Shown here: in pieces, positions 1 to 64,000 of the stretch
Layout of the letters: every line of letters begins with the position of its first letter
Numbering within the stretch: the first letter of the stretch is position 1
From: Bryoerythrophyllum caledonicum
Lineage: Eukaryota; Streptophyta; Bryopsida; Pottiales; Pottiaceae
Direction: 5' to 3'
Assembly (NCBI GenBank): GCA_963971425.1
Contig: OZ020516.1
Location: 13,566,593-13,630,592 of the forward strand
DNA length: 64,000 nucleotides
The notes under the pieces: model-generated
What the model saw: the letters and a program-made list of their open reading frames with translations, nothing else
What the model was told of the DNA's origin: nothing
Databases searched by the model: none
Position numbers and translations under genes: made by a program

Positions 1-11
1 AAGGTTGGAGA

Positions 12-220
12 GGAAGTAGAGGAGTACATAAGTAGAGGTCGCGCTTTAGGTTCTTGGAAGATAGGTTTTCTGTGCGGTTTCTATCTTTGAAAAGGCAAGA
101 TTCTAGCTCTTGTGTGAAGCATTGGAACAGGAAGTAGGGGAGAACATAGCTAGAGGTCGCGCTTTAGGTTCATAGAAGAGAGGTTTCGTGTGCGAGAAAG
201 CAAGAATCTAGCTCTTGGAA
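12..220. repeat. Two-copy tandem duplication (period about 118 bp)
   Basis: A block starting GGAAGTAGAGGAG at 12 recurs as GGAAGTAGGGGAG at 130. Both contain the shared string AGAGGTCGCGCTTTAGGTTC and later a CAAGA(T/A)TCTAGCTCTTG segment. The copies differ by scattered substitutions and a gap, so the duplication is not recent. It lies in the far upstream region of the gene at 1181. Confidence 0.75.
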
Positions 221-1180
221 CATTTTGCGTCATGGTTTGTATTCGAGTGTTAGTCGTGGATTTCATCTTGTTTTGATTTACAAATAGGCGCGCAATTGCA
301 TTTTCAGGCTCTGAATTGTTTAAACTGCATTTAGTAATTTGGCGAGAAATTTTGTTAATTGACATTCAAGAAGCCTTTGTACAGTACTGGAGCCTCTTCT
401 GCCAGCGTTGAATTTGTCTTGTTTCTCGATTGTCGAAATCTTCAATTGGCCGTGGGACGGAGGTGGCTTACACAATCACGTTCTCGTTTGAAATCAAGGA
501 GGTAAGCATTTTTGTTTTTTTTGCCGTTTGAAGTAGATTCAGACAAGAGCAATGTCGAATATCTAGGTTTTCTCATGTATGTCAGCGTCGATGATCATAA
601 GTATTTTTTTCCCTGCCATTTTACCTCCGCTGCATCTTAGTTGCTGATGAATCGTTTGGTTTTATTCCTTATCGGACTAGTAGGTAGCGTCCTTGGATAG
701 TCCCTCACTTCACTTATATTAGCCTCATTTTTATTGCTTTTTATATCTTCCTTTTTCATCCTTTTCTGGAATAACTTCAAATGTTTGTAGTTGTGAAAAC
801 ATCACATGGTATATGAAAATGTCATAAAGGATGTCTTTACAAATAGCTATTATATTGCCAACTGAAAAAGTTCAGGGAAATTCTATACTATGATCTTGCA
901 GCCGTAATCAATCAAAGAATCCAATGTTCTAAGTAATCTATGGTATTATACTGATCGCTAGAACTTGTACCTTTGATCGATTTGTTCATATCTTTTGAAT
1001 GTTCCTAGTTACAGAACATTCATGGAGTTTTATACTCGGTCACGAACTGGAACTTTTTGTCCACTAGGCTTTCCGAGGGAGAACTGCGTTGTTCTTCAAG
1101 ACTTGTGCGTCAATCCGATTCAGTGAGAAAATCCTTCTCATTAAGCTTTGTGAGAAGGGGAGCATTGACGGAGACTCGTA
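221..1180 (+). promoter_or_regulatory. Upstream region and probable spliced 5' leader of the UPF0496 gene
   Basis: No coding frame is convincing here. A good splice donor (GGAG|GTAAGC) lies at about 500-502 and is followed by T-rich, intron-like sequence. CTAG-type acceptors lie near 1068, so a leader intron of roughly 550 bp is plausible. The leader would then continue to the ATG at 1181. The splice model is inference from signals only, and no TATA box is certain. Confidence 0.35.
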
Positions 1181-2245
1181 ATGCCATCGAGAGACGACAG
1201 CAGGGACTTGGCTCTTACAATTGAGGAAGAGTTCAAGAAAATTTATTCGAGTGTATCTTTTACAATGTTCAAGGGCAAAGTGTGTGACTATGACTCCTCC
1301 AGGCCCGAGACTGCATATTTAAGTCCGGACCAAGACGCAGTAAACACGTTCTTCTTAAGAACCGGAGGATTGCTGCGACCTGAAGTACGCAATGCACTGG
1401 AGGCATTCTTCAATAGCACTGTAAAAGCTTGTAAATTGTACCAGGTGTTGCTCAAGGGTATCCACAAAGCGAGGCAGAGCCAAAGCAGCCTAAACCAAGC
1501 ATTGGAGGTTGTTCCTAAGTTGGAGCAAGAAGGAAATATTCCTCGCGATTCTGTGCTAGACGAACTAAACAAATTCGCAGCTTCAGAGAATCCGTTCTCC
1601 CACGAGACACTGGACCAGTTTCAACAGTTGCAAGAGACCTCGGAGCAACTGGAGCGAGAGCTTGGAGGGATGAAACAGACGCTGGACACGAAGCAGCGGA
1701 AAGAGAAAACTCTAAATAAGGTTTTACCATTTCTTCTCATCGCTGCCGGAAGCCCAGTTCTGCTTTGTTTGGCACTTCCTGCTGCGCTGACAGGAATTTT
1801 TGTTTCAAACGTCACTGACCACTTGAGGGGCTGGTGGGGACGTCTTAGCAACGTTAGTGAGCTTCAAGCTCAATGTGCTCAGTTGGACGCAGCCGACAAG
1901 GGAAATTACATCATCATCCACGACTTGATGACGATCAAACGGCTGGTGACACGGTTAAGAAACGATGTGGAGAATAGCAAGAGACGAATAGTATTTTTTA
2001 AAGAAGCCATGCAGGATCATGGAAGCTTGCGTGTGATTGTGCACCAGCTCAGGATCAACACTAAAAACTCGGAACAGCAGATGAAAGATTTTAGTGAGCA
2101 GGTCATGCTGTGCTGCCGGACTATCGGGAAGGCCCGGACGCTTGTGTTTGAGAAAATTACAGGCGAACCATGGGATAACCCTATGCAAATTTTCACTGAA
2201 GATGCCAGCTCCTCAGATGATGATATCCAAAGGGGGCCTGTTTAA
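1181..2245 (+). CDS. UPF0496 (DUF677, At14a-like) family protein
   Basis: This is a 354-residue intronless frame from an ATG. The N-terminal half has the family pattern of a helical segment reading FFNSTVKACKLYQVLLKGIHKAR near residues 77-99. A charged, coiled-coil-like stretch follows at about 145-178. A hydrophobic block at about 180-210 (KVLPFLLIAAGSPVLL onward) could span or insert in a membrane. A second helical half leads to an acidic tail (EDASSSDDD). Length and order match the plant UPF0496 family (usually 350-400 residues), whose Arabidopsis member At14a has been linked to membrane-cytoskeleton contact; the biochemical role is not known. No operon-like context applies. The start is chosen because it is the first ATG of the frame and the family similarity begins within 60 residues. 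Confidence 0.75.
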   Translation: MPSRDDSRDLALTIEEEFKKIYSSVSFTMFKGKVCDYDSSRPETAYLSPDQDAVNTFFLRTGGLLRPEVRNALEAFFNSTVKACKLYQVLLKGIHKARQSQSSLNQALEVVPKLEQEGNIPRDSVLDELNKFAASENPFSHETLDQFQQLQETSEQLERELGGMKQTLDTKQRKEKTLNKVLPFLLIAAGSPVLLCLALPAALTGIFVSNVTDHLRGWWGRLSNVSELQAQCAQLDAADKGNYIIIHDLMTIKRLVTRLRNDVENSKRRIVFFKEAMQDHGSLRVIVHQLRINTKNSEQQMKDFSEQVMLCCRTIGKARTLVFEKITGEPWDNPMQIFTEDASSSDDDIQRGPV

Positions 2246-3704
2246 AGCCCTCACGGACGACAATACATAACTTCTTAATGTACAAGCATCACACAAGCAT
2301 CCGGTTACAGGCTCTCCAATCCAAGTGAGTACTACGCCCACATTTGGTGTATGCCAATTGGATTCCAGTTGCTTAACATGGAGGCTGAATCTTCCATACA
2401 GGTATGAAATCTTGCAATAAATGCTTTGGAACTGATGAATGGGTCTCTGTTGTCTGGGGTTTCTTCGGCAAATATCCTACTCAGCTTCACTGGCCAAGTA
2501 TAAAAATGTCAAATAGACCCATTCATACTTGTGAATCCCTTCATCACATACCTTCATCACATTGCCAACCAAACATAAAAAAATTGGACGAACCAACATG
2601 ACTGTATCTGATGGTTGATCAGGTGAAATTGTACAGTTCAAGCCCATGGAAAACAACGAGCTGTACGGGGTAAGTTTCTTTCCAATTGGGTAAGAACTGA
2701 TGATGATTGCTCTTCATAGTAAGTGACCACATCTGCTTTAATTAATTTTGCCCTCCCTCAGTTTTGTAAGACTCATTCCAACAGATTTCAACATGAATTA
2801 TGATAAGGTGAGTAGGGCATGGGTGTTAGAAAGTTAACCAACTTGGAGACATGACACAACTGTAGTTACAGACCTTTCATATTTTACGTACTATTTTCAA
2901 GATGTTCTTAGTAGGCAAGTCAATTTGGTCATTAAAAAACAAGAAAATAAGAAAGCTCCTCCGCATTGTTGGGTGAGTAACTATAATGGTTGCTAGTGGT
3001 GTGAACACAAATTATATGCATCCAAGCTAAATGCTGAATGATGTGCATTGGTCATCCATGCTATGTGACCTTCAAGACTTGCTCATACCAACTTGAATCA
3101 ATATATGGGAACCAGGTTTTGCTACACTCATCATGGCCAAAGCAACTTTGATGGAAATGTATTCCTCAAGTCTGCCATAACTACCAATTTCAATCAAATT
3201 TCAAGTAGTTGGATGACGGTGCACAGCAGAAAAGCATGAGAGGTTGGTATGTCGCTTGTCCACAAATTTGTGAGGCAGTGATTGTGTTGTGAAAGGGTTG
3301 GCATAAAGATGAAGTTACCTCTAGATGTTTATACTAAAAGTGGAATGTGCTCTCCAAATTATGAATGACCTCTACATGTGTGTTGCAAAAAGATAGATAA
3401 TCTTTCAACAATGAACGGATGAAATAATGTCTGTTGATAAGAATTCAATCACGAAGGAGCTTACTAAAAGCTAAGCAATCTTTCCCTAAGAGTTTTAAAA
3501 TGCATTTATCTACAGCAATGGCTACGTTGCACAAGAATGCCCAGATTGTGGATTGTTAGGACTTTTTCTCCCAAAAGAAAGGGTTAACCTTTTAAAGACA
3601 AGGCCTAGAGCAACCATGGGCGGAATGTATGTGTTGCCCTGATGATGGATAACATAATCTACGACCCTTATAGATTGTGCCCATGATTGCTCCATGCCTT
3701 GTCC
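2246..3704. other. Intergenic, no recognisable gene
   Basis: This holds the 3' flank of the UPF0496 gene and then AT-rich sequence with several donor-like GTAAG/GTGAG strings but no sustained coding frame. A 65-codon frame at 2404-2601 has no recognisable content and is not called. I see no RNA gene or clear terminal repeat. Confidence 0.4.
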
Positions 3705-3708
3705 TTAA

Positions 3709-4420
3709 CCCTTAAACGCCAAAGCAGCCAAAAATTGGCTTCTCGGATGACATTGTTGGATGATAATCAACGTAAACAACTCTTTTTCATCCAGTTTTTT
3801 TTAGGAGAGTTCCTCGTATGTACAAGCATTAGATGATGATGAAACTGGCCTCATTGAGGTAATCATGTTTTATCTAAGAAAGAAAATGCTTGTCACACGG
3901 ATCTCAATACTGTGAAATTGAGAAACTTCTAGCTTTAGCTCTAGATCTGAATTCAAGCCATCAAAATGATGTTTTTTGAATTCGAGTCCAACTAATGAAA
4001 TGAAGCTAATGATGTCTAGTTTTCATACCATCTTGAAAATAAAATAAAAACGTAAAATTGAATAAGTTATTGCAATTTGAACTTGGACCTATAACCGTGG
4101 TTCTAATTTTAGCGGAACACGGAACTTTCATTTACACCACAAGTTTTGGCACTATAATGTCCACATTTGGTGAAATTTTCAGAATTTTTTAACATAATTT
4201 GTACTTATTATGAATTTTCTTCACTTTTTCTTCAGAAAATCACAATGAATTCAAATTTCCACAAAAAAATCTGTGATTTTGTAACATAACTGAGACATAT
4301 GATCTCATCTTTGAAAAAAAAAAATTAAAAATTCCACATACATTTGATGAGAAACTAGAGCATACAGTTGAATGAAAATTTAGATCGATGCCACGGTCAT
4401 AGGCTCTGTCGTTTAAGGGT
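3709..4420. mobile_element. TTAA-bounded inverted-repeat element, non-autonomous
   Basis: The left end reads CCCTTAAACGCC directly after TTAA (3705-3708). The right end reads GTCGTTTAAGGGT directly before TTAA (4421-4424). The ends are inverted repeats of about 11-12 bp. The interior is AT-rich with no open frame. TTAA target duplication plus CCC/GGG ends is the pattern of piggyBac-type elements, but no transposase is present, so the superfamily call is inference. Its right TTAA is also the left TTAA of the next element. Confidence 0.55.
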
Positions 4421-4424
4421 TTAA

Positions 4425-4639
4425 CCCCTAAAGGACCAGAGTCTCCTTCGGGAGGATTCCTTGATTTTTGGGCACGTTCCTGAAATTCGAAAAAAAATCA
4501 ACTTTCTCTGAAATTTTTATTCTAGATTGCCTTTGATAAGAGCTTCGTGGACTTATTTTTATTTTATTTTTTGGACTTGTGGTTTGAAAGTTAGTACCAC
4601 TTATGGTTTTTGAGGGAAATTGTCAAGAAACTTTAGGGG
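4425..4639. mobile_element. Short TTAA-bounded element, CCCCTAAAGGACC family
   Basis: The element begins CCCCTAAAGGACCAGAGTC after TTAA (4421-4424) and ends AAACTTTAGGGG before TTAA (4640-4643). At 215 bp it is the shortest of several copies in this window with matching ends. The left 60 bases match the copy at 39187 closely, so this is an internal-deletion derivative. Confidence 0.6.
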
Positions 4640-4643
4640 TTAA

Positions 4644-5260
4644 GGGTTAAGAACACACACTTCGTTCTCTAGAAAATCAATGGCTCTCCTTACAACTTGC
4701 ACTTTGCTAACCTTGGATTGATCAATCATGACTGAGAGTACTGTACCTGTTCCAAACATGTTTCACATGGTTAGTGCCCCCATATCATTACATGAAAAGC
4801 TTGCAAGTGAAGCTATAGAATGTTCTACCGCAGTGGAGCAACAACTGTAAAGTTAGCAGATTCAACCATTCCACACTGGGAAGGTTATCAAATACATGTA
4901 CTAGTTCAACTATATTCAGATGTATTTGCTGTATACATGTAGTTAGATGTACTAGTACACATTGTACTCTAGTTCTTGATGACATCGCTATTTTTTTATT
5001 TTTTTTTATTTTGGCTGAGTTCCTCCTTTGTGGCTTCTCTCCACCTCACTCAATCATGTATTAGGGCGTATTTGGAGTATGGAGTACAACTAAATATATG
5101 GAATATGAATACATGTATTTTGTACTTGATAACCTTGACTGATGGGGATGAGCATAACCGTTAGAGTGTATTTGATCACTAGTCAATTAGATGCAGTTGA
5201 GCATAACCTTTAGATGTATTTGATAGCTAGTGTTACCTCAGAGTGTTCACCTAGGATCAT
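4644..5260. other. Intergenic, AT-rich, no gene
   Basis: No coding frame of value. The stretch has repeated short words such as GATGTA, TACATGTA and ATTTGATA at 4900-5220, suggesting decayed simple repeats. Confidence 0.35.
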
Positions 5261-5471
5261 CATGTCACAATTTCATGTCGCACCACATGAGTTGGCCGGC
5301 TATACGGTGACGTAACAATTCCTCACACATGTTGTAGTCAAAATACTTGCAACGCGGAAACAACGTCATGTCACAATTTGATGTCCCACCACGCGCATTA
5401 GCTGGCTACACGGTGCCGTAACAATTCTCACACATGTTATGGTCAAAATTCTTGCAAAGCGGGAACAACAT
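5261..5471. repeat. Tandem duplication, 106-bp unit
   Basis: Two units both starting CATGTCACAATTT lie at 5261 and 5367. They share GTAACAATTC(C)TCACACATG and a terminal GCGG(A/G)AACAAC. Roughly ten to fifteen differences separate them. A partial third start, TCATGACGCAAC, follows. Confidence 0.75.
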
Positions 5472-5656
5472 TTCATGACGCAACCTCGCTCCACCAATGA
5501 ACTCTGACTGTAGCTGCACTACACCCATACCCATGGCTTGCAATGTACCTATATTCAACATAACACACACCGATCCAAGTCTACAAATGATTCCAATCAT
5601 TTAGGATGAAATAGAGTACCAAATAACTACAAGAGAAACAAACTACTTTAAAAGTG

Positions 5657-5845
5657 ATGTTTAGTGTATCCACACTATTTGATTAATAAATGTTCTAAAT
5701 TTTTTACTCTTGAAGAATATTTTTTATCAACTATGTCTACAATGAGCCACCTCTTTGAGTAGTATATGTGCTCTCTGTAAAAACATTCATTAAAAGTATA
5801 GAACGATAGCACTTCAAAATCATATAGTGTGGGTACACTAAACAT
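5657..5845. mobile_element. Fold-back MITE
   Basis: The left end ATGTTTAGTGTATCCACAC is mirrored at the right end by GTGGGTACACTAAACAT, giving an inverted repeat of about 20 bp around a 150-bp AT-rich core. There is no coding capacity. A diverged relative lies in an intron at 54327-54487. Confidence 0.65.
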
Positions 5846-6252
5846 TGTTTTTGGTGTACTGTAGTCAACAAACATAGGCTTTGAAGATCTAAATCTATAT
5901 AAAAAATCATATCGAAATTTTTATTGAATCTTTATCTTGATTATACTCATCTTTATCTTTAACAATATCGGTATAAAAGTTTTTTGTGAAGCAAGGTAAA
6001 AGATACCAAGAGTATTGACATCTTTTCTCATTTTGGTTAATTAAAAAAATGGTAAATAGTTGCTAAATGATTCTAATAAATTTGAAAAGAAAAATGGCAG
6101 CTAAAATTTATGGTACAACATGAGCTCTCCTTCTTCATTACTAAAGGAAGTTAGAATTTGAATTTAAAGACCACTAAGCTCTTCCATTGATTAAATAAGA
6201 ACTCTAATCACAGACCACCAACCTTATCTATCGATGTAGTAATACTTATTAA

Positions 6253-7150
6253 CACCCAAAGAACCACTTCCCCTAGGAAGTACGTTTTTCATTTTGGGCA
6301 CGTTAGTATGGTCTCAATTTTAACCAATTTTTTTAAAAATTCTTATAGACATGTGGCATAGTAGTGGCTTTGTGGGAATGTAATTATTTTTCACACGGGA
6401 TTTTTTAAAATAAAAAATAAAAATTATGCTATTCTAAGTGCAAAACTATGACTTTGGATAGCTCCAAATTTTTTGCTACAAGTTTATATTGGCATTAAGA
6501 TTTTTTTGTACAAATAAATAATATTATTTTCTTTGATATTGTCCTAAAAATATATTTTCCTTAGTATAAAGAAGCATTTCAACCAAAGTCAAACATTTCC
6601 ACACATTGTCACACATTATTGAGCACGGTACCAAAAAAACTTATTCTTTTGTACTGTACATAACAATCAAGATCTTGTTTTTTTTTTAAAAAATCCTCCG
6701 CTGCTAGATGTGGTACAAACATTTTTATAGGCTATTTGGATTCTCATTTGAAGACATATATAGTTCACAAAGAAATAAAATGTGTAAAGGTAATTTCTAA
6801 GCTTCCACTTCTTGCAGAATGTATATGAATATGTTACACCCCTTCTCTACCTCATAAAGTTGGTGACCAAGGAACTAATATCATGTTCAACATGATGGTA
6901 TAAAATTTAGACCTTACGTAGTGCAAAAAACTAGACACCAAGTGAAGTTAGACACTCTGCTAATCCTCCCAACATAGGGTCCTCCACTTCAAACCCTTTC
7001 ATGTATTGCAAACACTATAATCTTTCAATCCATGTGATCAAATCTTGTGAGCATCTCATTCAGGACCTCTTCATTTAGATCCTACTATTAGAATTACAAA
7101 CAGAAATAGAAGGTTTTGTTTCCTTCCCCACGTTGTACACTAGGGAAAAA
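6253..7150. mobile_element. Degenerate copy of the CCCCTAAAGGACC TTAA family
   Basis: A TTAA at 6249-6252 is followed by a weak match to the family start. The inner landmarks are clear: TTTTGGGCACGTT, GTGGCATAGTAGTGGCTT, TTATGCTATTCTAA, and an ACACATT..GAGCACGGTACCAAAAAAACTT string. The same landmarks occur in order in the copies at 41791 and 60399. The right end is eroded, so the end coordinate is approximate. Confidence 0.45.
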
Positions 7151-7180
7151 AAAAAACGGTAACATATCAAATAAAAAAAA

Positions 7181-8129
7181 GAGAAGTGTCGTATTAGAGA
7201 TCATTGGGCGACAACTTAACTTTTAAACAACCCAACAAACATGACAAAAACCGGAGAGGCACCACCAAACAAAAACCCCTCCCATACACTCCATATATTG
7301 GCCATGTGTTATTATAAGGGAACATGCCACCCAAGATATAATAATATCCCAAGACTAGAGTCCAAAAACACAGCGGAAAGACCCATTCCCAACATAACTT
7401 TAAAGCTTTGGCCCCAAGAATAGAAAGTCAAACATGTGTGACCGACACTGGAAACCGACAGGACCTCAAACGGGATCCTCAAATAAAATCAAGACCTCAA
7501 ATAGGGTCCTCAAATCGAAATCAAGACCTCGAAGGAGGACATCGGTCTCTTACAATTCCGACGTCGGGACCTCAAACCCGGGGAGATCAAATCAAGACCT
7601 CGAAGTCCCTTACAAATCCGACTTCGGGACCGCAAATAAGGAGATGGACCCGGGACCTCTAATTGAGACCTCGGCAGGAGGGGCGTCTTCTTCACCACCG
7701 CTCTCCGACGGCCTTCGCCACTCCTCCGCCACTCCTCCGCCCTCCTCTACTTCTTCTCCGTTTTTGATCCATCCCGGCCCTTGGATTCGGATTCCTTGTT
7801 CTCCTGCGGTGAAATTGAGGTCTGGGGTGTGTGATTCGGTCCAGAATTGATGCTGTTTGGTTGGGTTTTGGGAATGCTCTGGGAGTTGCGGGAGTTGTCG
7901 TGGCGGATTGTGGGGCAAGAATCTTGGTGGTGAGTGGAGTAGTTTGCCGCAATTGAGGCGGGGTCGGTTTGTAGGTGTGGGAGATATTGCTTGTTCGGAA
8001 CGGTTCTATGAGGAGGGGCCGGGGTTTGAGTGCATGTCAATGCTCCAGTTTAGCTTCCGTGTGAGGAGCAAGGGGTTTAGATTTCGCGGTTGAGAGGGAT
8101 TGTGAGCACGTGGTTTTAGGAGGCGCGAG
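7181..8129 (+). promoter_or_regulatory. Upstream region of the BPS1-like gene
   Basis: The last 950 bp before the ATG shift from AT-rich repeat to GC-richer sequence. It includes an imperfect direct repeat (below) and, from about 7660, a GC-rich probable leader. A 138-codon frame at 7434-7850 and several minus-strand frames are by-products of the low-complexity composition and are not called. Confidence 0.3.
7460..7660. repeat. Imperfect direct repeats with AATCAAGACCTCGAAG core
   Basis: The string AAATCAAGACCTC(G)AA occurs at about 7486, 7518 and 7589. The last two are followed by TC(T/C)CTTACAA(T/A)TCCGAC and CGGGACC, giving a period near 71 bp. Confidence 0.6.
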
Positions 8130-9206
8130 ATGGCGCAGGAAGGATCTCACTCGTTGTTCTCCATGAGAGGTCATTTTTCGCTGCACCGGTCCGGCAGCGG
8201 CAGTGCTGCGGTGCGGCAGGAGCGGCACCCCGTGCTGCAGGAGTTTGAGAGCAAATTGGTGGAGAAGTTCGACGCGCTGAAGGAGGCGGGGGAGGAGCTC
8301 GGGTTTCTGAGCATCGACTGGCTGCTGCAGGCGCTCTCGGTGGTTCTAAGCACGCACGCCAACGTGGAGGCGCTCATCCCGAATCTGACGTTCCCGCTGA
8401 GTAACCGCGACGACAAGTGGGTGGACGAGTATCTGGACGACAGCGCGAAGCTGCTGGACGTGTGCAATGTGCTCAAGGAGGGCATCGTGGACCTGAACGA
8501 GTACCAGATGCTGGTGCAAGTCGCCATCCGCAACTTGCAGGGGGGAAAGGACGGCAGCAGCTACTACCGCGCGCGCAACGCGCTCCTGGATTGCATGGGC
8601 GCGATCAAGAAGAAGGACACGGAGTATCGGCAGGGCTACGCGAAATCGAAGCTGGAGAGCTGCAGCTCCATGCTGCGCACCATGGGGGAGAAGCTGGTCA
8701 ACCCCAAGGCCATGGAGGCCGTCCGCGGCAACGGCTTCCTCAACGCCATTTACGGCGCCAAAGTCACCACCATCTTCCTGTGCGGCCTCGTCGTCATCGC
8801 GCTCGCGTGCAAGCCCCGCCGCCCGCTCGTCAACCTGCACGTCTCCAGCCAGTGCCTCTGGTCCTCCTCTCTCCTCAGCCTGCAGCAGCGCGTCAAGGAG
8901 GAGACCGACAAGCGCAAAACCAAGGGCTCCATCGCACTCCTCGGCGAGCTCGACACCGTCGACCTGCTCGTGCGCCGCTTGCACGCCGTCGTGGACAAGA
9001 AGCTCAACACCTCCGCAAGCAGCGCGTTCTTCAACACCTCCGAGGCCGACGAGCTCCGCAGCTTGGTGGCGTCCCTCGCCGCTGCCTCGGAGAATCTCGG
9101 CCGCGGCTTGGCTCCTCTCGAAGAGTGCGTCAACGAGCTCTTCCGCCTCCTCATCGCCAGCCGAATTGCACTTCTCGACATCCTCAGCTCCTCCAAGGAG
9201 AAGTAG
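8130..9206 (+). CDS. BPS1/BYPASS1-like protein (DUF793 family)
   Basis: This 358-residue single-exon protein starts at an ATG preceded by a GC-rich leader. The plant BPS1 family pattern is clear: FESKLVEKFDAL near residues 35-46, SIDWLLQALSVVLSTH near 63-78, LPLSNRDDKWVDEYLDDSAKLLDVCN-type text near 88-114, then LKEGIVDLNEYQMLVQVAI. A hydrophobic segment at about 209-229 (TTIFLCGLVVIALACK) matches the family membrane-associated region, followed by a helical C-terminal half ending SSSKEK. In Arabidopsis, BPS1 restrains a root-derived mobile signal; the molecular activity is unknown. Coding GC is far above that of the flanks. The last roughly 100 bases are repeated twice downstream (see the repeat entry), so the 3' end may exist in alternative forms. 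Confidence 0.85.
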   Translation: MAQEGSHSLFSMRGHFSLHRSGSGSAAVRQERHPVLQEFESKLVEKFDALKEAGEELGFLSIDWLLQALSVVLSTHANVEALIPNLTFPLSNRDDKWVDEYLDDSAKLLDVCNVLKEGIVDLNEYQMLVQVAIRNLQGGKDGSSYYRARNALLDCMGAIKKKDTEYRQGYAKSKLESCSSMLRTMGEKLVNPKAMEAVRGNGFLNAIYGAKVTTIFLCGLVVIALACKPRRPLVNLHVSSQCLWSSSLLSLQQRVKEETDKRKTKGSIALLGELDTVDLLVRRLHAVVDKKLNTSASSAFFNTSEADELRSLVASLAAASENLGRGLAPLEECVNELFRLLIASRIALLDILSSSKEK

Positions 9207-9557
9207 CATTTTCGGCTGCGGCGTGGCTCCTCTCGAAGAGCTCTTCCGCCTCCTCATCGCCAGCCGAATCCTGCTTCTCTCATCTTGGTGGTGCACCTCA
9301 GCCTTGGATTCGTCTTCACAAATCCACATCAAAGGTGTGATATCTAATCTTCTCGACATCCTCAGCTCCTCCAAGGAGAAGTAGCATTTCGGCTGCGGCT
9401 TGGCTCCTCTCGAAGAGCTCTTCCGCCTCCTCATCGCTTCTCTCTCAGCTTGGTGGTGCACCTCAGCCTTGGATTCATCTTCATAAATTCATATAAAAGG
9501 TGTGATATCTAATCTCCTCGACATCCTCAGCTCCTCCAAGCCTGAGAAGGAGTAGCT
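9107..9557 (+). repeat. Three tandem copies of the BPS1-like gene's 3' coding end
   Basis: GGCTTGGCTCCTCTCGAAGAG at 9106, a GGCGTGG variant at 9223 and a third copy near 9399 each lead through CTCTTCCGCCTCCTCATCGC to CTCGACATCCTCAGCTCCTC and a stop. Copies two and three carry an extra block of about 70 bp (TTGGTGGTGCACCTCAGCC to GGTGTGATATCTAAT) between the two halves that copy one lacks. The repeat therefore covers coding sequence plus stop plus spacer. Confidence 0.85.
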
Positions 9558-10680
9558 GATTTTTGAGGTGATGTTCCATTCCATTTTCTTCATTCTTATT
9601 GGGAGGTTAGGGGTTTTACCGACCATTGTTATCATCATCCTGAGACCTTGTATACTATCAATTAGGTGGTCTCACCTGCTTGGTGCACTGGCACATTTAC
9701 AGGAAGCAGGTAGTCTTATGATTCCACATGTACTCATAGAATGGAACTCCTCTTAGTGCTGTTCCTGCTGGTGAGGGTTCATGTATACTATGTTGCAGAT
9801 TGTCCATTATGGGAGACATGCCTGTGACTATCATCTAATATCATATGAGATTAGAGACATCCGCAACCATCAGTACTGTGGCCAGCATTGTCGTGAGTAT
9901 GGTGATCAATGTGGTCATGAGCACGTGAGCAGTGTGGTCGTGACTATGGTGGCGAGTTCCATTGGGAGCTTCCTTGGGAGTCTGATTGGGCATGATGCTT
10001 GATGGTCCCCATACAGTAAAACGCTCAACATCCATGGGAGTGTGGATGGTCCTTAAGCAGTAAAATTCTTCTAGTATTTGCATTTACAATTTCACAAATT
10101 TCAAACATTTATCTCCATTACCGGGACGAGCAAACCTTGCCGGTATTCGGTTTGAGAAAAACTTGGAGGCATTTGGTGTGAGCAAAACTTGCAGGCATTT
10201 GGTGTGAATGGGCTTGGCTGTGTACATACTTCACCTCTAATCTGAAGCGTAAAAAATTTCCAGACGTGATACTCCTTTTTTACTTCTCATGATAGAGTTT
10301 GACTTGGGTGATTGGAGTATACCAAGGTTGACTTGCCGGTGAAGGCAGTCTGCTGCAACTGCTCAATAATGCAGCAGGTCCGCTCTGGATTTGCCTAAAT
10401 ACCCCGGTGAGCGTTGCAGCAAGCCTCAGGCTTGGAAGGGTTGGTACAAAACCGGCCCCTATTTTTATGTTGGAGGGGGCTCTATTTGATCATTGGGGGG
10501 GCCATCTAGGGTAATATGAGGCCACATGTCCCAATTTTAGCAAAAAAGTTTCCAAAAAAAGCCTCTAGAGCCCCGAAAGTTAAAAGGCCAAAAAAATGGA
10601 CCACCGGAGGTTGAGGCTTGGTGCAACGCTTGACCAAGGTAAATAGGGAGATCCGTCTGCTTTGGCCCTTGAATCCTTAA
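9558..10680. other. Intergenic, 3' flank of the BPS1-like gene
   Basis: No gene recognised. A short direct repeat GGCATTTGGTGTGA(G/A) with AAAACTTG is at about 10140-10210. From about 10438 there is a GGGTTGGTACAAAACCGGCCCC start that resembles GGGGTGGGATAAAACCTGGCC at about 22598, so a dispersed repeat may begin here. Confidence 0.35.
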
Positions 10681-11591
10681 ATGTTGGTCGGGAACCGTAT
10701 ATACAGGCACGCATTTCACTCTATAGAATACAAAAAATGCATTAAATTTAGCAAGACTTACACCTTTGAACAGAAGATTTTCCGACTAACATCTTTCATT
10801 TATAGGTCATTTCAATATCTGAACCTTATCATGTTCATTTATGACACCATACATGTAGAATATTGTAGCCACCAATGGCACCTTTTAATGTTTAAGGATT
10901 AAGGAAAGTGAAATATACCGGCTGCCTTGACAATGTTATGCGTAATCTATTATGCTTGTAGACTCTTGCATTGTCCAAAGTTTGTTTGCTCTCAACCCTT
11001 AAAGGTATGAGAAGCCACATTTGGGTTGCAACATGATGTTTTTGTATATTTGAGATACAATGTATAAGAATTGATGTATACAATAGTTATAAAAGTTTGT
11101 ATTGTGTTGAGCCCGATCCAATGAGACATGACAATTCTAATTTAGATTTGTTACTGTGTTGCACCTACTACATGCTTGAGAAGTTGCAAAATGGTCATGT
11201 ATTCTACATGTATGGTGTCCTATTTGAGCATGATATGGTTTAGATGTTGAAATGACCTCCAAATATAAGATGTTAGTTGAAGAATCTATAATCCAAAGGT
11301 GTATGTCTTGCTAAATTTTAGTACATTTTTTGTCTCTTCACTTTTAAAGGCCCAAGTGCACCTATGGGGTACAAAAATTTCACTGTGACTATAATTATTT
11401 TTTGATCGTGTGGTCAAAATTTTAACCAAATCATTTCATACAAGTTTAGAAGAAGTTCCTATGGTTACATTCTCAAAATTTTCATCTTGGCAAATTATAA
11501 CCAATTTAGTAGAGATTTCTACAAAATGCCTTGAGCCTTCAGGGGGGTAAGAGTAAAATACGTGACCGTACATTTGGTCCCCACAGACTAT
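10681..11591. mobile_element. TTAA-bounded element with long (about 190 bp) inverted repeats
   Basis: TTAA (10677-10680) is followed by ATGTTGGTCGGGAACCGTA and then CATTTCACTCTATAGAATAC and CACCATACATGTAGAATATTG by about 10870. The right side carries the inverted counterpart: TATTCTACATGTATGGTG at about 11199, TTGCTAAATTTTAG at 11309, GAGTAAAATACGTGACCGTAC near 11550, and TTAA at 11592-11595. The right arm is split by another TTAA-family remnant. No transposase frame is present. Confidence 0.6.
11345..11547. mobile_element. Nested remnant of the CCCCTAAAGGACC family
   Basis: Between the two parts of the right arm of the element at 10681 there is about 200 bp starting TTTTAAAGGCCCAAGTGCACC and ending CTTCAGGGGGGTAA. 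The ends resemble the CCCCTAAAGG/CTTTAGGGG termini seen elsewhere. The arm resumes directly after it, which places this insertion later than the host element. The borders are approximate. Confidence 0.4.
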
Positions 11592-12095
11592 TTAAGGGCT
11601 ACAGGGTTACGGGCCCGCTAAAAAAGCTTCTTCCTTTGATTTCTAAAGAGCTTCTCCCATCAAGGCAGTGTGGGAGGTTTGCCTTCTATGGTACTACTTG
11701 GCGGGTATAACTTACAAGCAGACTACTTGTACTGTACATACAGTGACTGCCAAATCTGAGTACAAAATAGCTTAGTCTACCTTTAGCCATTCATATTTTA
11801 TAATTTACTACATTTAATGCCAAATCAATTGACGGCTCAAGTATACATGCAAGTAAATGATGTGGCTACCAAATTACAAGTGCAACAATGCAAAATAATT
11901 TGAGAAAGGTATAGATAAAGGTAAATTAGCTCTAAAACTTAGTTATGCTCACGCTTGGATTACGCAATGAATGCTACAAATCTAACATGCACAAGTGGTT
12001 TTCTGGGTCTGATATTTTGGATGGGCATGTTCTTGGCCTTCACATTTAAAATTGTGTCCCTATTCAGTGCACATCATATATGCAAATTGAGCAAA

Positions 12096-13133
12096 ATGGT
12101 TTCATTGAAGTCTCTCTATGTTGCTGATAGAAAGCATATTGAAGAAGCTACTTTAGAGAAGTTGAGAAGTTGTGAAAGTACTAGAAATGTTGCTAGAGAC
12201 TTACAAGTATCTCAAAGTTGGGTTGCACAATTTCGTAAGCAACGTTTTAGTGAGTTGAGTGATGTGAATTGCAGTTTTGGTGGCAGGCCACCGGTGTACA
12301 GTGCAGCTGATCGCAAGGCTTGTGTGAGAGAAATCACTATAGGTGGCTTAGAAACTGCACACAATGTTGGAAATTACTTGAGAGAAGAGCTTCATGTTGG
12401 TATGAGTGATAGTATTGTGAGGAGAGTGTTACAAAAAGCAGGTTTGAAATGTAAAGTGAAGCAAAAGAAACCAAAGCTCACACTTCTTCAGATCAAGGGA
12501 CGATTAGAATTTGCAAGACGTCATTGCCATTGGACTATTGGTGATTGGGATTGTGTAGTATTCTCTGATGAAACAAAAATCAACCGATTTTGCTCTAATG
12601 GTCGCAATTGGTGTTGGTTTCGTGATGGGCAAAGTAGAAGTGCTGGAATGGTGCAACAAACTGTGAAGTTTGGAGGTGGGGGAGTGATGATGTGGGGTTG
12701 CATGACTTGAAGTGGCCTTGATAGGATTGAGGGTAGAACGGATTAGTACATCTATAGAGAAATTTTAGAGCGAGAATTGATTCTTATACTGCATGCATAC
12801 AATTTAGACCCTGCCAATTTGATTTTTCAACAAGATAATGACCCGAAACATACATCCAAGAGTGTGCGCCCTTGGCTAAATTTGCAAGAATTCACTCTTT
12901 TGAAGTGGCCGGCGCAATCTCCAGACTTGAATCCGATCAAACACTTGTGGGCAACTTTAAAACGTCGAGTGAACCAATATGAGAGACCATCCAAAGGAAT
13001 CTTAGAATTGTAAGAGCGTTTTGAGGATTGTTGGGCTTCAATTACTTCCAATAAGTGCAAAAACTTGAATAGAAGCATGCCTAAGCACATTGCAGCTATT
13101 ATAACTGCTAAAGATAGGTGGACAAATTTTTAA
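12096..13133 (+). pseudogene. Tc1-type (DD34E) transposase, decayed
   Basis: A single frame of 346 codons from ATG 12096 to TAA 13133 is interrupted by three in-frame stops (12708, 12744, 13011) with no frameshift. An N-terminal helix-turn-helix region (NVARDLQVSQSWVAQF, then GGRPPVYS) is followed by the catalytic core: first Asp in FSDETKIN (12567), second Asp in [12 protein letters not shown] (12834), and SPDLNPI(E)HLW, where the expected Glu reads Lys (12939). The spacing is 34 residues, the Tc1 class. Phrases such as WTIGDWDCVVFSDETKINRF, KFGGGGVMMWGCM and [12 protein letters not shown] are typical of fungal Tc1-like transposases. The frame extends upstream to 11955 without a stop but without family similarity. 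I could not define terminal repeats. Confidence 0.85.
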
Positions 13134-14940
13134 CTTTGTTCCACCTGGTGTGAGCAAAATTAAGTTTTGGACTAAACTTCACTTAACTTTTCTTCTATAC
13201 GTGCATACTTGTGTCTAATAGACCTCAATGTCCATGGAAGTATGACTGATTGCAATGGTAATCCTATGCAAATTATGGTTTCATTTTTGGTGCATCCAAT
13301 TTCCTTACATTGTTTGTTGAATTTCAATATGTTGTGTTGCTAACCGGAGATTTAGGCTTATTATAAGGTCCCGATAGTAATTTTTTGAAGTTACTAAGTA
13401 CTTATGGTTAAAAAGTAAAACAATAGATGAATCTGGACTATGGATGAAACTGTCCTGAATGATAGTGGATGAAATTGTTTGAACTTTGGATGAAATTGTC
13501 CAGGCATGGATGTCATCCATCCGGACACCTTTCATCCATTAGGGCAGATTAGGGTTTGGAGGGGGTAGAGAGCCGCCCTCTAGGACTTGGAAGCTCTCTT
13601 CTCTTTGCCTCTCTTCTCTCTTGTGTGGGGATCTCTTGGTGTGTTAGAGTTAGAGTGTAGAAGTGTGGTTAGAAAGCTAGGATCTGAAGCTAATGTGCGG
13701 ATCTGTAGTTGTAGTGAGTATGGAAGAGGTTTGTGAAGGTTTGAGGAAGTAAAGCATGAATTGGATACTACTTCTTGTCTGTTTGTGTTAGTGTTGTGAA
13801 TGTGTGAGTAGGTCTTGTTGTTAGAAGAGTACTTGGATGCAACTTGGTTGTGGGTATTGTAGATCTGACCTAAATACACTAGATCTGGTATAGATCTAGC
13901 TTGATCTACTAAACCCTGACCAAATCTAGTGTGTTAGAGTTTGAAACGAGTCCGGATTTGTTGTGGGTATGGTTTGATTTACTGTAATTGAGTGCGGAAA
14001 CTTCAGATCTGTGCGTTAAACGTAAGAAAAACCACCAAAACAAAGTTTCAACTAACCCTGAATTCATATCTAGATTCAGATCTAGGTCGAATCGGAGGTT
14101 TTAGATTCAGTACAAGTCAGATCCTTGACTTTTGTCTTATGGCTTGAAACTACAGTTTGAATGAGATGTTTCACTTAATCTTTGGGTGAAATCCCCCTTT
14201 AACATGTGTTAGTACTCAATTTTGGCAATCACTGTATGTTGTTCTGAGTGGCGGGACAATTGGGATAAAGCAATATTGAAACCCGAATGAATAGTACAGC
14301 CTAACTAAAACATATCTAATGGTGTGCCTTCCCATTTTCAGATATGATTTTACCACTTGCGACTCCATCAATAGCATACACATGGCACATTGTAGTTATG
14401 GCACTTGACTTAGGATGTGAAGATTCCACCATAGCTCCTAAAAATGAAAATATCATCTACTACTTGCTGAATGATGTGGGAGATAGAAACTCCCACTTGG
14501 TTGCCCCTACCAAAAAAATTAGCTAAAATTGTGCTTTTTAGTTTAGATAATCGGCAAAGTAGTTAGTATTACATAGAAGTAGGTTGCATAGCAATTAGTG
14601 AAAGTAGGAGAATGCTTAACTAGTTGATTAGTGTTCTAGTGGTTATAAAACCGGGCCTTAAACAACCAAGTTTTATGCCCGCTAAGACTTAAAGAGAGTG
14701 CCGGGGAAGAATCTCCGGGAAAACGATCCAAATCACCACTTAGGGCTAAATTAGCTAGTCAAAGTTTTTCTTAGATAGATAGATTAATTGTAGTTTTTCC
14801 TTCTTAGTTCAATTGTTTATGTCTCCTCTTTTTAGTTTAGTGGTTGTTAAAAACTTAAATTCTTATTCAAAAGAATAGGAATTTAACCTTATATGAAAGA
14901 AAAAGATTAAACATAAAAAAATAAAAATAAATAGAAAATT
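13134..14940. other. Intergenic, unassigned
   Basis: No coding frame of note. It contains CATCCA-rich stretches near 13430-13540, GATCT-rich stretches at 13860-14110, and CTCC/CCGG-rich text from about 14640. A 99-codon minus-strand frame at 13580-13879 has low-complexity content and is not supported. Confidence 0.35.
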
Positions 14941-14985
14941 AAAAATTAAAAGAATCGATTGCCCGAGCTAAACCCTGGAATTAGT

Positions 14986-15124
14986 CAGGCACGAGGGCGA
15001 GAAAAGCAACAGCACGAGGGCGAGGAAGAGCAACACCCCGAGGGCGAGGAAGAACAACACTACGAGGGCGAGGATGAGCAACACCACGAGGGCGATGAAG
15101 AGCAACACCACAAAGGCAAGGAAG
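14986..15124. repeat. 24-bp minisatellite, about six units
   Basis: Units of the form CACGAGGGCGAGGAAGAGCAA repeat with a period of 24 bp. In the + frame they read an eight-residue acidic unit (EGEEEQHH-like). The unit keeps the reading frame because 24 is divisible by three. Confidence 0.85.
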
Positions 15125-15924
15125 AGATTTGCACCCTAAGGTTTGAATTTGCAACCTAAGGTGTGAATTTTGCAAACTAGGGTTTGTGGAAGATTGTGGC
15201 GGATGGGGTTTTAGACACAAAGGAGGTGGCGATTACTAGGCGTGGAGGCGGTACAAGGAGGTTCACAACCGCGACAAGAAGATTTAGAGACTAAATCACG
15301 ATTGCAAGGAGGTTGCGGGTGCAACCAGGAGGTGGCAAGAATTGTGAACAAGATGATTCTTGTCAATTGATGGGTTTTTCTTGTTTGTACAACTTCCTTG
15401 TTTGTAAGATCTCTCCTCATTTTCCTTGTCCCAGGGTAAATTCCGGTTGCCTTCTTTCTGGTCTAGAGAAAAGTCTCCCGGTAGACTCTACTTAGACCTC
15501 GTACGTCCTAGATCTTGAATTCTTGTTACTCGAGCGTCTACTCTTTGTCCCATCATTTATTTTCCATTGTTCCGACCTTGTGACAAGTCCTCTTTCATGT
15601 TCTCCCTATTATTCCCCTTTTCCTTGTCTTGCCTAAATTTTCTATCTTTTTCCCAGTCTCTCCGGTCTCCCGGAAAACCCCCTTAAAAAATTCTTGTTCC
15701 CTTGGCATAATCATCTCTTTTGCTTGAAGTGGTTAATTGTAATGTTGATTTCTTAATTGTGGTTCTAGATATGTGAAATGCCTACATCCACATTAATCTA
15801 GAAAAGTGTTCCAGAAAAAGTACACCGGTTACCCGTTATACTTGTGTTTTTCGGGCCGGACTGGAAATTGTGATAAGTTAGTAGGGTGATTGGTGGAAGT
15901 ACAGGCACATCCAAAAATTAGTCC

Positions 15925-17406
15925 ATTCCGGACAACATGACTCCACTAGTGACATTGAAGCTCTCCAAGATTGATCTTAATAAATGGGAGAGGACGGAGC
16001 AAGGAGGAGAGTTGGAGGATGACCTCACCCGGATGGGTTGCATGGGATTATACAAGAAACCTTGGGTCTTCTAGAAGGGATATGCGGCTACAGAGTTGCT
16101 ACCTCCCGGGACACCCCGGGGAGTCTACCAAGTTAATTCCTCGACATGGACCAGAGAAGTATGGCGTAATGTGTATTCTTTTCAAGAAGAGGAGGGATGG
16201 ACGCTCGGGGTCAACCGGGAATTGCTGGATAAGCACTTATCAAACTCCCACGACGTATCGAAGTGCTACCGAAGTGATCAATTCACAAACAACCGGTTGA
16301 GAAGGGTGGTGAGTTTTTAAACCCAATCTTCTACCCCAACCGACGTGAAATAATCACAACGCGGCTGGCCACGACCTACATATAGGCATTCTTCGAGGAT
16401 CCCTTCCCGGACTAGAGATTTTTATTGGAAGAAGCATTTTTGCCACAGCTCAGGAAATTCAACAAGGTGGATGTTCCAAGACTTTCTTCACTCCATACTT
16501 CATGCATCTGTATGAATATTATGACTGTTTGGAACCTGAAGAAAAGAGAATTTGGAGTAAAGGGATGGTTTCTCACGACCATGCTTCCCAACATACTGTA
16601 GTACGGTTGGCGCTACCGGCAAACCCACGGGAGGTGTCATCATTGTGGTCACTCTTCAATGAGGGTAGGTTATCCCGGTCTCACCGGAAAAAATCCACCA
16701 CCACCACCCCGGCCATGAGTCTTCAGAGGGCTCTCTGGAAGGTGTTTGGAGTAAAAAACAAGGGAGGCATTTTAGTTGCAGCCCGGGAAGACCGGGAAAA
16801 GTTGACCAAGGTAAAGAAGGATCTCTGGGCATTCTAGAAGGATCTCTGGGCATTCTAGAAGGATCACCTTGACACGAAGATTAAGACACAAGAGGCTATG
16901 GTAGCATCAACCAAACTACTTGGTGGACAGACGAGTGTTGTCATACTAATGCAAGACCGGAGCTCAACCCGGAAGAAAAGAAGGTTCATCTATATCAGTT
17001 CTCTTTCTTTGGAAGATGATGATCCACCCACTCAATGTCTAATGAATAGAACGGATTCTCCATCTTTAAAGAAGTGGGTGTAAAAGTCTGTAAGAGACAA
17101 TGAGGTCTCCCAATCAATCATCCCAATAAAGAACTCATTGATCTTTCCTTCTGACAAACGAATTCATTGGTTGAGTCTCCGGTGGCTATACTTGTTGATC
17201 CGGTGGAGACTTCTCATGTATTAGTGGATACTCCCAATATACCGGTGGTTACTTCCAATCTACTGGTAGACCTCTTGGTTGAGACTTCCACCCTTCCGGT
17301 GGATTCTCTTGACTATGTACCTGTGAACACTCACAATCTTCAAGTCAATCTTCCCATTGATCTACCGGAAGATAAGTCCACTCTTCCGGATAAGTCTTCC
17401 GGATGA
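15925..17406 (+). other. Unassigned region with short coding-like + strand frames
   Basis: Several adjacent + strand frames read like protein, not noise: TPLVTLKLSKIDLNKWER at about 15941, LYEYYDCLEPEEKRIW near 16509, and a valine/proline/threonine-rich stretch at 17167-17406. They share a CCGG-rich codon texture. I do not recognise the family. It could be a decayed repetitive element or a lost gene; the broken frames favour an old element. A 23-bp segment is duplicated in tandem near 16820-16865. Confidence 0.3.
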
Positions 17407-17410
17407 GTAT

Positions 17411-19540
17411 GTTATATATTATTGTGGATTTATGCTATCTATTGATAGGATGTTGCTAGGTGCGGTAGATTAACGCTAGGGTGGGAGTAGTGATGTCGAT
17501 GGGACCCCATTGTGCACCCGGTCACTACCAATTGAGTGATTTCTCCGACTACCTACTTTTGTTAGAGAATGTTTTACCGGTCTCGAGTCGGAAGTCTTCC
17601 GGTCTACCAGTCTATTGGTAATCCGCCGCTGACTAGGCAACCTTTAATTCTAGTATCTAGATGCCGTTTCCCACCTTCTATAGATCTAGTTTTTGGAAGG
17701 TAGCTATTGACCTTTGTATACTTGAGGAGTCTTTGACTATTGGTTTAAGTACTCTTCTCTTTGTTGCTTTGTTTGTATCTTGCCTTTATTGCTTGTGTCT
17801 AGAGTTATTGTTGAGCTTATGTGAGTAGAGAGGGAGAGAGTTGAGTCCTCTTAATGGGTCTTTGCTAGGATGTGCAAGGTTGTGGCTTGTTGAATGTTAT
17901 GTGGTTGAATGTGAGCTAAGGCTCCCGGAGGGAGTTGGATATCCAGGCTAGATGGTGGAGTAAGATTTGGGATCTACTTCAAACCCTAGACCGGTTGGAC
18001 CGGATAGAGTTGTTTGCCCCGTGGGATCCGGGAAGCCCACAACTATTTATGATAGCATCCCTTAAATAGGAAGTCTTTGGATTGGTGGGGAGGAGGGGTG
18101 ACATCCCCCCTCTCGATACACCAGAGAGATCTCGGCTAAGCCTGAGTCTGGAGTATTTTCGATTCTCTGCCCTTACAGTGGATGAGATCCCTTGATCCCT
18201 GTAGAAGGTTGATTTGTATATGTGAATTATTTAGCATTAGACTGTTGTGATTCTTATATCTTCTTTGTTTGATTCATTGGGTGTGATTGTAGTTGGAATC
18301 CGGCTTTGCGTGATTGGTTTACCGGGATTATTTTCCGGTAATTGTGAAGGCCGGTGAACTAGCTGCAGCCTTTTAACTCTTTCATGGTGTAGAGTTAGGT
18401 TGTGGAGATTGTGGCCTCTAGACTGTGAGAACGGAGGGCAGTGACTTTCCGGGCACTGTAAAAACTTATCGGAAAACTACTCTGATGCTCAACAGAGTCT
18501 AAACTAAACAATTGTAGTTACTTCTTATCGGTCACTAAGGTACCGGAAAGCCATTCTTCCGGATGTGCTGAGATATTGAATATGCATTGTCCTTAGATTT
18601 AGAAAGTTTGACACACCATAATAATCCTTGGAAACGATCTGGTTAGGTGGGTTTGCTTAAGGTTAATTTTGGTTAACTTTGGGAATTACAAACCACTGGA
18701 CTACGACGATTCAGTACAAGAAGAAGGATTGATACAAGCACGGATACAAATGGCACAATGATTAGTTATGTCACGTATGATTGTGATCCAGGGTCAGAAG
18801 CCGTGACGTGGTCCTCGGTCGTAGGTCATGGCCACCAGTCAAAGCCATCGGCAGCATTTTTCATTCTTCATGTCCAACGATTTTTTCCTAATATCGTGTG
18901 TAGAGCGAGTGGCTACACACTAACCGACCCTTTGATGATGTTTGGCAATTTGTTGTGAATGTGTGGTAAGGAACTATAGCTCCCACCGTGAATAGATAGT
19001 TACTACAATGGCGATATGAATTTTTCATCTGTTAGTTGAATAGTGAATTCGTTATGCTCCTTCCATGCTTCACGGTAGCTAATGTGGCAACTATCCTGAA
19101 CAAACAATTTCTGTTTTGGCAATGTGGTTGAGAATACATGTGCCACTGTGGCAACATATGACCATCATTATACAAGTTTTGCCAAATGAAACGGCACTAT
19201 GCTCAATCATACAAAGAAGACACAGTGACAGAACTTAGAGGACACGAAGTTGTTGAACATGCAAACAACGGCAAACATGCAAACAAGGATGTGATGCAAC
19301 CACATAGTCATATTGATTGGAGGAATCGAACCTTGACCAAGAAGGCCCTGCCCATTGCAGCAATCACTCCTCCCACCCCACACCCAATTAGTATACTTTA
19401 AATAAAATCCCAAGCCGCAAACACTTGCTTACATCATGGAAACAAAGGTTAGGATCAGAGGTCTACACCCAACCGTTGACAAGCTTTCCTCCACTGTGTG
19501 ATGGCTGCACCGTATGGAAATGACGACTAATCATAGAATG
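17411..19540. other. Intergenic, unassigned repetitive-looking DNA
   Basis: No gene or clear terminal repeat. CCGG-containing words (TCCGG, ACCGG) stay frequent to about 18560, suggesting continuity with the preceding unassigned region. A 66-codon frame at 18758-18958 is not recognisable. Confidence 0.3.
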
Positions 19541-19541
19541 G

Positions 19542-21962
19542 CTACGCAAAGAGCTTCACACATGTGTTCAGATGATTGTCCAAGCGGTTCCGCACTTTGA
19601 ATTTCATAAATCCCAGAGTGGAGAAGGTCCGCTCATCTTTAACACTTCCAAGCACCGCACAAAAGGCAATGTTAGTGAGATTGAAAAACTCAGACAAGCG
19701 GCTTAGCATCAAGCCGTTTTGGCCAACCTTCTCCCACAACTATGTCACCGGATTTACGGCTCTTGGTTCCGCCATTGCCGTATGGCAATTGGACTTCATT
19801 GTTAGCTTAAATAACGATGTCAGTAGCCCTAGGGTGTCGGCATCGAGCATAGGGTCGACCTGAACCATCACAAGCTTATCCTTTGAGCCTGTATTCACTT
19901 GCTTGTTCACACAGAAATGATGCCTCAACGTCTATGTGTACAGAATAAACAATTCATCATAGTTAGTCTGCAACCAGAATTGTGGGAATACAAGTACGGA
20001 GAAAGCATTCATTATATCAGAATCCGGGAACCTTTTCTCAAATTCGGCGATGAGCATCTCAGCTGCATCATGGCACTGCCCCTTCACTAATGACACCACC
20101 TCAGCAAAGTCGCTCCAACTCACGGGGAGCTTCTTCCTCAAGGAATGGCACAGCTTGTGTGCTGCGTACGTGTGATCATTGATCCGGAAGCCCAAGCTCT
20201 CTGATCCATCATTGAGATCAACCACCCACTCTTGGGCGATGGTGTAACTGTGATCCTCGACAATGTCACAGAACTGTTGAAAGTGTTACTTCTGTTAGAA
20301 AGACTCAGAGTTGCAATACATCATGTACAGCTCCGCTTGGCAGATTTTAATTGCAGCCACATAGTCACTCACAAATACGTGAGGCGATTGTGCAAACTTC
20401 ATCAGAGGATTATGCGACTCAAGCAACGGCATGATGCAAGGCAATGCTAGCAAGGTCGCAACATCACAGAGAAGGTCACAGTTTAGTCTCGCCGACTCCT
20501 TGGCGGTTGCCTGTTTGGCGGTCAGATCAGGCTCCTTCAACGTCACGTCCTCATACATCTTCAAAATCAACGTCTTATACTCTCCCATCACTCTTCTCAG
20601 TGGATTCAAAAGAGAGATCCACCGGATTTTGACATTTCTCAACATCCTCAAATCTTTTGTTTCAACAATGCCAGCAAGTTTTCTGGAACTCAAGGTGCTT
20701 CTTTGCACTTGCACTAAAGTAAGCATACATTGCTTGGCAAAGTGACTCCAATTTTGCCACAATAGACAGATTTGAAATGGGTTGAACCGCCAAGTTTGTG
20801 CGGTGTGCCATGCAGTAAAAACCAACCATGAACGGAGCGCATTTTTCCTTTAATTGCGTTGTCACTCCAAAGTTGGACCCCTAAAAGACACTCATGCCAT
20901 CTACGCCAAAACACACCAGCTTGTCCGCAATTTGGTTGCCAAGGAACCCTCCATACTGTAGCAAGTTAGTAACAATGGCATCTATTACAGCACTCGCGTT
21001 GTTGCCTTCAACAAGACGTTGCAATGCCAACAAGATGCTCATTGTCTTAAATCCAATAACAACATAAATGCAAAGTGATAACCAACTCTGGTAATCTATA
21101 GTTGTTACTTCATCTACAGAAATGGAGAAGAAGTTTGCATTAGTAATGACCTTCTTTGTGAAGCAGACAACACCAAGGCTATGTTGTCTGCCATCTCTCA
21201 TCCGCAATGTGTGCTCCGGTGTTTATGAGGCATGTCGGGAACGACCAACTGCTGCAGCAATTGCCGTGAGGACCCAAAGTCGGTCATCGGTTGCCCTTGG
21301 CTTAGCAGCGAAAAGAGTAGTCTAAACTGCACAAGCTTCTTCTTTTTCTCGCAAATCGCACCTTCTACGACTTGTTGTACCACGGCCTTAGATCCACCCC
21401 TCGCAAAGAAAATGCGCTCGTTCTTCACATGCTAGCAGGTTTAGACAAAGTAATGATTGCCCTTCTTAATTTTGTCGAATCTGGCGAGGGCCTTCTTCCT
21501 GCCCGCATGCTTCCATAGCGAGTCCAACTTCGGGACTAAAAGCTTCTCGCGGCTTTCCACCTCCGAGCATACCTTGCAACGCACTTGGCACACGTGGCCA
21601 TCACGGCCAATGACAGACTCCGTCCACGGCAAGCGCACCACCCAATTGTCCTGGAAGTGGCGGTTGAGCTTATAACTCTGGCGCATGCACCGCGCCGCTT
21701 GGATGATAGGGCTTGCAACTCTGGGGTGCAGGATTTGGAGGTCTGATTCGAAGCTCTTAGCCGGTTCCGCCACAGCCATCCCAACAAGGGCAATGTCTCC
21801 GAAGCTCTTCTCCCCAACATCAACATCCACCGTGCCAGCGCTTTCCGACCCCTGCGTAGAGACCCTCACAGCCTCAAACCCGACGCTCAACGATTGCAAA
21901 GATTCTAACGGCACTCTGCCATCGTAAAGAAATTTCAACATGGAGGACTGCTGAGGAGCCAT
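19542..21962 (-). pseudogene. hAT-superfamily transposase-like gene (ZNF862-like type), decayed
   Basis: Read on the minus strand from 21962. An N-terminal segment has a C-x2-C motif (RCKVCSEVE) and KLDSLWKHAG, a BED/TTF-type zinc-binding pattern. Next come ITNANFFSISVDEVTT, then CFGVDGMSVF, GFYCMAHRTNLAVQPISNLS and KHLEFQKT. The C-terminal part has KIRWISLLNPL, LSEFFNLTNIAFCAVLGSVKDERTFSTLGFMK and the dimerisation-like end KVRNRLDNHLNTCVK. The order is that of hAT transposases and the domesticated ZNF862/KIAA1586-type proteins. The frame changes at least four times and several stops are present, so it is not expressed as one protein. The 8-bp target duplication and terminal repeats were not found. 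Confidence 0.7.
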
Positions 21963-23484
21963 GACTCCCCCAAAAACTCAACAATGCAGAACCTAGTGCA
22001 TGGAATTCACAGACAAAAAGCCGAATCTGTGAAACCCCTTGATCATAGTCAAATTAAATGCCGCCATTCTACGTGCACCCGCCTCCTTTGCCGCGCCTAC
22101 GCCTGACACTCATGAGCACTCGCTTTTTGCCACTTCTCTTCTCTCATAGCTATCAATTGCAACAACCACTACGCAGTCCTAATCGTAGGTTGAGACAAGG
22201 TCTAAACCCTAATGTGGCTACAAGACCTCAACAAGGAGCTGCAATAGTGGCGATATTAGAAGGAGCGGACTAATCCGGGAGTTTGGCTCCCAACCTAATT
22301 CAAGGAGAGAAGGTGGCGCGTTGAGTGAAATTACAGGCTAGAAAAGGCGACTCGTGATGCGCGTAGTGGAGGCGCGATGGCAACCGAGAGCGCAACGCCG
22401 GCTACATGACAGGCAACGCGACGCGAGACTCTAAATCGTGACTAGCAACCCAGGACCCAAAACTGCCATTTTCGTCTCTGTAAATTTTGCCAATAAGATT
22501 TTAATGTAAGTTGTTGGCAAATTTTTCCAGCATATTTTTTGCTGCTAACCTCTGGGCCACAAATCTCTATACTTTGATTGCACGTGGTATTCACAGGGGT
22601 GGGATAAAACCTGGCCTCTATTTTATTTTTGGATGAAAAACCTATCTAAAGAAGATTGGAGCCGTCTAAAAATAGCCTCTAGGACCTCCGACCTCCTAAA
22701 ATGAGAGGGCGAGAAACATGAGAGGATGCCATTAGGACAAGGGCCCACCTCCTTAAATTACGTCCTGCAACCAAAATGTAGAAATCCCTTAGCCACAGAC
22801 AAAAGTAGCCTCTAGCTCAGCTGCCCTTCTCCAAAATACTTCATCCAATTTGATTGAGTGGTACATTCCAAATTCTTTACATGTTGTAGGTCGGGAGCAG
22901 AAAAACCATAACATGTAACACTTCTAAAACTTGATCTCAATAACTAATAATATTTAGATTTTCATCCATTGAGCCAATTTACATCCAACTTTTCATCCCT
23001 TAGGCTACTTTTCATCCAAAACACTCATCCTAAATCCTAATCTTACTGTCCTACACTATGTTTTCATGTCCCTACTCCTATTTACTACCCCAATATTTCT
23101 CTAACTTTTCCAACTTTAACACTTATAGAAGTAAAATTCTTGAAATAGGGAGCGAGACATGTTATAGCACTTAACATATAACATTTAATAGTGTAGATTT
23201 CTAGGAAGTGCAATTTTCATAATATACTAAAGATTCTAACACTTAAAGAGGTAATATATAAATAGTTTGGACTATAGTAAGATCAAATTAGATGAAGTAT
23301 GTTGAAGAATGGCACAAGCATGGTAAATGTTTCACTTAACCCTTTAATAACAAGACCTATAGGTGTGTGACCAACAATAACCCCTTTTGGCCTCGCTCGT
23401 TGTTGAAGGGGTAATTTGGTGTTGAATAGTGGCTGGTGTTTGAGGACTATGAGTGACACTCGGAAGATCTTCTTGAATGTCAAC
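21963..23484. other. Intergenic, no recognisable gene
   Basis: The 5' flank of the hAT remnant is GC-moderate to about 22450 and then AT-rich. The start of the dispersed repeat noted at 10438 recurs near 22598. There is no supported coding frame or RNA gene. Confidence 0.35.
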
Positions 23485-23855
23485 TACCGTAGGTGAACCT
23501 CTAGTTTGGCGTTTATTAATTAGAAAAATCCTTGCCGAATTAAGTGGGAAAATATTTAATGAAATTGCTGAAACTAGAGAAACTATATATTTACAAATTT
23601 TGTCACATTGAAAGACATCAAAGGAGAGTGGGGCTTGGAAAAGCCTCCCTTCAAAAATGTGCATGCATGGAGGATTTGATTTAGAACCTCAAGGTCTTGG
23701 GTTCAAACCCCTTGGTCGTCAAATGTGCTAAACACAAAAATTTGTGATTTCTTGCCGAAAATAAAATTATTTTCAATTTGGATGCCGAATAGCCTTTAGT
23801 CACTTTAATTAATTATTTGGCATGGAGATGCCAAACTAGAGGTTCACCTACAGTA
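23485..23855. mobile_element. MITE with TA-flanked 26-bp inverted repeats
   Basis: The left end, TA then CCGTAGGTGAACCTCTAG, is mirrored by CTAGAGGTTCACCTACAG then TA at the right end. The inverted repeat continues to TTTGGC/GCCAAA. TA at both borders fits a Tc1/mariner-type non-autonomous element. The core contains GGGTTCAAACC (about 23700), which matches a tRNA B box, but an A box is not convincing. Confidence 0.65.
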
Positions 23856-23964
23856 TCTCCAATTGGCCTGCAGTTTCACAAAATAAATAGTCAAGCTATA
23901 TATGCAAGAAGTTTTTCTTCCAAAGTTAAAGCCTTGTGCTCAGTTTGGTTGTCCAATGAACGCG

Positions 23965-26900
23965 GAGAAGAAGAACGTCGGTCTCCGAAGGAGCCGGCGT
24001 GAATAAAGTGTTTGTTCGTTCCACTACTAAGACCATGCCCACCGGACAAGGAATTAGTAAATTGGAACTACTTCCCCCTCTCGAGGGTAGACACTATGTA
24101 ACAGGTGACCAGATACCAACCAAGCACACAAACAACCAATGTAACAACTAACAAAGCAAGTCGCCAAAACCACAAAACCAACTAGTCAAGATAAATCTGG
24201 GCGGAGAAGCATTTAAGGGGGATCTTGAGTATCGGGGAGGGCTTGGTTGTTTTCAATTTTACGTTTATGTAGCAAAATGGACATGGCATATTGAATAGCG
24301 ATGGTGTTAATTTTTTTAAAAGTGGTTTTGATTGTTTCAATGGGTATTTTGAAGGTATCTTCTAGAGTTTTCATAGATGGGATAAAGGTGGTGGCACGAG
24401 CGCCAGATGTGATAACAATAAGGGGGTCTACCTTCCATCCAAAGGCAATGATGTCGTCAATGAGGGGTTGGTATTTGTCTATTTTGTTTTGGATTGTTTC
24501 CGGAGAAAATCTATCGTTGCAATATGTGAATTCAATGAATTGAATGGTGTAGTCTTGGTTAATGTGGTCGGGTGGCGGATCATTGTATGGTAAACCTCTG
24601 ACACATAGGATGTCCGGTTTGAGCCTAGCGTTGCAATGACATCTTTGGGTCACACATGAGCATGGGAGTAGCCAAGGGGGGACCGTATTTTCTTGTGGAT
24701 TGTTATTAAAAATGCCGGCGTTCATTAGTATAAAACATCTCACTTTATTGTAGGAGGTGATTAGTTTTCGGACTTCCCCTACCGCTTTATTATGCCTTTT
24801 AACAATTAGAGAGTGTATGTGGTGGTTTTGGCATTTGAGTAGAACATGAAGCCATGTGTCGGAGTCCGTTGAGGGGCATATGGGGCATGTTATGGATGGG
24901 AACCTTTCTAATCCAAAGAAGAGTTGTTTGCGAGCGTTTCCCATATATTGACCAGTACAGAATTTGATGAGGCATGTTATTTGTGAGTCTGAGATGATGG
25001 GGTTTTTCCAAAAGTTTGTAGAGAGTTCATTGTCTATGTCGTTATTGTTAGTCCATTTTTCTATGTAAGGAATATTTTCTGAGATTGTGTCAAGGTTGTT
25101 GTAGAGGTCTTGTTTTTTGAGATATTTGCCCAAAAATCTAATTGGGCCTTTGTCGGGGGTATCTTCTTTGGAAGGCCAATCTTCTTTTTGAAAGTAGTAT
25201 GGGGTGGCATGGGCATGTTCGTGTGGATCTTTGGCATTTTTGTCTGTTTTTTCTCGGCCTTCTTTTGCAAGTTTGTCTGCTTGTTCGTTGCCGTCAATGT
25301 TGGCATGGGCTCTCACTTTGTGAAGGGTTGTGATTTGTGTACGGTTTTGTAACATTTGGACCATTGATGTTAATATGGTTTGGTCGGGGTGGCTATTGTG
25401 AAGGGTAGGGTGTGTTATTTGAGTGTTTAGTAGGTAGAGTGCATTTATACAATCGGTGAATATATGTGCAGGTTCATTTTTGTATTTTGTTGTAATGATT
25501 TGTAGTGTTTTGTGAATGGCCATGAGTTCTGCTCTGAGGACGTTTTGTAGGCCATGGAGTCTTTTGGCTAGTTTAATTTCTTTGATAGAATTATACATGC
25601 CATAGCCAGCTTTTTCTCTACGCCAAGAACCCGGGCTAATTTGTTCTGGTGGTTTAAAGGAGCCGTCAGTGTAGTAACTGTGTGCGGGGTTAAATTTTGG
25701 TGTAGTATGAGTTGGGTAGTCAGGGAGAGGGGGATGTGTGACGGAGTAGTTTAATGTGTTGTTGACATAGTTTAGTTTGGACCAGTTTTTACTTTTGTTT
25801 ACTGGGGTTTGTATGGGTGTTGGTGGAGCCAATTTTGTGTATATTCGGTGTATGTTTAAATTGTTTGTTATGGTGGTAAGTTCGGCAAGTTGTTCTAGGG
25901 AACCTAGGGTTTGATTTTGATGATGGACGCATAGTATTTGTAATGTTGATGGCTCGATTCGGGGTTTTTTTAGTTCGGGTGGAATAGTAGGTTCTTCGTA
26001 TGGTATTGTGTCTGCCTCAAATACTGCAATGATATGGGAATCTAAAAATGGGTTTAAATGTTGGTTGTTGTTTTGGTACCAATTGTTGTTCGGTGTGATG
26101 ATGATCGTATTTGTGTTATTTGGATCGTGTTTGGCGGCAAGTCGAGCCCAATGTATTGCTTGTTCCATATCTTTCTCGTTGTGGGGGTGAGCTATACCTT
26201 TACCAATCCATTTATAGTCAAAGGCCTTTCCTAGGGATCCGAATATTTTATCCCTTTCATAAGGTGAGTAGAATTTTTTTAGTTTGGTAGAACATGTGAC
26301 CGGGGAAGAAAAGTATGCTTGTTCGATGTTAAAGGATGTGATTAATGAGTCTAAGATGGGAGTGGGTATTGTGTATTGTGCATTTTTTAGGGGGTCAGTT
26401 TTTGGTATTCGGTATTTATACCTTTGGTATAGCCAGATTATTTCGGTTTCAAAGGATTGGGTCGTTGGTTCGATGTGTGTAGGAGTTTGTAAATTTATAT
26501 TGTATTGATTCCATAGCCATTGGAGTCTAGTAATGGGGATGGTGTGTAAATGTCGGCCATTTTCTTCGTATAGATGTGCTTGATTGTTATTTATTTGGAT
26601 TGTGTTTGAGGATGTAAGGATATCATTTTCGGGGTTGCATTCTGATGTGTGGATGTTTAAGAGAGGGATAATTATGGGTGGTGTTACGGATCTTGAGTCT
26701 GAGAATTGTTCTTGGGGGTGGTGTGCTAGGATGATATCCGAGTATATTTTGTTTTGAATTTTTTGGTAGTATTGTTTTAATTTTTCTGTGTTATGTGTGG
26801 AGGTGTTGGTGTCATGTCGTGGAAATAGGTCTCTTTGGGGAAGCCATTTATTGTATGTGTTATCATTGTGTTGCCATTGACATAAATATTTTGTGTATGT

Positions 26901-28390
26901 ATTTTTTATGTTATTTGTGTCTGTGTGTTGGATATGTTTATGGTTTATGATATTATTAATGGGATATGTGGTAGGGTTTTTGGGGATGTATGTTGGGGGG
27001 CGGGGGTGGTATGTATGTGGAGGGTTAGGGGGGTTGGTTGGTGTGGGAATATTTCTTGGGATGATGTTATTGTTGAGGGTGGTGAATGGATCTTTAAGTA
27101 TATGAGAGTATGGGTGTATGTTGCAAGGAGTATGACATGTAGTGGGGCATGTTGGGTGGCAAAATAGTTGTTTAGCAACATTTAGGGCACTTTTTATTAG
27201 TTTGGATGGGGTGAAGTGGTAGGTTTTGAAATCCTCATTGTTCATGATTTGTGTGCCGTTTGTTATAGTAATTTGGTTTAGTTCAAAAATATTTTTTGAG
27301 AGGAGTTTTTGTAGAAGCTTTTGGGAGAGTTGGGCATTGAGTGTGTTATGATTTAGTGTTTCTTGGCGCCATAGTATTTCTAGTGTTGTAGGATTAGTGA
27401 GGAAGTTTGGGAGCGTACTTTTAAGGTGGGCTTTAGCTATATGTTTTAATAAGAAGAATGTTCGTGTTATCGGTGATCTTATGCAGTCACTTGTTTTAAT
27501 TCTAGGTATGTTTTCTGCGCCACCGTATTGGGCAAGGACATAATGAGTTAGTCCATTATATATTTTTCCAAGTCTACCTTTGTCATTTAAGGCATTTTGT
27601 AGTTGTTCACCTATACAACGGAGGTATGCGTTTTTGAGGGAGAAAGCTTCAAGCCCGAATAGGTTATGCGGGAGTTGGGTTATTGCATTTGACATGCATT
27701 TTGGTAGTCCACATATGGTTTTTTGTATGGCTATTATTTTTTTATCAAGTTTTTTGATAGCTGGCATAGAGTATGGTACACCGTAGAAACTGTATGCCAC
27801 ACCTGGACGTAGTACGGTATCAATCATTTTTATTTTTTGTTTCATGGTGGCCGGGCATGTTGTTAGTTTATTGCATTGTTTGATGAGTTTTGTCGTTGTG
27901 GTGTGGATTTGGATTTTCCATTTTAGTGATGGAACAAGATTTGTACCTAAGTATATGTATGGTTCATTTTGGTGTAATATGGGGATTGGTTGATTGCGGT
28001 AATTGATGTTGGAAGCTTGCATAAGGGCTTTAAAAGTGGTAGGGTTTATTTTGGATTTGTTTGGGCATCCGGTAGCGGCACATTTTGGGACACCTACGTC
28101 CATTCCGGTCCATTTACAATATCTATCAATTTTGTTGAGTTGTATTTGGATAGATTTGATTTTGTTAGTTATGGCGGCGAGGTCATCTGCGTATGCGGCA
28201 GAATTTATTGTGACTTGTGATGTGCCAAAAGTGTATCCATTGTTGCCTCGTTCTAGCCATCTGAGTAGTGGTTCTAAGAATATAATGAATAGGTATGGGC
28301 TAAAGGTATCTCCTTGTATAGTTCCTCTTTGAATGGGTATAGGTTTTGTTTTCCCAAAATGTTCACCAGTATAACAAGTAGATGATTGAG
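23965..28390 (-). mobile_element. LINE copy 1 (Dualen/RandI-like), 5'-truncated, minus strand
   Basis: This is a reverse-oriented copy of the element at 28391-38294. Its 3' end lies at the left, with GAGAAGAAGAAC (a TTC-repeat tail on the minus strand) followed inward by the shared 3' UTR. Its 5' end stops at 28390 inside the reverse-transcriptase region, where the match to 33872 onward of the other copy ends. About two dozen amino-acid differences in roughly 1,270 aligned residues separate the copies, so they are close relatives. I found no target-site duplication flanking it. Confidence 0.85.
24213..28390 (-). CDS. LINE polyprotein, C-terminal part (RT end, MTase-like, RNase H, RLE)
   Basis: Uninterrupted minus-strand frame from the truncation point at 28390 to the stop at 24213. 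The first in-frame Met is at 28103. It holds the RT motif AAYADD, the thumb and linker region, a segment resembling PCIF1-type adenine methyltransferases, RNase HI (YYTDGS, LRAELMAI, FTDCINALYLL, GNEQADKLA), the knuckle CPICPSTDSDTWLHVLLKC, the RHN motif and a restriction-like endonuclease (KPDILC, FIEFTY, KIDKY). The native C-terminus IAIQYAMSILLHKRK is retained here, unlike in the right-hand copy. The truncated 5' end removes the apurinic-type endonuclease and the start of RT, so this copy cannot move on its own. Confidence 0.8.
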
Positions 28391-28782
28391 GCTAGATTGT
28401 CAAGTTTTGAGGAGAGATGTCTGAGAGTAGCTGAGAGCTCCGTATTTTCTGGTTAGGTGCAACAAAGAAGTTAGTCTCTGGGAAGAGGTGTGAGTGCAAC
28501 GAAGGTGGCTGGATCTGTTGCATACCCCGCTCATAGCTAAGATCAGAGGCAATAGTGGGCTTTGAGAGTGGCGTTGTGTTGGGCAGGGGTAGTAAAGGTC
28601 AGATCTAACCCTGGCATTCGAAATTTGAGCGATCTGAAGGTAGATTGGAGTGAGGGATGACCTGAAAGCACTGGGACCCTGTGTTGGCACTCGATCTAAC
28701 TTCTTAGAACTCAAACACGATATACAGGTGTAGATCTAACTTGTGTTGGTTGTGACGCCCTAAGCCCACTTAGACTTCTTGA

Positions 28783-31700
28783 TTGTTGCCCCGACCCAGA
28801 AACCACCACACATACGATCTGAAGTCCACACACAGATTCGGGATAGTAGCGGCTCACACTGAAGGAGCCAACCAGCAGCGAGAACGAGATCTCAAGTCCA
28901 CACAAGTGCAAGAGAGTGCAACCAAGTTACAGAACAGACGAGAGGAAACCGACGATCAAGGAAGTTCACATGACCTGAAGTGCATCCAAGTTCTGCAGCA
29001 AACATCAGCCACAAAGAAGCACACCAACAGCACGAAACCAAGCAGACAGCACTCCATCCCTGGAGTGCCCAGGTTCGATCTGACCTTACTTCATTTCAAT
29101 TTATTTTTTGTTTGTTTATTAGTGTTTGATTTGTTTGCACATTACAGTATACGAGTGATACAAAGAGATCTACAGAGCACTCACACACTAGTAGCTACCT
29201 CCGACATCTTACATATCACCACACTCACATACACTAGATGTAGATCACCACAAGCTCACTGTAACAACACGCACATAAAGCTCCACACTAGATCTCTGAT
29301 AGAAAACCCTATTAAGCTCGTATGTGTAGATCGCACGCGGAAGCGCTGGAAATTTTTCCCAGATCTAGATCTACCTGCACATCAGCAACAAAGACACACA
29401 ACATCAACACTGAAGAAAACGACACGTCGACAGCAGTGCACAAGAACACGACGCAACGGCCAACAAATCCGTAACTCTATCCACATCACAACAAGACCTC
29501 ACAGCAAGATCGCAACATACAATAACACCTCAACAGGGAGCAACCTACAGCAACTTCACACCAAGATTCGATCAAACGTAACGGAGGACCAAGATCCAGC
29601 CCGCGGCAACATAACAGGGAGCACACTCTACCCCTCCTCTCACAGTTCTTCCCCTTCTTGCATTCCTCACTCACCGCTCTCACCTTGCTTAAACCCTCCA
29701 CCTCTCCTCCATGTTCCCTCCTTCATTCTCACCACAGATTCCAAGCTCCCCCACCCAAGCCCCCGGCGCATTACTACAGACAGTCACCTGAATCGAATCC
29801 AAAGACCACGACCCAACCCTCCACAAACCCTCGCACTCACACAACTTCTCCCTGCGAACCTCTCCCTGCAAACCTCTCCCCATAGCGACCCCTGGAACTC
29901 CCCTTGCGACCTACAAAACCTTGGTAGCGACCTTGTGAATCTTCATAGCGACCCCTGGAAATCCCCCTGCGACCTATCAATTGGTAGCAACAACCCCTGG
30001 AAATCCCCCTGCGACCTACCAATTGGTAATAGCGACCTCCCTAATCCCCCCTGCGACCTACCTAATTCCCCTAGCGACCTACCTAATTCCCCTTGCGACC
30101 TACCTAATCCCCCTTGCGACCTACCTAATCGCCCTTGCGACCTACCTAACCCCACTACCAGTACATATACTGGTACGTATTCTGGTGCGTATTCTGGTAC
30201 GTATTCTGGTATGTATAATCATACGAATACCGATATGAATACTGATACATATATTGATACGTATATTGGAGTACATATTGGTACGTATATTGGTACGTAT
30301 ATTGGTACATATACTGATTCATATACTGATATGAATACTGATATGAATACCAATACAAATACTTGTACGAATACTAACACGAATACTTACACAAATATTG
30401 ATACGAATACCAAGACGAATACTTACACGAATACTCATACAAATACCAAGACGAATATTAAGGCACATACTAATACGAACATACGAATGAATACAAATAT
30501 AAAACCAAATACAACTACATATACACACACAAAGACAACCACACACCATCAAAGAAACACATACATATACACACACACACACAAAGACGAATACATACAA
30601 TCAAAAAAGCACCAAAAAAAATACCAAAGCCACATACAAAAACACAAAATTCCAAAACAAAACAATAAACCCACCTACTACAAACTACTAATATTAATTG
30701 GAGGGGACATAAACACAAGGCCAAACACAACCAAAAAAAAATATAAACAAACACACACACACCTATACACCATTAATAAAACAAAAACAAGTACGCAAAC
30801 AAACACATGGACACAAAAAAAATTAAAGATAAATACAATTACATTCAAAAAAAATATTGAATTTATAAACATCCACCTCTCTCCAAACAAACAAGACCTC
30901 CATAACATAACAAAGCCCCAAAGAATTACAAAAAAAGAAAAAACATTAAAAAACAACACTAAACACACATATCACAAACTCCTACTACTTCTAGGAGGGG
31001 ACATAGAAACTAACCCAGGACCCATGCCTAATATACTAAAAAGACACCCTACTTCACATAAGAAAAATGCAAAAATTTACTTCATACCTAATACCATAAA
31101 ACTACAACCGGAATATAGACACATTGCAAAATCTTTTGCACCTTTCTTAAAAAACACACATACATTACACCACACACATAACAACACATATCCAAACATT
31201 GCCCGATACGTTCAACAAAAAAATGCGCATCCACCACCTCACATACTATATGCTCTAGTAGTCACTACCCATCCACACATAGATGAATGTAACCATCTCT
31301 TAAACCCACAAAACCTGAACACAATTACATGGGTCAATACACTTCTACAAAACTTACTAAACTTACAAAATCCACCGGAACGACACATCTACACTTCACA
31401 CCCGTATACAAAGTTCCTTGAAGACAACCAAAATATTATAAACCATGAGAACTCAATACATAAGGAACTATATGACTTTTTACACAGCGAAACAATATCT
31501 CCCTCAAATGAAACAATAAAAATAAAATTCCCCTACCTACCTAACAATCTCATCAATGAATCACTAAAATGTTTGGACCCTATACCAGAATACACCCACC
31601 CACCCCCACCACTTCCCTACATCTCTCCGCAAAACCAAAATATTATATCAAATCAAGAAAATACATACATAATCACATGGAATGCCTCCTCTCTAAACAC

Positions 31701-34700
31701 TGCCCTTCCTAGCCTACAAACTTTGGTCACGCACACAAATACACCACCAGCCCTCATAGTTATACAAGAAACAAAATTATCTGCCACAAAATCCACAAAA
31801 TATATACAAAATATATTTCAAGACTATAAACTCATCTATAACAATATACATGCACTTACAAGATGCATTCAACAACGAAGACCATACACACCAGGCCGAG
31901 GAGGTCTCCTTACACTAATACACAAAAAATATGCCTTCCCGGGCAACATCAACAAAATCCCTACCCCAATGCACATATCACCTTACATTCAAATAATCAA
32001 AATTACTAATCACCCTCTACAACCATGGTTAATCTTTCACATGTATATGCCATCTCATCCCGAAGACACTAGATTTATCATAGACATACAAAACACTATT
32101 ACTTCCCAAATTCATAATAACCCTAATCACACATACCTATTGTGTGGGGACTTCAACAGAGACATAGCATTAATTGGTCGCCAAAATGGAAATCATAACA
32201 CCCCCCCTCAAACCATTGATTACCAATGGCGCCGCTTCACAGAAAACTTAAACTTCGTCTACATCGATACCGATACACAATTCTCTAGACAAGGTGGCTA
32301 TAATTACAGCGACTGGAGTCTAATAGATGGATTCTACATAAATACAAACAACAATACACAATACACCTCTACAACAAACAAGGATGTTATTCTCAACTCG
32401 GACCACTCACCTATACAATTACACATTCCAAATAACACATTAATTAATAGAACTCCTACAATCCTAAAAAATGATACTATACGCATACTCAACCCCATTC
32501 CAAAAGACAATATAGAAAAATTCAACACCAAATTCTTTGAAAAAAACTCCATACAAATAGACTCCCTCATAAACACTCTCGAAAATAACAATCAATTATC
32601 ACAAATACAATGGCAAGAAGCATGCCACACCCTAGACAAACTTATCAATGCAATCTCTGACACACTAGAACAAACTTGTAAAGCCCAACCAATACCTCAA
32701 ATGACAAACAGAACTTCTCAACAAGGAGGTTACTTACCCCGTAAACTTTCTAAAACTTGGAAACAACACCTAACCACATACCATACTATACGGAAAACCA
32801 TTAGAATTGTAAAAAATAACCCTCAATGGCGTAATCACCCCATATGCAACGAACTACTAACTATACAATACACCCAAATCCCTACCCCGCCACCTTCGGA
32901 CCTACCTCACGATACATGGATAAAAAATATAGCACTAATTGCAAAAAATGCCAACATACAAGCCCGCAAAATTACCTCAAAATATACCAAAGATAACATT
33001 AAAAAAGCCATTTCAAAATATAGACAACTATACGAAATTAGCCCCAAAAAAATTAACAGGAAAGTTTTTAAAAACCTTGAATATCCACCAATGGATTGTA
33101 TCACAGACCAATACAACAATATTCTAACTAGCCCAGAAGACATTGCAAATGAAATATTCAACCAACAAACCAAAAGTAATAGACCAACAGTACCAACATG
33201 TAATTATCAACCACAACATCCATCTGAATGTACATGTGCAGTACGCCAGTACCCATGGCACGACCTCGATGGATTTACCCTTGACAAACGAGGCGAACCA
33301 GAAATCTCACTACATAAATACTTTAATATAGCCACATATGACACATGTCTTCACAATCTTGGTAACAACAAAGCCCCAGGCCCAGACCGCATCCCAAACT
33401 CAATACTAAAAAACATGCCCCCAAGATTCCATAAACTATTATTACTATTCTTTTCTCATTGTTACAAACAAAAACAAATACCTATGTCATGGAAATCAAG
33501 TACAACAATTCTACTATACAAAAAAGGCGATCCATCTATACTACCCAACCATAGGCCAATTGCACTAGCTAACACAATATACAAACTCTTCACTAGTACA
33601 CTCACCTCTATACTATCCTCATACGGTGAAAAATTCAAAATCTTACATGATAGTCAAGAAGGATTTAGAGCAGAAAGAAGTACCGCTAGACAAATACAAA
33701 CTATAATAGCCGCACTAGAAGACGCAAGATTTACAAACCAAGATATATACATACTATACGTCGACTTCAAAAACGCCTTTGGCTCAATGGACCATGCCCG
33801 ACTATTAGCAATAATGATGGACCTTGGTTACCCAAAAGATGCAACTACACTTATTGGTAACATCTATTCTCAATCATCTACTTGTTATACTGGTGAACAT
33901 TTTGGGAAAACAAAACCTATACCCATTCAAAGAGGAACTATACAAGGGGATACCCTTAGCCCATACCTATTCATTATATTCTTAGAACCACTACTCAGAT
34001 GGCTAGAACGAGGCAACAATGGATACACTTTTGGCACATCACAAGTCACAATAAATTCTGCCGCATACGCAGATGACCTCGCCGCCATAACTAACAAAAT
34101 CAAATCTATCCAAATACAACTCAACAAAATTGATAGATATTGTAAATGGACCGGAATGGACGTAGGTGTCCCAAAATGTGCCGCTACCGGATGCCCAAAC
34201 AAATCCAAAATAAACCCTACCACTTTTAAAGCCCTTATGCAAGCTTCCAGCATCAATTACCGCAATCAACCAATCCCCATATTACACCAAAATGAACCAT
34301 ACATATACTTAGGTACAAATCTTGTTCCATCACTAAAATGGAAAATCCAAATCCACACCACAACGACGAAACTCATCAAACAATGCAATGAACTAACAAC
34401 ATGCCCGGCCACCATGAAACAAAAAATAAAAATGATTGATACCGTACTACGTCCAGGTGTGGCATACAGTTTCTACGGTGTACCATACTCTATGCCTGCT
34501 ATCAAAAAACTTGATAAAAAAATAATAGCCATACAAAAAACCATATGTGGACTACCAAAATGCATGTCAAATGCAATAACCCAACTCCCGCATAACCTAT
34601 TCGGGCTTGAAGCTTTCTCCCTCAAAAACGCATACCTCCGTTGTATAGGTGAACAACTACAAAATGCCTTAAATGATAAAGGTAGACTTGGAAAAATATA

Positions 34701-37700
34701 TAATGGACTAACTCATTATGTCCTTGCCCAATACGGTGGCGCAGAAAACATACCTAGAATTAAAACAAGTGACTGCATAAGATCACCGATAACACGAACA
34801 TTCTTCTTATTAAAACATATAGCTAAAGCCCACCTTAAAAGTACGCTCCCAAACTTCCTCATTAATCCTACAACACTAGAAATACTATGGCGCCAAGAAA
34901 CACTAAATCATAACACACTCAATGCCCAACTCTCCCAAAAGCTTCTACAAAAACTCATCTCAAAAAATATTTTTGAACTAAACCAAATTACTATACCAAA
35001 CGGCACACACATCATGAACAATGAGGATTTCAAAACCTACCACTTCACCCCATCCAAACTAATAAAAAGTGCCCTAAATGTTGCTAAACAACTATTTTGC
35101 CACCCAACATGCCCCACTACATGTCATACTCCTTGCAACATACACCCATACTCTCATATACTTAAAGATCCATTCACCACCCTCAACAATAACATCATCC
35201 CAAGAAATATTCCCACACCAACCAACCCCCCTAACCCTCCACATACATACCACCCCCGCCCCCCAACATACATCCCCAAAAACCCTACCACATATCCCAT
35301 TAATAATATCATAAACCATAAACATATCCAACACACAGACACAAATAACATAAAAAATACATACACAAAATATTTATGTCAATGGCAACACAATGATAAC
35401 ACATACAATAAATGGCTTCCCCAAAGAGACCTATTTCCACGACATGACACCAACACCTCCACACATAACACAGAAAAATTAAAACAATACTACCAAAAAA
35501 TTCAAAACAAAACATACTCGGATATCATCCTAGCACACCACCCCCAAGAACAATTCTCAGACTCAAGATCCGTAACACCACCCATAATTATCCCTCTCTT
35601 AAACATCCACACAACAGAATGCAACCCCGAAAATGATATCCTTACATCCTCAAACACAATCCAAATAAATAACAATCAAGCACATCTATACGAAGAAAAT
35701 GGCCGACATTTACATACCATCCCCATTACTAGACTCCAATGGCTATGGAATCAATACAATATAAATTTACAAACTCCTACAAACATCGAACCAACGACCC
35801 AATCCTTTGAAACCGAAATAATCTGGCTATACCAAAGGTATAAATACCGAATACCAAAAACTGACCCCCTAAAAAATGCACAATACACAATACCCACTCC
35901 CATCTTAGACTCATTAATCACATCCTTTAACATCGAACAAGCATACTTTTCTTCCCCGGTCACATGTTCTACCAAACTAAAAAAATTCTACTCATCTTAT
36001 GAAAGGGATAAAATATTCGGATCCCTAGGAAAGGCCTTTGACTATAAATGGATTGGTAAAGGTATAGCTCACCCCCACAACGAGAAAGATATGGAACAAG
36101 CAATACATTGGGCTCGACTTGCCGCCAAACACGATCCAAATAACACAAATACGATCATCATCACACCGAACAACAATTGGTACCAAAACAATAACCAACA
36201 TTTAAATCCATTTTTAGATTCCCATATCATTGCAGTATTTGAGGCAGACACAATACCATACGAAGAACCTACTATCCCACCCGAACTAAAAAAACCCCGA
36301 ATCGAGCCATCAACATTACAAATACTATGCGTCCATCATCAAAATCAAACCCTAGGTTCCCTAGAACAACTTGCTGAACTTACCACCATAACAAACAATT
36401 TAAACATACACCGAATATACACAAAATTGGCCCCACCAACACCCATACAAACCCCAGTAAACAAAAGTAAAAACTGGTCCAAACTAAACTATGTCAACAA
36501 CACATTAAACTACTCCGTCACACCTCCCCCTCTCCCTGACTACCCAACTCATACTACACCAAAATTTAACCCCGCACACAGTTACTACACTGACGGCTCC
36601 TTTAAACCACCAGAACAAATTAGCCCGGGTTCTTGGCGCAGAGAAAAAGCTGGCTATGGCATATTTAATTCTATCAAAGAAATTAAACTAGCCAAAAGAC
36701 TCCATGGCCTACAAAACGTCCTCAGAGCAGAACTCATGGCCATTCACAAAACACTACAAATCATCACAACAAAATACAAAAATGAACCTGCACATATATT
36801 CACCGATTGTATAAATGTACTCTACCTACTAAACACTCAAATAACACACCCTACCCTTCACAATAGCCACCCCGACCAAACCATATTATCATCAATGGTC
36901 CAAATGTTACAAAACCGTACACAAATCACAACTCTTCACAAAGTGAAAGCCCATGCCAACATTGACGGCAACGAACAAGCAGACAAACTTGCAAAAGAAG
37001 GCCGAGAAAAAACACACAAAAATGCCAAAGATCCACACGAACATGCCCATGCCACCCCATACTACTTTCAAAAAGAAGATTGGCCTTCCAAAGAAGATAC
37101 CCCCGACAAAGGCCCAATTAGATTTTTGGGCAAATATCTCAAAAAACAAGACCTCTACAACAACCTTGACACAATCTCAGAAAATATTCCTTACATAGAA
37201 AAATGGACTAATAATAACGACATAGACAATGAACTCTCTACAAACTTTTGGAAAAACCCCATCATCTCAGACTCACAAATAACATGCCTCATCAAATTCC
37301 GTACTGGTCAATATATGGGAAACGCTCGCAAACAACTCTTCTTTGGAATAGAAAGGTTCCCATCCATAACATGCCCCATATGCCCCTCAACGGACCCCGA
37401 CACATGGCTTCATGTTCTACTCAAATGCCAAAACCACCACATACACTCTCTAATTGTTAAAAGGCATAATAAAGCGGTAGGGGAAGTCCGGAAATTAATC
37501 ACCTCCTACAATAAAGCGAGATGTTTTATACTAATGAACGCCGGCACTTTTAATAACAATCCACAAGAAAATACAGTCCCCCCTTGGCTACTCCCATGCT
37601 CATGTGTGATCCAAAGATGTCATTGCAACGCTAGGCTCAAACCGGACATCCTATGTGTTAGAGGTTTAGCATACAATGATCCGCCACCCGACCACATTAA

Positions 37701-38190
37701 TCAAGACTACACCATTCAATTCATTGAATTCACATATTGCAACGATAGATTTTCTCCGGAAACAATCCAAAACAAAATAGACAAATATCAACCCCTCATT
37801 GACGACATCATTGCCTTTGGATGGAAGGTAGACCCCCTTATTGTTATCACATCTGGCGCTCGTGCCACCACCTTTATCCCATCTATGAAAACTCTAGAAG
37901 ATACCTTCAAAATACCCATTGAAACAATCAAAACCACCTTTAAAAAAATTAACACATCGCTATTCAATATGCCATGTCCATTTTGCTACATAAACGTAAA
38001 ATTGAAAACAACCAAGCCCTCCCCGATACTCAAGATCCCCCTTAAATGCTTCTCCGCCGAGACTTATCTTGACTGGTTGGTTTTGTGGTTTTGGCGACTT
38101 GCTTTGTTAGTTGTTACATTGGTTGTTTGTGTGCTTGGTTGGTATCAGGTCACCTGTTACATAGTGTCTACCCTCGAGAGGGGGAAGTAG
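28783..38190 (+). CDS. LINE polyprotein with 2A, APE, RT, MTase-like, RNase H and RLE domains
   Basis: Open frame of 3135 codons. The frame opens at a TTG; the first in-frame ATG is at 30211, so true translation may start there or at a non-ATG codon. Numbered from 28783: in-frame minisatellites at about 367-575; 2A motif DIETNPGP ending at residue 747; APE endonuclease about 960-1200 (ITWNASSL, VIQETKL, LCGDFNRD, SLIDGFY, NSDHSPI); RT about 1520-1800 (APGPDRIP, LYKKGDP, YVDFKNAFG, YADD at 1762-1765); PCIF1-like segment about 2370-2495; RNase HI about 2600-2740 (TDGS with Asp 2604); knuckle from Cys 2864 then RHN; RLE with KPD 2953-2955, Glu 2982 and KIDKY 2998-3002. One base is missing near 37955 relative to both other copies, which replaces the last about 33 residues with a longer read-through tail. 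Confidence 0.8.
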   Translation: MLPRPRNHHTYDLKSTHRFGIVAAHTEGANQQRERDLKSTQVQESATKLQNRREETDDQGSSHDLKCIQVLQQTSATKKHTNSTKPSRQHSIPGVPRFDLTLLHFNLFFVCLLVFDLFAHYSIRVIQRDLQSTHTLVATSDILHITTLTYTRCRSPQAHCNNTHIKLHTRSLIENPIKLVCVDRTRKRWKFFPDLDLPAHQQQRHTTSTLKKTTRRQQCTRTRRNGQQIRNSIHITTRPHSKIATYNNTSTGSNLQQLHTKIRSNVTEDQDPARGNITGSTLYPSSHSSSPSCIPHSPLSPCLNPPPLLHVPSFILTTDSKLPHPSPRRITTDSHLNRIQRPRPNPPQTLALTQLLPANLSLQTSPHSDPWNSPCDLQNLGSDLVNLHSDPWKSPCDLSIGSNNPWKSPCDLPIGNSDLPNPPCDLPNSPSDLPNSPCDLPNPPCDLPNRPCDLPNPTTSTYTGTYSGAYSGTYSGMYNHTNTDMNTDTYIDTYIGVHIGTYIGTYIGTYTDSYTDMNTDMNTNTNTCTNTNTNTYTNIDTNTKTNTYTNTHTNTKTNIKAHTNTNIRMNTNIKPNTTTYTHTKTTTHHQRNTYIYTHTHKDEYIQSKKHQKKYQSHIQKHKIPKQNNKPTYYKLLILIGGDINTRPNTTKKKYKQTHTHLYTINKTKTSTQTNTWTQKKLKINTITFKKNIEFINIHLSPNKQDLHNITKPQRITKKEKTLKNNTKHTYHKLLLLLGGDIETNPGPMPNILKRHPTSHKKNAKIYFIPNTIKLQPEYRHIAKSFAPFLKNTHTLHHTHNNTYPNIARYVQQKNAHPPPHILYALVVTTHPHIDECNHLLNPQNLNTITWVNTLLQNLLNLQNPPERHIYTSHPYTKFLEDNQNIINHENSIHKELYDFLHSETISPSNETIKIKFPYLPNNLINESLKCLDPIPEYTHPPPPLPYISPQNQNIISNQENTYIITWNASSLNTALPSLQTLVTHTNTPPALIVIQETKLSATKSTKYIQNIFQDYKLIYNNIHALTRCIQQRRPYTPGRGGLLTLIHKKYAFPGNINKIPTPMHISPYIQIIKITNHPLQPWLIFHMYMPSHPEDTRFIIDIQNTITSQIHNNPNHTYLLCGDFNRDIALIGRQNGNHNTPPQTIDYQWRRFTENLNFVYIDTDTQFSRQGGYNYSDWSLIDGFYINTNNNTQYTSTTNKDVILNSDHSPIQLHIPNNTLINRTPTILKNDTIRILNPIPKDNIEKFNTKFFEKNSIQIDSLINTLENNNQLSQIQWQEACHTLDKLINAISDTLEQTCKAQPIPQMTNRTSQQGGYLPRKLSKTWKQHLTTYHTIRKTIRIVKNNPQWRNHPICNELLTIQYTQIPTPPPSDLPHDTWIKNIALIAKNANIQARKITSKYTKDNIKKAISKYRQLYEISPKKINRKVFKNLEYPPMDCITDQYNNILTSPEDIANEIFNQQTKSNRPTVPTCNYQPQHPSECTCAVRQYPWHDLDGFTLDKRGEPEISLHKYFNIATYDTCLHNLGNNKAPGPDRIPNSILKNMPPRFHKLLLLFFSHCYKQKQIPMSWKSSTTILLYKKGDPSILPNHRPIALANTIYKLFTSTLTSILSSYGEKFKILHDSQEGFRAERSTARQIQTIIAALEDARFTNQDIYILYVDFKNAFGSMDHARLLAIMMDLGYPKDATTLIGNIYSQSSTCYTGEHFGKTKPIPIQRGTIQGDTLSPYLFIIFLEPLLRWLERGNNGYTFGTSQVTINSAAYADDLAAITNKIKSIQIQLNKIDRYCKWTGMDVGVPKCAATGCPNKSKINPTTFKALMQASSINYRNQPIPILHQNEPYIYLGTNLVPSLKWKIQIHTTTTKLIKQCNELTTCPATMKQKIKMIDTVLRPGVAYSFYGVPYSMPAIKKLDKKIIAIQKTICGLPKCMSNAITQLPHNLFGLEAFSLKNAYLRCIGEQLQNALNDKGRLGKIYNGLTHYVLAQYGGAENIPRIKTSDCIRSPITRTFFLLKHIAKAHLKSTLPNFLINPTTLEILWRQETLNHNTLNAQLSQKLLQKLISKNIFELNQITIPNGTHIMNNEDFKTYHFTPSKLIKSALNVAKQLFCHPTCPTTCHTPCNIHPYSHILKDPFTTLNNNIIPRNIPTPTNPPNPPHTYHPRPPTYIPKNPTTYPINNIINHKHIQHTDTNNIKNTYTKYLCQWQHNDNTYNKWLPQRDLFPRHDTNTSTHNTEKLKQYYQKIQNKTYSDIILAHHPQEQFSDSRSVTPPIIIPLLNIHTTECNPENDILTSSNTIQINNNQAHLYEENGRHLHTIPITRLQWLWNQYNINLQTPTNIEPTTQSFETEIIWLYQRYKYRIPKTDPLKNAQYTIPTPILDSLITSFNIEQAYFSSPVTCSTKLKKFYSSYERDKIFGSLGKAFDYKWIGKGIAHPHNEKDMEQAIHWARLAAKHDPNNTNTIIITPNNNWYQNNNQHLNPFLDSHIIAVFEADTIPYEEPTIPPELKKPRIEPSTLQILCVHHQNQTLGSLEQLAELTTITNNLNIHRIYTKLAPPTPIQTPVNKSKNWSKLNYVNNTLNYSVTPPPLPDYPTHTTPKFNPAHSYYTDGSFKPPEQISPGSWRREKAGYGIFNSIKEIKLAKRLHGLQNVLRAELMAIHKTLQIITTKYKNEPAHIFTDCINVLYLLNTQITHPTLHNSHPDQTILSSMVQMLQNRTQITTLHKVKAHANIDGNEQADKLAKEGREKTHKNAKDPHEHAHATPYYFQKEDWPSKEDTPDKGPIRFLGKYLKKQDLYNNLDTISENIPYIEKWTNNNDIDNELSTNFWKNPIISDSQITCLIKFRTGQYMGNARKQLFFGIERFPSITCPICPSTDPDTWLHVLLKCQNHHIHSLIVKRHNKAVGEVRKLITSYNKARCFILMNAGTFNNNPQENTVPPWLLPCSCVIQRCHCNARLKPDILCVRGLAYNDPPPDHINQDYTIQFIEFTYCNDRFSPETIQNKIDKYQPLIDDIIAFGWKVDPLIVITSGARATTFIPSMKTLEDTFKIPIETIKTTFKKINTSLFNMPCPFCYINVKLKTTKPSPILKIPLKCFSAETYLDWLVLWFWRLALLVVTLVVCVLGWYQVTCYIVSTLERGK
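29881..30160 (+). repeat. In-frame 21-nt minisatellite in the LINE leader
   Basis: Units of about 21 nt built on TGCGACCTACCTAATCCCC encode a heptapeptide of the type PCDLPNP/S. Earlier, looser units read SDPWKSPCDL. The frame is kept throughout because the unit is a multiple of three. Confidence 0.85.
30160..30500 (+). repeat. In-frame 12-nt (and 6-nt) minisatellite in the LINE leader
   Basis: Units such as ATTGGTACGTAT and ACTGATATGAAT encode tetrapeptides (IGTY, TDMN) grading into TNTN repeats. The result is a Thr/Asn/Tyr-rich low-complexity protein segment. The first in-frame ATG of the long frame (30211) lies within this array. Confidence 0.85.
30676..30726 (+). other. Decayed second 2A-like motif
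   Basis: The frame reads YYKLLILIGGDINTRPN, the same layout as the intact 2A motif about 300 nt downstream (KLLLLLGGDIETNPGP). The required E-x-N-P-G-P core has become N-T-R-P-N-T. It is therefore not expected to cause ribosome skipping. Confidence 0.65.
30973..31023 (+). other. 2A ribosome-skipping motif
   Basis: In the LINE frame, HKLLLLLGGDIETNPG is followed by P (codon 31021-31023) and then Met (31024). This is a complete D-(V/I)-E-x-N-P-G-P 2A core with the usual hydrophobic run before it. Such motifs separate an upstream and a downstream protein during translation, and they are known from several non-LTR retrotransposons. Here it would free the low-complexity N-terminal product from the endonuclease/RT polyprotein. 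Confidence 0.85.
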
Positions 38191-38294
38191 TTCCAGTTTA
38201 CTAATTCCTTGTCCGGTGGGCATGGTCTTAGTAGTGGAACGAACAGACACTTTATTCACGCCGGCTCCTTCGGAGACCGACGTTCTTCTTCTTC

Positions 38295-39003
38295 TGAGAT
38301 TTTCAATAATAGCAAGTAGTATTTTTTCCCTTCACATTGTCAAAAAAATGGTTCTTGTCTTTAGTGAAGAATAGCATATTAACCCAAGTCAAACATTTTC
38401 ACACATTGACACACATTCTCGAGCAAGGTACCAAAAAAACTTCTTTTTTTCCATATAAAACTTAGGGATCTTCATATTTTTTACTTTATATTTTTCCCAC
38501 AACAATATGTGGCATAAATGTTCTTATTGACCATTTGGATTACCATACTAAAACATATTATTTTCACAAAAAATTAAAGCGTGAATTGGCAATATTTGAA
38601 CCTCAATTCCTTGCACAGTTGTTTTGAATATGCTACACCCCTCTTCTACCTCTAAAAATTGGTGTATGAAGGAACTAGTATCATGCTTAACAAGATGGTA
38701 ATGGAGTTAGACCTTGTGTAGTGCAAAAATCTGACACCAAGTGAAGTCAAAGTCTGTTGATCCACTAAACGCAGGGAAAAAAATGAACTATTTGCTTGAC
38801 TCTAAACTTTATAATCTTTCAATCCATGCGGTCAGAGTTTATGAAAATTTTTGAGTGTGTTACTCAACAAGTCTTAATTGAGATCCTACGGTCAAAACTA
38901 GAAATGAAAGTTTTTGTTTCCTTCATTGTTTCCTTCTTTATTGCACTAGAATCCAACAATTTTGAAGTGTTTTTGGTGTGAAATTGTCACGGTTCCTTAG
39001 GGG
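38295..39003. mobile_element. Right half of a TTAA-family element, cut by LINE copy 2
   Basis: Directly after the LINE tail the sequence joins the CCCCTAAAGGACC family in mid-element (GAGATTTTCAA, ATTGTCAAAAAAATGG, TCAAACATTTTCACACATT). It runs to its right end TTGTCACGGTTCCTTAGGGG at 39003, before TTAA (39004-39007). The matching left half is not on the other side of the LINE pair. Confidence 0.55.
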
Positions 39004-39186
39004 TTAATATCTTTGTGGACCATGAGAGCATGGGAGAATCGACAAGTGTACTAGATTAGGCAAAACATCATTTACACAGTAGTACATTTCAGCACCACCC
39101 TACTTCACGGAAACCATTGGAGCTTGGTAATGCATGCGTGGAATGGAGATTGGAGATATCCATTGGAAAGCTAAGAAGGAGCTTAA

Positions 39187-40342
39187 CCCCTAAAGGACCA
39201 GAGTCTCCTTCGGGGGAATTTCAGCTTTTGGGCAGGTTCCTAAAATCCCTTTTTTTTTAAATTTTTATTCTAGATCGCCCATGATAAGAGCTTTGTGGAG
39301 GTATTTTTAAATTTTTGTTTGGATTTATGGTTTGAAAGTTAGTACCACCTATTCTCAAAAATGGGGAGGCTGGGCAGCCTGGGCACCCCTGGAACCAATG
39401 AAACACATGTGTGAAAGAGGGGCACTTAGTAGGGGCACAAAGGGTGGGGCAACCCAAATCAAGGGGAAGAATGGTGGAAGAAAAGACCCCATGAATTCCA
39501 AGAAAAGGGATAAATAGAAGTTTTTAAAAAATAGCATAAAGTCCTTACGGCGGGCCCGGCAGCTCATGGCAAGTGGCGCATGGTAGGGGCTGTGGCGGGG
39601 CGCGGGTAATGAAAGAGATGGCACGTGTGAGAAAAAAAAAACAAAAAAAAAACGCCTCCCTACAATGGCGGGCCACCCTCAAGAGCTGCGCGGGTCCTAC
39701 ATAGGGGAGTGGGTGAACGATGTGGCCCTTGAAAGGTCCCCATTTTGAAGCCCTGCCCTCACCTATAATATTTGAATAATTCAATAAATTCATTAAAATT
39801 AGAGATTTTACCCGTTTTAGATTTTTTTTTCCTCTAAAATAAGTAAAAAATTAAATTCCACATTTCAACCGTATAGATTTTCAAATTTGTAAATTTGTAG
39901 GTAGCAAATAATTTCTCACTTCATTTGTAGTCATGTGCATTGTTTTATACCCCCTTTCACTAAAGTATTTATTTGAGCATGATGTACCCCTCGAAATGAC
40001 CTCAAATTTTGCACACACTTAGCTAACATTATATTCTTTGCATTGGTAATGGTTTCCAACACAATGTAGTGTAAATACTGGAGGATATGCTCAGTTAAAG
40101 TGAGCTGACTTTGTCGGGCAAGAGGGAAAAAAAACTACTTCTTGCACTTCAAACACTATAATCTTCACATCTGTGTGGTGGATTGCAACCATAATTTTAC
40201 AAGATTGTTATACATGAGTCTATTTTTAGATCTTATGGTTAAAAGTTAAGAATTCTTCTAAAAAATGTGATTATTGCGGCCATGTTTGACAATGGCAGTT
40301 TTAGACTAGTTTTTGACAGAAATTGTCAAGGAACTTTAGGGG
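39187..40342. mobile_element. TTAA-bounded element, CCCCTAAAGGACC family
   Basis: The left end CCCCTAAAGGACCAGAGTC follows TTAA (39183-39186). The right end GTCAAGGAACTTTAGGGG precedes TTAA (40343-40346). Length is 1156 bp. The interior includes a GC-richer block at 39360-39770 not seen in the other copies, so this copy has either captured or received extra DNA. There is no transposase frame. Confidence 0.6.
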
Positions 40343-40346
40343 TTAA

Positions 40347-41448
40347 AATGTGTTTAGAGGACATGAGAAACAATGGCCAGTTGTGGAAAGAGTTAGAGCA
40401 CCAAAATGACACTCCCAGTGCCTTGTACGCGGTAAAGGGTTAACTCTGGTATAAATGACATCCAAATGTCAATCTTGCCTTCCTTGTTTGGTACTGTATA
40501 TCATCCAAGTTTGGCACTTCACCAAGTAAATAGTTAAATCTAAAAATAACTCACCTAGTAAATCTTTTTGAAGAATAATATCCAGATACTTTGGAGAAGT
40601 ATTTAGTGAAGATTTATTTATTTTTGCCAAACCAGACGCTCAGGTACAGTATCATTGACCAAGTTCATGACATGAATTTATTTTCTGCATTTGATTACAT
40701 GGTTGCCAGTTACCGGTATTGCCTTGGATTGTAGCAATTCCTTGCGTACAAGGAGTTATTACTGACATGATGTGTTACACATAAGTTAAGTTAGTGTACA
40801 TGGACTGTACGATGAAAAGGCAAGCAAACCAATATCGTACTGTTTAATTCTCAGTCATACAGGAATTACTTTTTTGAGGATAATTCAATTTTTATCTATC
40901 TTGAATTTTTCTTGAAGAATAATTCCATACTAGTCCTCAATAAAAATCACGTAGAATATCATAAGTTTTGTTATATTGATCCCCTACATTTTGGAGCTGC
41001 TAGTCTTCAATAAAAAAAATCACTTAGAATGTCGTAACGCTTGCATGAATCTCTTGTTATCGAACTTGCAGGAACCTCCCGCAACCTGAGGCCCGCATTC
41101 TCTACGTCCTAGGGAATTCCAGCCCCATTCCCACGCCTCACGGGTATAATGCCCATCGTACGGCCATGGAATGTCTGCCGTAGTATCCACGTTCACATGA
41201 GATTGCCAAATTTCTTTAGGGCATTACGTAGGGAGAGTCCCTTCCGTGAGAGACTCATGGAAGGGACTCTCCCTATACATAACTTTTGTTATATAGATCC
41301 CCTAAGAAGAATATCACATCTCCACATTGTGTCTATCTTTGTGCATCTTCACACCAAATTTAAAGGATTCATGAATTGCAATTGTGGAAACCTGCTCTTC
41401 ATTTGCAAAATCCACTTAGGAACTTTAGAGCTACAGGGATAAAGGTAA
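40347..41448. other. Intergenic, no gene recognised
   Basis: AT-rich, with a GC-richer segment at about 41070-41280 that contains a strong hairpin (next entry). A 97-codon frame at 41149-41442 runs through the hairpin and is not recognisable as a protein. Confidence 0.35.
41229..41275. other. Near-perfect 22-bp stem with 3-nt loop
   Basis: TAGGGAGAGTCCCTTCCGTG then AG, loop AGA, then CTCATGGAAGGGACTCTCCC then TA. All positions pair except one. The loop is too short for a typical plant microRNA precursor. A cruciform-forming site or a mutational inverted duplication are the likely readings. Confidence 0.6.
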
Positions 41449-41460
41449 CTACAACCACCA

Positions 41461-41523
41461 GGAGAAGAAGAACTCCGGTGCCCGGAGGGCTGGTGTGAAT
41501 AAAGTGTTTGTTCATACCACCAC
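41461..41523 (-). mobile_element. 63-bp LINE sliver with 12-bp target duplication
   Basis: On the minus strand this is the last about 60 bases of the LINE: GAACAAACACTTTATTCACA through the TTC-repeat tail (GTTCTTCTTCTCC). It is flanked by CTACAACCACCA at 41449-41460 and again at 41524-41535. The perfect 12-bp duplication shows that it arrived by target-primed insertion and was cut off after about 60 nt. Confidence 0.85.
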
Positions 41524-41565
41524 CTACAACCACCATATGTAAAAAATGCAATGCAAACAAATCTT

Positions 41566-41786
41566 ATTAACTTTTAAACGACACAACAACCCACTGTGTC
41601 AACAATATTCTACATATTATATGATGTCATATTTGAACATGATAAGGTTCAAATTTTGAAATGACCTCCAAATGTAGATGTTAGTTGAAGAAGTAAAAGG
41701 TGTAAATCTTGCTAAACTTCAATATATATTGTGTAATATTGTATTGAGTAAAATATGCAATAGAATATACAAATCCCTAGGGTAGT
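41566..41786. mobile_element. Single arm of the long-TIR TTAA family
   Basis: It contains the arm landmarks in order: ATATTCTACAT, GAACATGATAAGGTTC, GAAATGACCTCCAAAT, GTAAATCTTGCTAAAC and GAGTAAAATATGCAATAG. It ends at TTAA 41787-41790, where the next element begins. The partner arm is not adjacent. Confidence 0.5.
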
Positions 41787-41790
41787 TTAA

Positions 41791-42670
41791 CCCTAGAGGA
41801 CCATTTTCTCCAAGGGTATGATTTCCATTTTGGTCAAGTTTCTATAGTCTCCTTTTGATTCTAGATTATTGAAGCATTTTACAAAGATGTGGCATAGTAG
41901 TAGCTTCGTGGGATTTTTTTTCTCACACGGTACCTTTAGAATAAAAGTTATGCTATTCTAAAAGTTATTGCAAAATTTAAGACTGCGGGCACCTCCATAT
42001 TGTTGCTACAAATGTCAACTGGCATTAAGATTTTTTGTACAACTAAATAACACCATTTTCTTGGACATTGTCAAAAGACATATCTTGTCATTAGTATAAA
42101 CCCAAGTGAAACATTTCCACACATTGTCGAGCAAGGACCAAAAAAACTTCTTCTTCTCTACATAACAACTAGAGATCTTAATGTTTTTATTTTTCTGAGT
42201 ACAAGATGTGGTGTAAATCTACATATTGACCTTTTGGATTATCATTCTAAAACACATTAACTTCAAAGAAAAATAAAACGTGAATTGGTGGTTTTGAACC
42301 TCAACTCCTTGTATATGCCACACCCCTTCTCTACCTCTAAAAATTGATGAAAAGGAAACCAATACCATCCTCAACATGATGGTATAAAATTCACCTTACA
42401 TAGTGCAAATGTTTGACACCAAGTGAAGTCAAAATCTGTTGAACCACTCGACACAAGGAAGAAATGAACCATTTTCATTCCTTCAAACACTATAATCTTT
42501 CAATCCGTGCGATGAAAGTCTATGAATTTTTTTCATATCTTACTGACTAATTCCTAATTGAGATCCTTCAATGTAAATTGGAAATAAAAGCTTTTGTTTC
42601 CTTCTTTACTCATTGCACTAAAATCAACAGTTTCAAAGTGTTTTCCGTGTGAAATTGTCACGGTCCTTTG
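41791..42670. mobile_element. CCCCTAAAGGACC-family element, right end lost
   Basis: It begins CCCTAGAGGACCATTTTCTCC after TTAA (41787-41790). It carries family landmarks (GTGGCATAGTAGTAGCTTC, TTATGCTATTCTAA, CACACATTGTC) and reaches GAAATTGTCACGGTCCTTTG near 42670. There the terminal AGGGGTTAA is replaced by sequence of the neighbouring fold-back element. Confidence 0.55.
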
Positions 42671-42868
42671 AACAACCCAATGACCCATTGGAGGCTACAA
42701 TATTCTACATGTATGGTGTTGTATTTGAACATGATAAGATTCACATATTGAAATGACCTCCAAATGAAAGTCGTTACTTGAAGAATCTTCATTCCAAATG
42801 TGTAAATCTTGCTAAAATTTCATACATTTTTTTGTATTTTACAGAGTAAGATACATGACCATATATAT

Positions 42869-43153
42869 TGTTAAAGTAAAAGTCAACTTAGAAACAATCA
42901 GTAGTTTCTATATCCGCATAAGGTAAAAGGAACTTATGTTTCTAAATCCACTCAAAGTAAAGTGAGCTTGTAGTTTACTTTACCTTCTATGGTGGGAGGA
43001 AAGTATATAAGGCAACTCTCCCACCGAGGTGAAGACACTTCTCCATAGCTAATATATTCCAAATATATTTATATTATTTCTCTCTCTCTTATATTTTGGT
43101 TTCCCCAGAGTCTGTAGCTCTGTTTCCTTACAGTATATAGCTCCATCTTAACA
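42869..43153 (+). repeat. Left LTR of the Copia element
   Basis: Bounded by TGTTAAAG and CTTAACA. Contains a TATATAA box at 43014-43020. Confidence 0.9.
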
Positions 43154-46100
43154 CGTTATCAGCACGAAGCTCTATATTTTACATCCCTTCCTTGTTCCTA
43201 TTTTACTTTACTTCTTATCATGGCTACACCTGCACCAAAGAGGGCCAAGGACAACAAGGAACAAGTGCAACCTCTCTTATTTGAAGCTTTGGAGGCAGAT
43301 GGAAGCAACTACATGCAATGGAGCATCTATGTGAAGGCATTTTTTTCCGCGGAGTTGTTGGAGGGCACTTTGCAGTTGGAGACACTGGAGAATCTCCATC
43401 ACCTTTGAAGTGGAAGGCACTCCTCATCTAGTTGAGGCTCTTGGACATCTCCCTCCGCCAGTAGTACATCCAAGTAGACAACCCATACAACCTATGGCAA
43501 CAATTGGAGGTCAGGTTCCATTATGAGAAGACTATCTTTCTCCCTCAAGCTCGGAGTGAATGGATTCATCTCAGGGTGATGGACTTCCCTGACCTCTTGA
43601 CTTTCAACGCGGAGCTTCATTGCATCACAACCCAGTTACGACTTTGTGGGGAGAAGATTGAAGAGCAAGAACTCAAAGATAAGACTATCTACGTTTCCCC
43701 ATGTTTCTGCTATTTTAGCTCAACAGTACTACAATATGAAATTCACGTCTCATTCCAAGTTAATGTCTCAACTCTTGCTTGCTGAGAAGCGATCACTACT
43801 TCTATTGAAGAATGCGGAGTCCAACCCTATCAAGGAGACACACACTGTGGAGATGGCGGCACGAAAACCACGTGGCAAGGGGAAGCCGCAATCAAAGCAG
43901 CCTCAACACTCTTCCTCAAAATCCAAAGATAAGTCATCTGGAAAACCTGACTTTGGAAATTCTAAGATTGATAAGTCTAAGTCACAACGTGAGACTCGTG
44001 ATTGCCTTAAATGTAGTGGAACTGGACATCTAGCTAAGGATTGTAGAACTTCAAATACTGTGTAAAATTGTATCAGGAGTTGCAACAGCTTAAGTCCAGG
44101 GATAGGCAACCTCATACACTTGATGTTTCATCTCTCGATAGTGTAGATCCCAAAAATTATATGGTGTGCATGGATGAGTCCGAGGTATAATGTGATGTTG
44201 CTTTGTTGGACATCGCCACCACTAATACGATCTTGCGAGATCCGAAGTACTTCAATTTTTCCAGCAAGCTGAAGCCTGGCAAACATGTGATGTTATCACA
44301 ATTGCTGGAAGACGGAATTTACAATTTTGTGAGGGCCAAGCAACCGTAGTGTTGCCTGGGGGACCCCCCCTCAAGTGTACACATGCGATGTACTCTCCCA
44401 ATGCTCCCCAGAGTCTGATCAGCTACCGGGATCTTAGAGCTAATGGGATCCAGCTCCACACTACAGTAAAGGATGGTGAAGAAGCCTTAGAGCATAGGCA
44501 AGGGACTCAGTCCCTTGTCATCGCACATGCGGGAGCCAATGGCTTATATGGACTGAAGATTTCAAGTATCGCTGATGACAGTCCATCCACAAGTAAACAT
44601 CCCAGGGGATCTGTTTTCTCTATGATTTCTCCAACCAAAGTTGGACTCTGGCATGATAGGCTTGGGCACCTCGGGACCACGATGTTTCGGCGCATGCTAC
44701 CTATACACACATGACATGAAGTCTGCCTGAGTGATGCCAACAAGGTGGATGACTGTGTTGCTTGTTCTCAAGGAAAGCTTATCTAGAGGCCATCACGGTG
44801 GAAACTACCAACGGAGCTTCCACCAAGACTACAAAGACTACAAGGTGATGTCTGCGGACCTATCAATCCTCCATCAGGGCCCTTCAAGTACTTTTTAGTC
44901 CTTGTTGATGCTTCTGGGACGCATTTTAAGGTCACACTCCTGAGTACTAGGAACATGGTTTTTGCAAAGCAATTAGCCATGCTAATTAAGTTCCATACTC
45001 ATTATCTTGATAGTCCTGCGAAAAGTCTAAGAATGGACAACGCTAAGGAGTTCAGTTCTCATAAGTTTGAGGAATATTGTGTAGCATCAGGTATTTCCTT
45101 GACTTATTCCGTTCCTTATGAGCATTCTCAAAATGATCTAGCTGAAGCTTTCATCAAGAAGATTCAGCTTATTACACGACCCCTTTTTATACATGCCAAA
45201 CTTCCTTCTAGCTTTTGGAATCATGCAGTACTCCATGCAGTACTCCATGCAGCTACTTTGCTTAGGTTACGTCCTACTTTACTCAATGATCATTCTCCTT
45301 TAGAGCTAGCATCATGACAAGTTCATAATGTTGTTCATTTGAGAACCTTTGGGTGTTGTGTATGAGTCCCCGTAGCAGAGCCTCAAAGGAAGAAGGTTGG
45401 TATTCACCGTCTAGAAGGTATATATATAGGTTTTGATTCCTTCAGTATCATTCGCTATGTCATTCCCTCAATCGGTACTCTTCAAAGAGCCCGATTTCAA
45501 AACTGTCAGTTTGAGGAAACACAGTTTCCCTCCATAGCAACCCCTAAATCTAGTCCCGGTTTAGAGTTCTGGGCTCTAGAGACCTTTACTCTGAACCCTG
45601 ATCCTTGAACTACCCTTGCTGATTCAGAAATTTCTAAGCTTCTAGAGCTCAAATCCCTTGCTGAAAAATTGCCTGATGGTTTCAACAATACCCCTAGGGT
45701 GACTAGCAATCCACTTCCTAATATTGGTCCTTCACTGGTCACTATCAAGCCTCAGAAGCATAGCATTGACCCAATCCTACCTTCCCCCAAAGTGCCCCGA
45801 ACCAACCCTCTCAGTCTTCATAGTGATCTCTTGTCTCCTCCTGACTCTGATAAATCCTTCATTTGTATCCCAGTTGAATCTAACTTTGTGCTCACCTTTG
45901 TCACCCGGATTACTACCTCTGCTTCTGATCTTGTGACACTAGATGAAGCCAAAGCAAGTTCTGACTGGCCCCAATGGTTAGAAGCTTTGAAAGCTGAGTA
46001 TTCTTCTCTTAGGAAGCATAGTGTCTTTGGTCCCTTAGTCACTAACCTCCCTTCTAAGCCTATAGGTTTCGAACTCATATTTTCTAAAAAACGAAATGCT

Positions 46101-47633
46101 CAAGGGCATGTCGTTCGGTAAAAAGTCCGGTTGGTAGCCTAGGGATTCACTCAAAGACCCGGAGTGGATTATAACTTCACCTACTCCCCTGTTATGGACT
46201 CAGGCACGTTTCGATATTTGTTAGGTATGGCTGTACAATACTCTTTAGATACTGAGCTCCTTGATGTTGTTACTGCCTACCTTTATGGTCCACTAGATGC
46301 TATTATACACATTGGACCTCCGCTTGATTTCCTCTCGGAGATCCCTCTAAAGGATACTCAGGGATCCTATTATGGACTCAAACTCCAGAAAGCTCTCTAT
46401 GGTCTCAAACAAGCCGGTAGGATGTGGTATAAGCACTTACGTGACTTCTTGCTTCATCACAAGTTCCAACATGATCAGTCTCTACCTTGTCTCTTCACTT
46501 TGAAGGAGGCTACCGGTTTTGTTATTATTGCAGTGTATGTCGATGACCTTAACCTTGTAGGCACCCCAGACACTTGTAAGCATGCTATGAGTTTACTCAA
46601 GACCCAATTTGAGATGAAGTTGCTAGGCAAGACTACTTTTTGCCTAGGACTCCAAGTGGCTTATTTGCTTGATGGAAGTATCTTTCTCCATCAAAGCACT
46701 TATACTCAAACCTTGTTGAAAAGGTTCAATATGGACCAAGCTAGTCCACTTTCCGCCGCCATGATGTGGCGAAGTAGAACACTTGATGATCCCTACCGTC
46801 CTTGCGAGGAAGAGGAGGAGTTATATGACAAGAACAAGTACCTCGCAGCCGTAGGAGCTCTTTTGTACTTGTCTACATATACGCGCTCGGATATTTCCTT
46901 TGCAATAAGTGTACTTGCCAGGCACAGCCAGAAGCCCGGAGTGTGTCACTGGAATGGAGTGAAGCAACTACTCCGATACGTCAGAGGCACAAAAGACTTG
47001 GAGCTACACTACACCAAGGATGGAACCCCAGAAATCACTGGGTATGCTGATGCTGGTTTCAAGTCTCATGAAGATTCTGGAAAGTCCTAGACCGGCAACA
47101 TCTTCCTCAAAAATGACGCACCAATCTCATGGAAGTCTGTGAAGCAAATCGTCACAGCCACTTCTGCCAACCATTCGGAGCTGATTGCATTTCATGAAGC
47201 CACGAGGGAGGCAATTTGGCTACGCAACATGCACAAGGTAATCATGGAGCAATGTGGGCTTATCCGAGACAACAAACCAACTATCATCTTTTAAGACAAT
47301 GCTGCATGCGTTGCACAAGTAGGAGCCGGTTTCATCAAAACTGACTGAGTCAAGCATATCAGCCCTCAGCTATTTGGATTCACTCAAGATCTTATACAAG
47401 GTGGATAAATTAAGGTAAAGAAGATTGATTCAACCCAAAATATAGCTGATATGTTGACTAAAGCTCTCCCAACCTATACACATAGAAGGTTAGCACAGAA
47501 GGCTGGGATGAGGTTGCTTCATGAATTAAATCCTTGATAAGTTATACTCTTTTCTAGATCTATGGATTTTTCCTACTTTAGGTTTTTGCCATGGAAATAG
47601 TTTTTAATGAGGCAACTTTAGATCAAGAAGGAG

Positions 47634-47913
47634 TGTTAAAGTAAAAGTCAACTTAGAAACGATCAATAGTTTCTACATCCGCATAAGGTGAAAGGAACTT
47701 ATGTTTCTACATCCACTCAAAGTAAAGTGAGCTTGTAGTTTACTTTACCTTCTATGGTGGGAGGAAAGTATATAAGGCAACTCTCCCACCGAGGTGAAGA
47801 CACTTCTCCATAGCTAATATATTCCAAATATATTTCTGTTATTTGCTCTCTCTCTTATATTTTGGTTTTCCCAGAGTCTCTGTTTCCTTACAGCATATAG
47901 CTCCATCTTAACA
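47634..47913 (+). repeat. Right LTR of the Copia element
   Basis: Same ends as the left LTR and about 96 per cent alike by eye. Preceded by the purine run AGAAGGAG. Confidence 0.9.
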
Positions 47914-48201
47914 TATACAATTCCCAACTATAATTTAAGAGTTATCTCTTAAATGACCTATGGGAATCGTACATATGGTCACATATTTCACTCTATAGAA
48001 TACGAAAAACGGTATGAAATTTTAGCAAGACTTACACCTTTGGATTGAAGATTCTTCAAGTAACGTCTTTCATTCGGAGGTCATTTCAAAATGTGAACCT
48101 TATCATGTTCAAATACAACACCATACATGAAGAATAGCGCAAAAGAAAGAGTGCATTCGCAGAGGAGAGCTCGCAATTGAGGTGGACTCCTCGCACGATT
48201 C

Positions 48202-49295
48202 ATGGCGGCGAGCGACGCCGCGGGCTCGAGCGGCAGGCCGCCGAGGTGCGAGAGCGTCACAATCCTCAACTCGCAGGGCCTGCAGCTCGCCGGCGACCTC
48301 GTCGACACGGGCGCTGGCAGAGAGCTCTGCATTTTGAGCCACGGCTTCCGCTCCTCGCGCGGCGACCGCACGCTGATCACGCTCTCCCGGGCGCTCGCGG
48401 CCGCGGGGCTCAGCACCTTCCGCTTCGACTTCACGGGCAACGGCGGCAGCGAGGGCGCGTTCGCGTACGGGAGCTACTGGCGCGAGGCCGAGGATCTCCG
48501 CTCGGTCGTGAATTACTGGCGCTTCCGCGGCTGGCAGGTCGTTGCTCTCATCGGACACAGCAAAGGCGGCAATGCCGTCGTGCTGTATGCGTCCAAGTAC
48601 GGCGATGTTGCGAGGATCGTTAATGTCAGCGGACGCTTCGACTTGAGTAAAGGTATCGCTTAGGGTTTGATGTTGATTCTTTTCATGAGAGCTTTGAGAT
48701 CGCGTTTGGAAAGTGTTCCCGACGAGAGCTTTGAGATCCTGTTTAGTTTTTTGCGAGATTAGGATTTCAATTCTCTTGATGTCAATTTTGATCTCCGCTT
48801 TTTTTCCATCACGGCACGATGAGATTGCGATCTTCTTTTGGTTGCTGACGAGAGGTTTGGGTTTCTGTTGTTGAGTTTTTGCGAGAGTTTTGAATTTGAG
48901 TGTTGGCTTGTGTAGGTATCAACATGCGGCTGGGAGGGAGGAAGGGGCTGAAGAAGCTGGAAGAGCAGGGGTTCCTGGACGTCTATGACAAGTCTTCCGG
49001 GAAATTCGAGTTTCGTGTTGTGACGAGCGATGTGGAGGAGAGGTTAGCGACGGACATGCACAAGGCCTGCCTTGAGATTCCTCAGTGTTGCAGGGTGCTG
49101 AATGTCCATGGCGCAGTGGACGAGATTGTGCCAGTGCAAGAGGCTTATGAGTTCGACAAGAGGATGCGGAACAGCACGGTGCAAATCGTTGATGGAGCTG
49201 ATCATAATTTCCAGTTGAAGCAGGAAGAGATTGCGAGGCTGGTTGTAGAGTTCGTCCGATCTAGTCCTAAGCAACCTCTTCGTGCTGCTCTATGA
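48202..49295 (+). CDS. Alpha/beta hydrolase (serine esterase/aminopeptidase S33-like)
   Basis: Two exons: 48202-48652 and 48916-49295, with donor AAG|GTATCG and acceptor TGTAG|GT, phase 1, giving 276 residues. An oxyanion-type HGF motif (LCILSHGFRSSRGD) near residue 39 is followed by the nucleophile elbow GHSKGG with Ser 120. Asp 219 in GAVDEIVP and His 247 in GADHNF complete a catalytic triad. The domain is a compact alpha/beta hydrolase without lid extensions or targeting signal, so a cytosolic location is likely. Its substrate cannot be told from the sequence. Exon 1 is very GC-rich. A fold-back transposon ends only about 65 bp before the ATG, so the promoter or leader lies in or beside it. 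The 3' coding end is duplicated downstream. Confidence 0.85.
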
Positions 49296-49480
49296 TACGA
49301 GGATCTGGCAATTGTTATCCCGTGAGCAGCTGTATTTGTACACTATCATAATTTCCAGGTGAAGCAGGAGGAGACTGCGAGGCTGGTTGCAGAGTTCGTC
49401 CGATGTAGTCCCAAGCAACCGAGTGCTCTTTCGCTGTTATTCAGCGAGAATCTGTGTTTGTACACCATCATTCAGTATCA
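49203..49480 (+). repeat. Tandem duplication of the hydrolase gene's 3' end
   Basis: CATAATTTCCAG(T/G)TGAAGCAGG at 49203 recurs at 49347. It is followed in both by GCGAGGCTGGTTG(T/C)AGAGTTCG and TCCGAT(C/G)TAGTCC(T/C)AAGCAACC, then GTTTGTACAC(T/C)ATCAT. The period is about 144 bp. The second copy is beyond the stop codon. Confidence 0.8.
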
Positions 49481-49559
49481 TATTTTCACTCCTGCTGCTG
49501 TGTTTCTCGACACAGAATCTGGTCCTGCAGCGCAGAGGTTGCACTCTTTCCACAAGTCT

Positions 49560-50104
49560 CAGGCTTTGAATTAACTGTAAAGGATTTCAGTGAGACTTGG
49601 TCACCAAAGTAACTCCTCAGAGAAAGATACCAAGCATATGCTCAGCATTCTTTTCATCAGAACCTTGTTCTTCTCGTTACTAAGTTATTCAAAACTCTAC
49701 TACTTAGCAGGAGAAAACTTATGGAATGTCAGAAATGGAGAGCGAGCTTACGAGGGATGACGAAGAGAGCGTGACTTTAGTGGACAGCAACGTCGGATAT
49801 CAACCAAATATCAACCAACGCTGGCGGAGAAAGATCTATAGAAAAAGGAAGGAAGGATGAACCAGGGGCGTTCCGCAGAAGGAGGGTGGGTGGAGAGGAC
49901 GCCATTTTTCAAAGGTGAGGGAAGGAAAGCGAGGAAGCTTGACTGGAGCTCGAGAATGAAGCAGTTTTGAGGGAGTGTGAGAGTGCAGATGGGGTGACTC
50001 TCCTCTCGTCACAACCTACCAGTTTGGTGTGAAATCTGGTGGAGCTTGAACTGGGTTGTGGCAGCTCATGTTTTCAAGGGTTTAACGGTTGCAGGGATTA
50101 GAGA
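49560..50104. other. Short intergenic region upstream of G6PDH
   Basis: It holds the 3' flank of the hydrolase and the presumed promoter and leader of the next gene. Purine-rich at 49720-49990. No separate gene or clear motif is seen. Confidence 0.35.
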
Positions 50105-53100
50105 ATGGAGCACGCCACTATGGCTATGAGTTCCAGCTCCTGGAGCGCGCAGGTGGGTTCGTCGCGATTGTCGTCGCGTGTGTACACTGCCATGCCGCCG
50201 GCCTCCTCGGTTTCCATGGTGCGGAGGAGCTCCCAGGGACGCAATTCGTGTGTTGTGCGTGCAACAGTGACAGGTAGTGGCAAGGGAAAGAGTTTTGCTC
50301 CGAAGGGTTAGGGTTCAGTTGGGTATGGGCGTTGGTGAATTCCCCGCTTTTCCTAAAGTTTTGTGAATGTTTACAGGGGGCAAGTCGGTTCAACCTTCTC
50401 AGGTGTCGATGAACGGTGGCTCGCCCAAGCCTGCGGTGTCAATAGACGACGAGTCGCCGAAATCTGTTGCTTCGGAGAATGGTGGTGGAGTGGCCACTGA
50501 GACCACCGTTAGTATCACCGTTGTAGGAGCGTCGGGAGACTTGGCGAAGAAGAAAATCTTCCCGGCTTTGTTTGCTCTTTACTACGAGGGCTGCTTGCCC
50601 AAGGTTTGTCTGCTCGTTTAATCTGGGCGTGGATTCGTCAGCAACGTTGCAGTGTTAGGTGACGATTTCAATGGGATTTCTGCCATTTTTGTTTGAGATG
50701 GACCGAGGTTTTCAACGTTTGAATAAGCTCTCTCCTCCTGACGACTGAATATGGAAATTTTGCAGCATTTCACTATTTTTGGTTTCGCTCGTAGCAAAAT
50801 GACGGATGAGTCGTTGCGAGAGATGATATCGGGAACTCTCACCTGTCGGATCGATCAAAGGTAAGTTACTCAGATGTTTATCATTTAGATGCCTCCGAGT
50901 CACTCTTGAAGATGCCTGAAGGTTGTATTCTACATTCTTACGGGCAGGCTCAAAATACGGTCAGGCATATCTTGTTGACTGATATTCTAAAATTGCTTGC
51001 AGAGAAAATTGTGGTGATAAGCAAGAAGAGTTTTTGAAACGGTGTTTCTATCATCCTGGTCAGTACAAATCTGAGGAGGCCTTTGGGGAGCTTTCCGAGA
51101 AACTGCACCAACATGAGGTTTGTGCTTCAATTAGTAGTGCAAGCATCGGTTTGTTTTCCCTATTCTGCTGGTCTAATTGATAATGAGGCTCAGCTGTTGA
51201 TTTGTGCAAAGTAAGCTAAAACTTAACCCCCAGTTGTGTTAGAATTTTAGATGGGGACTCTTCGAGTGTCTTATTGAAGTGGTAGGGGCGGGCTTTTGTT
51301 GCAGGGGAACAGGGTCGCAAACCGGTTATTCTATCTTTCTATCCCTCCTGATGTTTTTGTGGATGCTGCCCGCTGTTCAAGTCTTGCTGCTTCCTCAGCA
51401 AACGGTTGGACACGCGTTATTGTGGAGAAGCCATTTGGCCGGGACTCAGAGTCTTCTGCGGAGCTCACACGGGGTTTGAAGTCATACTTAAAGGAAGACC
51501 AGATTTATCGGTTAGTGTCTGCACATTTGTCCAAATTCATGTTCCTGATCATGATAGCCATAATATGTTTTTTTTCGATAGCCTTTCAAATCTCTTGAAT
51601 ATTCTTCTGATGCTCAGGTTCTTACGATTAATTTTACTTCGTGCAGAATTGACCACTACCTAGGAAAGGAGTTAGTGGAGAATCTATCAGTGTTGCGGTT
51701 CTCAAATCTTGTTTTCGAGCCCTTGTGGTCGCGGCAATACATCAGAAATGTGCAACTAATCTTCTCTGAAGACTTCGGAACAGAAGGACGTGGGGGGTGA
51801 GACTCTTGGATTAAACTTGGGAATCATTGTCTGCCCTGGTCCCGAAAACATGGCTGACTGTCGCTGAGAAAATGACATCCGCTCTTTCCTTATATTTTAT
51901 CCACAAACACGAGTGTTGAGGTTGATCAGTCGGTGGTCTCACATTTGTTTCCTCGTACTTGTTATCTTGTGTTTTAATTTTCTTTTTGGACATTTTTGAG
52001 ACTCAACTCTGGTGAGCATGCAGGTATTTTGACAACTATGGTATTATCCGAGACATTATGCAGAATCACCTTCTTCAGATTTTGGCACTATTTGCTATGG
52101 AGCCACCCGTGAGCTTGGATGCTGAAGACATTCGAAACGAAAAAGTGAGTGGAGGTGTTTGGCTATTGGATTGGAATGGATGTCATCAAAGAATTGAGGT
52201 GTTGCTAATAATCACCTGCTCATGCCTGGAGTTCAAATACGGACTGATGGAAAGGTACCGGATGATGAGTCATGTGCACTTTTATGAACATTGGTGTCTC
52301 TATGATGCAGGTGAAGGTGCTCAGGTCAATGAGAGTTCTGGACGTGGACAACGTGGTGGTTGGTCAATACAAGGGCCACACCCGGGGAGGAGTCAACTAC
52401 CCTGCCTATATAGACGACAAAACCGTGCCTAAGAACAGCGTCACGCCTACGTTTGCTGCAGCTGCTCTTTTCATTGATAACGCACGTTGGGATGGAGTTC
52501 CGTTTCTCATGAAGGCCGGCAAGGCTCTTCATAAGAAGAAGTGAGGCTCTGAAAAGCTTGATGATGTTTGCGTGTGGGAATGGGAGTAAGAGCTGATAAG
52601 TTCGCAATGGTTGTGGCAGGGCGGAGATCCGAGTGCAATTCAGGCACGTCCCTGGTAATCTTTACAAGCGGAGTTTCGGGACTGATCTCGACCAAGCAAC
52701 GAATGAGTTGGTTATCCGTGTGCAGCCTGATGAAGCCATCTACCTGAAGATCAATAACAAAGTGCCAGGCCTTGGCATGAGACTGGACCGATCAAACTTG
52801 AATTTGCATTACGCTGATCGGTACGCAGACCTTACCCTCATTTCTTAAGTTAGTGACGTTTCAAAGGTCAATAACTTGGTGAGATTCATAGCATTTAGAA
52901 CCAGTACTAGTGACCAATTCTTCTCTGATCGGCTCCTTCATCTATTTCTTCCCTTTGATGGCCACTTGCTTTATTTTCATTAGCCTCTTCCAGTTTGGTC
53001 TACAAGCTCATTCTCCTCTAAGGTTCCTAAATGGAAGGCCGCCCTAACACTCGTTCTAGAATGTTACGTTCGGCCCTCTCTCATTTTCAGTGGCTGCGGT

Positions 53101-53406
53101 GTGTTGTGTTGCCACATGCTGAGATGCTCATCTGATGTTCACAGGTACAACCGGGAAATTCCTGACGCCTATGAACGGCTATTACTGGATGCCATCGAGG
53201 GTGAGCGCCGTCTCTTTATACGAAGTGATGAACTTGACGCTGCATGGGCATTGTTTACTCCTCTATTGAAAGAGTTGGAGAAGCGGAAGTTAAGCCCTGA
53301 GCTTTACCCTTACGGCAGCCGTGGCCCAGTCGGTGCCCATTACTTGGCTGCCAAGTACAATGTGAGATGGGGCGACAATCATGCAGAGACTTCGGACAGT
53401 GCATGA
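50105..53406 (+). CDS. G6PD: Plastid glucose-6-phosphate dehydrogenase (NADP-dependent)
   Basis: Ten exons: 50105-50273, 50377-50603, 50766-50860, 51003-51117, 51305-51510, 51647-51796, 52024-52144, 52311-52540, 52620-52820, 53145-53406. All have GT/AG borders and consistent phase, giving 591 residues. It oxidises glucose 6-phosphate to 6-phosphogluconolactone, the first step of the oxidative pentose phosphate pathway, making NADPH. The Ser/Arg/Ala-rich N-terminus reads as a chloroplast transit peptide. The NADP site [10 protein letters not shown] begins near residue 107, substrate and catalytic motif RIDHYLGKE spans about 271-279, and EKPFGRD is present. Cys 159 (TCRID) and Cys 167 (ENCGD), eight residues apart, match the thioredoxin-regulated pair of plant plastid isoforms, so light-dependent inactivation is expected. 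Full length, no lesion seen. Confidence 0.93.
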
Positions 53407-53981
53407 CACATCAATAAGGTCGACTACTACAAGACTTGCAGTGGAGGAGAAACCCGAAAGATTTGAGCAAAGGTACACGTATTAGTTTTAGGCCCATACA
53501 ATGATCCAAATTGAGTCGAGTGTTAGTAGGGTGATCTCGAATAACAGGTACTGTATACTGATTAAGTGTTGATTATCATTATTCGCCAGTGCAATTGGCT
53601 TCCCATGAACAGAATGGATACGTTGATTTAATCTCTCGCTGATTACAATTTTGGAGCCAATTAGACAGGGATATATATTTGTATATCCGTGGGCTACCTC
53701 GGGTTGTTTCCTATAAATGCACATGTATCCAAATCCTTAGTTACTAATCCAAATTATCATGCAGGGTAACCTTGTCTAAATTATGGAATGGAGCAGTTCA
53801 TGGTGTCTAGCACCATGGTGCGAAAATTCCAATAAGGCTTTGCGTGGGTTTACTACAAAAGGAAGATGTGAACATACTTCTCAGGCCTTCACTTATTTTG
53901 CAGCTGAGGACACTTTGTAACAAGACTACTCAATGTTCACTGGAGAAAAAAATGATCTATTTTCTAGAGAGAGAAACGATA
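53407..53981. other. Intergenic between convergent genes
   Basis: This is the shared 3' flank of G6PDH (+) and the arabinosyltransferase (-). AT-rich, with no further gene, and it presumably contains both polyadenylation regions. Confidence 0.4.
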
Positions 53982-56900
53982 CTATGAGCCTTCTTGCCAC
54001 CCTGGAATATTAGCAGTGGCTTCGTTCACCGCCTTGACCAAAGTAACCTGCACACAACAAGCTCATATCAACTAAAAGCAACTTCTATTGTTGAAAGAAG
54101 CTTTTTCTCATACCCTAAAACCCACAAGTGCTTAGACAGGAAATGGCGAGGATGGACTTACCACTGTCTCTGGGACACCCGGAGGAGGCAATGACATGTT
54201 CCTTGGAGGAGCTCCACCGGTAAAAGACCGCTTGTCAAACCGCCACTCACCAATTTTACCATACGTCAGCTCTCCCTGGTGACAAATCCCATCACATGGC
54301 CATGAGAACCCACCAACCCTACACTCAATTTTATGTTTAGTGTACGCACACTAAATGACATACGACCGCTATAAGTTTCTACTCTCGATGAATATTTTCA
54401 CAATGATCACCCTCTTTCTCTAGTGAAAATCTTCACTACAAGTAAAAAGTTATAGCGCTTCCAAATCACTACACTCAACATAAAATTTAGTGTTACTTGT
54501 AAAACCACCTCAAGTGTGAATAAGATACCCGTTTTGTTAATCTAAAATCAGCTCACAGAAGAGAAAGGTGGTGGAACTCTTCCTTCACTAAACTACTTTG
54601 CCTCGAGTTTAGATACCACTAAGCTCTTCTATTGATCTAACTCTTTGTTCATTCTCAAAGATGGCTGAGGAGACCACCAAGCTCTTTGAAGTGAGGAAGT
54701 AGTAGTAAAAAAAAGGGGTTGTCTCTTTGGGTGACATGAGAAAGAAAAGAAGGCCGAGATGTATCCAGCTCACCTTCATATTGTAATCACATCCGTAGGT
54801 GTAATGAATTATGTACTTGTCTCCCAGGTGAGTGTCCCAAGGCGGCTGCAAGAACAGAGGTTGAAAGTTAGTTTTCTCATACATCTATTAACATTGTCAA
54901 ACAACCAGCTGAGGAGTTGGAGGTTGATCAAATGCTCACTACACTAAAGATGAGATTTAGTGTAGTGGTACAAATAGTGTACTTATTCTAGTACACTATT
55001 TGTTAACAAGTTGGGAATTAGTGTTAGCTGCCATTGTCATTTATAATAACCCCCAATCATCCACCTACCCTAGCACAAAAATTTGTTAACAAGTTGATAA
55101 ATGAAAATTTAATGAAAATTTAATGAAAATTTAATGATTTTTATGTCTATATAATGACTATTTAATGACTATTTGGTATATTTAATGAAAATCTAATGAA
55201 AATTTAATGATTTTTATGTCTATTTAATGACTATTTAATGACTATTTGGTATATTTCATGAAAATTTAATGAAAATTTAATGAAAATTTAATGATTTTTA
55301 TGAATATTTAATTACTATTTAATGTATATTTGGTATATTTAATGAACATTTAATGAAAATTTAATGTATATTCAATGCCTATTAAATGTAGATTTATATA
55401 TTTGATGAATATCTAATACATATTTCTATATTTATTGTGTAGTTATTGTATTTTTATGTTTTTTTCCTTTTCCAATATTCCTTTTCTTTCGCACTTTCCT
55501 TCTAAATCCAAGTTCTTATTTTTTACATACATTCTACTTTGTCCAACTTTTGGGGTTTTCCTTTCATTCCTTATCTACATTCTATTTTTTCCAATCCTTC
55601 TCTAGCAAGTTGTTTTTTTCAATGCACTCAAAATCTTCTTTACTTTGATGCTCAAAATGTACCCAAAATCATTTTCTAGGTTTCATACACTAAATGTCCA
55701 CAAGTAAAAAAACTTATGTTCCACTATTTACCGGTATTGGCATTTAGAGTATAGTTTTGTCACAACACTAATTACAAACTTCACATGTATGGATTCACTC
55801 ATCTTTAGTGTAGTGAATCAAGCAGCCAGACCCACATTGAAGCGGACATCTCTAATGCTAAAGTCAAGAGGGCTAGGGCACCTGTAGCATAAAATCATCC
55901 ACTAGCATGTGCTTCACTCCATGCAAAGCTGACGCCGTTGCGTATCCATACCTGGCCATACATCACATGCTCCCAGCATCAACCAAACCATCAAAAACAT
56001 GAAGAAAAAAATACACCAACCCATAGGCAGAGCTTTACGTACATTTCCAGAACCCAACCAAACGCCTTGTCAGTCTCTTTGTCATCTTTCATGCTGATGG
56101 ACACATCTGACCACGTCGGCGCTATCTTCTCGAGCTGGCTCTGCAATCACCAATGCACATCTCGTAAAAACTTGTAATCACCAGGAAAGTAGTGGGTTCA
56201 CCTAACAATCACCTCTGAGTTATTTGCACAGTACATCACGTGTGTTGATTATTTTACACATTCAACTCTCATGGGTTGGTACCTTCTTAATGATGACAGG
56301 AGAGTTGCCGATGGGGTCGATGTTGGTGATGGGACCTTTTCCCTTGGGAAAGAACTTCCTGAGAACCACTTCATGGTCCGTGGGCACGATGTAGAAGAAC
56401 TTGAAGGCGGCAGGCATCTCCTCCGTGGCCAAGTTGGGCAGCGGCCGGATGAAGACGTGGTCCGGCTCCGCCATCATAATGTAACTGTAATCACCAAAAC
56501 AAAGAAAGAAGAAGGAGAAGAAAAAAAAACGTGTCACCATTGATTGTCAGAGTACTAAATGCGGTACTACTGGAACATGTACATGAAGGACCAAGGCATT
56601 TACTTCATTGATTAAAAACTGCCAAGATGAACTTTTTGAAAGTGTAACCGTATGTGAGATGATGTGGTGGAAATGTTGTGAATTTTGAGCGTACGGACTG
56701 AAAGATAATTGCAATCAAAGAGAAAAAACACACTTGGTCTTATATCATCTCACGTACTCTTCTGTGATGTTTGCCTTGCGGAGCCACTGCACAAACGCCC
56801 ACGGCCTGTTCAACACAATGTAACCCTGCACACAAAACAACATACCTTGGTTTTTAATCAACTCGTGTACGGTAAAGCTACCTGACAGACGAGAAGTTGG

Positions 56901-57669
56901 AGTTTGGATCAATAGAGGCATCCTCTTAATCCTTTAAGGCCGATCAACCTTGTACGGGTCGATTCTGGACAAAAACCTATGTAGAAACAGCGCTACAGGC
57001 CACCTCAAAGGAAAAAACTGACCATGACTTAGAGGTGGAGGAAGATGGGCATCTTTTGAGTCCATCGCCACCACAAGCATCCCCAAGCTACAGTGATTTC
57101 CGTGAAACAGGTTCGTAGGTGCCATTCTGCATGATCTAGAACACTTCTAGATCCTCGCAGGCCAAAAAAGCTCATCGGCCTTAAAGGGTTAAGGTTAAGG
57201 GTTGGATGGAAACCTAACCTACCCTGCAAATTGTGAAGATGATACAGAAACCTACCCTGACTTGCATATTGTGAACATGATCTGGAAACCTAACCTAACC
57301 TGCAAATCGTGAACATGATCCGGAAACCTAACGTAACCTGCAAATCGTGAACATGATCTGGAAACCAAACCTGACCTGCAAGTTGTGAAGATGATCCGGA
57401 AACCTGACCTAAACTGCAAATTGTGAAAATGAACTGGAAACCTAACCTAACCTGCAAATTGAGAACATGATCTGGAAACCTAACTAACCTGCAAATCGTG
57501 AACATGATCTGGAAACCAAACCTGACAGGCAAGTTGTGAAGATGATCCGGAAACCTGACCTAGCCTGCAAATTGTGAAAATGATCTGGAAACCTAACCTA
57601 ACCTGTGAAGATTGTGAAGATGGTAAGGACAATTACCCTCCGGCTCCACCCCACGCAAACCCTAAACCC

Positions 57670-57765
<96 letters not shown>

Positions 57766-58160
57766 CAGTGTACCCGATCCTGGCCCTGCGGCAGCGGATC
57801 CACCACGAAAGTGGGAATCTCGTCCATGACATTATCCGGCTTGCCCGAGTGCAAAATCCTTGTGAACGCGCCCATCTCCGAGCCGGGCGCATCCTTGAAC
57901 TTCTTGTACCAGTAGTACATGACGCGGCACTGCCACCGGTTGTAGGGCGAGTCGCTCGCCGTCACCGCCACGTGAAACAGCCGCTTCGGCCCCCGCTTCA
58001 CATTCTCCGGCATCTTGATCAACGGATCGAACACACCCACCTCACCCCCGTCCTCCTCAACCCCCCCATTGCTGCTGCTCATCAAGGTAACGGTGTTGTA
58101 CGTCGCGACGAAGGCCGCGACGGATATAAACACCAGCACGGGGAACGACACGCGCGCCAT
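53982..58160 (-). CDS. Hydroxyproline O-arabinosyltransferase (HPAT family, GT95)
   Basis: Eight exons on the minus strand: 58160-57774, 56825-56758, 56484-56283, 56140-56043, 55951-55882, 54845-54774, 54275-54162 and 54047-53982. Phases are all consistent, giving 358 residues, the usual family length. It transfers arabinose to hydroxyproline in extensins and small secreted peptides in the Golgi. A short N-terminal signal anchor (residues 4-22) precedes the family core: [34 protein letters not shown], a [11 protein letters not shown] motif at the likely metal/sugar site, [43 protein letters not shown] and the C-terminal [17 protein letters not shown]. The first intron starts with a long (CT)n tract and holds a 38-bp satellite; introns 5 and 6 contain MITEs. 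Exons look intact. Confidence 0.92.
54327..54487. mobile_element. Fold-back MITE in intron 6 of the HPAT gene
   Basis: AATTTTATGTTTAGTGTACG at the left is mirrored by CACTACACTCAACATAAAATT at the right. The TTTAGTGTA core matches the MITE at 5657, so both belong to one loosely conserved family. Confidence 0.55.
54937..55815. mobile_element. CACTA-ended non-autonomous element in intron 5 of the HPAT gene
   Basis: The left end CACTACACTAAAGATGAG is exactly inverted at the right end, CTCATCTTTAGTGTAGTG. The CACTA terminus suggests the CMC/En-Spm superfamily, but no matching 3-bp flanking duplication is visible. Just inside the left end, CACTACACTAAA and TTTAGTGTAGTG form a small hairpin, and a second (ACAAATAGTGTA/TACACTATTTGT) follows. 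There is no coding frame. Confidence 0.65.
55080..55420. repeat. AT-rich array, 12-bp units in a longer period
   Basis: Units of AATGAAAATTTA and AATGACTATTTA repeat in blocks separated by TTTTTATGTCTAT and TTGGTATATTT. A higher-order period close to 100 bp results. It fills the core of the CACTA-ended element. Confidence 0.8.
57205..57620. repeat. Satellite of about 38-bp units in intron 1 of the HPAT gene
   Basis: About eleven imperfect units carry CCTAACCTAACCTGCAAAT, then a GTGAA(C/G)ATGATC(T/C)GGAAA part. Alternate units share the variants AAGTTGTGAAGATGATCCGG, hinting at a two-unit higher-order pattern. Confidence 0.85.
57671..57764. repeat. (AG)n microsatellite, about 94 bp
   Basis: Uninterrupted AG dinucleotides, which read (CT)n on the coding strand. 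The tract begins about 9 nt after the donor of HPAT intron 1. Confidence 0.95.
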
Positions 58161-58652
58161 CTCCACAAAACTCACACTCACTCCCACTAACTCACATCCC
58201 ACCACAACCCTCCCTCCTCTAATTATGGGAATTCCTCGGGGGATGCGAAGATTCTCCTACGTGTGCACGAAGGCAAAACCCGTGTAGCACTCGATAGCAC
58301 TACATCACGCGGCGCATCCACTGCACTCGCGGAAACTGTACTGCTACATTAGTGATGTGTGAGTCCTGTGGTTGCCGTCCTACCTCGGAACGTAACTGCT
58401 GGTGATGGGAAGAGTGTGGCGAGCTTGTGGTTTTCTCAAGAGTGGTCAGATTCGCAGTGTTCTCGCTGCGATTGACGCTAGAACGGAGGCGCCGCGCGGC
58501 GACTGGTGAGATGTAGAGGCCACTGTTCCCCGTTAGGTTAAACCACACGAAGTAATCATACAACATACTTACAATGTAATTATGGAATTTTTTAGTGAGA
58601 ACCTCAAATCCATTGGAAACATGGTAACACCGGTAACAGTGCCGCACTTTAA
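58161..58652 (-). promoter_or_regulatory. Upstream region of the HPAT gene
   Basis: This 490-bp stretch has no coding frame of its own. The CT-rich sequence just upstream of the ATG (58161-58220 on the minus strand reads TG/AG-rich) is probably the leader. No definite core promoter element is seen. Confidence 0.3.
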
Positions 58653-58901
58653 CAAAGAGTTTCCAATGAGTCGTGTTCTCACTTCAGGGTTTCCGAAGCT
58701 GCGTTTTCACATATACTATCGGTGTTTGCAAAATATGGGTTGGATTTGAAGGTCCACGGTGCCTTTTGCAAATGCATCTGTGAAGAATTCGGAGTGCACT
58801 TGGTCTTTGTTAACGAAGACGAGGAGGCAGATGTGTGGCTTTTCCAAACCAAGGTCATCTCTGTCATGCGTGACCTCTGTGGTCGGCAATGTGTGAGGTA
58901 G
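58653..58901 (+). other. Open, protein-like exon candidate, unrecognised
   Basis: An 82-codon open stretch without an early Met follows a possible acceptor (CTTCAG|G at 58687). It reads like real coding sequence: SHILSVFAKYGLDLKVHG, then CKCICEEFGVHLVFVNEDEE, ADVWLFQTKVISVMRDLCG and a stop at 58899. Codon use and the mix of residues are unlike the AT-rich surroundings. I do not recognise the family. It could be the last exon of a gene fragment or a captured exon; no partner exons were found within the window. Confidence 0.3.
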
Positions 58902-60398
58902 GGTTTTTATTTGTGTGAGTGTATGAGAGGGTGGTTGATTGCAGAGAAAACCTGAAAATATGCAACAGTAGGTATGCATTGATTTTTCTTGTTTTTGCTC
59001 TTAGAGTAGAACCTGAAGATGGTGGCATGATACTTTCATTGTGGCATGATACTTCCATTGTGGCATGATGCTTTCATTGTGGCATGATGCTTTCAGGTAT
59101 CTAGTCCATCACTGATTTAATTCTGCTGCGTTTGTTGCTGCGTGAATCTCAGGTGATTCCTCGATGATTTCCATGCCACACTGTTTTTCTGTGAATGGGC
59201 AGAAGAATCTCAAAGTTATCAAGTGAAAATTGCATTTAACAATACAAGTTCGGAGTGAATCGGATATTTGACATCCTATCCAAAAATTCTCCTCTTCCTG
59301 TTGATTTTTGAAGAGTAGCAAAAATAAAATCTAATTTTAGTGTTCACTGCAGTTTGTCAGGGAACTTAGAAGGCAGCAGATGGAAGTTGGTTGACAAAGT
59401 GAATATGGCTCTCACAACAAAACTCTCACAACGAAACTAGCACCAGTTATGGAAAAATCAATTGTGATTCCTCAGGAATAAAAAGGGTTCAATCAAGAGT
59501 GCACACATTGTGATGAACAACAACCATGCAGCACATGCCACATCAAACAAGGCAACAACATCCCGACTGACACAAGAATTTCACTAGAATTCAGGAAAAA
59601 ATAGAATGAATGCAAGAAAATGCCGAAGTTGGCAGATGTCAAAGTAGCATAAAATTTAGATCTTGAGTGGAGCACTGCTGGAAAATGTTTTTTTTTTTTT
59701 GAATTGCTCCCAAAATGTGATTCTTCCTCCCAGGAAAATCAACCAAGTAACAAAGTTGTCTAGACTATTCACCTCCTAAAACTATAGTAGAACCAACTCA
59801 CTTGGTGCCAAATTTTTGCACTACACAAGGTCTAAATCCTTTACCATTGTGCTATGCATTGATGTTAGTTTCTCATACACCAATTTTTAGAGGAAGAGAA
59901 GGGGTGTAGCATATTCAAACAATTGTGCAAGGAGTGGAGATTCTAAAAATGTCAATTTATGTTTTTAATTGTGAACTTAATATGTTTCAAATGATGATGC
60001 AAACGGTCAATAAGAAGATTTTCACCACATATTATTGTCAAAAACTTAAAAGTAAAAAAATATGAAGATCTATAGGTTTTATGTAGAAGAGAAGAAGTTT
60101 TTTTGGTACCTTGCCCAACAATGTGTGAAAATGTTTGACTTGGGTTAAAATGTTTTTAGATTAAAGACAAGAATATTTTTTTTTGACAGCTTCAAAGAAG
60201 ATAATACTCTCTATATGTTTGAAAAACCTCAATATCAATAGAAACTTCAAGGAATTTTTTTGGAGCTACTTGGAGTTCCCAATTTCACTTTCATATTATG
60301 AATCCAGAATAAATAAAAATAAAAATTTCACAAAGTTATCATCAAGGAAAATGTAGAATAAAAATTCCAAAAAAAAACATATATTTTTTCAAATTTAA
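58902..60398. other. Intergenic, mostly repeat-derived
   Basis: The second half (59700-60200) shows inverted-orientation landmarks of the CCCCTAAAGGACC family (AACCTCCACT..., AATGTGTGAAAATGTTTGACTTGG), so a further damaged copy lies here. No gene was found. Confidence 0.4.
59022..59095. repeat. About 20-bp tandem repeat, four units
   Basis: GTGGCATGATACTTTCATT and close variants (GCATGATACTTCCATTG, GCATGATGCTTTCATTG) repeat four times. Confidence 0.85.
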
Positions 60399-61323
60399 AC
60401 CCTAAAGGGCCAAACGTCCCCCCGGGGTCAAATTGGATTTTGGGCATGTGCCTACAATTCGAAAAAAAATCCTTTATAATTAAAAAATTTATACAAGATA
60501 GCCTCTGATAAGAGCTTTGTGGAGATATTTTTATTTTATTTTTTGGATTTGTGGTTTGAAAGTTAGTACCACTTAAAGCCAAAAGTGGGGACTCTGGGCA
60601 CCTCCAAAAATTTCGACAAAAGTTTCTATTGACATTGAGATTTTTCACACGTATCAAGAATATTTCCTTCTTTGGAAATTTTCAAAAAAAATCTTGTCTT
60701 TAGTGTAAAAAGGCATTATATTCCAAGTCAAACATTTTCACACATTGTCGGGCAACAGGGGAAAAAAACTTCATCTTTTCTACATAAAACCTAGAGATCT
60801 TCATATTTTCCACTTTTTATTTTTTCAACAACAATATGTGGTGAAAACCTTCTTATTGACCGTTTGGATTATCATTTGAATACATACGTAGTTCACAAAA
60901 AAATAAAACATGAAATGGCAATTTTTGAACCTCCACTCCTTGCACACTTGTTTTGAATATGCTACACCCCTTTTTTACCTCTCAAAATTGGAGTGTTGGG
61001 AAATAACATCATGCTTAAGACAATGGTAAAAGATTTATACCTTGTACAATGCAAAAATTTGATACAAAGTGAAGTCAAAGTCTGTTGATCTACTCAACGC
61101 AGGGAAGAAAATGAACCATTGTTTTGACTTCAAACACTGAAATCTATCAATTTGTGTGGTGGATTGCAACCACAATTTTACGGCATGTTTGTATAAAAGT
61201 CTATTTCAAGATCTTACGGTTGAAAATCCAAAATTCACTTTAAAATGTGATTTTCATGTCTCTTTTTGGCAGGGGCAGTTTTGGACTGGTTATAGAGCGA
61301 AAGTGGTCGTGGTCCTTTAGGGA
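60399..61323. mobile_element. TTAA-bounded element, CCCCTAAAGGACC family
   Basis: TTAA (60395-60398) is followed by ACCCTAAAGGGCCAAACGTCC. The right end GTCGTGGTCCTTTAGGGA is followed by TTAA (61324-61327). Interior landmarks match the copies at 4425, 39187 and 41791 (GATAAGAGCTTTGTGGAG, GGTTTGAAAGTTAGTACCAC). Length about 925 bp, no transposase. Confidence 0.6.
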
Positions 61324-61486
61324 TTAAGGAACATGCCCGAAATGAAAAACATCCCCACCTGGATAAATGGGCCTTCAGGAGTTAAGATGAAGGAGAAAAG
61401 ATGTTAGACAAGCAACAATTGTGATCATTGAATGCTTTATAGAGTTTGTAATAATGTTGAGACAATATGCCCTGCTTAACTGTTAA

Positions 61487-63179
61487 AAGACAATTTGTCA
61501 CTGCATAGAACAAATTGATTTTGGGCAAGTTCCTAAAAATCCATTTTTGAAGATGAATTTTTGAAATTTTGATTGACAATAGAAATATCGTTTATCTTTG
61601 CGGGGAAATTTTTCATTCTTTTTTTGGACTTACAAAGAAAAAGTTGTGGTACTTCAAACATTTAAAGCTTGACTCTTTTGGAAGTTGGGCAGGGTACTAT
61701 AGAGATGAATAGTGCTACTATAGGGTTGACAATTGCAATTTTATGAGGTGGGTAGTGAAGGAAAGTATTTGGCAATCTTCATTTTTTCCCACTTAAAAAC
61801 GCATAGTAATTACGGATTTTATTTTATTTTATATTTTATTTTGTCACCATTTGAATAAGTCATAACAATTCTATTCACTATTTGGATTTTAGATCCAAAA
61901 ATTATTTCTCTATTTAAAAAATGAAATTCTTTTTCCAAGTGTAGGGCCACTTTCTATACCTCTAGTAGTTGCAGGTCCATTTTTCTTATCAAAAACACCT
62001 CCATTACATGTGATTTTTGGCAAAAACTAACCACCTCCTACAATAAATCGAGATGTTTTATCTTAATGAATGCCGGCACCTTCAACAACAATCCACAAGA
62101 AAATACGGTTCACCCTTGGCTACTTCCATGTTCATGTGAGACTCAAAGTTGTCATTGTAATGCCAGGCTCAAACCGGACATACTTTGTGTCAGAGGTTTG
62201 CCATATAATGATCCACCACCCGATCACATTAACCAAAACTACACCATTCAATTCATTGAACTCACATATCGCAACGATAGATTTTCCTCGGAAACAATCC
62301 AAAACAAAATAGATAAATACCAACCCCTCATAGAAGACATCATAGCCCTTGAATGGAATGTGGATCCCCTAATAGTAATCACATCTGGCGCTCGTGCCAC
62401 CACGTTTATTCCATCTATGAAAACTCTTGAAGAAACCTTCAAAATACCCATCAAAACAATTAAAACCACCTTTAAAAACATCAATACCATCGCTATTCAA
62501 TATGCCATGTCCATTTTACTACATAAGCGCAAAATTGAAAACAACCAACCTCTCCCGAACACACACGACCCTCCATAGAACTACTCTCACACACCTTCAA
62601 ACATCTCTCTCTCTTCTCTGAACAACTCTTTCAACTGCCGGTAGGTTACTTATGCGTTCTTGCTACTTGTTACTTATGTGTTCTTGCTACTGGTTACATA
62701 GTGTCTACCCTCGAGAGGGGGAAGTAGTTCCATACCACTAGTTCCTTGTCCAGTGGGCATGGTCTTTGTGGTGGAACGAACAGACACTTTATTCATGCCG
62801 GCTCCTTCGGAGACCGGCGTTTTTCTTCTTCTTCTTTGATTTTTGGTGTGCGATGACCTAACACAAGGTAAAACATAGATCCATTGAGTTTATGCAATGT
62901 GAAGTGCAAAAATTTACAATTATCTTGAGTCAAAGTATGTTGAACTTGTCCGTGCTCAGTAGAAAAAAACAAAGTTTAACTCTTCAAATGCATATATATC
63001 TTTCAATCCATACCGTCAACGTTTACGAAAATGTTAGGGTGTCTTCTTGTAGTAATTAGCTTCAAGATCCTATGGTTGAAAATAGTAAATGGTTGTTTGA
63101 ACCAGTCTAGTAATATCTCATTTCAAAGTGGCACTTTTGGGGTGGTTTTGGTGAAGTACAAGGCCTAGTCTTTTAGGGG
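61487..63179. mobile_element. TTAA-family element interrupted by a LINE fragment
   Basis: A left start after TTAA (61483-61486) has weak terminal similarity, but GATTTTGGGCAAGTTCCTAA near 61512 is a family landmark. The right end CTAGTCTTTTAGGGG at 63179 precedes TTAA (63180-63183). The LINE piece at 62022-62836 sits inside. Confidence 0.45.
62022..62836 (+). mobile_element. 5'-truncated LINE insertion (third piece), 0.8 kb
   Basis: The fragment carries the last about 180 codons of the LINE frame, including PWLLPCSC, KPDILCVRG, FIELTY, NKIDKY and the native C-terminus IAIQYAMSILLHKRK, then the 3' UTR and a TTC-repeat tail. TGATTTTTGG at 62012-62021 and 62837-62846 is a 10-bp flanking duplication. 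The long open frame (62066-62578) is a remnant and would not make a full nuclease with its knuckle. It differs from the other copies at more sites than they do from each other, so it is an older or different subfamily member. Confidence 0.85.
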
Positions 63180-63183
63180 TTAA

Positions 63184-63925
63184 CCCCTAATTGATTTGAG
63201 ATTCAAACGTATTTGGAGTATCTAGTCGATACGGGATGAGTTTTGTGAAGCTTAACAGTGTGGAATTGGAAGCGGTTTTTTTGCGGCAAGTGTTGCATCC
63301 AGTTAGGTAGCGCACTGAATTTTTTCAAGAATTTTCAAGTCCTGTAAGATGCCCCGAATTTTTTGGTATGCAGTTCACTTGCTCATGGTTGCTCTTTGGC
63401 TGTAATCAATGGGCCTTGTATGGAAGGAGTGTATTGTTCGCCCGCGTGACGTGAGAGCGTACCAGCGATATACACAACTTCCCCACCTACCGGTCACAAA
63501 CCAACCGGTGCATTCGGTGGACATAATATTGAGTTACAATTCAAAGATTCTGGGTGGATACAAAACCAACGCACCTTTCAACCATACTGGCTCGTGCCAA
63601 TTCCTCATGCAATTGTAACCAGCGGAATGGGTCACCGAATCAATGGGAGCATGTGAAGATTACAATTGCATTCCACCTTGGGTAACTCTCAACGAGTGGG
63701 TCAATTTGCCCTGGGCCTGTATACACCGTCGACTATAGAATACTCAAATTTTCCGGTCTTTTTTGCCTGTCGTAGTCAGATTGTGCATCCAAAAAATTAG
63801 GGTATCGCTTCAAATTGTGAAGTGGGCCATGGGCAACAAACTTTCTTCCTGTCGAAGCTCCCAATACACAAGCATCTTTCCAGTGGGAGGAGTTTGAAGT
63901 AGGATACGACCTGAAACGGGTCGTA
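63184..63925. other. Intergenic, no gene recognised
   Basis: Mixed-composition sequence with a 69-codon + frame at 63409-63618 (contains QRYTQLPHLPVTNQP) that I cannot place. There is no terminal repeat. Confidence 0.3.
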
Positions 63926-63995
63926 GGACCAATTAGGACCGATTAGGACCAATTAGGACCGATTAGGACCAATTAGGACCGATTAGGACCAATTA
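63926..63995. repeat. 20-bp satellite reaching the window edge
   Basis: Alternating ACCAATTAGG and ACCGATTAGG decamers make a 20-bp period. The array has at least three and a half periods and probably continues past 64000. Confidence 0.9.
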
Positions 63996-64000
63996 GACTT

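Follow-up and report, generated by a model that had tools for sequence, protein, structure and literature searches.

Elements that encode two endonucleases have been taken as a link between LINEs with a restriction-like endonuclease (RLE) and those with an apurinic-type endonuclease (APE), and where Dualen is placed matters for understanding the switch from RLE to APE, in the sections of a paper on which we draw (PMC4640811). In the same sections, Dualen/RandI elements, known from Chlamydomonas and its relatives and annotated in cryptophytes as well, combine APE and RLE with RNase H in one element (PMC4640811), and their tails are repeats other than poly(A), given for RandI as (ATT)n and (CTATTT)n (PMC3747384). 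The descriptions used here, which are our only basis of comparison for Dualen, contain neither a PCIF1-like domain nor a 2A motif. For land plants, the part of a 2022 review that we consulted names only L1 and RTE LINEs (PMC9033089). Among the open-access literature matches listed, none describes a land-plant LINE with two endonucleases. R2 LINEs, with which the C-terminal motifs and the reverse transcriptase (RT) of the present element are compared below, are not known to carry an APE domain. How two nucleases work together within one element is, to our knowledge, still an open question.

Here, we analysed a 64-kb stretch of DNA (the window) from the 437-Mb genome of Bryoerythrophyllum caledonicum. 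Its plus strand holds a near-full-length LINE copy that probably represents a non-LTR retrotransposon with two endonucleases, of the Dualen/RandI-like type, active until recently in a land plant. This reading builds on the set of domains, the constraint on both nuclease regions, tens of copies that are nearly identical, their (TTC)n tails and target-site duplications (TSDs) of about 12 bp. The element resembles Dualen/RandI in combining APE, a putative RLE and RNase H and in its non-poly(A) repeat tail; it differs in its land-plant host and in the tail sequence, (TTC)n. A family that was recently active, with tens of frames that are intact, well-marked TSDs and constraint on both nuclease regions, makes the division of labour between the two enzymes directly testable, in a host group so far credited only with L1 and RTE LINEs in the part of the review used (PMC9033089).

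Extent and layout of the element

The copy and its parts are as follows.

28391–38295, + strand: young LINE copy, from the 5' leader to a (TTC)4 tail, with ends taken from other copies and their target-site duplications
30211–31020, + strand: low-complexity Asn/Thr-rich stretch derived from tandem repeats, in an ORF1-like position, from the ATG at codon 477 to the 2A site
30979–31023, + strand: predicted 2A (StopGo) motif LLLLLGGDIETNPGP, from the sequence
31660–32427, + strand: APE-type endonuclease (WNASS, QETK, GDFNRD, SDHSPI), Pfam PF03372
33343–34587, + strand: reverse transcriptase, YADD at 34066, Pfam RVT_1
35305–35436, + strand: possible chromodomain, weak, Pfam Chromo PF00385
35770–36186, + strand: PCIF1-like domain (cap m6Am methyltransferase family), PF12237
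36580–37011, + strand: RNase HI domain, PF00075
37372–37905, + strand: CCHC knuckle, RHN (37462), KPD (37639) ... E ... KIDKY (37774), from alignment with R2 RLEs in the PDB
near 37955, + strand: one-nucleotide deletion, from comparison with other copies
38043–38295, + strand: 3' UTR with a predicted terminal hairpin and the (TTC)n tail

At about 9.9 kb, the copy is near full length; the longest leader seen, in a copy at 1.3 Mb of C12, extends about 34 bp further at the 5' end. The extent originally assigned from the letters alone, 28391–38294, closely fits the ends derived from other copies. A stop-free frame of 3135 codons covers positions 28783–38190, and the other two plus-strand frames of this stretch contain 166 and 201 stops, with at most 119 open codons; the frame stretch stayed open in none of 300 simulations with a first-order Markov model. 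The 3135-codon frame described by the sequence-only reading is open and carries the domains, with corrections at both ends. The first in-frame ATG is codon 477, so that codons 1–476 need not be coding, and no clear codon-position signal was seen in 28783–29682. At the other end, the deletion near 37955 puts the residues after about 3058 (the last 77 codons) out of frame; the family's usual C-terminus reads IAIQYAMS...DPP.

Downstream of codon 477, the order is Asn/Thr-rich stretch, 2A, APE, RT, chromodomain-like stretch, PCIF1-like domain, RNase H and, finally, CCHC, RHN, KPD, E and KIDKY, all on a strongly A/C-rich coding strand. A Pfam scan of the whole plus-strand protein listed only RVT_1, PCIF1_WW and Chromo; APE and RNase H surfaced in scans of segments; RNase H was also matched in the minus-strand copy described below.

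Reverse transcriptase and the two nucleases

An APE upstream of the RT and an RNase HI after it had both been read from the sequence, and both were borne out by segment scans, the former by Exo_endo_phos (PF03372, 1.1e-06, above the cut-off; ExoIII 0.0017) and the latter by PF00075 (2.4e-14). The chromodomain-like stretch stayed under its cut-off (PF00385, 0.0062, 16.9 bits against 25.1). The RT itself matched RVT_1 (PF00078, 8.2e-26) and, in the PDB, R2 (1.3e-30) and L1 (1.3e-19). Its scores were 121 and 120 bits against a pair of R2 RTs and 94 against human L1; for scale, the R2 RTs against human L1 gave 108 and 89 bits. By these scores it is nearer to R2 than to L1, and about as distant from each as R2 is from L1, which fits a separate lineage such as Dualen without proving it. 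In a whole-protein PDB search no L1 appeared at E <= 1, an effect of the search, since the RT alone did match L1.

These scores bear on the possibility that the element is a plant LINE of the L1 or RTE type that carries accessory domains, which we consider very improbable. Plant L1/RTE elements likewise have APE and RT, RNase H and the marks of TPRT; the host is a plant, for which the review sections used name only these LINEs (PMC9033089), and RNase H is described for plant L1 too in the account cited above (PMC4640811). However, the RT lies nearer to R2 than to L1 in a comparison that comprised R2 and human L1, the tail is (TTC)n where the review's relevant part gives (A)n or (GTT)n (PMC9033089), and the C-terminus carries an RLE motif; the PCIF1-like domain and the 2A motif are further differences. 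A genome search also spoke against this alternative, with zf-RVT matched at E <= 1e-8 at 5 places (150 scored of 428 candidates). We take zf-RVT to be a domain typical of plant L1; as a source of a plant L1 RT for control, two stretches beside its matches contained no RT. The earlier statement that the element differs from plant L1 and RTE thus holds with respect to L1 (121 and 120 bits to R2 against 94 to human L1), the side that the RT comparison covered. For the Dualen/RandI-like element that we favour, four scans of viral contigs, with the whole protein, the RLE part, the RT and an RT profile, returned no relative.

The C-terminal segment presents its CCHC, RHN, KPD, E and K..KY motifs in the order found in R2 LINEs, which also provide the best RT matches in the PDB. 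In a MAFFT alignment with R2 RLE sequences from PDB entries, C..C, H, C, RHN and KPD coincide; the acidic and K/Y residues further on correspond on visual inspection, with MAFFT placing the longer KPD-to-E loop elsewhere (26 residues, as against 12 in R2 chain 8gh6). When the C-terminal ~317 residues were shuffled 20000 times, the ordered pattern, itself drawn up after the sequence had been seen, never appeared. KPD, E and K..KY are present in all four rows of an alignment of this segment; a relative, L091, has a frameshift just before KY. D, E and KIDKY are kept in five of five older copies, two of which (L046 and L027) have changed the P of KPD. Given the motif order and this conservation, we take the segment, with moderate confidence, to be an RLE. 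The sequence-only reading had looked to restriction-like endonuclease profiles for this segment; Pfam and PDB searches, including a PDB profile search, returned no RLE match for it. An hhalign comparison with R2 aligned the CCHC-RHN part alone (E 0.012, probability 3.5%; control segment E 0.22), and AlphaFold2 on the C-terminal part (two rows) gave a mean pLDDT of 33.

The element might instead be an APE-only LINE whose C-terminal CCHC/RHN/KPD segment is a relic or a nucleic-acid-binding domain that has lost nuclease function. This is unlikely, yet it would sit well with the lack of a profile-level RLE match, the restriction of the hhalign result to CCHC-RHN, the longer PD-to-E spacing and the altered P in two of five older copies. 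It is opposed by the retention of D, E and KIDKY in the five older copies, by KPD, E and K..KY in the four aligned rows, and by selection. In a pooled comparison of older copies with the young sequence, excluding the minus-strand copy of the window and pieces of >98.9% identity, Ka/Ks was 0.12 in the RLE region and 0.11 in the APE region. The other regions gave 0.20 (linker), 0.08 (RT), 0.18 (chromodomain-like) and 0.12 (PCIF1-like), and RNase H gave 0.23 (156 codons, one older copy). True constraint is probably stronger, because the older copies are interrelated and decay neutrally after insertion. From the purifying selection on both regions we infer that both nucleases have been needed. The data support the proposed dual-endonuclease layout of this plant-genome element; two endonucleases of different origin in one frame are backed by a Pfam match on the APE side and by ordered motifs and constraint, with no profile match, on the RLE side. 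The sequence-only reading had missed the PCIF1-like domain, the 2A motif, the inverted older copy and the frameshifted C-terminal end.

PCIF1-like domain and 2A motif

Between RT and RNase H, the element carries a domain that matches PCIF1_WW (PF12237, 2.6e-13, 50.4 bits, cut-off 31.1). It shares FxSPxxC and FGSxG blocks with vertebrate PCIF1 in PDB alignments, which were weak (E 0.056 and 0.59); in a PDB profile search with the alignment of PCIF1-like domains, PCIF1 appeared only at E 0.98, behind a designed TPR protein (0.098), and AlphaFold2 on this part (two rows) gave a mean pLDDT of 36. The domain differs from the PCIF1/CAPAM cap m6Am methyltransferases in its placement within a LINE protein and in the NPPF motif, whose position reads AHPHN (36067) in the young copies and [H/Y]PH in six of six aligned relatives, with HPH also in L097. 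Disruption of NPPF lowered PCIF1 activity in the portion of the study available to us (PMC6318281). Since NPPF is replaced by AHPHN, the domain is unlikely to transfer methyl groups in the known way and probably acts without canonical N6-methylation; that it binds capped RNA or another ligand is a guess. No PCIF1 domain in a LINE was reported among the open-access literature matches listed, and such a domain would newly link cap biology with retrotransposition.

The N-terminal part of the protein is less constrained, with a Ka/Ks of 0.55 (306 pooled codons, older copies against the young sequence). It leads up to a canonical 2A motif, DIETNPGP at 31000, which satisfies the consensus (D/G/C/N)(V/I)ExNPGP as defined in the passages used of two papers (PMC4981915; PMC12846837). 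The motif is intact in three of the four older copies that cover the site, the remaining one carrying G746R. Ribosomes presumably skip at this predicted motif; internal initiation is also possible, because codon 748, directly after the 2A proline, is ATG. The 2A-bearing LINEs of animals and trypanosomes likewise have D[V/I]ExNPGP within a polyprotein, in the sections seen (PMC4981915), and differ from the present element, which has a plant host and two nucleases. Use of 2A by a plant element would be of note given that a survey of viruses, in its relevant part, found no evidence for natural 2A use by plant viruses (PMC12846837). The module containing the 2A motif is itself duplicated (30618–30711 and 30904–31005, 72% identical), with a degenerate motif, GGDINTRPN, starting at 30700 in the first unit. 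In another copy (L025, at 31.68 Mb of C3), the N-terminal repeat region seems to have been duplicated in frame, and the open frame spans 3484 aa.

Copies, integration marks and nested insertions

A genome search with the protein of the older window copy scored 36 places, one being that copy itself and 35 sharing one score; this is a lower bound, as the search needs the last 3.9 kb and short truncated copies go uncounted. The frames at the 35 places comprise 29 of exactly 3087 aa, one of 3484 and five shorter ones. A PF12237 search (150 scored of 2614 candidates, all 150 above the cut-off) yielded at least 42 places with the PCIF1 score of the young family, 33 of them in 3087-aa frames; six of the 42 were not in the older-copy search and are known by their PCIF1 score alone. 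Further PF12237 places sit in long frames of diverged families. Among 19 copies compared over 5.58 kb (one over 5.3 kb), there is one substitution in total. The amplification burst is very recent, unless polishing of the assembly to one sequence has levelled the copies and overstated their identity.

Integration marks were read from 28 independent events, obtained from the 35 copies and the window copy by merging J/K, O/P, V/W and window/B, using their outer flanks, and leaving out four copies without a flank (F, S, C256 and C3:12.49 Mb). A TSD stands at the junction in 27 of the 28 events (copy H has none that is clear). The TSDs measure 12 bp in 16 cases, 13 in seven, 11 in two, and 10 and 15 in one each, these lengths being the longest shared match, so that single values may err by one to three letters; the TSDs of A, D, G, P, AB and AC include one to three possible tail letters, and one letter from the start of the element is included in those of E, R and AB. 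At the 5' junction of copy G stand nine bases without an explanation. All 28 events have (TTC)3–7 tails, followed by T in 26. So narrow a spread of TSD lengths suggests that the two cuts fall at an almost constant distance from each other. R2 LINEs are rDNA-specific, whereas here the targets of the 28 events differ and are scattered, with TSDs near 12 bp, and an Rfam search within the 64-kb window gave no match, rRNA families included.

The junctions lie in sequence of the element's own family in 18 of 28 events, 17 antisense and one sense (Y), with 10 elsewhere. A, N and AA fall in a low-complexity array, in which a similar sequence need not be an older copy; a conservative recount without them leaves 15 of 28 within the family (14 antisense, one sense). 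In the case of I, AH and AI, alignment of one flank starts only 170–280 bases away from the junction. Array-type matches, in both orientations, occur within 1 kb of five of the 10 outside junctions (O/P, Q, T, U and V/W). As a rough control, in which whole 800-base pieces were set against junctions, one of 20 random 800-base pieces from 10 contigs held family sequence (~670 of 16000 bases); the excess at junctions gave a Fisher p of 2.5e-5, and the orientation bias a p of 1.4e-4. N and AA, as well as D and AE, struck equal positions in different older copies. Older copies may be good antisense targets because their strongly A/C-rich sense strand can provide the primer strand for a (UUC)n tail. 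Zepp and Zepp-like elements of green algae also insert into their own copies and form clusters, in the account as available (PMC8226300), but Zepp is an L1, and the present case involves a different element and an antisense bias. Young copies of the present family form clusters too (L025, L030, L033 and L040), one of them head-to-head inside another young copy.

These observations are compatible with a scheme in which 2A skipping would release a protein of about 2340 residues (APE-RT-PCIF1-like-RNase H-RLE) apart from the low-complexity N-terminal product. The released protein would bind the 3' end of the element RNA, and one nuclease would nick the target strand whose 3' end pairs with the (UUC)n tail and primes reverse transcription (TPRT). 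The other nuclease would nick the opposite strand about 12 bp off, giving the narrow range of TSD lengths, and new copies would enter older ones antisense, drawn by the A/C-rich sense strand. It is tempting to speculate further, as a long shot, that a captured, non-methylating PCIF1 holds the capped 5' end during TPRT and thereby favours many full-length insertions, that the two nucleases in one protein set the near-fixed 12-bp stagger, and that strand-biased coding turns the family's own older copies into antisense landing pads.

The window copy illustrates this nesting. The following features surround it.

1169–2245: host-type gene, DUF677 (1.2e-21)
8106–9206: host-type gene, ROH1-like (1.3e-34) with BPS1 (3e-13)
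23966–28397, − strand: older copy, 3' part only, hosting the plus-strand copy antisense, 98.8% identical
41463–41523, − strand: extremely truncated 3'-end insertion of ~62 nt, sense orientation, flanked by the 12-bp TGGTGGTTGTAG
62021–62836, + strand: older copy, truncated at the 5' end and 82% identical in DNA, in which the C-terminus and part of the RLE are still open, with TGATTTTTGG on both sides

The repeats on either side of the 62-kb copy and of the ~62-nt fragment are integration marks like those of the young copies. The minus-strand copy differs from the young sequence by 54 mismatches and one gap in 4431 and has changes absent from the young copies. Its tail and that of the plus-strand copy point outward and their heads abut at 28397/28398, as might be expected if the head-to-head pair were a single event of bidirectional TPRT or twin priming. 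The TSDs make this extremely improbable, and bidirectional TPRT was rejected on that evidence: the 12-bp TAGATGATTGAG stands in the left (5') flank of the window copy and again in the right (3') flank of copy B (L003; start about 50 kb past the end of the window copy), where the older copy resumes, so that the two flanks joined give a single older copy that had been interrupted. In another head-to-head pair (L025), the insertion is nested and has a TSD of its own. Because TAGATGATTGAG is shared crosswise and the older copy continues at B, the outer flanks of the window copy and B are swapped, by recombination or by misassembly.

That the identical copies and swapped flanks are assembly artefacts is very improbable. 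The mismatch between the two flanks of the window copy, the identity of the left flank of B to that of copy C (1236 of 1236 bases) and the tandem pairs at ~10 kb spacing would agree with it; the 28 insertion sites, 27 with a TSD, and the varying leader and tail lengths argue for genuine copies. The tandem young-copy pairs (C6, C7 and C8) may be local duplications or assembly effects.

The host-type genes of the window belong to families (ROH1-like, BPS1 and DUF677) that are presumably those of land plants. The window also contains Copia remains on the plus strand (44787–47090; RVT_2 5.2e-36, and rve 1.5e-06, under the cut-off), a 255-aa frame with a Tc1/mariner-type transposase HTH (11943–12710; PF01498, 2.5e-10) and, near the ~62-nt LINE fragment, a 22-bp inverted repeat (41229–41275; 95% complementary, 3-nt loop).
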